From Acidobacteriota bacterium (GTDB lineage: Bacteria; Acidobacteriota; Terriglobia; Bryobacterales; Bryobacteraceae), in NCBI GenBank assembly GCA_016871015.1, contig VFZX01000028.1, forward strand, positions 1 to 37,613: DNA of 37,613 nt, written 5' to 3'. A program made the position numbers and the translations under genes. Position 1 is the stretch's first letter; the number at the start of each line of letters is the position of its first letter. Positions 1 through 37,613 of the stretch are shown here, one piece after another. The notes beneath the pieces are model-generated. The model saw nothing but the letters and a program-made list of their open reading frames with translations, was not told the DNA's origin and searched no databases.

Positions 1-1294
1 TGCCGGAGATCTGGCGAGCCGCGTTGGCTGCGTGATCGGAGTCGGGTTCGATCGAGACGTCGGCCGTTACCGAATTTGGCTCGACTCGGAATTTGCACCA
101 GAGCCCGCGCGTGGTCCAGTAGTTGGAGGGCGCGAACGGCGAGGTGAGGTTCTGGCGGTAGTTCTGCGGGGTCAGCACGTCGGTGGCTCCGAAATTCGGC
201 AGCGGGAAATAGCGCTCCTGGATCTTCAGAGCCGTGGCGTTCAGGCGCGAGGCGGGAATCCGGTTGTTGGGAAACGGAGCGGCGTTCGCGAACGGATCCG
301 TCACCCGCGCGCCCAGGAAGTCGCCCTGGCGCCAGGCGGGCAGCGGCACGGTGGGATTGAGGACCGTGGTGGGTGGGCTCCCACGGCCGGTTTCGAACGA
401 GTAGAAGAAGAATGACTTGTCTTTGCCGTTGTAAACCTTCGGGATGTAAACCGGGCCGCCGACGCTGCCGCCCGGCACGAAGCTCACGCCGGTACCTCTG
501 GCCAGCGCGAACGGATTCCGTGCGCGGAACCAGGGCGTGCTGTAGTAGCTGAAGACATTCCCGGTGAGCCGGTTGGTGCCCGACTTCGAGATCATCGTCA
601 CCTGTCCGATGGTGCCGAACTCGGCGGTGTTGTTGGCGATGTCGAGCTTGATCTCCTGGAACGATTCGATGTAGTTCCCGAGCGGACCGATCTGGGTCTC
701 TTCGACGCCATCGCTCATCGTCGTGCCGTCAATCGACCAGTGGGACTGGTTGCCGCGGCTGCCCGAGAAGCGGATCGTCGAGGATCCGCTGCCCGCCTGA
801 AGCACTCCGGGCGACAGGGCCAGAAACGCCCAGATACCGCGGGTGTTGAGCGGGATCGACTTCAGCAGCTCGGCGCCCTTGGTGTCGGAAATCCTGGCTG
901 ATTCGGTCTCGATCAGCGTTGCGCCGCCGGAGACTTCAATGGCGGTTTCGACCGTGCCGACTTCGAGCCGCGGATCCAGACGGCGGTAGTCGCGGGCGAC
1001 GAGAACGAAGTTCTGCACCACGAATTCCTTGAATCCCGTGGTGCGCGCGCGGACGGTGTACTCGCCTTCCTTGAGCTGCGCCAGAGTGTAGACGCCCGCA
1101 TCGTTGGACTGCGTGGTTGTTGCCGTGTTGGTGGCGTTATGGGTCGCCGTTACCGTCACGTTCGGCACAGCAGCACCCGTTGGGTCGATGACAGTACCGG
1201 TAATCGTGGCAAAGGTCGTCTGCGCGAGCGATATCCCTGAGAATGCTCCCAGGGAAAGGCAGGCAAGCAAGACCTTCGAAGTGGTGAGCTTCAT
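1..1294 (-). CDS. TonB-dependent receptor, Oar-like (5' part, cut by window edge)
   Basis: The reverse strand stays open from an ATG at 1294 to base 1, giving about 431 residues with no stop; the C-terminal barrel is outside the window. The start has a strong upstream AGAAGGGGG ribosome site and opens a clear signal peptide (MKLTTSKVLLACLSLGAFSG, cleavage after SLAQ). A carboxypeptidase-regulatory/CnaB-like domain follows (TITGTVIDPTGAAVPNVTVT). Next comes a plug-like region with phrases typical of acidobacterial receptors (IETESARISDTKG, IDGTTMSDGVEETQIG, NNTAEFGTIG, MISKSGTNRLTG, GGPVYIPK). Family knowledge places it in the outer membrane, where such proteins import or bind large substrates using TonB energy; the substrate cannot be told. 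It resembles the complete receptor at 25359-28802 in layout but is a different paralog. Gene identity is firm and the role is generic. Confidence 0.9.
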   Translation of the reverse strand, partial: MKLTTSKVLLACLSLGAFSGISLAQTTFATITGTVIDPTGAAVPNVTVTATHNATNTATTTQSNDAGVYTLAQLKEGEYTVRARTTGFKEFVVQNFVLVARDYRRLDPRLEVGTVETAIEVSGGATLIETESARISDTKGAELLKSIPLNTRGIWAFLALSPGVLQAGSGSSTIRFSGSRGNQSHWSIDGTTMSDGVEETQIGPLGNYIESFQEIKLDIANNTAEFGTIGQVTMISKSGTNRLTGNVFSYYSTPWFRARNPFALARGTGVSFVPGGSVGGPVYIPKVYNGKDKSFFFYSFETGRGSPPTTVLNPTVPLPAWRQGDFLGARVTDPFANAAPFPNNRIPASRLNATALKIQERYFPLPNFGATDVLTPQNYRQNLTSPFAPSNYWTTRGLWCKFRVEPNSVTADVSIEPDSDHAANAARQISG

Positions 1295-1365
1295 GAAACC
1301 CCCTTCTGTGCGCCACACTACTGCGAACCCGGACCCGGTGTCAAGTTAGGCGGTATGATGGCTCC
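1295..1365. promoter_or_regulatory. Short divergent intergenic region
   Basis: This 71-bp spacer separates the receptor gene (leftward) from the cytochrome-like gene (rightward) and must hold the start signals of both unless they lie inside coding DNA. The only element I can support is the AGAAGGGGG ribosome site of the receptor. No convincing -35/-10 pair is visible by eye. Confidence 0.4.
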
Positions 1366-3282
1366 GTGGGTGGATGGCTCCTTCTCTTCAGTGCTCTTGC
1401 TGCCGCCGGTGCCGCAGGGCCTTTCTCGTCATCGCTTTATCCCGTCCTTGAGAAGGCGGAATGCCGCTCGTGCCATAGCCCGGACGGAGTGGCCGGAGGC
1501 ACCCGGCTCCGGTTCCCGGAATCCGGAGGAAGCCCGGAGCAGATCGAGGAGTTTGGACGCTCGCTTGTGGCTCTCGTGGACCGGGCGAACCCCGCCGCCT
1601 CACCTCTGTTGCTGAAGCCGTCGAATCGCACCGCACATACCGGCGGCGAGCGAATCAAGCGCGACAGTCCGGACGAGACAGCGTTGCGGGGCTGGGTGGA
1701 GCGGCTGGCCCGGTTGTCACCTCAGGAGCTTGCCCGTGCGCAGTCCTACCGCGAAAAGCATGCCGCGCGGACACCGGCTCCGGCCCTGCGGAGGCTCACG
1801 AATCTCCAGTACAGCAACACCGTGCGCGACCTTCTCGGTGAGTTGAGCCAGCCGGGAAGCCAGTTCCCGCCGGAGGATTTCGTCCACGGATTCAAGAACC
1901 AATACCAGGCGCAGAGCCTGTCGCCGATGTTGTTTGAGGCGTACAGCGCGGCGGCGGAGAAGCTGTCCCGGAACGTGTTCCGCCGCGAAGGATCCGCTGA
2001 GTTCATCGGGTGCAAGCCGTCGGTTGAGTGCCGGGGGCGGTTCGTGCGGTCGTTTGGGCTAAAGGCGTTCCGCCGGCCGCTCGACCCGGGCGAGCAGAAG
2101 CGCTACGAGGCGCTGTTCAACGGACACGCCGATTTCGCGCGTGGTGCACAGGCGGTCATTGAGGCGATGCTGCAGTCGCCGCACTTCCTGTTCCGGCTGG
2201 AAGAGGCGGGCGGCCCGGCGCTGAAACCGTATGCCGCGGCCAGCCGCCTCTCCTACTCGCTGTGGAACACGATGCCCGACGAAGCGCTGCTGGCAAGCGC
2301 CGCGAATGGCGAGTTGAGCAGCCGCGAGGGATTCGAGCGCGTGGTCCGGCGGATGCTTGACGATCCGAAGTCGCGCGAAGGGCTCGACGATTTCACATCA
2401 CAGTGGCTGCGGTTCGACCGTGTATTGGCCACTGGGCGCGACCGCCGCCTGTTCACCAAGTTCAACCGGGAGACCGCGTCGGCGATGACCGAAGAGGCGC
2501 GGAGGTTTATCGCCGACCTGGTGTGGAACGGCCGCGACTTCATGGAGCTGTTCACGTCCGAGTATGGATGGGTGAACGCGGACCTGGCGGCCCTGTACGG
2601 ATTGAAGGCGCCCGCTGGCGAGTTCGAGCGAGTACCTTTCCCCCGCGAGTCTGAGCGGGCGGGTCTGCTGGGACAGGCACTGTTCCTTACCCTGACCTCA
2701 AAACCGTCCGATACCTCGCCGACCTCGCGTGGACTCTTTGTCCGCGAGCAGTTCCTGTGCCAGAAGATCGCCAATCCGCCACCTGGAGTCAGCGCGAACC
2801 TGGAGCCCATCAACGAATCGAAGCCCTTGACCAACCGCGAGCGCCTGGCGATGCACGCCAGTGGAAGTTGCGCGAGCTGCCACATCCTGCTCGACCCGAT
2901 CGGATTCGGACTCGAGAAGTTCGATGCCATCGGGGCCCGGCGCGAGAAGGCGAAACTTGTGTTCTATCCGCTGGACCGCAAGAGTAAGGAGCCGCCCCGT
3001 ACGATCGAGCTCGACCTCGACACGTCGGGCCACGTCGCTGGGATCCCGGACTCGAACTTCAGTTCGCCGCGGGAGCTGGGCGCCGTGCTTGCGCGTTCTT
3101 CGCAGTGCCAGGAGTGTGTGGTGAAGCAGTATTTCCGGTACACCAGCGGACGGGTTGAAGGAGCCGGTGACCGGGCGATGATCCGGTCCGTGTTCGAGCG
3201 GTTCCGAGTGTCGGGATTCCAGTTCAAGGAGATGGTCGTGGCATTGATGGAGACGAGGGAGTTCGGTGAGCGCCGTCCGTAG
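1366..3282 (+). CDS. Exported DUF1592/DUF1588/DUF1585 cytochrome c-like protein
   Basis: The 638-residue product begins at a GTG that opens a signal peptide ([18 protein letters not shown]); the nearby ATG at 1355 is in another frame. A first haem-attachment motif, CRSCH, lies at residues 33-37 in a PSCyt1-like N-terminus. A second, CASCH, at 502-506 sits in the DUF1588 signature ([14 protein letters not shown]). Between them are the DUF1587/1595/1592 modules ([54 protein letters not shown]). The C-terminal DUF1585 part (FRYTSGR) precedes the stop. Such proteins are common in Planctomycetes and Acidobacteria, usually next to DUF1552 proteins, and are thought to be periplasmic or surface redox proteins of unproven function. 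The next gene overlaps its 3' end by 17 bp, indicating translational coupling. Domain calls come from remembered motifs. Confidence 0.9.
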
Positions 3283-5230
3283 TCTCGCGATCGCTTGTCT
3301 GGCCGCCGTGCCGGTGTGCGCCAGCGACCGTGAGATCGCGGAGTGGGTCATCCGGCAGGGCGGGATTGTGATGGTCGGTGGCGGCGATCCGGTATCGGAC
3401 GTGCTGGGACTGCCGAAGGGCGAATTCCGGATCACCGGAGTGGACCTGTATGGGACACCCACCGTCCCGCGCGACATGAAGCGGTTGAGCGGCCTGACGG
3501 AGTTGCGCGAGCTGTACGTGAGCTCGAAGACCTACAGTCCGTCGAGCGACACCAAGGGCGAGTACGCGGACGAATCTTTTGAGTACCTGTCCAAGCTGCC
3601 CAAGCTCGAAGTGTTCCACGTGAGTCTTCATTTCCTGCCGCACATCGACATTTCCGATGCCGGCTGGGCGCGGATGGCCGGACACACGCAGCTCCAGGAT
3701 CTGCGGCTGGCGCTGGCACGGATCACCAAGCCGGAGCAGCTCGCACCTTTCACCAATCTCCGGTCGCTCGACCTGTCCCAGGCCTGGGTCACGGACGCGG
3801 CCATCAAGGGGCTGGCGGGAATGACGAAACTGCGCCGTCTCAACCTGGCCGGAACCGTGCTCACCGAGGCCGCGCTGGAGCATATTCAGAATTTGACCGG
3901 GATCGAGGATCTCGACCTGACGGGAGTCCGGATGACCGACCGCGGGCTGGGCTACATCAAAGGGATGACGCGGCTCCGCAAGCTGAGCCTGCAGGGCGCG
4001 GAGGTCACCGACGCGGGCGTGTCCGTTCTGGTGGGATTCCGCGACCTGCGGGAACTGAACCTCTACCGCACGCGCGTCGGCAATGCGGGACTCGCCGAGC
4101 TTCGCAATCTGCCGCACTTGCGGGCCGCGGATCTGCGCTACAGCGGCGTGACGCGATCGGGAGTCCAGGCATTCCAGGCGGCGCTGCCCGGCTGCCGGGT
4201 GCACTTTTCGGATCCGGCGCCACCGCCCGTGGTTTCCAAGGCCGCCGCGAGACCCACGGGCAGCACGCCAGCCGCCGTCGCCGCGTGGGTCGAGCGGCTC
4301 GGGGGACGCGCGACGTCGAACAGCGTGTCGCTTGCGGCGGCAGCGGTGACGGACGAGCAGCTCCAGTACCTGGCCGGAATGCCGGGGATCAAATCACTGA
4401 CACTGGACGCGACCGAGGTCAGCGACGCCGGGCTGGCGGCTTTGGCCAGGCTCACGCAAATCGAAGAGCTGAACTTGCGGTCCACGCTCGTGTCCGACCG
4501 TGGACTGGCGCATCTCGCGGGGATGTCAAAGCTGCGGGTCCTGCGGCTGAGCCACACGCGTGTCGAGGGCGAGGGACTGAAGCATCTGGAAAGATTGACC
4601 GCGTTGACCGAGCTCGACCTGCGAGGCACTTCGACCGGCAACCAGGCCGGTCCGGTCCTGGCGAAGCTCGGGAGTCTTGAGCGGCTGATCCTCGCCGACA
4701 CGGAACTGGCCGACGAAGGGCTGTCGCACCTGGCGGCGCTGAAGAATCTCCGTTTGCTCGATCTCAAAGGCTGCGATACCGGAGACGAAGGGCTCAAGCA
4801 CCTGGCCGCCATGCCGTGGCTCACGGACTTGCGGCTGAACTTCGGACGGTTCAGCGACAAGGCGCTGGCACACCTGGGCGCTCTTCACTCGCTCGAGCGG
4901 CTGGAGCTCATGAACACGCGTGCCACAGGTGCGGGACTCGAAGTCCTGTCCAGCTTGCGCAACCTGGCGGCGGTGAAGCTCGACTACACCAAGGCCACCG
5001 ACAAGACGGTTGAGATCCTACGGCAGTTGCCCAAGCTCACCGAGCTGAGTCTGGATCACACGGAGGTGACCGACAAGAGCCTGGAAATGCTGCGCGCGAT
5101 GACGGGGCTTAAGCTGCTTGACCTATATCACACTCAGGTTTCCAGTGAATCGTTGGAGAAGCTCAAGTCGGCGCTGCCCCAGTGCCGGATTGCCTGGGAG
5201 TCCGGTTCGGCGGGCCGCCGGGGCATATGA
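3266..5230 (+). CDS. Exported leucine-rich-repeat protein with two repeat arrays
   Basis: This 654-residue protein starts at a GTG 5 nt after an AGGGAG ribosome site, inside the 3' end of the cytochrome gene. The N-terminus is a short signal peptide ([17 protein letters not shown]). It carries two arrays of about 24-residue repeats of the pattern L-x2-L-x-L-x2-T-x-(V/I)-(T/S)-D-x-G-L-x2-L. Each array opens with the same cap: EWVIRQGG near residue 26 and AWVERLGG near residue 340. Each closes with the same phrase: ALPGCRVHF and ALPQCRIAW. Repeats of this ribonuclease-inhibitor/cysteine-containing type are protein-binding scaffolds; no enzymatic domain is seen. Position in a coupled operon suggests that it binds, organises or displays the cytochrome-like protein or its substrate, which is inference. 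The next gene begins within its stop codon. Confidence 0.9.
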
Positions 5231-6108
5231 AAGCGCCGCTGTTGTACGCGCTGTTCGCCACGGTGGCTGACGTTTCCTGGATTGAGCCGCTGGGCGGACG
5301 AATGGAACGGGACGCCGCGGGCAACGTGATCGCGGTCCACTTGCGGGCGTCGTGGGTGTCTGATGGCGAACTGCTCGAGCTGGCGCGATTGCCCAAGCTC
5401 GCGCGGCTGGACCTGTCGCGCACCCGGATTTCCGACAAGGGGCTGGCGTACCTGCGAACCGCTCCGTCGCTGCGCGACGTGAATCTCGCGTATGCCGAGC
5501 GGATCGGGGATCCGGCGCACGCGGTGGTCAAAGAGTGGAAGAAGCTTGAAAAGCTGAGCCTGCGAGGGACGGTGGTGGCGGATGAGACGGCGGCGGCCGC
5601 GGCGTCACTTCCGTTGCTTGAAACGCTCGACCTGGGAGATTCGATCGTGGGGGACGTGGGTGTCGAGGCTCTCGCGGCGGCGCCAAAGCTGAAGCAACTC
5701 TCGCTCGGCAACGTGCGGATGTCCGATGTCGGCTATCAGTCGTTGCGCCAGCTCACACGCCTGGCGGTGCTCGATCTGGGCGGTGGACGCCATCGCGGCA
5801 ACAACACGTTGAGTGAGCGGTCCGTGCAGGCGGTCGCGTCCTTACGCCAGTTGCGCGTCCTCAAGTTGGGCCACCTGAAATTTCCGGCCAGGAGCTTCGC
5901 GCAGTTTGCCGGGATGGTGAACCTCGAGGAACTTGGCCTGGAGTATTGTCCCGAAGTCAACGACGAAGCGTTGAAGGTGCTGGAAGGGTGGAAGAGTCTG
6001 CGCCGTGTGGACCTGACGGGAAGCAGCGTGACCGCGGCGGGCGTCGAAAAGCTGCGTGCCGCGCGGCCGGACTGCCAGGTGCTCTGGCAGCCTCCCGCTA
6101 CGCCGTAA
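5227..6108 (+). CDS. Exported leucine-rich-repeat protein, single array
   Basis: The ATG at 5227 overlaps the previous gene's TGA in an ATGA, so coupled translation is likely. A GTG at 5182 would only add residues encoded inside the previous gene. The 293-residue product begins [24 protein letters not shown], a short signal-like stretch leading into the same W-(V/I)-x2-LGG cap seen twice in the preceding protein. About nine leucine-rich repeats follow ([19 protein letters not shown] and relatives). The end is RPDCQVLWQ, matching the closing phrase of the other arrays. It therefore looks like a third copy of one repeat module, encoded separately. It probably acts with its neighbour as a periplasmic or surface binding protein. 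The 3' end overlaps the convergent DUF1552 gene by 11 bp. Confidence 0.88.
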
Positions 6109-7414
6109 TCCCGCTCAGCCTGCGTGACCCGCTCGTGCCAATCGATTCGAGATTCAGCCCGAGCACGTCGTTGGTCAACGCGAGGTAAAGCTCGGCTACC
6201 GTGCCATTCAGCCGGCTGTGGAGGCCGGTCTTGAGTCGTCCCGCGTGTCCGGCCAGGATAATCGGGCAGTTCGTGTTCTTGTGCGGATTGGCTTCGGCGT
6301 GCTCGTGCACGAACAGCAGCAGTGTGTTGTCGAGCACGTTACCCGCGCCTTCCGGGGTCGCCTTGAGCTTCGCGACCAGATAGGCGAACTCCTCGACGTG
6401 CCAGCGGCAGATATCGCGCAGGATCCGCTGTCCGGAAGCGCCATCGGCGCCGGGCGCGAGTCCGTCGCGATGCGTGTAGTCGTGGTGGCGGGCGGCGGTG
6501 TATCCGAGCCAGGGGAAGCGCGCGATGCCCTGGCACTTGGTCAGCATGTAGGACGCGACGCGGGTCTGGCGCGTGACGAACGCGTAGGCCAGCAGGTCGC
6601 TTTGGACCTTGGCGACGCGGGGCCAGTCGCGCATGTCGCCCTCGAAATCGGGCGGCGACATCCGCTGCTGGTAGCTTTCGGGAAGATCGGAGATCGCCCG
6701 TTCGAGATCGCGCACGCCGGTGAGATGCTCGTCGACGCGCAACGCGTCATCCTTGGGGAGCTTCTTCCGCAACGTGGCCGCATCCTCGCGCACGGTATCG
6801 AGGATGCTGCGCTTGCGGCGCACCCAGCCGTCATCGTGCACGCCGAACAGGCGGTCGAAGAGCTTGTGCGGGATCTCTTCGCAGGGCAGCGGACGGTCGG
6901 CCGTGGCCCAGGTCATGTTGCGCTGCATCGAGGATCCGAAGGATTCCTGCGTCACGCCGATCTGCAGCGAGCGGAAGCGCGAATCGTTTCCGATCTTGCC
7001 CGCGACGATGTAGTCGAGCGAGGATCCGCCCGCTCCGCGTCCGGTGAACGGCATGCAAGTGAGGATGCCGCTGGTCGAATCCGGATGCGTGCCTCCGCGG
7101 CCCGCGGCGTTGTCGAGTCCGGTGATGACGTGGATGTCGTTGCGCAGGCGGGCGAGCGGATTCAGACACGGAGTGAGGTTGAAGTCCGGTCCGGTTTCAC
7201 TGGGAATCCAATAGCGCTCCGGGATTCCGTTGCCGTTGTACCAGAACACGAAGCGGCTGTCGACGGGCGAGCCCGCGGCGTAGGCGGTGCCGTGCGAGTT
7301 GAACATCGAGACCAGCGGCGGAAGCCCGATGGCGACGGCTGACTTTGACAGCGTGAGTCCTTTGAGCAGCGTGCGGCGGGAGAGGCGGAATCTCTGCCTG
7401 ATGACGGAGGACAT
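6098..7414 (-). CDS. DUF1552 protein with twin-arginine signal
   Basis: The 438-residue product carries a twin-arginine-type leader (LSRRTLLKG, arginines 13-14) followed by a hydrophobic stretch ending near TAYA, so folded export is likely. The body has features I associate with DUF1552: [15 protein letters not shown] near the start, [14 protein letters not shown], the [10 protein letters not shown] segment, [11 protein letters not shown], and [25 protein letters not shown] near the end. DUF1552 proteins are distantly related to the DUF1501/sulfatase-like alkaline phosphatase superfamily and are typically encoded beside DUF1592 cytochromes. Here the gene converges on the cytochrome/LRR operon instead of following it. 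The ATG lies 1-2 nt after an AAAGGG stretch, so start choice is slightly uncertain. Function is unknown; a hydrolase or a partner of the cytochrome is possible. Confidence 0.87.
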
Positions 7415-7433
7415 TCCCTTTCATCATATTCCG

Positions 7434-9395
7434 TTATTGAAGGCACACGGCGAGGGTCTCGCATCCGCGCATGGCGGGGAATCCGCGGGGAGTCTCGCCG
7501 ACGGAGCTGATCGCGCCCCGGAACAGCGCGGCCACTTCAGGAATGTCGGTATAGCGCAGCACCGCGAGGTAGTGTGGGCCAACCCGATGGGACGCGGTCG
7601 GTGACTGCAGGATCACCCGCTGGACCCGGCCATCGAGCAGCGCGGCGTAGAGCGCGTTTACTGCCATCTCGCCTTTGCCGGTGATGGTGACCCGCGCCGC
7701 GTCGGCGTTGGGAAGTGTGCGGACAAGCTCCACCGCCCGCATGAGCTCGTAGACCTGGATGGACTCAAGGGTGGTGCCCATCACCATCGCCTGGCGTCTC
7801 ATATGATGCACCGGATCGTTGTCCGCGTAGCTGCGCAGGTTGCGCTCCAGGGCGCGGCTTCCCTGGTCGACGGTCTCGACGATCAAGACCGCGCGGTTGC
7901 CCCAGGCGTTGCGCTCGAGCGGCTGTTCGTTGCCCCAGACGGGAATCCCGCGGCGATGGTCGGCGACAACGAGGACCGGCAGTTTCGCGGACGGATCCGT
8001 GTTGGCCGGAAGCGAGTAGAGCGCCTTTACCCGGAGTCCGTCGAGAGAAGTGAACGTGGCGCGGCGGGCCGAGCGTCCCATGGAATCGGGCAGAGCTTCC
8101 CAGGCGGGATCGAGCGGCGCGGGCTGCGCGGGGAAGTAGCGGAAGACTTCTGACCGCAGCGTCGTGATCAGTTCTTTCCGCCGTTGATCCCGTTGGGCCG
8201 CGGTGGGCGGGACCGAAGCTCGTACGGGGACCAGTTCCTCATCGATTCGCGATAGCCGTTCATCGACCGGGATCCCGTCGCTGTAGCAGATGAGCTCTTC
8301 GTTCTCCGGCAGGTCGACCGGGCCCTCGGTGGTTACCGGCCCGCGTCCGAGGAATTCCTTGAGGAAGAACGAGTAAACGGGGACGCGGATGGCCTCTGTG
8401 TCCGAGTGTCCGCCCGGTGTGATCGCGGTGAGCAGCGAGCCAGCAGCGCCGTAGAGGCTGTAGATGCCGCGCATCTTCGCGATCAGGTCGTCGAACGCTT
8501 CCATCGGAAATCCGGGATCGGCATCGGCGTTGGCTTGCAGGTGCGCGCGCGGCGCGATGAGGGCTCCGGCCTCGGAGTAGAGCATCCCGTAGGTGTTCAC
8601 CGGATACTGGCAGTCACAGTGGGCGAAGGTGAGGCGCTTCTTGACCCATTGGTGCGTGGACAACGTGCCGGACACTGGGGCCGAGGCGCGAATCCGTTCG
8701 TCGATGGCGGCGAGAAAGAAGGTGGTCATGCCGCCGCCGGAGCGCCCGGTGGCGCCGATGCGTCCGGGATCGAGATCCTTGCGCGAAGCCAGGTAGTCGA
8801 CCGCGCGCCGGGCATTGAGGAGTTCGGCGGCGAGCGGCGAGAATCCACGGCTGTACCAGTGGAACCAGGCGTTCGAGTAGACGCCGTGGTGGGTGAACTC
8901 GGCCTCGCCCATTTCGATGTTGTCGAGGACAAAGGAGGCGATTCCGTTCTGCGCGAACCAGACTCCGTGGCGCTTGTAGTAGTTCTTGTTGGCGTGTCCG
9001 CATTGATAAAGGATTACCGGGAAGGGCGGACTGCCGGTGCGCGGGAGGTATAGGTTGCCGGTGGAGTAGAGTCCGGGTGCGGACTCAATCACGATGTTTT
9101 CGATCCGGTAGCCGCGATGTTCGGACCGGTGAGTGATCCTGGCCGGTGGCGGGGTGGATGGCAGCTTGCGGTCATGCCACAACATCTTGAGAAGCCCGGC
9201 GCGCGCGGCGGGCTTGTGCGCTTCCCACTGCGCGGTGGTCGTGATGCCGGCGAACAGGCGGTCATGGCGCGAAGTGACGGCGCGCTCGAAGTGGGCTTGG
9301 AGGGCTTCGTACTCAGGAGGTCCGGTGGTGGGGCGCTGGGTTTGGGCGAGAGCGGGCAGAGTGGCTAGAAAGATCGCGAGGGGCCGGAAAGGCAC
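7434..9395 (-). CDS. Secreted two-lobe alpha/beta-hydrolase (acetyl-xylan-esterase-like)
   Basis: The open frame extends upstream to 9788, but that part overlaps the divergent gene. A GTG at 9395 starts a clean signal peptide (VPFRPLAIFLATLPALAQ), giving 653 residues. Lobe one (about 90-350) is a typical alpha/beta-hydrolase: FPVILYQCGH strand, nucleophile elbow G-R-S-G-G-G with Ser219, and His330 in GGHSDTEA, where an acid such as Asp293 could complete a triad. Lobe two (about 440-653) repeats the fold (LPVLVVADHRRG, LIVETVDQG, VTITGKGEM, VQRVILQSP), but its elbow reads G-K-G-E-M with Gly575 where serine is expected, so it is probably non-catalytic. Family knowledge suggests an esterase of the acetyl-xylan-esterase or carbohydrate-esterase type acting outside the cytoplasm. 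Substrate is unknown. No clear ribosome site precedes the GTG. Confidence 0.82.
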   Translation of the reverse strand: MPFRPLAIFLATLPALAQTQRPTTGPPEYEALQAHFERAVTSRHDRLFAGITTTAQWEAHKPAARAGLLKMLWHDRKLPSTPPPARITHRSEHRGYRIENIVIESAPGLYSTGNLYLPRTGSPPFPVILYQCGHANKNYYKRHGVWFAQNGIASFVLDNIEMGEAEFTHHGVYSNAWFHWYSRGFSPLAAELLNARRAVDYLASRKDLDPGRIGATGRSGGGMTTFFLAAIDERIRASAPVSGTLSTHQWVKKRLTFAHCDCQYPVNTYGMLYSEAGALIAPRAHLQANADADPGFPMEAFDDLIAKMRGIYSLYGAAGSLLTAITPGGHSDTEAIRVPVYSFFLKEFLGRGPVTTEGPVDLPENEELICYSDGIPVDERLSRIDEELVPVRASVPPTAAQRDQRRKELITTLRSEVFRYFPAQPAPLDPAWEALPDSMGRSARRATFTSLDGLRVKALYSLPANTDPSAKLPVLVVADHRRGIPVWGNEQPLERNAWGNRAVLIVETVDQGSRALERNLRSYADNDPVHHMRRQAMVMGTTLESIQVYELMRAVELVRTLPNADAARVTITGKGEMAVNALYAALLDGRVQRVILQSPTASHRVGPHYLAVLRYTDIPEVAALFRGAISSVGETPRGFPAMRGCETLAVCLQ

Positions 9396-9462
9396 AGGAC
9401 CAAGATAACAACACCGGATCTCCGCCGGGCACGGACCTCCGCCATGAGTACAATGAGGAGCT
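9396..9462. promoter_or_regulatory. Divergent spacer, hydrolase / isochorismatase-type gene
   Basis: Only 67 bp separate the two divergent starts. The rightward gene has an AGGAG ribosome site at about 9455-9459. I do not see a convincing promoter pair for either direction, and the leftward gene lacks an obvious ribosome site. Confidence 0.4.
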
Positions 9463-10347
9463 ATGAACCTCCCGAACCGCCGGAGTTTTCTTGCCACCCT
9501 TCCCGGGCTCCTCGCGGCATCCGCCCCCGCCGCGCCGATCCCCAACCGTCCCAAGGTTCCCGGCACCCTGACTCTTCGCGCCCGAAGGCGGGCCAAGAAC
9601 GGCGCCCCATCCGAACAAACGCTGCACTGGCCCGTGGCGCGGACCGCCATCATCATCTGCGACATGTGGGACTCCCACACCTGCTCGATGTCGGCCCATC
9701 GCGTCGCGCTGATGGCGCCGCGCATGAACCAGATCGTGAGCGCGGCACGTAGCCACGGCGTGATGGTGATCCACGCGCCGAGCGACACGATGCAGTTTTA
9801 CGAAGGGACCGTGTGGCGCGACCGGATGAAGAGTGCGCCCACGGTAGAGTCGCCTTTTCCGATCATCAACCGGTGTCCACGAGTGCCGGAAGAGGAGCGC
9901 AGCTTCCCGATCGACGACTCCGCGGGTGGATGCGACGACCCGGTGCTGAGCAAGTACACCGGTCCGCCGTACCCGTGGCACCGCCAGCATCCGGCCATCG
10001 AGATCGTCGGTTTCGACGGCGTGACCGAGAGCGGCCAGGAGACCTACAACTTCTGCAAGCAGGAAGGGATCGACAAGATCGTGCTGATGGGGGTCCACAC
10101 CAACATCTGCATCCTCAACCGCGGATTCGGCACGCGCCAGATGACGCGGCTCGGATTCGACGTGGTGCTCGCGCGCGATCTCACTGACGCGATGTATGAT
10201 CCGCGCACGCGTCCGTTCGTCAGCCATACGCGCGGGACCGAGCTGGTGGTGGAACACATTGAGACCATGTGGTGCCCGTCGATCATGGGCCAGGATCTCA
10301 CCCGCGTGGTTCCAGGGAGCGCCAATGCACAACCAAATCGATCGTAG
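9463..10347 (+). CDS. Exported isochorismatase-family cysteine hydrolase
   Basis: The ATG has an AGGAG site 3 nt upstream and opens a leader with two arginines (NRRSFLATLPGLLAAS), suggesting export by Tat or Sec. The 294-residue product fits the isochorismatase/nicotinamidase fold. Asp67 lies in the first strand (AIIICDMWD). A lysine candidate is Lys164 (VLSKYTGP). The nucleophile is Cys216 in GVHTNICIL, followed by the usual helix (GFGTRQMTRLGFDVVLARDLTDA). This family hydrolyses amide, vinyl-ether or similar bonds by a Cys-Lys-Asp triad. An exported version suggests action on an external small molecule, but the substrate cannot be told. The next gene starts inside its last codons, so the two are co-translated. 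Confidence 0.85.
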   Translation: MNLPNRRSFLATLPGLLAASAPAAPIPNRPKVPGTLTLRARRRAKNGAPSEQTLHWPVARTAIIICDMWDSHTCSMSAHRVALMAPRMNQIVSAARSHGVMVIHAPSDTMQFYEGTVWRDRMKSAPTVESPFPIINRCPRVPEEERSFPIDDSAGGCDDPVLSKYTGPPYPWHRQHPAIEIVGFDGVTESGQETYNFCKQEGIDKIVLMGVHTNICILNRGFGTRQMTRLGFDVVLARDLTDAMYDPRTRPFVSHTRGTELVVEHIETMWCPSIMGQDLTRVVPGSANAQPNRS

Positions 10348-11152
10348 AACCTTTCTCGCCTCGCTCGGCGCGGCGTCACTGGCCGGTGCGCCGTTGGGCT
10401 TGCCACTCGGCTGCCAGACCTATCCGGTGCGCGAGGCGATCGGCAAGGACTTTGCTGGTACACTGCGGCAGCTCGCCGGAATCGGATACAAGAGCATCGA
10501 GCTGTGTTCTCCGCATGGCTATGCGAAGTCCGGATACGGGGCACTGCTCGAGATGAAGCCTGGTGAGATCCGGCGTCAGATCGGCGAGGCGGGACTGGTG
10601 TGCGAGAGCTGCCATTACCAGCTCCGCGAGTTCAAGGACAATGTTGGGGAGACGATCGCCTACGCCAAGCAGCTCGGACTCAAGCAACTCGTGCTGGCTT
10701 CGTTCTCACTGCGCAACGCGACGCTCGCCCAATGGACCCAGGCGGCGCGCGACTTCAATCGCGCCGCTGAACAGGTCCACAAAGCCGGGCTCCAGGCCGC
10801 CTTCCACAATCACAATGTCGAGTTCGAAACTCTCGAAGGAGTGGTGATCTACGACCGGCTGCTTAGCGAGATGGATCCGAAGCTTGTGAAGCTGCAGTTC
10901 CAAACCTGGGTGGTGAGCATGGGCGTGGATCCGGTGGCGATGGTCGAGAAGCATGCCAGCCGCATCTCATCGCTGCACCTGCAGGACTACGTGCCTGGGT
11001 CGAAGGGGATGGCGGCGATCGGGAAGGGGTCGATCGACTGGAAACGGTTTTTCGCTGCCGCACGCAAAGGCGGAGTGAAGAATTACTACGTCGAAATGGA
11101 CCTGAATCTGATGCGCGACAGCGTTCCTTATCTTCAGTCGCTCAAAGCCTGA
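10325..11152 (+). CDS. Sugar phosphate isomerase/epimerase-like TIM barrel protein
   Basis: The open frame reaches upstream to 10196 inside the previous gene. The ATG at 10325 has a GGGAG site and begins a leader of the same kind as its neighbour (IDRRTFLASLGAASLAGAP), giving 275 residues. The body resembles the xylose-isomerase-like TIM barrel: LGCQTYPV, GYKSIELCSPHGY, AAFHNHNVEFE, SLHLQDYVPG and NYYVEMDLN supply likely metal-binding Glu and His residues. At the strand that usually carries a metal-binding Asp (LDxG), this protein reads LQFQTWVVSMG, so the canonical Asp is absent. Such proteins isomerise or epimerise sugars or related ketones. Coupling with the isochorismatase-type gene implies a shared degradation pathway. 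Its 3' end overlaps the convergent DUF429 gene by 19 bp. Confidence 0.85.
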   Translation: MHNQIDRRTFLASLGAASLAGAPLGLPLGCQTYPVREAIGKDFAGTLRQLAGIGYKSIELCSPHGYAKSGYGALLEMKPGEIRRQIGEAGLVCESCHYQLREFKDNVGETIAYAKQLGLKQLVLASFSLRNATLAQWTQAARDFNRAAEQVHKAGLQAAFHNHNVEFETLEGVVIYDRLLSEMDPKLVKLQFQTWVVSMGVDPVAMVEKHASRISSLHLQDYVPGSKGMAAIGKGSIDWKRFFAAARKGGVKNYYVEMDLNLMRDSVPYLQSLKA

Positions 11153-11865
11153 GGGACCACGATGTAGCCCTCGGCCCCGCTCCCGTACACCCGGTTCCGG
11201 CTGGTTCCCCACCACCACCAGTAGGCTGCGGTGTAGGCGCACAGCACCGCGTCGATCTGGTCCTCGGCCGGTTTGAGCGGACCCCGCCGCGGCACGGGTG
11301 GGAGCTTGGGTGTGAGCGGTGGATCGAGATCCGGCAGACGTTCCAGCAGGAGCCGGCGAAGACGGGTCAACTCGCCGGCACGCGTGGCGCGGAGTCCGCG
11401 CTTGTACTTGACGATCCGGCCGAGCCCGAACAGGACGACGCTGCTCGCATGCGGATGGACCTCGATCTGGAAGCGGCCAGGCTGCTGCCTGCTCATCGCC
11501 GCTCCGTGAGCGAAGCCGAGCGTCTCAAGGGCGCGGCTGAATCCGGTCACGTGCGCGGCGAACGGACGGCCAAGGTTCGCAGGATGGCACCCCGCGTGGA
11601 ACCGGCGGAAGTCGCGGTTCAACTCGCGTTCGGCGAGCCGCGTCCCGGTGGCGTTGGGAATGACCAGCGGAGCGTCGACGCCAACAACCGCGGTCCCGTC
11701 CGCGGTCTCCGATTCAATCCAGGCGAGGATCTCGCTCACCGGTTCCACGCGCTGCACGCCGCGCAGGATCAACGCCGCACCGGATCGCTTGAGTGATGCG
11801 AGTCCAGTGGGTTTGCCGTGCCAGCCCAGGTCGACGCCGAGGAAGCGCGTCAAATGCGGATCCAT
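11134..11865 (-). CDS. DUF429 protein (RNase H-like fold, predicted nuclease)
   Basis: The 243-residue product starts at an ATG inside the end of the upstream gene, with an AAAGG-like site before it. It contains the acidic patches of DUF429: FLGVDLGWHG near the N-terminus, VVGVDAPLVI in the middle (a nucleotide-binding-fold style second strand), and PAEDQIDAVLCAYTA near the C-terminus, with FQIEVHPHA between. DUF429 has been placed in the ribonuclease-H-like superfamily and is annotated as a predicted nuclease; no substrate is known for this group. There is no signal peptide, so it is cytoplasmic. It overlaps the preceding helical protein gene by 16 bp, which argues that the two proteins are made together. 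Confidence 0.82.
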   Translation of the reverse strand: MDPHLTRFLGVDLGWHGKPTGLASLKRSGAALILRGVQRVEPVSEILAWIESETADGTAVVGVDAPLVIPNATGTRLAERELNRDFRRFHAGCHPANLGRPFAAHVTGFSRALETLGFAHGAAMSRQQPGRFQIEVHPHASSVVLFGLGRIVKYKRGLRATRAGELTRLRRLLLERLPDLDPPLTPKLPPVPRRGPLKPAEDQIDAVLCAYTAAYWWWWGTSRNRVYGSGAEGYIVVPQALSD

Positions 11866-13064
11866 CTGCCTTTGACGACGGTCTCAAATGCTGGCATGAA
11901 GGAGTGTTTCCTCGAATGCGCGCGCTGGATCTCCCGCGCCAGCGCTTCCCATTCACGGGCCATTGCCGCACGGAGATAGCAGGTCCGGCAGGAGTCCAGG
12001 TGGTGGAGAGCTTCGCGATAGTATTGGCTCTTCCCGGACTTCAGGATCCTCACACCGAGCGCCCGGTACACACGTGCCGCGAGCGCCGGATGGTCCTCCT
12101 CCAGCGCCTTCGCGACAGGCTCGGTGACATAGTGGCTCTGCGCTTCAAGATCACCGTCACTCGACTCCGCGATCCGGCCGATAATGCGGCTCTGCTCACC
12201 GCCGGCCATCCAGATCTCGAGTGCCTCATCAAGATCGGCCATCCCGGCGGCATCCATGGCCCGCTCGTGCCAGTCCGCGCGATCCTCCGCCGGAGCGTAG
12301 TCCATCAACTCCCGCCAGCCGTCGACGGTCATGCAGCTCCTGAACCGAACCCAAGCCGAAGCGAGCGCCTCCTCACCCCGTCCGAGTGTTTTCAGCAGCC
12401 GCCGGTGGATCGCATCGAGGCCTGCCGGTGAGAAATCCATGCCTTCCGAGTCCATGCCCTCGGTGGTCCACTTCAGGGCTTCCGCTGGTTCACCCGCCGC
12501 TTCGAGGAGTTCCGCGATCACGCCGTAGTCCGAGTCTTTCAACCCGGTGGACCGGACAAACGCAATGTAACGCGCGGGCGCATTGAGTGCCCGCAGCACG
12601 GCGCGTATGAGACCGGCGGATCCCGGCAGCAATTCCGCTCCCGCTTTGGCCAAAGCCTCCAAATGCTCCTCGTCGCACGCGGCGGCGACCGCGGCGGCAT
12701 CCACCTCCGCGATATCGAAGAAGAAGACGCTGCGCAGCTTGAAGAACTGAGCCGCCGTCTCCGCCGCGGGCCGACTCGCAAGCCGCCGGGCCCGGATCCA
12801 GGAGGGATACAGGCTCTCAATGAACGCGGTGAATTCGCCGTCCTCGTCGAGATCTTCGATGAGTTCCATACACTCGCCGATCAAAACTCCGTAAAGCCGC
12901 GCCGCGCGGGCCGGATCCCGTTCGATCAGGGCCTGAATGCCGCGCGCAATCTCCTCAGCCACCCACAACGCGTCGGAGCCTCGTTCCCAGCCGAAGCTGC
13001 GGGAACGAAAGTTCCTAAGGATCGCGGCTTCGATCGGATCGGTGGAGGACCGCTTGGTGGCCAT
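11850..13064 (-). CDS. Helical protein of unknown function, DUF6880-like
   Basis: The frame is open back to 13208, inside the enolase-superfamily gene. The ATG at 13064 lies 5 bp beyond that gene's stop and begins MATKRSSTDPIEAAILRNF, giving 404 residues. The sequence is almost wholly alpha-helical and rich in Ala, Glu and Leu, resembling TPR-type helical pairs (ALKWTTEGM, AIHRRLLKTLGRGEEAL, ALAARVYRALGVRIL). Near the end is HLDSCRTCYLRAAMAREW followed by HSRKHSFMPAFE, which resembles the C-terminus of proteins labelled DUF6880, some of which carry SWIM zinc fingers. No SWIM finger is visible here. It is cytoplasmic, function unknown, and probably co-expressed with the DUF429 protein. Family name is from memory. 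Confidence 0.75.
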   Translation of the reverse strand: MATKRSSTDPIEAAILRNFRSRSFGWERGSDALWVAEEIARGIQALIERDPARAARLYGVLIGECMELIEDLDEDGEFTAFIESLYPSWIRARRLASRPAAETAAQFFKLRSVFFFDIAEVDAAAVAAACDEEHLEALAKAGAELLPGSAGLIRAVLRALNAPARYIAFVRSTGLKDSDYGVIAELLEAAGEPAEALKWTTEGMDSEGMDFSPAGLDAIHRRLLKTLGRGEEALASAWVRFRSCMTVDGWRELMDYAPAEDRADWHERAMDAAGMADLDEALEIWMAGGEQSRIIGRIAESSDGDLEAQSHYVTEPVAKALEEDHPALAARVYRALGVRILKSGKSQYYREALHHLDSCRTCYLRAAMAREWEALAREIQRAHSRKHSFMPAFETVVKGRWIRI

Positions 13065-13068
13065 TCTG

Positions 13069-14247
13069 CTACCAGTCCAGCACCGCGTTGTCGTGCGCGC
13101 GGATCGTGGTGGGATGCAAAACCTCCTGCTGGAACGGATGACGGCGCGCGGCCTCCTCATCCACTTCGATACCCAGTCCTGGCGCGTCGCACGGAAGCCA
13201 GTACCCATCCTTGGTCTCCAGTTGATGGCGCACCACTTCCCATCGCCACGGGACGTCAGCCAGCATGTCTTCCTGGATCAGGAAATTCGGAGTGCTCAGC
13301 GCGAAGTGCAGTGCCGCGGCATTGGCCACCGGACCCAGCGGATTGTGCGGCGCGACACCGACGTAGTAGGACTCGGCCATCGCCGCGATCTTCTTCGCCT
13401 CCCACAGTCCGCCGCAGTGGCACAGGTCCGGTTGGATCACGTGGCATGCCTGCTTCTCGAGCAGCGGACGGAACTCGAACCGCGTCACCAGCCGCTCACC
13501 CGTTGCGATCGGAACCGGACTTGCGCGGCGGACCTCAGCCATGGCGTCCACGTTCTCCGGCGGTACCGGCTCTTCCACGAAGTACGGCCGGTAGGGCGCG
13601 AGCACTTTACAGAACTCGACCGCATTGCCCGGAAAATGGCGTCCGTGGCAGTCCACCATGATGTCGATGGAATCGCCCAGTCCCTCACGCAGCGCACGCA
13701 TGAAGCGCTCGGCAGACCGCAGCTCGATGCCGCGCGCCAGGCACTCGGTGGGCGGAGTGAGCAGCACCTTCACCGCTGTGTACCCACGCGCCGTCACCTG
13801 CTGCGCCAGCTCGACCATCGGGCCGGGATCCGGCGCATGATGCGTCTCATACACCGCTCGCATGTCGCCGCCTCCGAGGTGGGTGTACATGCGGACCCGG
13901 TCCCGCACAAGTCCACCGAGCAACTGGTACACCGGCTGGCCCAGCACCTTCCCGCGGATGTCCCACAGCGCCTGCTCGATCCCGGAAATGGCGCTCATGC
14001 CGATCACGCCGCCGCGCCAGAAGGACTGCCGGTACATCTTTTGATAGAGATGCTCGATGCGCGCCGGATCCTCGCCCACCAGCATCGGTTCGAGATCGGC
14101 CACCGCACCTGCCACGGCCCGGGTTTTCCATTCAAGCGAGGCCTCACCCCAACCCCAGAGTCCGTCCTGGTCGGTGACTACCTTGACGAACACCCAGTTG
14201 CGCATTTCGGCGTTCACAACCACGGTTCGGACGGAGGTAATTTTCAT
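13069..14247 (-). CDS. Enolase-superfamily dehydratase, galactonate-dehydratase-like
   Basis: The 392-residue cytoplasmic enzyme matches the mandelate racemase/muconate lactonising group. The N-terminal capping domain (KITSVRTVVVNAEMRNWVFV, GWGEASLEWKT) precedes the barrel. Metal ligands are Asp199 (MVDCHGR), Glu225 (FVEEPVPP) and Glu251 (IATGERL). The acid/base residues are probably His201, next to the first ligand, and His301 (VAPHNPLGP). The D-C-H-G-R plus P-H-N-P-x-G-P combination is that of D-galactonate and related sugar-acid dehydratases, which remove water to form 2-keto-3-deoxy acids. The exact sugar acid cannot be told. It sits between a small secreted protein gene and a helical protein gene on the same strand, close to a sulfatase. 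No strong ribosome site is visible before the ATG. Confidence 0.88.
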   Translation of the reverse strand: MKITSVRTVVVNAEMRNWVFVKVVTDQDGLWGWGEASLEWKTRAVAGAVADLEPMLVGEDPARIEHLYQKMYRQSFWRGGVIGMSAISGIEQALWDIRGKVLGQPVYQLLGGLVRDRVRMYTHLGGGDMRAVYETHHAPDPGPMVELAQQVTARGYTAVKVLLTPPTECLARGIELRSAERFMRALREGLGDSIDIMVDCHGRHFPGNAVEFCKVLAPYRPYFVEEPVPPENVDAMAEVRRASPVPIATGERLVTRFEFRPLLEKQACHVIQPDLCHCGGLWEAKKIAAMAESYYVGVAPHNPLGPVANAAALHFALSTPNFLIQEDMLADVPWRWEVVRHQLETKDGYWLPCDAPGLGIEVDEEAARRHPFQQEVLHPTTIRAHDNAVLDW

Positions 14248-14290
14248 GCCGGTGTTCGACGCTGCGATCCTCCGCAGCCACGCGCGAAGC

Positions 14291-14842
14291 TCAGGATTCG
14301 GTCCTGATCTCGACCTTGAATTTGCCGGAAGTGACGTCTTTGGGAGCCGTGACGCCGATCAGGATATTGTAGGTGTTTGCCGTTGGGTTCCGGAACTCGA
14401 TCGTACGCTCCGCGGTTTGCGCCTTGCCTTTCCAGGGGCGGTCCCATTTGTGGTCTGCCTCGCAGGTGATGCAACGCGGCAAGTCCGGCACAAGGCTGAA
14501 ATCCTGACTGCCGTTCATGTAGCCGTACAAGCTCAGGTTGGCTTTTCCATCCTCGGGTTTGACGCTTACTTTCATCACGGAACGCGGCGCAATCGTGGTG
14601 GCGTAGAAAACGTGAGGTCCGCGAAACTTCAGGTTTTGGGTCGCGGGAAAGCAGGCGTTCGAGCTGTTGGCCGCCCACGAGAGATCCTCAATGATTTTGC
14701 CGGACGCAAGGTCTCCCGCCACGGCGACGGTTTCGTTGCTTTTGCTGGCGACGGCTGTTACCCCGCTGGGCCAGCCTCGGCCCTGAGCGAAAGTGATCAA
14801 AGCGAGCGACCAGAGCCCCGCCAGGTTCAAAACGCGATTCAC
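14291..14842 (-). CDS. Small secreted protein of unknown function
   Basis: A GTG at 14842 lies five bases after a very strong GGAGGAAG ribosome site. The 183-residue product has a signal peptide (MNRVLNLAGLWSLALITFAQ) and no further membrane segment. The mature part looks like a small beta-sandwich: VMKVSVKPEDGKANLSLYGYM, TIEFRNPTANTYNILIGVTAP and GKFKVEIRTES resemble pre-peptidase C-terminal-type carbohydrate or adhesion domains. Three cysteines (in NACFP, RCITCE) could form disulfides. I do not recognise a family with confidence. Placement between the sulfatase and the sugar-acid dehydratase suggests, but does not show, a role in polysaccharide binding. Confidence 0.75.
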   Translation of the reverse strand: MNRVLNLAGLWSLALITFAQGRGWPSGVTAVASKSNETVAVAGDLASGKIIEDLSWAANSSNACFPATQNLKFRGPHVFYATTIAPRSVMKVSVKPEDGKANLSLYGYMNGSQDFSLVPDLPRCITCEADHKWDRPWKGKAQTAERTIEFRNPTANTYNILIGVTAPKDVTSGKFKVEIRTES

Positions 14843-14939
14843 TGCACTTCCTCCAATCTCGAGATGACGGAAAGGTCAAGCAACTGCGGCCGCGCCCACG
14901 GCGTACTCCAGCCGTAGGATATCACTACCGTGGCCGTGC

Positions 14940-16301
14940 TCATCGTTGCGTTACCGCAGGCTGAAAACTCGCCTGGTGGCTCGCCATCGCATCCTTCATT
15001 TGCGCGACGATCTCAGGATTCTGCGCGGCGACGTTCACCCGCTCGCCGTAGTCGGACTCAAGGTGGTACAGCTCCAACGCGTCCGGCTCCTTCGCGCTGT
15101 GCCTGCGGAGCTTCCAGGGTCCGCGCCGCATCCCGTGCAGCATCCCGGCGTGGTAATAGAAGAAGTCGCGCTGCGTTCGGCTGGAGCCTTCCCAAAGCAC
15201 CGGCGCGAGATCAGCACCGTCGAGGACCAGGCTGGCTGGCGGCAGGCCTCCTGTCATCCGTGCGATTGTCGGAAACACGTCGAGCGCCGAAGCAACATCC
15301 GGAATCACGCGGCCGGGCTGGATGCGCCCCTTCCAGCAAGCGATGAATGGCGCGCGGTAGCCGCCGTCCCAGGTCGTCGCCTTCCCTTCTCTCAGCGGAC
15401 CGTTCGACCCGCCGTGGTCGGCCAACTGGACCGGCGCGCCGTTGTCGGAAGTGAACAGAATCAGGGTGTTCTCGTCGAGCTTCAACGCGGCGAGTGTCTT
15501 ACGGATCTCGCCAACGGACCAGTCCAGCTCTTCCACCACATCGCCGAACAGCCCGCCGCGGCTCTTGCCACGGAACCGCGCGCTGGCAAACAGCGGCACG
15601 TGTGGCATCGTATGGGCGAGATACAGGAAGAACGGAGCTCCACGGCTCGCGGCACCCTTGATGAAGGCGATCGCGTCTTCGGTGTAGCGGGCGGTCAACT
15701 GGGTTTGATCAGGATCGCGCTCCAGCACTTCTTCGTTCCGCATGAGCGGGACTCCGGGCAGGGTGCGGTAGCGGTCCAGCGCCGAGGGCGGACGCGTCAA
15801 GCCTTTCTTCTTGTTGATCTCGTCGTAGACCACGTTGGTCTTGAGGCTCATGTCGTTCGAGAACGGGATTCCGAAGTAACCATCGAATCCGCGTTTGGCG
15901 GGCAGGTACTGAGGCAGGTGTCCGAGATGCCACTTGCCAGTGACATGGGTCGCGTAGCCGCGCTGCTTCAGCAAAGCCGCGATGGTGAGCTCGGAGTCCG
16001 GCAGTCCGCCGGTGGAATCGGGGAACAGCACAAAATTGACACCGCTGCGGACCTGATAACGGCCGGTGAGCAGGGCCGCGCGGCTAGGGGAGCAGAGCGG
16101 GGCGGCGGAGTAGAACTGCGTGAAGCGGACGCCATCGGATGCCAATCGGTCGAGGTTGGGAGTCCGGATGGTGGGGTGGCCGTAGCAGGAGAGATCGCCC
16201 GATCCCAGGTCGTCCGCGTTGATGAGGACGATGTTCGGCAATTTCCTCCGCTGGGCGAGGGCGGGGATGGCAAGCGAGGACAACAGAGCACGGCGAGTCA
16301 T
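14940..16301 (-). CDS. Exported sulfatase (arylsulfatase A type)
   Basis: The open frame extends to 16586 inside the divergent gene. The ATG at 16301 begins a twin-arginine leader (MTRRALLSSLAIPALAQ) and gives 453 residues. Hallmarks are the first metal-binding aspartates (NIVLINADDLG, Asp30-Asp31) and the sulfatase signature C-S-P-S-R at Cys70, the residue converted to formylglycine. Also present are the KWHLGH segment, the second metal site (LFTSDNGAP) and the late TWDGGYRAPF segment. Sulfatases remove sulfate esters from sugars or aryl compounds in the periplasm or outside. With cysteine in the signature, a formylglycine-generating enzyme must be encoded elsewhere. No ribosome site is obvious, and only 28 bp separate it from the divergent cytochrome gene. 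Confidence 0.92.
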   Translation of the reverse strand: MTRRALLSSLAIPALAQRRKLPNIVLINADDLGSGDLSCYGHPTIRTPNLDRLASDGVRFTQFYSAAPLCSPSRAALLTGRYQVRSGVNFVLFPDSTGGLPDSELTIAALLKQRGYATHVTGKWHLGHLPQYLPAKRGFDGYFGIPFSNDMSLKTNVVYDEINKKKGLTRPPSALDRYRTLPGVPLMRNEEVLERDPDQTQLTARYTEDAIAFIKGAASRGAPFFLYLAHTMPHVPLFASARFRGKSRGGLFGDVVEELDWSVGEIRKTLAALKLDENTLILFTSDNGAPVQLADHGGSNGPLREGKATTWDGGYRAPFIACWKGRIQPGRVIPDVASALDVFPTIARMTGGLPPASLVLDGADLAPVLWEGSSRTQRDFFYYHAGMLHGMRRGPWKLRRHSAKEPDALELYHLESDYGERVNVAAQNPEIVAQMKDAMASHQASFQPAVTQR

Positions 16302-16329
16302 GGAAGAGATCCAGTATAAGATACGAGAT
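16302..16329. promoter_or_regulatory. 28-bp head-to-head spacer, sulfatase / cytochrome gene
   Basis: The two start codons lie only 28 bp apart. This is too short for two ordinary promoters with leaders, so at least one promoter should lie within the opposite coding region or both mRNAs should be nearly leaderless. The spacer is AT-richer than its flanks (around CCAGTATAAGATACGAGAT). Confidence 0.45.
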
Positions 16330-18813
16330 ATGAAGACGCTGCTGTTGGCATCGGTTCTGGCGGGATTGGCTCCCGCCGCGATGCCCCCGGACTTGCAGGC
16401 GCTTCTCGGCAGGAATTGCCGCTCCTGCCATTCCGGAGCCGCGGCCAAAGCGGGACTCGATCTCGATCCCCTGCCGTTTGACCTGGCCAATCGCGCAACG
16501 CGTGAGCGCTGGATCCGGATCCACGACCGGATTGAGCGGCGCGAGATGCCGCCGCCGGGCGTCACGCTGCCACCCGCCAGTCGCACCGCCCTGATCCGGG
16601 CCCTCGCCCCCCGTCTTCACGCTGCCGACCTCGCCGACGCCGCCCGGAACGGCCGTGGACCCATGCGCCGGCTGAACCGCGACGAGTACGAGCAGAACCT
16701 TCGCGACATCCTGGAGCTTCCGTATCTCGACATCCGCGACATGCTGCCTGAAGATCGCGAGGCGCACCACTTCAACAAAGTCTCGGAAACACTCGACATG
16801 TCGCGGGTCCAGCTCACGGCGTATCTGGATGCTTCGGAGGCGGCTCTGCGCCAGGCGATGGCCACCGCGGACGCGCCTCCGCCGGTCACGAAATTCCGGA
16901 CCTTCGGGCGCAACCTGTTCCCAGGCCTTCGCAGCACGGGCACGCGCCACTCGATGTTCTTCATCAAGGACAACCACGGAGTGAACATCGAATCCGAGCG
17001 GACGGTGTCGATGCCGAAGGAGCTTGAAGAGGATCCGGCGCTCGAGATGGGCCTGTTCCGTTCGCCAGGCTGGCCCTACGGCGCGTTTCCCCGGGGATTC
17101 GCCGCCAAGCACCCTGGCGAGTACCGGGTGCGCATCGCCGCCCGCGCCGTGCTGCAGCATCCCGGATTCAAGTTGAGCGACGCTAAGCAGGCCGTGCCCA
17201 TGACGTTCCGCTCGCGGCGTCCGACGAATCACGACATCGCCGAGGATGTGAAGTCGGTCGGCGGGATCCTCGAGATCGAGCCGGGCGGGAAAGTCTACGA
17301 GACCGTCGTGCCGCTGGTGGCCGGCCAGACCGTCGAGTACGGACTGCTCGGACTGCCGGTTCCGCAAGTTGACGCCGAAGGCCGCACAGGATGGTACCGC
17401 TTTCCGCCATTTCCGCCCGAAGGCCAGCCCGGCGTGGCGTTCAACTGGATCGAGATCGAGGGACCGCTGCCGCCGCCTTCGTGGCCGCCCTCCAGCCACC
17501 GGATCCTGTTCGACGGGCTGGGTGTGAATCCCGCGCCTGCCAATCCGAAGCAGGAAGCCAGCCGGCTGCTGCGGAGGTTCGTACACCTCGCCTCACGCGG
17601 TCCAGCGCCGGAAGACGCGGTGCGCCAGTTCGAGCGGCTGATCCACGCCCGGCTCGACCGCAATGAGCCGTTCGCCGAGGCGATGATCGCCGGCTACCAG
17701 GCGTTCCTCTGCTCGGATCTGTTCCTCTACCTCCGCGAGCCAGGATCGAGCGCCGACGCCGCCAACCGGCTTTCGCACTTCCTCGCCAACACACGGCCCG
17801 ATCCCCAACTGCTCGCCGCCAACCTGCGGGATCCGGCTGTGCTGCGCCGCGAGACGGACCGCTTGATCGATTCTCCCAGCCTTGACCGGTTCGTGAACAG
17901 CTTCACCGCCTACTGGCTCAACCTGCGCCATCTTCGCCGCGATGATCCTGACAAGCGCCTGTTCCCCGAATACCAGCTCGACGAGTACCTGGCCGATTCG
18001 CTCGAGCGCGAGACGCGCGAGTTCATCACCGCCATGGTGCGCGGCAATCTTCCGGTCCGCAATCTTGTCGACGCGGACTTCGTGTACGTGAATGACCGGC
18101 TGGCCCGGCACTACGATCTCGACCCCGTCACCGGATCGGCCATCCGCCGCGTGGCTCTGCCCGCCGGAAGCCCGCGCGGCGGACTGCTCACACAGGGCGC
18201 GATCCTGAAGGTCACCGCCAACGGCGCCGGGACATCGCCGGTGCTCCGCGGCGCCTGGATCGTGGACCGCATCCTGGGCGAGCCTCCCCCGCCGCCTCCG
18301 CCCGGCGTGCCGGCGGTTGAGCCCGACATCCGCGGGGCCAAGTCGATTCGCGATCTGCTGGCGATGCACACCAAATCAAGCACCTGCGCGTCGTGCCACG
18401 CCAAGTTTGATCCGTACGGACTCGCACTGGAGAACTTCGACGTGATGGGCCGCTGGCGGACCCACTACCGCGGCACTTCGGAAGGCGAGCGTGTTACGGG
18501 AATCGATCATACCGGACACGATTTCGCCTACACGGTCGCTGGCGCGGTGGATTCCAGCGGAGCCCTGCTCGACGGACGCACCTTCCGCGATATCCGCGGT
18601 CTGAAGGCGGTCCTGGCATCCAATCCCCGCCAACTGGCGCGGAATCTGCTGCATCAATTCACGGTGTACGCCACCGGAACTCCAGCGCGGTTTTCCGACC
18701 GGGCTGAGATCGAGAAGCTGCTCGATACCTGCGCACCGGGCGGGTACCGCACCCGCGACCTGATCCATGCCCTTGTTCAGAGCCGGATCTTTTTGGGAGA
18801 ATCCAATCGATGA
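16330..18813 (+). CDS. Exported DUF1592/DUF1588/DUF1585 cytochrome c-like protein
   Basis: The ATG at 16330 begins a signal peptide (MKTLLLASVLAGLAPAA); upstream in-frame codons lie in the sulfatase gene. The 827-residue protein carries the haem motif CRSCH at 30-34, then DUF1587 (RLNRDEYEQNLRDILEL) and a long insert region. After these come DUF1595/1592 (SRLLRRFVHLASRG; AMIAGYQAFLCSDLFLYL; NSFTAYWLNLRHL) and a proline run (EPPPPPPPGVP). DUF1588 has the second haem motif CASCH at 686-690 (DPYGLALENFDVMG), and DUF1585 is at the end. It is about 190 residues longer than the first such protein in the window, mainly between the cytochrome head and DUF1592. The DUF1552 gene follows with an ATGA overlap, the usual arrangement. 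It is probably a periplasmic redox protein; substrate unknown. Confidence 0.92.
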   Translation: MKTLLLASVLAGLAPAAMPPDLQALLGRNCRSCHSGAAAKAGLDLDPLPFDLANRATRERWIRIHDRIERREMPPPGVTLPPASRTALIRALAPRLHAADLADAARNGRGPMRRLNRDEYEQNLRDILELPYLDIRDMLPEDREAHHFNKVSETLDMSRVQLTAYLDASEAALRQAMATADAPPPVTKFRTFGRNLFPGLRSTGTRHSMFFIKDNHGVNIESERTVSMPKELEEDPALEMGLFRSPGWPYGAFPRGFAAKHPGEYRVRIAARAVLQHPGFKLSDAKQAVPMTFRSRRPTNHDIAEDVKSVGGILEIEPGGKVYETVVPLVAGQTVEYGLLGLPVPQVDAEGRTGWYRFPPFPPEGQPGVAFNWIEIEGPLPPPSWPPSSHRILFDGLGVNPAPANPKQEASRLLRRFVHLASRGPAPEDAVRQFERLIHARLDRNEPFAEAMIAGYQAFLCSDLFLYLREPGSSADAANRLSHFLANTRPDPQLLAANLRDPAVLRRETDRLIDSPSLDRFVNSFTAYWLNLRHLRRDDPDKRLFPEYQLDEYLADSLERETREFITAMVRGNLPVRNLVDADFVYVNDRLARHYDLDPVTGSAIRRVALPAGSPRGGLLTQGAILKVTANGAGTSPVLRGAWIVDRILGEPPPPPPPGVPAVEPDIRGAKSIRDLLAMHTKSSTCASCHAKFDPYGLALENFDVMGRWRTHYRGTSEGERVTGIDHTGHDFAYTVAGAVDSSGALLDGRTFRDIRGLKAVLASNPRQLARNLLHQFTVYATGTPARFSDRAEIEKLLDTCAPGGYRTRDLIHALVQSRIFLGESNR

Positions 18814-20111
18814 AGGCGCCTCACATTGCCACCCGTCCGATGCCACGCCGGTCGTTTCTGCGAAGCTCCGGTGTAGCGCTGGCACTTCCGCTGCTCGACT
18901 GCATGACGCCGGTGTTCGCGCAGGCTCCCGCGCCGCCCCGGCGGATGCTGATCTTCGCCAACAACCTCGGCGTACTTCCGAAGCACTTCTTCCCGCAGGC
19001 GGCGGGGCGCGGATACGAACTGTCGCCTTACCTGGCCGAGCTCGCCGGATTCCGCGACGACTTCACCGTGTTCAGTGGACTGTCGCATCCCGGAGTCTCC
19101 GGTGGGCACAGCGCGGACAACTGCCTGCTCACCGCTGCGCGCGGGGCGTTCAAGAGCGGATTCCGCAATTCGATCTCGCTCGATCAGTTCGCCGCCGAGA
19201 AGCTCGGGCAGGTGACACGATTCCCCAGCCTGAACCTGGGCGTCAACATCGACAAGGGCAACCGCAGCCTCGCCTGGACCCGCGACGGAGTTCTGCTGCC
19301 CGCCGAGGACAGCGCCCCCAAGCTGTACGAACGGATGTTCGTGCAGGGCAGCCAGGAAGAGGTCGCGCGGCAAGTCCACCGGCTGGAGAGCCGCGGCAGC
19401 ATCCTCGACACACTGCTCGGCGAGACGCGGCGGTTCAGCCAGGAGTTGGGCGCGGGCGACCGCGCGCGGTTGGATCAATATGTGACGTCGGTGCGCGAGG
19501 TCGAGGTCCGGCTGCAAACGGCGCGTGCTTGGGAGCTGAAGCCCAAACCCGCGGCGTCGCAGCCCCCTCCACCGGATCTCCAGGACAAAAAGCTGTTCTT
19601 CGAGAAGCTCGGCTTGATGATGTCAATGGCGCAGTTGGCGTTCGAGTCCGATTCGACGCGCATCGTGACGCTGATGGCCGACGCCTTCTTCACGCCGGTG
19701 TTCAAGTTGAATGACGGGCAGACGTCCACCGATTCCTACCATGGACTCACGCACCATGGGCAGGCGGAAGGCAAGGTCCGGCAGCTTGAAGAGGTGGACC
19801 GGCAGCAAATGCGGCTGATCGCGAGGACACTCGCCGGACTGGCGTCGAAGAAGGAAAACGGGGAGCGGCTGCTCGACCGCACCATGGTGTTCTACGGAAG
19901 CAACATGGGCGACGCCAACATCCACGACAACACGAACCTGCCGATCCTGCTTGCCGGCGGTGGATTCCGGCACGGCCAGCACATCGCCTTCAAGCGCGAC
20001 AACAACGCTCCGCTGTGCAATCTGTTCGTCAGCATGATGCAGCGGATGGGAATCGAGACGGAGTCCTTCTCGAGCAGCACGGGGCCGCTGGCCGGACTCG
20101 ACCTGTCATAA
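18810..20111 (+). CDS. DUF1552 protein with twin-arginine signal
   Basis: The ATG overlaps the cytochrome stop codon (ATGA) and has a GGGAG site upstream. The 433-residue product has a twin-arginine leader (MPRRSFLRSSGVALALPLLD, arginines 13-14). It matches the other DUF1552 protein in segment order: MLIFANNLGVLPKHFF, FSGLSHPGVSGGHSADNCLL, SISLDQFAAEKLG, MSMAQLAFESDSTRIVTLM, TMVFYGSNMGDANIHDNTNLPILLAGGG. The GSNMGDANxHxNTNLP segment near the end is the strongest signature. Family knowledge links it to the alkaline-phosphatase/DUF1501-like superfamily. The tight pairing with the cytochrome-like protein implies that the two work together outside the cytoplasm, but no reaction is established. 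Confidence 0.92.
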   Translation: MKAPHIATRPMPRRSFLRSSGVALALPLLDCMTPVFAQAPAPPRRMLIFANNLGVLPKHFFPQAAGRGYELSPYLAELAGFRDDFTVFSGLSHPGVSGGHSADNCLLTAARGAFKSGFRNSISLDQFAAEKLGQVTRFPSLNLGVNIDKGNRSLAWTRDGVLLPAEDSAPKLYERMFVQGSQEEVARQVHRLESRGSILDTLLGETRRFSQELGAGDRARLDQYVTSVREVEVRLQTARAWELKPKPAASQPPPPDLQDKKLFFEKLGLMMSMAQLAFESDSTRIVTLMADAFFTPVFKLNDGQTSTDSYHGLTHHGQAEGKVRQLEEVDRQQMRLIARTLAGLASKKENGERLLDRTMVFYGSNMGDANIHDNTNLPILLAGGGFRHGQHIAFKRDNNAPLCNLFVSMMQRMGIETESFSSSTGPLAGLDLS

Positions 20112-20114
20112 CGG

Positions 20115-21512
20115 CTACTGCTGTTGGAGCAGTTCCTTGACCGCGGCCACGCGCCCGCGCATGAGCGGTTCCACTCCGATGGCGGCCCCGCCCGGTCCAC
20201 CACCTCCCGGACCACCAGGTCCGCCCGGCACTCCCGGGACACCCGCGGCCTGCGTCATCGCCGCGTCGAACTGCTGCAGCGTGTGGAGCTTGTTCGGATC
20301 CCGTTCCACCCAGGGCCGGATCAGGGTCCGCAGCTCGTTCATGCGCATCACCAGTTTGTCGACATCGAGCACCTGGTCATAGAGCCGTTTGTAGATCTCG
20401 CGATAGCGGGCTTTGACTTCCGGAATCGCCCACAGCTTGGTGGCTAACGGCCGTGCGGCGCTGGCGCCTCCAGGTCCACCCGGACCACCCGGACCGCCCG
20501 GGCCTGGAGGCGGACCGCCCGGTCCTGGTCCCGGAGGCATGCCGCCACCACCACCGCCGCCGAATCCCGTTCCGGTCCACTCGAGCGGAAGCGTCCGCAT
20601 CTGCTCGGCGGAATTGCCGCCGGTGAACGCGCCAAACGCCAGGCTCGGATCCCACACCAGCCACTCGAACTTGTTGTCCGTCGGCCGGCGGTAGATGTAG
20701 AAGTTCTGCGACATCGCGACGTAGCTGTCGAGATTCAGCGTCAGGTTGTCGAGCGCCATCGCTGTGAGGAAGCTGTCGAGATCCAGGATCTCGGAGATCT
20801 TCGCCTGGAGATCTTCCTGCGGCGTGCGGTTGAGCACGGCGATCAATCGGATGAGATCGGACCAGTCGTCTTCATCCTCGTGGGTTTTCTTCTCGAAGGT
20901 GCGCGCATAGGGGGCTTTCTCGTCGCCCCGGTCCTCGAACGTGCTCCCGATGTCTCCCTTGTACAACCAACCGTCCCGCTCGGCCTTTGGGAAGTGCTGA
21001 TCGATGTAGTCGTCGTTGATCACTTCTCCCAGGAAGTAGATGCCATGGAACTGGTTGTTGATGTACAGCGCCGCGTAGTTCATCCGCGCTCCCTTCAGCC
21101 CGGCCGCGCGGGCCAGCTCATAGTAGGGCGCCTCACGGGCCATCGTGGGATCGAGGTTGAAGTTGTTCAGGTTGATGGAACCGATGCCCTTGATCTTCTG
21201 TCCCTTCGTGTACTCGTTGAACTTGATGCGGAACGGCTTCTTGACGCTGTTCACGCGCGCCGTCGAGTTCCCCTTGATGCGCACGCCGACCTTCTCGAAC
21301 CTGACATCGCGCCAGGCAAAGCTCGCCTGGATATACGGCACATCCTCGGTGACGCTGTTGAAGTTGGCGAGCAATTGCTGGTACCAGTCCGGCTGCTCGA
21401 AGGTCAGGAACATCTCGTGAACTTCGTCCCGCTCGAACAGCGGGTGCGTGTCGGGCAGGGTTTGAGCGGACAGAGCCGCCACCCCAAGAAACACAAGGGT
21501 CTGCTTGATCAT
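20115..21512 (-). CDS. Exported CotH-kinase-family protein with collagen-like inserts
   Basis: The 465-residue protein has a signal peptide (MIKQTLVFLGVAALSAQ). Its CotH core runs from about 30 to 300: VGVRIKGNSTAR (76-86), KKPFRIKFNEY (91-101), LNNFNLDPTMARE (115-127), INNQFHGIYFLGEVI (151-165), NFYIYRRP (270-277) and WLVWDPSLAFG (284-294). CotH proteins are atypical protein kinases, known for spore-coat phosphorylation in Bacillus. The usual W-D-x-D segment reads W-D-P-S here, so one acidic residue is missing and activity is uncertain. Two Gly/Pro tracts interrupt the sequence, at about 318-349 and 425-442, with collagen-like G-x-P triplets. Last gene of the VTC/DUF4956/HlyD/TolC operon, it overlaps the TolC-type gene by 4 bp. 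It is likely periplasmic or surface-located. Confidence 0.88.
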   Translation of the reverse strand: MIKQTLVFLGVAALSAQTLPDTHPLFERDEVHEMFLTFEQPDWYQQLLANFNSVTEDVPYIQASFAWRDVRFEKVGVRIKGNSTARVNSVKKPFRIKFNEYTKGQKIKGIGSINLNNFNLDPTMAREAPYYELARAAGLKGARMNYAALYINNQFHGIYFLGEVINDDYIDQHFPKAERDGWLYKGDIGSTFEDRGDEKAPYARTFEKKTHEDEDDWSDLIRLIAVLNRTPQEDLQAKISEILDLDSFLTAMALDNLTLNLDSYVAMSQNFYIYRRPTDNKFEWLVWDPSLAFGAFTGGNSAEQMRTLPLEWTGTGFGGGGGGGMPPGPGPGGPPPGPGGPGGPGGPGGASAARPLATKLWAIPEVKARYREIYKRLYDQVLDVDKLVMRMNELRTLIRPWVERDPNKLHTLQQFDAAMTQAAGVPGVPGGPGGPGGGGPGGAAIGVEPLMRGRVAAVKELLQQQ

Positions 21513-22726
21513 ATGGAATCTCCCACCGCCAGCTCGAGTTGAGCAAGCTGCCGTACGTATTCAACCTTCTTTTCGAGCCACCGGTCTTTCAGCCGGATGC
21601 GCCTCACCTGCGCCGCCAGTACCGCCACGCGGTCGGTCCTTCCACTGGCGAGGAGAGTCTGAACACGGTCGATGGCGCGCGTCGCCAGTTCCTCATGCTG
21701 GCGCGCCATTGCCGCCAATTCCCCCGCCGATGCCTCCAATGCCGCCGCGGCATCTTCCACCTCACGGCGGATCCGGCGCTTCAGTGCCTCGTCTTCCAGC
21801 CGGCACTGGCTCCGTTGGGCGAAGGCCACCAGCCACTCGCCCCGTGCCTGCGACGAGCGGAGGAACGGAAGATCGAGTCCGACCTGGAATCCCCACGCCC
21901 CCCTGTCTGAGCCGTAGCCCGACCGGCGCGAGATCTGCGCGAAAGAGAACCACGGATACCGCTGGTTGCGGCTCAATCCTTCCGCAGCCGCCAGTTCACG
22001 GCATTCCGCGGAGACCTTCAGCAACGAGCCCCGGTTGCGCAATGCACGCGCCGCGAGTTCCGCCGAATCCATCCCCGCCGCTGGATTGGCCAGCAGCTCA
22101 GGCTCCGCCTCCAGCCGGGCGGACCCTTCCCCGTCCAGCCAGCGCCCCAACACACGCCGCGCGGCCCCGGACGCGTTCCGGGCGCGCCGCAGATCGTTCT
22201 CCGCGTCGGCCACGTCCAGCTCGGCGAGATCGAGGTCCCCGGCGTCCTTGAGCCCCGCCTCCACCTGCTTCCGGACCACATCGAGCAACTGGCGCCGGAC
22301 CTCCAGAATCTGCTCTGCCTGTCCGGTTCGATGCTCGTCCAGCACAACTCTCCGGAAGACGAGCCTCACTTCCGCGGCGGTCTTGGCTTCCGCATCACGG
22401 ATGTCCGCGCCTGCCGCCTGCTGCCGCGACTGCGCGATCTCGCGCTTCCAGCGAAGCTCGCCAGGCCGCGGAGGCGACCAGCGAACTCCCGCGCTAGTCC
22501 GGATCCCAAACAAGTCCGGATCAAACGCCAGACTGTTCGCACCCAGCCGGATCTCGGGCGTAGACAGCGACCCTGCCAGCCGGACCCGCGCGTCCGCCAC
22601 CGTCAGCGACGCCCGCGCCGCCACGAGATCCGGATCGCTGCGCAGCGCCTCTTTGACGGCCTGCTCAATCGTGATGGCCGGGGCAAGCGAGGCCACCGCC
22701 AACAGGATCCAGATCCGGAGCTTCAT
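21509..22726 (-). CDS. TolC-family outer-membrane efflux protein
   Basis: The 405-residue product begins with a signal peptide (MKLRIWILLAVASLAPA) and then ITIEQAVKEALRSDPDLVAARASL, the usual opening of outer-membrane efflux proteins. Long amphipathic helices rich in Ala, Glu, Arg and Leu make up most of it, in the two internally similar halves expected of the family (LRRARNASGAARRVLGRWL; CRLEDEALKRRIRREVEDAAAAL). TolC-type proteins form trimeric tunnels through the outer membrane and periplasm and dock with an adaptor. The start overlaps the stop of the HlyD-type adaptor gene by 4 bp, and the stop overlaps the CotH gene start, so all three are probably translated together. Confidence 0.9.
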   Translation of the reverse strand: MKLRIWILLAVASLAPAITIEQAVKEALRSDPDLVAARASLTVADARVRLAGSLSTPEIRLGANSLAFDPDLFGIRTSAGVRWSPPRPGELRWKREIAQSRQQAAGADIRDAEAKTAAEVRLVFRRVVLDEHRTGQAEQILEVRRQLLDVVRKQVEAGLKDAGDLDLAELDVADAENDLRRARNASGAARRVLGRWLDGEGSARLEAEPELLANPAAGMDSAELAARALRNRGSLLKVSAECRELAAAEGLSRNQRYPWFSFAQISRRSGYGSDRGAWGFQVGLDLPFLRSSQARGEWLVAFAQRSQCRLEDEALKRRIRREVEDAAAALEASAGELAAMARQHEELATRAIDRVQTLLASGRTDRVAVLAAQVRRIRLKDRWLEKKVEYVRQLAQLELAVGDSI

Positions 22727-23802
22727 CGCGACCCCCCAGCCAGGAACCGTACGTCCAGCGCCTCACCGTTGTCGAGCCGGGCGCCCGCGGGGATCTCCAG
22801 GATCACCTCGCGTCCCCATTCTGGCATTGAGGGGAGGACCCAAAACCGGGTCGGAAGCTGGGTCACAGTCTCCGGTATGCGCGCGATCTTGGTCCGGAAT
22901 TCTTCGCGGTCCAGGCTCCGGCGCCTCAGCAACGCCGGCGCGCCCGCGCTGATCCGGGCCCCGTCCCGTTCGTTGACGTAGGCCACCACCTGCCGCGGTC
23001 CCGAGCCTTGCAGGATCAGGAAAGGTACACCAGCGGCCGCGACATCACCGGTCCGCGCGAGCAGCGACACCACCAGGCCGTCGGCGGGTGCGAGCAGACT
23101 GGCGGCTGCAATGCGTGCGCGCAACACCCGGATCGCCTCGTCCTGCTGCGCCGCCTGGTCCCGCATCGGTTGGACCCGTGGAGCATTCCCTGACGACCGG
23201 GTGCGCCAGGCGCGGAGGCGCTCTTCTGCCTCCCGGACACGGCGCTCCAGCGGCTCGATCCTGGCGGGTGCCTGCCGTAGGGTCTCGTCGGCGGTGCGGA
23301 GCCGCAGCTCCAACTCGTCCAGACGGTCGCGTTTGGCCAAGCCCTCCTGGACGAACCGCTTTTGCCGCGCGATCTCGTCGCGCAACGGCGCGATCTCCGC
23401 GGACTGTCTTTGCTGCCCGGCGCGGGCCGTGTCGAGGCGCGATGCCGCGTCGGCCAAGTCCGACTGAAACGCACGTTCCGTCTCGTAGCCACTGTTATCG
23501 ATCTCCACGAGCGATGCCCTCTCTTCGCTGCCAGCCTGGCGCCGCCGCGCCTCGACCACTGCGATCTCGCGCTCGATCACCGACGTATCCAGGCGCGCGA
23601 GCAACTGCCCGGCCTTCACCGGCTGTCCCGGGACCACGGCGACCTCGGCCAGCTTCGCTGTCTCGGGCGACGCGATCCGGTGCTCCGGCGCGATGACCTG
23701 GGCCGGCGCGTCGGCCACGCCGGATTCCTCACGGATGATCCAGTAGGCGCCGCCGGCCGCGAGCACCCAGACAGTGAACGTCACCACGGTCCGCCAGCTC
23801 AC
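22723..23802 (-). CDS. HlyD-type periplasmic adaptor (membrane fusion protein)
   Basis: A GTG at 23802, with a GGAGG site about 7 nt upstream inside the preceding gene, starts a 359-residue protein. It has one N-terminal membrane segment (VVTFTVWVLAAGGAYWII, about 6-23). Next is a lipoyl/barrel-sandwich half-motif (VAVVPGQPVKAGQLLARLD), then a coiled-coil hairpin of about 140 residues rich in Arg, Glu, Gln and Ala. The second half-motif follows (SLLAPADGLVVSLLARTGDVAAAG), then a beta-barrel. This is the layout of adaptors that bridge an inner-membrane transporter and a TolC-like channel. No ABC or RND pump lies in this operon, so its inner-membrane partner is either elsewhere or the neighbouring DUF4956 protein. 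Confidence 0.9.
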   Translation of the reverse strand: MSWRTVVTFTVWVLAAGGAYWIIREESGVADAPAQVIAPEHRIASPETAKLAEVAVVPGQPVKAGQLLARLDTSVIEREIAVVEARRRQAGSEERASLVEIDNSGYETERAFQSDLADAASRLDTARAGQQRQSAEIAPLRDEIARQKRFVQEGLAKRDRLDELELRLRTADETLRQAPARIEPLERRVREAEERLRAWRTRSSGNAPRVQPMRDQAAQQDEAIRVLRARIAAASLLAPADGLVVSLLARTGDVAAAGVPFLILQGSGPRQVVAYVNERDGARISAGAPALLRRRSLDREEFRTKIARIPETVTQLPTRFWVLPSMPEWGREVILEIPAGARLDNGEALDVRFLAGGSR

Positions 23803-23803
23803 A

Positions 23804-24475
23804 TCATGCCTCCAGCCTCGTGTCCTCGAGCATCAGCGCGATTCCGGTCAGGCCCTGGACCCGGGCCAGCTCCTGGACCAGCGCCTGCCGCGAGTCATCG
23901 TTCCGGAACCGGACATGATAGACGTGCTCGCTCACCTCGCCCTGCCCGGCCTCCCGCACGGTGGCCAGCACGAACAGCCGGCAGTGGCGGCGCATGCTCT
24001 CGGCGGCGGCATGCGATGCTGGTCCGTCCCATGGGGCAGTGAAGCGCAACAGTCCGTCGAAGCTCTTTTGTGCGCCGAACGGGACATGGGCCAGGTACAG
24101 CGCGATTGCGCAGAACATCAGCGTCCCGAGCGCTCCCAGCGCGTAGGCACGGGTCCCTGCCGCGATCCCGCCTACCAGGGACGCGAACACGAACACCATG
24201 TCGCGCGGATCCCGCAGATTCGTCCGGAACCGGACCAGCGCCAGCGCACCCACCACGCCGATCCCCCAGACGATGTTGTTGCCGATGGCAAGCATCATCA
24301 TTGCGGTCACGACGCCGCTCATCACCAGCGTCTGAACGAACGTCTGCGAGTACGACAGTCCCCGGTGCGACCATACGTACACGATCGCGATCAAGTGCGA
24401 CATCGCGAATGCCGCGAGCAAAGATGCGGCAGCCGTGCGTAGATCCGCCACTGTCGCGGCGCTTACCGGGATCAT
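23804..24475 (-). CDS. DUF4956 integral membrane protein
   Basis: The frame is open to 24706, but the ATG at 24475 overlaps the VTC gene's stop (ATGA) and gives 223 residues. Four or five membrane segments lie in the first 150 residues: AAASLLAAFAMSHLIAIVYV, FVQTLVMSGVVTAMMMLAI, WGIGVVGALALV, MVFVFASLVGGIAAGTRAYALGA and LMFCAIALYLAH. The loop GALALVRFRTNLRDPRDM is the best family signature: DUF4956 proteins share a G-x-L-x-x-(V/I)-R-F-R-T motif. The C-terminal 70 residues look like a soluble alpha/beta domain (RLFVLATVREAG, VYHVRFRNDD, GLTGIALMLEDT) recalling regulatory ferredoxin-like domains. DUF4956 genes are often found beside VTC-domain genes. Its role is unknown; transport or anchoring of the VTC product is a natural guess. 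Confidence 0.87.
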   Translation of the reverse strand: MIPVSAATVADLRTAAASLLAAFAMSHLIAIVYVWSHRGLSYSQTFVQTLVMSGVVTAMMMLAIGNNIVWGIGVVGALALVRFRTNLRDPRDMVFVFASLVGGIAAGTRAYALGALGTLMFCAIALYLAHVPFGAQKSFDGLLRFTAPWDGPASHAAAESMRRHCRLFVLATVREAGQGEVSEHVYHVRFRNDDSRQALVQELARVQGLTGIALMLEDTRLEA

Positions 24476-25239
24476 CGGCCTGCCCATCCCCCGACGAACG
24501 CGTTGGGCCGCAGATCCCATGCCTGCTCGCCCTCCCGGGTCCAGCGCCGTACTGAGCGTCCGTACTTGGAGAATCCCCGCCGGATCAAGCCGAACCGCCG
24601 CGTCAGGTCCTGCAGCCATGCTGGCGCGCGGACCGAGAACTTCATCTCCATGATGTAGCTCGACGGCGTTCCGCCCATCGAGACCGCGTCGTCTACCAGG
24701 CGCCACGCGCGTGGATCGCCCGCCAACTGCCAGTCACGCACGGGTTGGCACCGGACCCGCCGGTCAAACGTCACCCGGACGTAGTCGTCAACGGTGCTGG
24801 TGAAGGCAAGCCGCTCGTACTCGACCAGCATTTTCGGGGTCGCGCGCAGCGTCTCCATGAGACGGACGAACTCGTTGTGTCCGGAGGAAACGCCGGAATG
24901 CCGGCAATGCCGCAGTTCCCGCGGGTCGGCCGGCGCCGAGGTCTTTTGGATCAGGTCCATGGATCTGCGCTTGACTTCGAGCTTGGCGAGTCCCGCACAG
25001 TCGCCGTAGCCGCGAATGCGCAGTTTGAACCGCTGCGGCGCGCTGTCCTCCGTGTCCCAGTAGCAACTCATGCGGTCGTTGTCCAGGTACAGACTGCGGA
25101 TCGGGTACCAGGCGCCTCCTGTAGAGTGCTCATCGAGCGTGCAATACGGAGCAAGGTACTCATGGATCGTTTCCACCTGGGACGGACGGATCAGGTACTT
25201 GAACTCGTAGCGCGCGACACTGAGACCGTTTTCCGCCAT
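24472..25239 (-). CDS. VTC-domain protein (polyphosphate-polymerase fold)
   Basis: The frame allows a TTG at 25242, but the adjacent ATG at 25239 is the better start (255 residues). Conserved basic and acidic residues of the tunnel-shaped VTC domain are all present: RYEFKY (10-15), RSLYLDN (48-54), KLRIRGYG (72-79), KLEVKRR (86-92), EYER (140-143), RVTFDRRVR (155-163), EMKFS (198-202) and FSKYGRS (223-229). In eukaryotic VTC4 this domain makes polyphosphate from ATP; bacterial stand-alone versions are assumed to act on nucleotides or polyphosphate, but few are tested. It has no signal peptide, so the active site should be cytoplasmic. As first gene of the operon it is followed without gaps by DUF4956, adaptor, channel and CotH genes. 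No ribosome site is visible before the ATG. Confidence 0.9.
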   Translation of the reverse strand: MAENGLSVARYEFKYLIRPSQVETIHEYLAPYCTLDEHSTGGAWYPIRSLYLDNDRMSCYWDTEDSAPQRFKLRIRGYGDCAGLAKLEVKRRSMDLIQKTSAPADPRELRHCRHSGVSSGHNEFVRLMETLRATPKMLVEYERLAFTSTVDDYVRVTFDRRVRCQPVRDWQLAGDPRAWRLVDDAVSMGGTPSSYIMEMKFSVRAPAWLQDLTRRFGLIRRGFSKYGRSVRRWTREGEQAWDLRPNAFVGGWAGR

Positions 25240-25255
25240 CAAACGTATGAACGTA

Positions 25256-25285
25256 ATTATGACGATTTGGTTGCAGCCCGGTCAG
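25256..25285 (-). promoter_or_regulatory. Possible sigma-70 promoter of the VTC operon
   Basis: Read on the reverse strand, CTGACC (25280-25285) and CATAAT (25256-25261) are separated by 18 bp, a fair match to -35 and -10 hexamers. The predicted start of transcription would lie only about ten bases before the VTC ATG, which fits the lack of a ribosome site and would give a very short leader. Found by eye only. Confidence 0.35.
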
Positions 25286-25358
25286 TTAAGAGACGTAAAG
25301 ATTCGTTAAGCCGCGCGTCCACCCCCCTTGACACCGGTGCTCAAGCGCGACACCCTCG

Positions 25359-28300
25359 ATGGATATGCGACCTCACCGAATCATATTCTGCCTGTTCGCA
25401 GCCGCTTCTCCAGTTTTCGCGCAAGAGGGCCGTGCCTCGATCGCCGGCCTCGTCCTCGATCCCAGCGGAGCGGCCGTGCCCGGCGCCACTGTCACCGTTC
25501 AGAGCCTGGACCGCAGCACGCAGTCCACCGCATCGTCGAGCGACTCAGGACGGTACCAGGTCGCCTTCCTGTTGCCGGGTAAGTACTCCGTCACTGTGGA
25601 GTCGCCCGGATTCAAGCGCTACGTCAATCCGTCGATCGAGTTGGCCACCGCCGAGCGGCTGGGCCTCGACATCCGCCTGGAGGTAGGCATCGCGACAGAG
25701 AGCGTCACCGTGTCGGAGAAGGCAGGGCTGTTGGAAACGGAGTCCTCGCAGCGCGGCCAGGTAATCACCTCGAAAGAGTTGCACGAGCTGCCCAACCAGG
25801 GACGAAGCGTTTTCCAAATGGTGTGGGCGGTGGCCGGCGTTACCCGGACCGGCACCGGCTGGGGATCCATGAGCCCGCAGGGTGTTGCAAACGCGACCGG
25901 ATTCTCACTGAACGGCGGGCGGCCTGGAGAAAATGAGGTCCTGCTCGACGGCGTGAGCGACGTTCACGGCGGACGCCAGGTGAAGAACATCCCCTCGCTT
26001 GAAACGGTCGAGGAGTTCAAAGTCATCGCCAACCCGTACGATTCGACCTTCGGCCGGACCGGCGGCGGAGCCATCAGCTTCACCACCAAGGCCGGCACCA
26101 ACCAGTTGCACGGTGTGGTCTGGGAGTTCCTCGGTAACAACAAACTGAACGCCAACGCCTGGCAGCTCAACCGGACCGGCACACGACGGCCGCAGAGCAA
26201 TTCCAACATCTTCGGATTCGAGGTCGACGGCCCGGTCTACCTTCCGAAGCTCATCGACGGCCGCAACAAGCTGTTCTTCATGTTTTCGCACGAAGGCTGG
26301 CGCTTCCGTGGGGTCGATATCCAGCAGTTCACGATTCCGCTCGACGCGCAACGCGCGGGCAACTTCTCGCAACTGCTGGCAGCCAACGGGCAGCCTGTGC
26401 TTCTGTACGATCCGCTGACGACCCGCCCGGATGGCGCGGGCGGGTTCCGGCGCGATCCGTTCGCAGGCAATCAACTGCCTGCGGCGCGCATGTCTCCGAT
26501 CGCGGTGAAGGCGGCAAGCTTCCTGCCGCGGCCGACGTTCGCGGGACAAGGTCCGGGACAAGTGAACAACTACGTCCGGCCCACGATGAACCGCTTCGGC
26601 ATCAACCAGCAGGCGTCCCGGATCGACTACAACCTGGGCGCCAACAACCGGGTCTACTTCCGGTATTCGAACACGCCGTTCGAGGAGATCCGCGCTCTTG
26701 GCTGGGCCGGTGAGAACGTCGCGGAACCCAGTGGTAACGCGCCGCTCACGCGCAACGGCGTCAACTGGAGCTTCGACTGGACTTCCACGCTGCGCCCGCG
26801 CACGATGCTCAACGTCCGCTTCGGACTCACCCGCTGGGAAGACTTCGCGGGCAACCTGATCGGACGCGGCTACGATCCGCGCGAGCTCGGATTCCCGTCC
26901 AGCCTGGTGTCGCAATTCCTGATCCTGCAGTTCCCCCGGTTCGACATCGCCGGTGGATACGCGCCCATCGGCGCCAACCGCCCTGGGAACCTCGAAACCG
27001 ACTACGCCTATAGCCTGCAGCCGAATCTGAACCTGGTCCGTGGCAGCCACGTCATCAAGGTGGGTGCGGAGTTCCGGCGGTTCGAGAAGAACCGCATCGG
27101 CTTGGGCGTCATCAGCGGCCAGTACTCTTTTGGACGCGATTTCACGCAGGCCAACCCGCTTCGCGCCGACGCGCTGTCCGGCAATGAGTTCGCCTCTTTC
27201 CTGCTCGGACTCCCCAATGGCGGACGCGTCGACAACAACATGCATCCGGCCTACAAGAACTACTACTACTCAGGGTTCTTGCAGGATGACTGGAAGCTGA
27301 GCCAACGGCTCACACTGAACCTCGGTTTCCGTTACGACTACGAGGCCCCGCTGTCGGAGCGGTACAACCGCCAGGTGCGCGGATTCGCGTTTGACCAGCC
27401 TGCGTCAATCGCAAGCCAGGTCCGCGGACTCACGCTGCGTGGCGGACTGCTCTATGCCGGCAACTCCGGCGCTTCGCGGCAGGCCTTCAATCGCGACTAC
27501 AAGCGTCCGCAGCCGCGCATTGGCGTGGCCTACCGCGTGACGAACAACCTCGTGCTGCGGGGTGGATACGGCCTGTTCTTCCTCGGCCAGTACGAGGAGG
27601 GTCCGGGAACCGGATTCAGCCGGTCGACTCCGCTGATCGCCTCGACCGATGGCGGACTCACCCCCCGCGTCACGTTGTCGAATCCGTTCCCTGAGCCGCT
27701 GCTCCAGCCTGTGGGATCGACCCTGGGACTTGCCACTGATTTGGGCCTCGGCATCTCCGCCCAGTTCCTGAACCGCCGGCATCCCTATTCGCACCAGTTC
27801 TCCTTCGGATTCCAAACCCAGTGGAGCGGATGGGTGCTCGAATCGGCGTACCAGGGGAACATCACGCGCCGCCTGCCCGTGGGCATGGCGATTAATAACC
27901 TTCCTGTCGAGGAGCTGGGACGTCCCAACGCCTACTACACCGACCGTATTGCGAATCCGATGGCCGGACTCATCCCGAACAACTCAGGAAAGAACGGCGC
28001 CACGATTCCGCGCCAGGAACTGCTCCTGCCCTATCCGCATTTTGCCGGTATCGGACTGTCGGGCATCCCGATCGGAACCCAGAGCTACCACGGCTGGCAA
28101 AACAGCGTGAAGAAGCGCTTTTCGCAAGGCTACACGTTCCAACTCGCCTACACCGTGTCGAAGACGATCGAAGCGGTGTCGCCGCTCAACGCACAGGACT
28201 ACAACGGCGCGAATCCGTTGAAGTCCGGGCTGGAGCGCCGGCTGCTCGAATGGGATGCGCCGGAGAAGCTCGCGGTGCTGGCTACCTACGAGCTTCCGGT

Positions 28301-28802
28301 AGGACGGGGCAAGCGCTGGGGCAAGTCGATGGGTGGACTCGCGAACGCCCTGGCTGGCGGCTGGCAGTTGAACGGCAATTGGACCCGCCAAAGCGGATTC
28401 CCGGCGCCGTTCCCGAACGCCGCGCCCAACAGCGCCACGAGCGCGAAGCTCGGTCCGGACGCCCGCACCCGCGAGCGCTGGTTCGACGTGAACCTGTGGC
28501 GCGATTCCGCCGGGCGTCCCGTGCCGGTCCAGGCTCCGTTCACGCTGCGGAACTTCCCCACCCGGTTCGGCGATGTCCGGCTGCCGATGTTGAACAACCT
28601 CGACCTGTCCCTGTTCAAGGACTTCTCAATCACCGAGAAGATCCGGCTCAACTTCCGCGCCGAGTGGTACAACATCACCAACACGCCCTGGTTCCCGCGT
28701 TTGGATACCACCAGCGTGACGGCGGCGAATTTCGGAAGCCTGAATCTCAGCCAGACGAACACTCCGAAGAGGGCAGTGCTGGGCTTGCGGCTGCTTTGGT
28801 AG
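25359..28802 (+). CDS. TonB-dependent receptor, Oar-like (complete)
   Basis: The 1147-residue product has a signal peptide (IIFCLFAAASPVFAQ) and then the carboxypeptidase-regulatory domain (ASIAGLVLDPSGAAVPGATVTV; YSVTVESPGFKRY). The plug region follows (LLETESSQRGQVITSKELHELPNQGR; FSLNGGRPGENEVLLDGVS; YDSTFGRTGGGAISFTTKAGTNQLHG). A long beta-barrel ends LNFRAEWYNITNTPWF and LGLRLLW, an aromatic C-terminus suited to outer-membrane insertion. The length is typical of the large acidobacterial family used for uptake of bulky nutrients or for surface binding; the ligand is unknown. An ATG two codons on (25365) is an alternative start; no ribosome site supports either. The stop lies 3 bp from the end of the convergent subtilase gene, so the two ends share any termination signal. 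Confidence 0.93.
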   Translation: MDMRPHRIIFCLFAAASPVFAQEGRASIAGLVLDPSGAAVPGATVTVQSLDRSTQSTASSSDSGRYQVAFLLPGKYSVTVESPGFKRYVNPSIELATAERLGLDIRLEVGIATESVTVSEKAGLLETESSQRGQVITSKELHELPNQGRSVFQMVWAVAGVTRTGTGWGSMSPQGVANATGFSLNGGRPGENEVLLDGVSDVHGGRQVKNIPSLETVEEFKVIANPYDSTFGRTGGGAISFTTKAGTNQLHGVVWEFLGNNKLNANAWQLNRTGTRRPQSNSNIFGFEVDGPVYLPKLIDGRNKLFFMFSHEGWRFRGVDIQQFTIPLDAQRAGNFSQLLAANGQPVLLYDPLTTRPDGAGGFRRDPFAGNQLPAARMSPIAVKAASFLPRPTFAGQGPGQVNNYVRPTMNRFGINQQASRIDYNLGANNRVYFRYSNTPFEEIRALGWAGENVAEPSGNAPLTRNGVNWSFDWTSTLRPRTMLNVRFGLTRWEDFAGNLIGRGYDPRELGFPSSLVSQFLILQFPRFDIAGGYAPIGANRPGNLETDYAYSLQPNLNLVRGSHVIKVGAEFRRFEKNRIGLGVISGQYSFGRDFTQANPLRADALSGNEFASFLLGLPNGGRVDNNMHPAYKNYYYSGFLQDDWKLSQRLTLNLGFRYDYEAPLSERYNRQVRGFAFDQPASIASQVRGLTLRGGLLYAGNSGASRQAFNRDYKRPQPRIGVAYRVTNNLVLRGGYGLFFLGQYEEGPGTGFSRSTPLIASTDGGLTPRVTLSNPFPEPLLQPVGSTLGLATDLGLGISAQFLNRRHPYSHQFSFGFQTQWSGWVLESAYQGNITRRLPVGMAINNLPVEELGRPNAYYTDRIANPMAGLIPNNSGKNGATIPRQELLLPYPHFAGIGLSGIPIGTQSYHGWQNSVKKRFSQGYTFQLAYTVSKTIEAVSPLNAQDYNGANPLKSGLERRLLEWDAPEKLAVLATYELPVGRGKRWGKSMGGLANALAGGWQLNGNWTRQSGFPAPFPNAAPNSATSAKLGPDARTRERWFDVNLWRDSAGRPVPVQAPFTLRNFPTRFGDVRLPMLNNLDLSLFKDFSITEKIRLNFRAEWYNITNTPWFPRLDTTSVTAANFGSLNLSQTNTPKRAVLGLRLLW

Positions 28803-28805
28803 AGG
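28778..28805 (+). repeat. 28-bp direct repeat, copy 1 (3' end of receptor gene)
   Basis: Twenty-eight bases covering the last codons, stop and 3 bp beyond the stop of the receptor gene recur perfectly at 30723-30750 in the same orientation, 1945 bp away. The repeat starts GCTGGGCTTGCGG and ends TGGTAGAGG. A perfect match of this length to the end of a gene, next to a second block of protease similarity, marks a duplicated segment. Confidence 0.85.
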
Positions 28806-30476
28806 TTATTTATCGCCCGCTGCCGTCAGCGCCAACGGGAAGGGGTTCGAGCTTCCGGTGACGGACGACTCTCCCCAGATGATGTTGTATCCCCCCGCGA
28901 CGTTGGTGCCCCAGATAATGTTCGATCCCCAGATGATATTGTTCGGCAGGATCACATTTTGTCCCCATACCAGGTTGGTGGCCCACGCCGAGCTCTCGCC
29001 CCAGATAATGTTCAGCGTCCCGAGTCCCGGGTACGCCGTGCTCAAGACGACCTTCCCGTTGACGACTTGAGCGAGGGGCGAGATCGCGGACTTGGTCGAT
29101 CCGATCTTCTCTGTTGATCTCAGTGCTTCGTCCGCGGCAACGTACCCGGCTCCCGCGGTGAACACGTCGTGCTGAACCGAATAACGGGTATTGGTGGCCG
29201 AGTCAATGATCGATGCCGTGGGGACGAACCCTTTCCATGCGGTCTTCATCAACCGCGCCTTCACCTGGTCCGGGGTCATCGTGCTGTCTTTGTGGATGAT
29301 CATGGCCGCGACACCCGCAACGACCGGCGCCGCCATGCTCGTGCCGCTGAGCTTGAGGTACTGCTTGGAATCCATCACCATCGCATTGCCCGGCAACAGC
29401 GAGGTGAGCGTGCTGGGAAACACGGTGCGCGCAACCATTAGATTCCCGGGCGCCACCAGGTCCGGCTTCACCACGTGGTCGATCGCGGTGGGCCCTTTGG
29501 AGCTGAAGCTGGAGACAGTATCATCGCTCTGACTGTCGCTTCCATCCTCTGGATTCCGCGCTGCGCCAACGGTGATCACGAACGGATCGTTGCCGGGGGC
29601 CGCGATCGTTGCGTATCCCTGAGTCGTGGCGTATCGTCCGAGGTTGCCCGCTGCCACAACCACGACGATGCCCGCCTTCCACGCCCGCTCAACCGCCTGG
29701 CAAAGTGGATCCGTTTGAAAGCTTTGCGTCACTGGCCGCCCGAGGGACAGGTTCATCACGCGGATGTTGTGCGTCGATTTGAGCTGAATCGCCCGATCGA
29801 TGGCCGCGATCACTCTGCTGTCAGTGCTCACGCCCTGTCCGTTGAGCACACGCAGGTTGATAATATTGACCGCCGACGCCACTCCCATGTAGTCTGTCTT
29901 GTCACATTTTGAATCCGCGCCCAGAATCGAGGCGACATGGGTGCCATGGCCGAACAGGTCGGCGACGCCGGAATCGCTGGCGAAGTTCTCGCTATAGACG
30001 ATGCGCGAAGAGGAGCAAGAACTCCCTCCTCTCAGGGCATCGAGCGGTGATACCCCGCTGTCGATGACCGCTACTCCGATTCCTGTGCCAGGGTAGGCGC
30101 CCTTCGACGATCCGCTGAGACCAGCAGCTTCCCGCGCCTCGTCCGGATCAAAATGCTTCGAAGCTGCCGCGGACACCGTCCGGTCCACTGAGATGGACCG
30201 GATCTTGGGATCCTTTCTGAGCGTCTCAATGAGACTGCGGTTCGTCCGCAGGGAACCCATTCTCAGTTGCCGGTGGGACTTGTGGTTCCTACCGCCGCCC
30301 GAAGTGATGGCCTCCTCGCGCTTGCGGCGGGACGTGTCGTCGTCATCGTCCTGGTAAACAACGATGACGTTGGACTCCCCTTGTCCGCTCAAGAGCTCCG
30401 GGTCAACGTGAGCAGTGCGTGAATTCGCCGACGCAATGGCCGCTGCCAGAGTAATGGTCAGTGTGATTCGCTTCAT
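28806..30476 (-). CDS. Secreted subtilisin-like serine protease with C-terminal NIIWG hexad repeats
   Basis: The 556-residue product has a signal peptide (ITLTITLAAAIASANS) and a propeptide-like region (VIVVYQDDDDDTSRRKREEA; LIETLRKDPKIRSISVDR). An S8 protease domain follows, with catalytic Asp139 (AVIDSGVS), His177 (GHGTHVAS), oxyanion Asn278 (VAAGNLG) and Ser380 (LSGTSMAAP). A linker leads to residues 489-536, which follow a six-residue period N-h-h-W-G-x: NIIWG at 489, 513, 519 and 531, NLVWG at 501, degenerate units between. Such W-G repeats occur at the ends of acidobacterial subtilases and have no assigned function; surface attachment, secretion or inhibition are possible. Proteolysis probably occurs outside the cell. 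A decayed relative lies immediately upstream. Confidence 0.93.
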   Translation of the reverse strand: MKRITLTITLAAAIASANSRTAHVDPELLSGQGESNVIVVYQDDDDDTSRRKREEAITSGGGRNHKSHRQLRMGSLRTNRSLIETLRKDPKIRSISVDRTVSAAASKHFDPDEAREAAGLSGSSKGAYPGTGIGVAVIDSGVSPLDALRGGSSCSSSRIVYSENFASDSGVADLFGHGTHVASILGADSKCDKTDYMGVASAVNIINLRVLNGQGVSTDSRVIAAIDRAIQLKSTHNIRVMNLSLGRPVTQSFQTDPLCQAVERAWKAGIVVVVAAGNLGRYATTQGYATIAAPGNDPFVITVGAARNPEDGSDSQSDDTVSSFSSKGPTAIDHVVKPDLVAPGNLMVARTVFPSTLTSLLPGNAMVMDSKQYLKLSGTSMAAPVVAGVAAMIIHKDSTMTPDQVKARLMKTAWKGFVPTASIIDSATNTRYSVQHDVFTAGAGYVAADEALRSTEKIGSTKSAISPLAQVVNGKVVLSTAYPGLGTLNIIWGESSAWATNLVWGQNVILPNNIIWGSNIIWGTNVAGGYNIIWGESSVTGSSNPFPLALTAAGDK

Positions 30477-30722
30477 GCCGTTGACGTTGCAGGTAGCCTG
30501 CCAAATGCGAACTTCCGTGCATTCAATGACCTACGGGTTTGCGCCCGCCGCCAGGACGACATCTTGTCCGGTGGATCCCGACAGGTTGTCGTGCTGACCG
30601 GTCCGCAGCCCGGGCTATCCTGCCCCGAAGCGTGATGACGCTGGTCAGAGCCACGGTCCGGTTCTTCCCGGACATCGCGGACCCGGCGTCGAGATGATCT
30701 TCGCTGGCCGGCTGCGGGACCG
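30477..30722. other. Non-coding region upstream of the protease
   Basis: This stretch directly upstream of the protease start shows no frame I trust: short reading frames exist on both strands but lack family motifs and carry no ribosome site. It should contain the protease promoter near 30480-30540; I see no clear -35/-10 pair. A tail such as SGSTGQDVVLAAG before a stop on the reverse strand could be a remnant of a lost gene, but that is weak. Confidence 0.5.
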
Positions 30723-30750
30723 GCTGGGCTTGCGGCTGCTTTGGTAGAGG
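30723..30750 (+). repeat. 28-bp direct repeat, copy 2
   Basis: This is a perfect copy of 28778-28805 (the receptor gene's 3' end) with no receptor gene to its left. It is followed within about 14 bp by sequence matching the middle of the protease gene. It is best read as the left edge of a decayed duplicate of the receptor-end/protease segment. Confidence 0.85.
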
Positions 30751-31113
30751 CTGGTCCGGCTTCACGGTGATGACGAACGGATCGTTGCCGGGCACCGCGA
30801 TCGTTGCGTATCCCTGAGTCGCCGCATGGCGTCCGAGGTTGCCCGCTGCCACAACCCGGCGATGCCCGCCTTCCACGCCCGCTCAACTGCCTGGCAAGTG
30901 GATCCGTTTCGGAACTCGCCCCTCAGGGCTACTCCCGCTCCTGTGCCCGGGTAGCGCCTTTCGACGATCCGCCGAGACCAACAGCGCCCCGCGCCTCGTC
31001 CGTGGACGTCGCTGAATCGAACTACCGATTGGGGGTCTCTTTGCGCGGACGTGAACCCGCGATCTCCGCGGGAGTGCGTGGATTGAGAGCAGACAGCCAA
31101 GGAACAGCAGCAC
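30751..31113 (-). pseudogene. Decayed partial copy of the subtilisin-like protease
   Basis: Bases 30764-30909 align with 29569-29716 of the intact protease gene at high identity, covering residues around VERAWKAGI, VVAAGNLGR, ATTQGYATIA and PGNDPFVITV. Two single-base deletions (near 30856 and 30896) break the frame. After a deletion of about 300 bp, 30911 to about 31010 aligns with the region around YPGTGIGVAVIDSG and FDPDEAREAAGL (intact 30020-30155), again with small gaps. The catalytic His and Ser regions and the NIIWG tail are gone. A possible original start is the GTG at 31113 (LLFLGCLLSIHALP, signal-like) after an AAGGAG. It is clearly non-functional as a protease. Exact outer limits are uncertain. 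Confidence 0.8.
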
Positions 31114-31190
31114 TCCTTAGCGCTTTACTACGATGTCCTTCGTATCCGCAACCCTCCGCCGATGTGGGCCCTGAACTCTTCTGTTCAAAC

Positions 31191-32408
31191 TCAGAAGCTA
31201 TACCGGATCCCCATGACGCCGTGGGAATTGAGCCGGAACTGGCCGAGGAAATCGCCCGCCTTTCCCCGGATCAGCGTGAACCCCGCCGTCCCGCGCCAAT
31301 GCGCTCCAAACTGCTGGGAGTACTCGCTCTTCCACCAGACACCATCGCCGTTCTGCCGTACCGCGGTCTCGAACGCCAGCGTCCTGCGTGAATCAATCGT
31401 GTACTGCGCCCTGCCGAGGAACGACCGGGCGAGGCCCCGGTCCGGCGCGAATGAGAACGGGTTGCGCCGCGCCGTCACCGCCTCACCGCCGTAGCCGCCC
31501 ACCACTACCCACTCACCCCAGGTCCGCTCGATCTGCACGACATAGAGCACGTATTCGTCGGCCACCGTGGTCCGGCTGCGGAACCACGCCGTCTCAGCCT
31601 TCACCGTGAACCATGGTAGCGGCACGGCGGCATCGGCCCCGTACAGCCGCAGCGACGGATGAAAGCGCTCAAACTCGATCGCACCCCGCAGCAGGTTCAG
31701 CCGGGGATCGAGCAGAGGCAGGTAGTGAAATCCGTCATAGAATACCGCTGAGAATTCATAGCCCCGCCCATTGTGGTTCCACCGCGCTCCGAACTGGGTC
31801 CGCCCGGGAATGCGCGGACCCAGATCGGTGAACCGGAACTGCGACAGCTCTGGCGGGACCACCACCCAGCGCTGGTTCAGAAGCGGAGTCCGTGCGGGCG
31901 TGAACCGCGGCGATACCACCAGGTCAAGCGTCTCGCTCCCGCGCTCCACCGTGACGCGGCCCGCGGTGACACCGAGAAAATCGTTGTCCACCACGCTCAG
32001 GTAGTCGCGGGGCGCGAACCGGTCCAGCGGATTCAGAATGTCCGCCTTGCCCCACCGGATGAACTGCTTGCCGGCTTCCACCGTCACTCCGCCGCGATGC
32101 CACTGCGCGCTCAGCCGCCGCAGCGACAGTGCCGGACGCTGGATCCGCCGGTCCTGCCAATCGAACCGGAGTTTGCGCTCTACCATCCTGTGCGTATCCA
32201 CCCGTGCGTCCACCGACCCGTAGACCGCGAGGTCCCGCTGAACCCGCAGCGACGGCTCCCAGCGGATCAGCGCTTCGCCCACGGCATGGCCACTGTCTCC
32301 AGGCGCGGCTTGCGGATACAACGTAGCCCGCGTGTCGATGAATCCCCGCTGCGTGAATGTCTGCGCCTCCAGCAGAACAGCGGCCGCAAGCGCCAGCGCG
32401 AGCCTCAT
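31191..32408 (-). CDS. Outer-membrane beta-barrel-like protein of a lipid/lipoprotein transport operon
   Basis: The frame runs to 32708 inside the upstream gene, but the ATG at 32408 overlaps that gene's stop (ATGA) and opens a signal peptide (MRLALALAAAVLLEAQ). The 405-residue product is rich in alternating hydrophobic and aromatic strands (YGSVDARVDTHRM, VTVEAGKQFIRWGKADILNPLDRFAP, RTQFGARWNHNGRGYEFSAVFY) and ends GVMGIRYSF with a terminal Phe typical of outer-membrane barrels. The W-G-K-x-D-x-x-N-P-x-D segment recalls the DUF1302 and alginate-export type barrels. Its operon partners are a LolA-like protein and an ABC transporter, so it may be the outer-membrane acceptor or channel. Substrate unknown. 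Confidence 0.82.
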   Translation of the reverse strand: MRLALALAAAVLLEAQTFTQRGFIDTRATLYPQAAPGDSGHAVGEALIRWEPSLRVQRDLAVYGSVDARVDTHRMVERKLRFDWQDRRIQRPALSLRRLSAQWHRGGVTVEAGKQFIRWGKADILNPLDRFAPRDYLSVVDNDFLGVTAGRVTVERGSETLDLVVSPRFTPARTPLLNQRWVVVPPELSQFRFTDLGPRIPGRTQFGARWNHNGRGYEFSAVFYDGFHYLPLLDPRLNLLRGAIEFERFHPSLRLYGADAAVPLPWFTVKAETAWFRSRTTVADEYVLYVVQIERTWGEWVVVGGYGGEAVTARRNPFSFAPDRGLARSFLGRAQYTIDSRRTLAFETAVRQNGDGVWWKSEYSQQFGAHWRGTAGFTLIRGKAGDFLGQFRLNSHGVMGIRYSF

Positions 32409-33154
32409 GATCCCCGGCGCAGAGCCTGCAGCGTGAACCCGCTCTCGCTCAACGGCACGTTGTAGTCGAGCTTGTCGAGCTTCATTACAGTCTTGCTCTT
32501 GCGCGTGACATCTTCCACTTCGAGCGTGCGTGCGGTCCAGATTCCCTTGACGTTTTCGAAATCGCCATACCGGATCCTCCGCACCAGCGCGTCCTTCCTG
32601 AACGCCTCCACGCGCACGAACGCGTAGAGATCCTTGCGGATCCACACCAGTGACCGCGTGTACTGCGACGAACGGCCCGGACGCGGTTGCGATTCGAGCT
32701 TCCAACACACCGCGCCCTCCACAGTCTCCTCCCCGAGCAGCTTGTAGTCGTGATGGGCGGAGTCGCGCTCCTCCAGATCCTCAAAGCTGAAGTCGGTGCC
32801 AAAGAAGCGTGTCGACCGGTCCTGCAGCGCGATCCTCCGGTCACGCTGGATGGCCGGCGTCCACATCCACTGGTCCGATGCGCGGTCCTTATGATTGTGG
32901 ATCAGCAGCGCGACTCCCTTCACCTCAGCCGGAGCAGTGAACCGCAGCACCGCCTTGCTGTCGCCGAATGCGCCGATCCGGTCATACTGCCAGCGTTTCT
33001 CCGCCATGCGATTCTTGCCGTCGAGCACCTGCAATGTGCCTTCGTAGTGCTGCGAGTTTGACCGTGCGCGCTTCTGTGCCTCGTCCACGATTTGCCGCGC
33101 ATCCTGAGCGGTTGCGGCAATGGCGGCGAGGGCGGGAATGATCCATCTATTCAT
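32405..33154 (-). CDS. LolA-like outer-membrane lipoprotein-sorting protein
   Basis: The 249-residue product has a short signal peptide (MNRWIIPALAAIAATAQ), then the LolA-like half-barrel seen in proteins of PF17131 type: ILVDEA-like start (QIVDEAQKRARSNS), GFGDSK-like strand (IGAFGDSKAVLRFTAP), GVALLIHNH, DQWMWTPAIQRDRRI, FFGTDFSFEDLEERD, CWKLESQP, RSLVWIRKDLYAFVRVEAF and GIWTARTLEVEDV. Members are periplasmic carriers for hydrophobic cargo such as lipoproteins, lipids or hopanoids. The gene overlaps the ABC permease by 8 bp and the barrel gene by 4 bp, arguing strongly for one machine. Whether cargo moves outward or inward is not shown. Confidence 0.88.
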   Translation of the reverse strand: MNRWIIPALAAIAATAQDARQIVDEAQKRARSNSQHYEGTLQVLDGKNRMAEKRWQYDRIGAFGDSKAVLRFTAPAEVKGVALLIHNHKDRASDQWMWTPAIQRDRRIALQDRSTRFFGTDFSFEDLEERDSAHHDYKLLGEETVEGAVCWKLESQPRPGRSSQYTRSLVWIRKDLYAFVRVEAFRKDALVRRIRYGDFENVKGIWTARTLEVEDVTRKSKTVMKLDKLDYNVPLSESGFTLQALRRGS

Positions 33155-35699
33155 ATTCGAGGGACTCCACCAAGGATGCGCGCAATGCCGCTTCCGCGGG
33201 CCACAGGGCCGCTAGAAACGCGGCGCCCACGATCACCGGAAACAGCGCCAGCGCGAATCGGAACGGATACACGTAGTCGAGGTCGAGTCCAGCCATATCG
33301 CCTCCGATCATTTCGATGTTGTAATAGAGCGTCACCGCGCCCATCAGCCATCCGAGCACCAGTCCGACGGTCCCGATCGCCACCGCCTCGAGCCACACCG
33401 TGTTGCGGATCTGGTTCCGGAGCCCGCCCACGGCCTGCAGGACGCCCAGCTCGCGCCGGCGGTCGGCGATCGACACCGTCATCGTGTTGACGATCCCCAT
33501 CACTGCCACGATCAGCGCCACCAGCAACTGGATGTAGGTCATGCCGAACCACTGTTCAGTGTTCCGCATGATCAACTCCCGGATCGACGCATTGGTGAAC
33601 ACGAACAGCTTGCGATTGGAGCTGAAGCGCTCAATGATGCGGCGGCGCACCGCTTCCGGATCCTCGCCCTTGCGCAGATAGACGCGGAACGCATTCGCCG
33701 TCTCGTCCTTCCAGACGCGGGAGTAGAGCGACCGGTCGATGATGAAGGCGCCCTGCTGATCGGAGAAGTCCACGCGCGTGCCCAGGACCGGCACTTTCAG
33801 AATCCCTTCGGGCGAGGCGAGCTCCAGGACATCGCCCTTCTTGATCCCACGGATTACCGCCAGCGTGGTCGATAGAATGGCCCCCTTCCCCTCGCTCGCA
33901 AGCTGGACCATCTCCACCGGGTCCGCATCCACCGGCTTGTATTTCACCCTGCCCGCTACCTGCCGGACATCGACCACCACCGCCATCGCCGGCACGCCCT
34001 TCAACTGGACCCGCACGGTCCGCACCGCCTGCACTTCCTCGACCCCCGGAACCTGCGCGATCTCGCTGGTCATGGACAACGGAAACCGGTAGCTGCGCTG
34101 GGTGACACTCTCGGTCGGCGCCACGAACAGGTCCGGATTCAGCGTGTCGTCCACCCAGTCGAGCAACTGGGTGTAGATCGCGCGCGACACCCCGGCGAAG
34201 CCCACCGCGAGCGCCAGCGACAGCATCACCGCGGCGACCGTGGCGGAAGTCCGGCGCGGCGCCTGGATCAGGCTGTCGGCGGCGAGCGTGCCTTCCACCG
34301 GGCGGATCAGGCGGAGCAGCGGACGCAGGCTCAGCGCGATCCAGTGGGACAGCGACGGCGACAGCAGCACGAGCGCGAGCACCATCAGCCCGTATCCGAA
34401 ATAGAAGATCGTGAGCGTCGGTCGCGTGACCACAATGGCGATGGAGACCGCCGCGAGCACGAGCGCGGCGATCCGCCGGATCCGGTTCTCGCCCTCGCTC
34501 AGCACCTGATAGCGGCCCTTCTGCAGCGCCTTTACGGGATCCACGCGGGCCGCGCTCCGCGCCGGGAGCCATCCGCCCACCAGGCTGACCGCGGTCCCCA
34601 ATGCCACCGCCGCCGCCATGGTCCACGGACTCATGCTGACTCCGTCCGGCATCTGATGCGTGCCGTACAGTTCGCGCACCATGTTGCTCATGAACGGCGA
34701 AAGCGAGCGCGCCATCAGCAGTCCGAGCCCGAGGCCAAGGATGGATCCCGCCAGCCCGGCGGCGGCGCTCTCGGCGAGAAACATCCGCAGTACGTCTCGC
34801 TCCGAAGCGCCCAGCGCGCGCAGGATTCCGATCTCGTTCCGCCGCTGCGTGATCGCAATCGAGAACGAGTTATAGATAATGAACACGCCGATCATCAGTG
34901 CGAACACGCTGGTGAGATTGATCGTGATCGACAACGACCGCGAGATGGCGTCAAACTGCTGAGTGCGCGATGCCGGGGGCAGCACGTCGTAGCCTTCGCC
35001 CACCACCGCGCGGACCTTGTTCTGGGACGTTTCGAGATCCACGCCTTCCGCGGCGCCGATGTCAATGCGGTCGAACCGCCGCCCGCGTCCAAAGATGAAC
35101 TGCGCGGCGTAGATGTCCATCACTGCGACATTGCCGCCGAACGCGCCCGCAAGTCCATCGGACTTCATCAGTCCCCGCACGGTGAACTGCCGCGGACCCT
35201 GCATGGTGTCGAGCGTGATGCGCGATCCGCGCTGAATGCCGTTGGCTTCGGCGAATTTCCGGGACAGGATAAGCGAGTCCGGCTGCGCGAGGAAGACCAG
35301 CGGATCCTCCACCACATCCTCTTCGCCGCCCTCGATATCGTAGTCGCGCAGGGACCGGTCGCCCGTCATGTCGACGCCCAGCACCAGCAGGTTGCCCTGG
35401 CCCTTGAGATTCGTGTTCAGCACCGCTTCAATGACCGGCGCTGCGGCTCCCACCTCCCGCACCGACTGCACCGCCTCGAGCACTTCCTCCGGGACTCCGG
35501 TCTCTCCGGCCGACACCTGCAACTGCGCTTTGCCCGCGATCCGGTTCACCGTTGCCGCAAAAGCCTGGGCTACGGTCTGGTTCGCGCCATGCATGCCCAC
35601 GAACACGGCGACACCCAGCATGATTCCAGCCAGCGTGAGGACGCTCCGGAGCCGGTGTTTGCGCACGTACGGCCAGGTGAGCAGGCGCAACAGCGTCAT
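33147..35699 (-). CDS. ABC transporter permease, FtsX/MacB type (large)
   Basis: The 850-residue membrane protein has two FtsX-type halves. The first starts with a membrane segment (LTLAGIMLGVAVFVGM, about 23-38), followed by a periplasmic domain (MacB_PCD-like). A first FtsX bundle lies near 270-390 (VFALMIGVFIIYNSFSIAITQRRNEIGILRALGASERDVL). Further segments and a second periplasmic domain lead to a last bundle (YIQLLVALIVAVMGIVNTMTVSIADRRRELGVLQAVGG to the end). R-R-x-E-(I/L)-G-(I/V)-L-x-A-(L/V)-G is the diagnostic loop and occurs twice. Such permeases act with a LolD/MacB-type ATPase in mechanotransmission, moving lipoproteins, lipids or peptides rather than small solutes. It lies 3 bp after the ATPase gene. 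Confidence 0.92.
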   Translation of the reverse strand: MTLLRLLTWPYVRKHRLRSVLTLAGIMLGVAVFVGMHGANQTVAQAFAATVNRIAGKAQLQVSAGETGVPEEVLEAVQSVREVGAAAPVIEAVLNTNLKGQGNLLVLGVDMTGDRSLRDYDIEGGEEDVVEDPLVFLAQPDSLILSRKFAEANGIQRGSRITLDTMQGPRQFTVRGLMKSDGLAGAFGGNVAVMDIYAAQFIFGRGRRFDRIDIGAAEGVDLETSQNKVRAVVGEGYDVLPPASRTQQFDAISRSLSITINLTSVFALMIGVFIIYNSFSIAITQRRNEIGILRALGASERDVLRMFLAESAAAGLAGSILGLGLGLLMARSLSPFMSNMVRELYGTHQMPDGVSMSPWTMAAAVALGTAVSLVGGWLPARSAARVDPVKALQKGRYQVLSEGENRIRRIAALVLAAVSIAIVVTRPTLTIFYFGYGLMVLALVLLSPSLSHWIALSLRPLLRLIRPVEGTLAADSLIQAPRRTSATVAAVMLSLALAVGFAGVSRAIYTQLLDWVDDTLNPDLFVAPTESVTQRSYRFPLSMTSEIAQVPGVEEVQAVRTVRVQLKGVPAMAVVVDVRQVAGRVKYKPVDADPVEMVQLASEGKGAILSTTLAVIRGIKKGDVLELASPEGILKVPVLGTRVDFSDQQGAFIIDRSLYSRVWKDETANAFRVYLRKGEDPEAVRRRIIERFSSNRKLFVFTNASIRELIMRNTEQWFGMTYIQLLVALIVAVMGIVNTMTVSIADRRRELGVLQAVGGLRNQIRNTVWLEAVAIGTVGLVLGWLMGAVTLYYNIEMIGGDMAGLDLDYVYPFRFALALFPVIVGAAFLAALWPAEAALRASLVESLEYE

Positions 35700-35702
35700 C
35701 GC

Positions 35703-36377
35703 CTACAATCTCCGGTCATCGGCGATCCGGCCGTCGCGCAGCGTCAGGATCCGTTGCGCGGCATGCGCCACCTGCATGTCGTGCGTGACGATCAGGACGG
35801 TTGTGTTCAGCCGCTGGTGCAAATCGGAGATCAACCGCAGGATGTCGGCGCCGGTGGCGGAGTCGAGGTTCCCAGTGGGCTCGTCGGCGAGCAGAACCGG
35901 CGGATAGACTGACAGCGCGCGGGCGATCGCGGTCCGTTGGCGCTCACCGCCCGACATCTCGTCCGGGAGATGCTCCATCCGCGCGCCGAGCCCCACCAGT
36001 TCGAGCAGCTCCTGCGACCGCTGCTGGATTTTCGCGCGCGGCCATCCGCGCAGATGAAGCGGCAGCGCGACATTGTCGAAGCAGCTCAAGCTCGGCAGCA
36101 GATTGAAGAATTGGAAAATGAAACCGATCTTGTCGCGGCGGACGCGTGTGACACCGTCGCCGGACAACCCGCCCAGGCGCTCACCATCAAGCTCGATCTC
36201 GCCCGAAGTCGGACGGTCCAGCCCGCCAATCAGGTTCAGCAGGGTGGACTTGCCAGAGCCCGAAGGGCCGATGATGGCGACCATTTCGCCCTTGTCGATG
36301 TGGAGGTCCGTGGGATGAAGCGCGGTCACGGTGCGCTTCCCGTCAAAGCACTTTGAGACCTGCGAGAGGCGGATCAA
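35703..36377 (-). CDS. ABC transporter ATP-binding protein, LolD/MacB type
   Basis: The 224-residue ATPase has Walker A GPSGSGKS (37-44), Q-loop FIFQFFNLLP, signature MSGGERQR (141-148), Walker B VLLADEPTGNLD (161-172) and H-loop VTHD (His199). The NLLP and PTGNLD wording is typical of the LolD/MacB/FtsE group. The start is a TTG at 36377, with a weak AGAG before it; no in-frame ATG or GTG gives a better N-terminus (IRLSQVSKCFDGKRTVTALH). It energises the permease encoded directly after it and heads the four-gene operon. The spacer to the divergent MetE-like gene is 37 bp. Confidence 0.93.
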   Translation of the reverse strand: MIRLSQVSKCFDGKRTVTALHPTDLHIDKGEMVAIIGPSGSGKSTLLNLIGGLDRPTSGEIELDGERLGGLSGDGVTRVRRDKIGFIFQFFNLLPSLSCFDNVALPLHLRGWPRAKIQQRSQELLELVGLGARMEHLPDEMSGGERQRTAIARALSVYPPVLLADEPTGNLDSATGADILRLISDLHQRLNTTVLIVTHDMQVAHAAQRILTLRDGRIADDRRL

Positions 36378-36414
36378 TCTCTATGATGGCATAGCGGTTG
36401 TACCATTGAGGGTT
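36378..36414. promoter_or_regulatory. Divergent spacer, ABC operon / MetE-like gene
   Basis: Thirty-seven base pairs lie between the TTG start of the ATPase and the ATG of the MetE-like gene. The rightward gene has a GAGG site here. No convincing promoter hexamers are visible for either side. Confidence 0.4.
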
Positions 36415-37413
36415 ATGCCCATACAGACCACTGTCGTTGGCAGCTATCCGGTTCCAGCCTGGCTGACCGGCGACACCAGCCGCGTGACGTTGCGCGACGC
36501 GATCATGGTTGTCCTCAAGACGCAGGAACTCGCGGGAATCGATGTTGTCGCCGACGGCGAGCTGAACCGCTTCGACCCAAGCCATCCGGAAACCAACGGG
36601 ATGATCGACTACTTCGTCTCGAAGATGGACGGCATCCGCACGCGCTATTCGATCACCGACATCCGCAAGTTCCGCGAGGATGCCGGACTCACCTACCGCA
36701 CGGATCCGGCGGGAATCGTCACCGGCGAGGTCGGCGACGGCACGCTGAATTTGCTGCGCGACTATGAGTTCACCCGGCCGTTGACGAAGGCGCCGATCAA
36801 GTTCACATGCACGGGTCCGCACATGTTGACCAAGGTGTTGACGGACCGGCACTATGGCAGCCGCGAAAAGCTCGCGATGGAGGTAGCGGGAGTCCTGCGG
36901 CGGCAACTCGAGGTGATCCATGCGGACGTGGTCCAGATCGACGAGGCCAACATTAGCGGCCATCCCGAGGACCGGCAGTGGGCGCTTGAAGCCATCAATC
37001 ATGTACTCGAAGGAGTCTCCGGACGCCGCGGAGTCCATATCTGTTTTGGTAACTACGGCGGCCAGAGTATCCAGAAAGGATTCTGGCGGGATCTGCTCGG
37101 GTTTCTAAACGGACTTAAGTGCGATCACCTGGTCCTTGAGTTCGCCCGGCGGGGTTATGACGAGTTGGAGGTGTTCCGTGATCTGGACCCGCGGATCGGG
37201 CTGGGATTGAGCGTGGTCGACATCAAAGACAACGCCATCGAATCCGCTGATTTGATTGCGCGGCGGATCGAGCATGCGGCCGGGATTCTGGGTCCCGGAC
37301 GGATCCCGTTTGTCCATCCGGACTGCGGATTCTGGATGTTGCAGCGGAGCGTGGCGGATGGAAAGATGCGGGCGCTGGTGGCGGGCCGGAACCAGTATGA
37401 GGGCAGGAGTTAG
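36415..37413 (+). CDS. Stand-alone MetE C-terminal-domain (cobalamin-independent methionine synthase-like) protein
   Basis: The ATG at 36415 follows a GAGG site; upstream in-frame codons belong to the opposite ATPase gene. The 332-residue TIM barrel carries the MetE zinc ligands: His208 and Cys210 (VHICFGNYGG), Glu242 (LVLEFARRG) and Cys304 (HPDCGFWML). It also has the QIDEAN segment with Asp176 and the opening TTVVGSYPVP typical of the family. It lacks the MetE N-terminal half, as do archaeal and 'core' MetE-like enzymes, so it probably transfers methyl groups to homocysteine or a related thiol from a small methyl donor or methyl-corrinoid rather than polyglutamyl folate. The protein ends at a TAG that coincides with the apparent edge of an insertion sequence. 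Confidence 0.87.
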   Translation: MPIQTTVVGSYPVPAWLTGDTSRVTLRDAIMVVLKTQELAGIDVVADGELNRFDPSHPETNGMIDYFVSKMDGIRTRYSITDIRKFREDAGLTYRTDPAGIVTGEVGDGTLNLLRDYEFTRPLTKAPIKFTCTGPHMLTKVLTDRHYGSREKLAMEVAGVLRRQLEVIHADVVQIDEANISGHPEDRQWALEAINHVLEGVSGRRGVHICFGNYGGQSIQKGFWRDLLGFLNGLKCDHLVLEFARRGYDELEVFRDLDPRIGLGLSVVDIKDNAIESADLIARRIEHAAGILGPGRIPFVHPDCGFWMLQRSVADGKMRALVAGRNQYEGRS

Positions 37414-37425
37414 AGCATTTTCACG

Positions 37426-37431
37426 TATAAT
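37426..37431 (+). promoter_or_regulatory. Possible -10 element of the transposase gene
   Basis: A perfect TATAAT lies 32 bp before the transposase ATG. No good -35 hexamer is found 16-19 bp upstream, as expected if the element relies on flanking DNA or an extended promoter. Confidence 0.35.
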
Positions 37432-37463
37432 AAAAAAGCTCCACGCGAATCCGCCAACTGAGA

Positions 37464-37613
37464 ATGGCTAGGGCCCTAGGAATTGACCTGCGTAGGCGGG
37501 TGATTGCGGCGCGTCAAGAAGGGGACACGGTTGAGGAGACAGCCGAGCGGTTCAGTGTGAGCATATCGTGGGTGTCGAAGGTCTACCGGCACTACTTGGC
37601 GACGGGCAGCGAG
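37464..37613 (+). CDS. IS630-family transposase, N-terminal helix-turn-helix part (cut by window edge)
   Basis: Fifty codons are visible from the ATG at 37464 to the window end. They read MARALGIDLRRRVIAARQEG, then TVEETAERFSVSISWVSKVY and RHYLATGS. This is the usual opening of IS630-type transposases: a DLRxRV start, then a helix-turn-helix (AERFSVSISWVSKVYRHY) that binds the element ends. The DDE catalytic part lies outside the window, so whether the protein is intact or split by a programmed frameshift cannot be judged. Confidence 0.85.
   Translation, partial: MARALGIDLRRRVIAARQEGDTVEETAERFSVSISWVSKVYRHYLATGSE

Follow-up and report, generated by a model that had tools for sequence, protein, structure and literature searches.

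A five-gene operon joining VTC, DUF4956, HlyD, TolC and CotH proteins as a possible polymerase-driven polyphosphate exporter of diderm bacteria

Organization of the operon

The window analysed here, a stretch of 37,613 nucleotides from an Acidobacteriota bacterium (contig VFZX01000028.1), carries a five-gene operon on its minus strand, between positions 20115 and 25239, whose products were assigned by a Pfam scan to the VTC, DUF4956, HlyD adaptor, TolC/OEP and CotH families. The carrier is a soil-type bacterium. The genes are:

24472..25239, minus strand: gene 1, VTC-domain protein, predicted cytoplasmic polyphosphate polymerase (PF09359, 121.7 bits)
23804..24475, minus strand: gene 2, DUF4956 membrane protein, apparently remotely MgtC-like, five helices plus an ACT-like domain (PF16316, 40.4 bits)
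22723..23802, minus strand: gene 3, HlyD/EmrA-type periplasmic adaptor with a GTG start (HlyD_3, PF13437, 38 bits)
21509..22726, minus strand: gene 4, TolC-type outer-membrane channel (OEP, PF02321, 103.5 bits, two stretches)
20115..21512, minus strand: gene 5, CotH-family kinase with a Gly/Pro-rich insert (PF08757, 191.5 bits)

All five proteins score above the curated Pfam cut-offs (23 bits for PF09359, 30.6 for PF16316, 22.2 for PF13437, 22 for PF02321 and 23.8 for PF08757). Read directly from the sequence, the junctions comprise three 4-bp overlaps, all ATGA (VTC/DUF4956 at 24472-24475, HlyD/TolC at 22723-22726 and TolC/CotH at 21509-21512), and one 1-bp gap, at 23803, between DUF4956 and HlyD. 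The VTC gene may start at the ATG at 25239 or at a TTG at 25242. The five genes of the original prediction are thus confirmed in position and spacing by the sequence and in family by Pfam.

Conservation of the cluster in other genomes

Among the matches listed, we retained 84 de-duplicated loci in which HlyD lies near DUF4956 on one strand: 10 from the same family, 6 from the phylum and 68 from a scan, after removal of nine scan loci on the same contigs as family loci and of family locus L057, which had no core match. Within these 84 listed matches, VTC is present at 79/84 loci, same-strand TolC at 60/84 and CotH, the loosest member, in 42/84 fetched stretches, and HlyD stands directly 3' of DUF4956 at 76/84. 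TolC was undetected beside HlyD at 24 of the 84 listed loci, six of them cut by contig ends and 18 not. The clusters spread over diderms of about 14 named phyla (NCBI ranks, mostly metagenome bins; five loci carry no phylum). The gene orders seen (VTC-DUF4956-HlyD-TolC, CotH-DUF4956-HlyD-TolC-VTC and CotH-HlyD-TolC-VTC-DUF4956) differ, so that the content of the cluster is kept and its order is not. The original prediction had raised the prospect that the five genes might not stay together in related genomes; the same genes cluster across phyla, and their association is not due to chance.

The scan comprised at least 80 loci, and HlyD was found in 77/80 of them among the matches listed; as the queries were DUF4956 sequences taken from HlyD-type clusters, this proportion is no frequency among all DUF4956 genes. 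In less selected samples, the HlyD type made up 10/28 VTC loci of the family and 6/29 of the phylum sample, one of these six (L097) being labelled as lacking HlyD under the stricter labelling of the DUF4956 tree. VTC-DUF4956-CotH without HlyD occupied 15/28 loci of the same diderm family, some cut by contig ends; since this set is common, a version that does not use this adaptor exists. VTC is missing from the surroundings of five HlyD-type loci; three of the five genomes encode it elsewhere, and it was not found in the other two, where both loci are cut by contig ends. In four Gram-positive records, VTC-DUF4956 was present, HlyD/TolC in 0/4 and CotH in 3/4, and a plasmid search for HlyD-type relatives returned only four records, all Gram-positive. 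VTC and DUF4956 matched in the same 3/14 control genomes, and no fusion of two core domains within one ORF was found. VTC and DUF4956, sometimes with CotH, were originally called a recurring neighbourhood, and such a set has been described for Gram-positive Pel loci in the accessible part of PMC7112168.

Lack of a contiguous ABC, FtsX or RND pump

No ABC, RND or MFS pump gene lies within the operon, as judged by the ORF list and Pfam. The window holds an ABC/FtsX pair about 8 kb beyond VTC, which adjoins a LolA-like gene:

35703-36377: ABC ATPase
33147-35699: FtsX/MacB-type permease

Because a Walker A/LSGGQ pattern misses this MSGGE ATPase, pumps were detected by phmmer, the ABC, FtsX and RND queries having been selected on motif, length or membrane segments. 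The expected Pfam family is present in nine of the ten pump-type proteins scanned; the exception (L233), labelled MFS, had no Pfam match and was left out of the host-genome control, changing its count from 18/23 to 17/23. MFS proteins were judged by membrane segments alone, and of 84 extra same-strand genes (at least 180 aa) three had three or more such segments.

Any ABC, FtsX or RND relative occurred in the fetched stretch of 5/84 loci among the matches listed, and the other nine HlyD-type loci of the family had none in theirs. A contiguous same-strand ABC/FtsX gene was seen at a single one of the 84 listed loci (L194, which has a second adaptor), whereas of the 25 other HlyD genes in the host genome 23 were examined, and 17 of those have a same-strand ABC, FtsX or RND gene no more than 3 kb away. 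This contrast speaks against the counter-case named originally, an HlyD/TolC pair that always accompanies a pump, and the predicted pairing of adaptor and channel without ABC or RND holds in that a contiguous ABC, FtsX or RND gene is absent from 83/84 of the listed loci.

Properties of the encoded proteins

The 256-aa VTC protein contains only PF09359, with no SPX domain beside it (Pfam, E up to 0.1). Searched singly against the PDB with phmmer, it retrieved nothing convincing; a profile of 10 sequences matched yeast VTC4 (3g3q, E 1.4e-10), and all PDB relatives of the profile were eukaryotic VTC proteins. Residues K15, R75, R77, E199 and K226 align with K200, R264, R266, E426 and K458 of VTC4 (VTC4 numbers counted by hand along 8i6v_E), of which K200 and K458 presumably belong to the active site. 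In the 118 VTC rows kept after short or low-scoring ones were dropped, R75, R77, R156, E199, K201 and K226 are identical throughout (118/118) and K15 is kept in 115, the remainder being two gaps and one Met. A yeast construct in the accessible text of PMC9911596 changes R264, R266 and E426 together. By its domain and active-site residues, the protein is predicted to be a polyphosphate polymerase. The host genome also has a PPK1 match, which would make VTC dispensable for ordinary polyphosphate.

In the AlphaFold2 model (pLDDT 85.9), the DUF4956 protein has five membrane helices and, as identified by fold search, an ACT-like domain at about residues 139-217. The matches listed from the PDB correspond to this ACT-like domain, with no relative of the membrane part among them; since that domain fills the lists, the membrane part was barely probed. 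Profile comparison with MgtC by hhalign gave a probability of 90.8% (E 1.2e-6) over the helices, and the pattern G.G..G....R occurs in both membrane parts. PF02308 (MgtC) does not match the operon's protein; of its relatives, 58/80 match with E-values of 1 or below, the best being 8.2e-5. These comparisons suggest that DUF4956 is remotely related to MgtC. It is the only inner-membrane candidate within the operon, in agreement with the inner-membrane place originally given to it.

The HlyD model (pLDDT 93.7) shows an N-terminal helix (3-26) and a long helical hairpin (74-233) between beta strands, and its best PDB match is EmrA (4tko, E 2.1e-19). This architecture agrees with the membrane helix, hairpin, lipoyl and barrel parts expected of an HlyD/EmrA periplasmic adaptor. 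On quick-search trees without bootstrap, cluster adaptors and 26 other HlyDs are separated by 2 changes versus 23.6 in shuffled labels, and a tree of 126 DUF4956 proteins (83 with HlyD, 31 without and 12 undecided) requires 2 changes versus 27.2. The adaptors of the clusters, and likewise the DUF4956 proteins linked to HlyD, thus appear to form nearly separate subfamilies.

CotH matches spore coat protein H (5jd9, E 1.5e-10), with the Asp of NLD aligned to the Asp of NFD in 5jd9 and the Asp of WD also aligned. The former is probably equivalent to D228, the catalytic Asp according to the portion of PMC7821199 available. The N.D..WD pattern occurs in the operon's CotH and in 67/89 CotH rows, and the N-terminus, judged by eye, resembles a signal peptide.

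Upstream repeats

Upstream of the VTC gene lies one further feature:

25285..25310, minus strand: three direct repeats CTTAAC/CTTTAC/CTTAAC with an exact 10-bp period

The repeats stand upstream of a -35/-10-like pair, such promoter-like pairs being found once versus 0.5 times in shuffles, and may be a response-regulator box. The three-copy form has its only mismatch-free match in the genome here; with up to two mismatches, it occurs at four places versus none in the reversed control. Of the five places with the two-copy form, two belong to the operon itself, and similar two-copy repeats, judged by eye, lie upstream in relatives. Near the other two-copy places we recognised, by eye from protein starts, flavin-reductase-type and Oar-like proteins (C83), a c-type cytochrome (C587) and, at C43, no known protein. 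Membership in a phosphate regulon was considered and set aside, as no pst or pho genes were recognised in this way around the three other two-copy places.

A possible export machine and its alternatives

We give an even chance to the reading that the five genes form a single polymerase-driven machine for export across the envelope, with the polymerase taking over from a pump. As a soluble tunnel enzyme facing the cytoplasm, VTC would polymerise polyphosphate from ATP; DUF4956, with its MgtC-like set of five membrane helices, would dock VTC and let the growing chain pass the inner membrane, taking the role that yeast assigns to the membrane helices of Vtc1/3/4. Transport over the periplasm and the outer membrane would then fall to the HlyD/EmrA-type adaptor together with the TolC-type channel, and CotH might act on a surface target on the outer side, possibly drawing phosphate from the exported polymer. 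Of the originally proposed model, what stands is the linkage across phyla, the adaptor and channel without a pump, and DUF4956 as sole inner-membrane candidate; polyphosphate as cargo, DUF4956 as its path, the outward direction and the energy source are what we infer, and the part given to CotH is the most weakly inferred.

The reading draws on the gene linkage, the lack of a contiguous ABC, FtsX or RND pump, the separate subfamilies and the conservation of the active site, together with the Gram-positive loci without HlyD/TolC, the co-occurrence of VTC and DUF4956 in the same control genomes, the PPK1 match and the yeast VTC complex, in which polymer synthesis is coupled to membrane passage according to the accessible sections of PMC9911596. 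Counted against it are the undetected TolC at 24/84 loci and the absence of CotH from half (both among the matches listed), the HlyD-less VTC-DUF4956-CotH loci, the VTC-less loci, the judgement of MFS pumps by membrane segments, the remote MgtC link with its barely probed membrane part, the lack of any sign of phosphate regulation and the lamin-tail and related secreted proteins that recur beside 12 loci.

An unlikely alternative, though one with some weight, is that VTC, DUF4956 and CotH decorate or phosphorylate a surface polymer or protein, the VTC polymer staying at the inner membrane, while HlyD/TolC secrete a separate substrate such as a lamin-tail or ASST-like protein. The Gram-positive set sits with polysaccharide genes in the accessible part of PMC7112168, one such set (L198) has two glycosyltransferase genes and a pyruvyl transferase gene as neighbours, and similar extra genes, several of them lamin-tail (LTD) or ASST-like, stand beside 12 of the 84 HlyD-type loci among the matches listed, which suits this surface modification. 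However, these secreted proteins recur in 12/84 and CotH in 42/84 of the listed stretches, and HlyD/TolC need an inner-membrane partner: no multi-helix protein other than DUF4956 is shared by the clusters. It is rather improbable that VTC feeds a different product into the same export route, a short oligophosphate or nucleotide derivative of the kind made by other CYTH/triphosphate-tunnel enzymes: the PDB relatives are all eukaryotic VTC proteins (best E 1.4e-10), and activity of a bacterial VTC is not reported in the open-licence literature covered, but the VTC4 active-site residues compared are kept.

We consider it improbable that the adaptor and channel serve an ABC, RND or MFS pump encoded elsewhere, with DUF4956 as an MgtC-like regulator of phosphate/ATP balance and the linkage reflecting co-regulation only. 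MgtC is reported, in the title of PMC6658541, to promote phosphate uptake in Salmonella, and the window does hold the distant ABC/FtsX pair; the scarcity of contiguous pumps relative to the other HlyD genes of the host, and the nearly separate subfamilies of adaptors and HlyD-linked DUF4956 proteins, argue against such an arrangement. Very improbable in our view is an inward or sensory flow, in which extracellular polyphosphate or phosphate is taken up or sensed and VTC runs in reverse or acts as a sensor. In its favour, several loci carry phytase-like, SdiA-regulated-like or DUF3616-like domains, either joined to HlyD in one protein or encoded next to it, but the HlyD/TolC systems known to us are exporters. 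Moreover, synthesis by yeast VTC is coupled to passage out of the cytosol (PMC9911596, accessible part).

Returning to polymerase-driven export, we tentatively raise the broader possibility, itself doubtful, of a new class of trans-envelope exporter, spread over about 14 diderm phyla: a cytoplasmic polyphosphate polymerase would replace the pump, the MgtC-like DUF4956 would be the inner-membrane conduit for the adaptor and TolC, and exported polyphosphate would be the phosphate donor of extracytoplasmic CotH where ATP is lacking; the ATP source of Bacillus subtilis CotH is called unanswered in the accessible part of PMC7821199. If true, this would provide bacteria with a dedicated route placing polyphosphate outside the cell, HlyD/TolC with a new class of inner-membrane partner driven by polymer synthesis, DUF4956 with a function and extracytoplasmic CotH kinases with a donor.

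Relation to known systems

Like the yeast VTC complex (Vtc1/Vtc3/Vtc4), the operon has a tunnel polymerase, in which the active-site residues compared agree, and, if our reading holds, it would share the coupling of synthesis to membrane passage known in yeast (PMC9911596, as far as accessible). In contrast to that complex, its VTC lacks SPX, the membrane part proposed is MgtC-like and two membranes have to be crossed. The accessory set of cotH, polyphosphate polymerase and DUF4956 beside Gram-positive Pel loci, which combines the same three families, is already published; it is tied to pelDEADAFG, and the accessible part of PMC7112168 mentions no HlyD/TolC in connection with it. No glycosyltransferase family was found among the 28 different window ORFs scanned with Pfam. 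Neither an adaptor/channel version of VTC-DUF4956-CotH nor exported polyphosphate together with TolC was found in the open-licence literature searched, and in a 2026 paper VTC4 is placed under Eukarya and dissolved polyphosphate is considered likely to come from cell lysis (PMC13318637, accessible part).

EmrAB-TolC and MacAB-TolC have the same combination of an EmrA/MacA-fold adaptor and an OEP channel, whereas here the pump is missing and DUF4956 stands in its place. The MgtC family (PF02308) appears to have a similar membrane part with G.G..G....R, and MgtC reportedly ends in an ACT-like domain, as does the DUF4956 model; unlike that family, the operon's protein has no PF02308 match and lies in another gene neighbourhood. 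Finally, alginate export is synthase-dependent, with the HlyD-like protein Alg44, and polymerisation drives export without a classical pump. The proposed machine would resemble it in being polymerisation-driven with an HlyD-like part, whereas alginate is a polysaccharide made by a different synthase and exported through a different outer-membrane channel.

Organization of the operon

All five genes match their Pfam families above the curated cut-offs and follow each other on the minus strand, downstream of a short repeat:

24472-25239, minus strand, VTC gene
23804-24475, minus strand, DUF4956 gene
22723-23802, minus strand, HlyD adaptor gene
21509-22726, minus strand, TolC/OEP channel gene
20115-21512, minus strand, CotH kinase gene
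25285-25310, minus strand, CTTAAC/CTTTAC/CTTAAC triple repeat (period exactly 10 bp) preceding the operon

Three of the four junctions are ATGA overlaps and the fourth is a 1-bp gap, so that the tight five-gene operon of the original prediction proved correct, with every gene at its predicted place. The 8.66-Mb host genome contains one VTC match and one DUF4956 match, plus a PPK1 match. The triple repeat stands ahead of a promoter-like pair and is, from its sequence, a candidate OmpR/PhoB-type box. Judged by eye, two-copy versions like it stand ahead of the first gene in L031-L035, L038, L042, L120 and L121 (L-numbers denote loci read around VTC/DUF4956), were not seen before that of L030 and L036, and are less clear upstream of some clusters without HlyD. 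Regulation of the operon was tested by seeking the repeat genome-wide, which gave no sign of phosphate regulation.

Distribution and conservation

Within the Bryobacteraceae, VTC is present in 27 of 200 genomes. A core gene is present at 28 loci of the family, that of the window among them: VTC, DUF4956, HlyD and TolC stand in a row in 10 (eight with a same-strand CotH), 15 have only VTC, DUF4956 and CotH, and DUF4956 was not seen in three. Two genomes carry both cluster types, HlyD-type and HlyD-less, on different contigs (G191, L034/L037; G148, L035/L044), so the types may differ in function. In the Acidobacteriota sample, VTC was found in 25 of 396 genomes; five of 29 loci are VTC-DUF4956-HlyD with no TolC detected adjoining, and a sixth with HlyD, L097, fails the stricter labelling used for the DUF4956 tree.

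One DUF4956 scan of genome contigs, seeded with HlyD-type sequences, returned at least 80 loci; among the 80 listed, HlyD is in the cluster in 77 and occurs with TolC in 59, which are counts among matches listed and not frequencies among all DUF4956. With nine duplicates taken out and 10 family plus six phylum loci put in, the HlyD-type set came to at least 84 loci. Among the 84 listed, HlyD lies directly 3′ of DUF4956 in 76, and VTC (79), TolC (60) and CotH (42) recur. The matches listed come from Planctomycetota, Myxococcota, Verrucomicrobiota, Thermodesulfobacteriota, Fibrobacterota, Acidobacteriota, Calditrichota, Delongiibacteriota, Lentisphaerota, Kiritimatiellota, Krumholzibacteriota, Spirochaetota, Bdellovibrionota and Pseudomonadota (where record titles say only proteobacterium), phyla regarded as diderm. 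Between phyla, gene order varies while content is retained, the strongest sign that these genes work together; the linkage, on whose persistence in other genomes the original prediction depended, is thus far wider than could be seen from one sequence. For the five loci without VTC nearby, three of the genomes have VTC elsewhere; the L138 stretch ends just past TolC, VTC's place in related orders, and that of L150 within HlyD. TolC was undetected near HlyD in 18 of the 84 listed loci despite enough flank, and may be encoded elsewhere or too divergent.

For 126 DUF4956 proteins placed on a tree (83 with HlyD, 31 without, 12 undecided), HlyD presence changes state twice, against a mean of 27.2 for shuffled labels, and 81 cluster adaptors separate from 26 others on a 107-protein HlyD tree with two changes against 23.6, both trees being quick searches in which close relatives inflate such contrasts. 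Because both separations are nearly clean, cluster DUF4956 and HlyD look, at the sequence level, like nearly separate subfamilies specialised for the cluster.

Absence of a pump

An adaptor and channel without an ABC or RND pump had been singled out as unusual, and this held in phmmer searches with ABC, FtsX and RND queries: among the 84 listed HlyD-type loci, only L194, where a second HlyD is also present, contains a contiguous pump gene. A relative anywhere in the fetched stretch was found in five: in L132 and L142 it lies on the opposite strand, in L168 the match is weak, and the remaining two are L194 and the window, whose pair is about 8 kb away. The host genome's 25 other HlyD genes served as a control, and 23 of them were inspected: for 17, an ABC, FtsX or RND gene lies on the same strand no more than 3 kb away, an eighteenth has nearby just a protein with many helices that matches no Pfam family, and no such gene was found near five, some on short contigs. 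MFS pumps were assessed by membrane segments only; three of 84 extra same-strand genes of at least 180 aa have at least three predicted segments (L097, L153, L194), that of L153 being a Na+/H+ antiporter.

Components and the export reading

The VTC profile recovers yeast VTC4 (3g3q, E 1.4e-10). Hand-counted along 8i6v_E, window residues K15, R75, R77, E199 and K226 correspond to VTC4 K200, R264, R266, E426 and K458, and the last four are identical in 118 of 118 VTC rows kept; an R264A/R266A/E426N construct of VTC4 was used in PMC9911596. That paper describes a yeast membrane channel fed by the tunnel, with polyphosphate synthesis and membrane passage coupled in one complex.

In the DUF4956 model, built from 80 sequences with a mean pLDDT of 85.9, helices span 12-36, 44-64, 68-84, 90-107 and 111-130, and a beta-alpha-beta-beta-alpha-beta domain matches ACT and other ferredoxin-like domains. 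Basic residues R82, R84, R88 and R91, the first two invariant in 80 rows, lie where helix 3 ends and in the loop leading to helix 4; by the positive-inside rule, this side and the ACT-like domain would therefore be cytoplasmic.

The window CotH aligns with spore coat protein H, including both Asp motifs. Of the 27 HlyD-less clusters scored for CotH on the DUF4956 tree, 25 retain it, and according to PMC7112168 it also occurs in Gram-positive Pel loci; consequently it probably works on the outer side in both cluster types.

Polyphosphate export is the best-supported reading, with about an even chance of being right. Bacterial VTC and its membrane partner DUF4956 would couple synthesis to inner-membrane passage as in yeast, which would explain why no pump is needed, and a diderm host would need adaptor and channel beyond that membrane, which would explain HlyD/TolC in diderm clusters and their absence from four Gram-positive records. 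CotH might, as a guess, take phosphate from the exported polymer; its ATP source is called an open question in PMC7821199. Against this reading count the many diderm clusters without HlyD, the 18 HlyD-type loci in which TolC went undetected, the absence of CotH from half of the HlyD-type stretches, the remoteness of the match between the DUF4956 membrane part and MgtC profiles, and the negative outcome of the regulation test. A secreted substrate could instead be represented by recurring lamin-tail-domain/arylsulfotransferase-like proteins beside clusters (L131:11363-13000, L154:11822-13900, L191:4993-7002, L129:3276-4721), similar genes, of these kinds where scanned, lying beside 12 of the 84 listed loci. 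The VTC-DUF4956-CotH set is already known; its version with adaptor and TolC did not turn up in the open-licence literature searched.

Adaptor forms and other window genes

The window HlyD is an EmrA/MacA-type adaptor. In 22 of 86 rows HlyD exceeds 560 aa, with an extra C-terminal part of about 300 aa (L030, L127, L128, L130-L133, L139, L142, L144, L147, L151, L158, L159, L168, L170, L171, L174, L175, L177, L180, L181), which in seven of nine scanned matches phytase-like, SdiA-regulated or DUF3616 families, three above cut-off. Three Chitinispirillaceae loci have a gene between HlyD and TolC (L154:8726-9646, L162:8729-9685, L165:3826-4626); that of L154, the one scanned, is phytase-like and the others resemble it; they may represent, as stand-alone proteins, the domain that other loci carry fused to HlyD.

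Elsewhere in the window, a separate gene set at 31191-36377 (minus strand) encodes an ABC ATPase, an 850-aa FtsX/MacB permease, a LolA-like protein and a 505-aa product that matches no Pfam family. DUF1592/DUF1588-type and DUF1552 genes occur together twice, at 1366-7414 and at 16219-20111; in the first set two leucine-rich-repeat genes lie between them.
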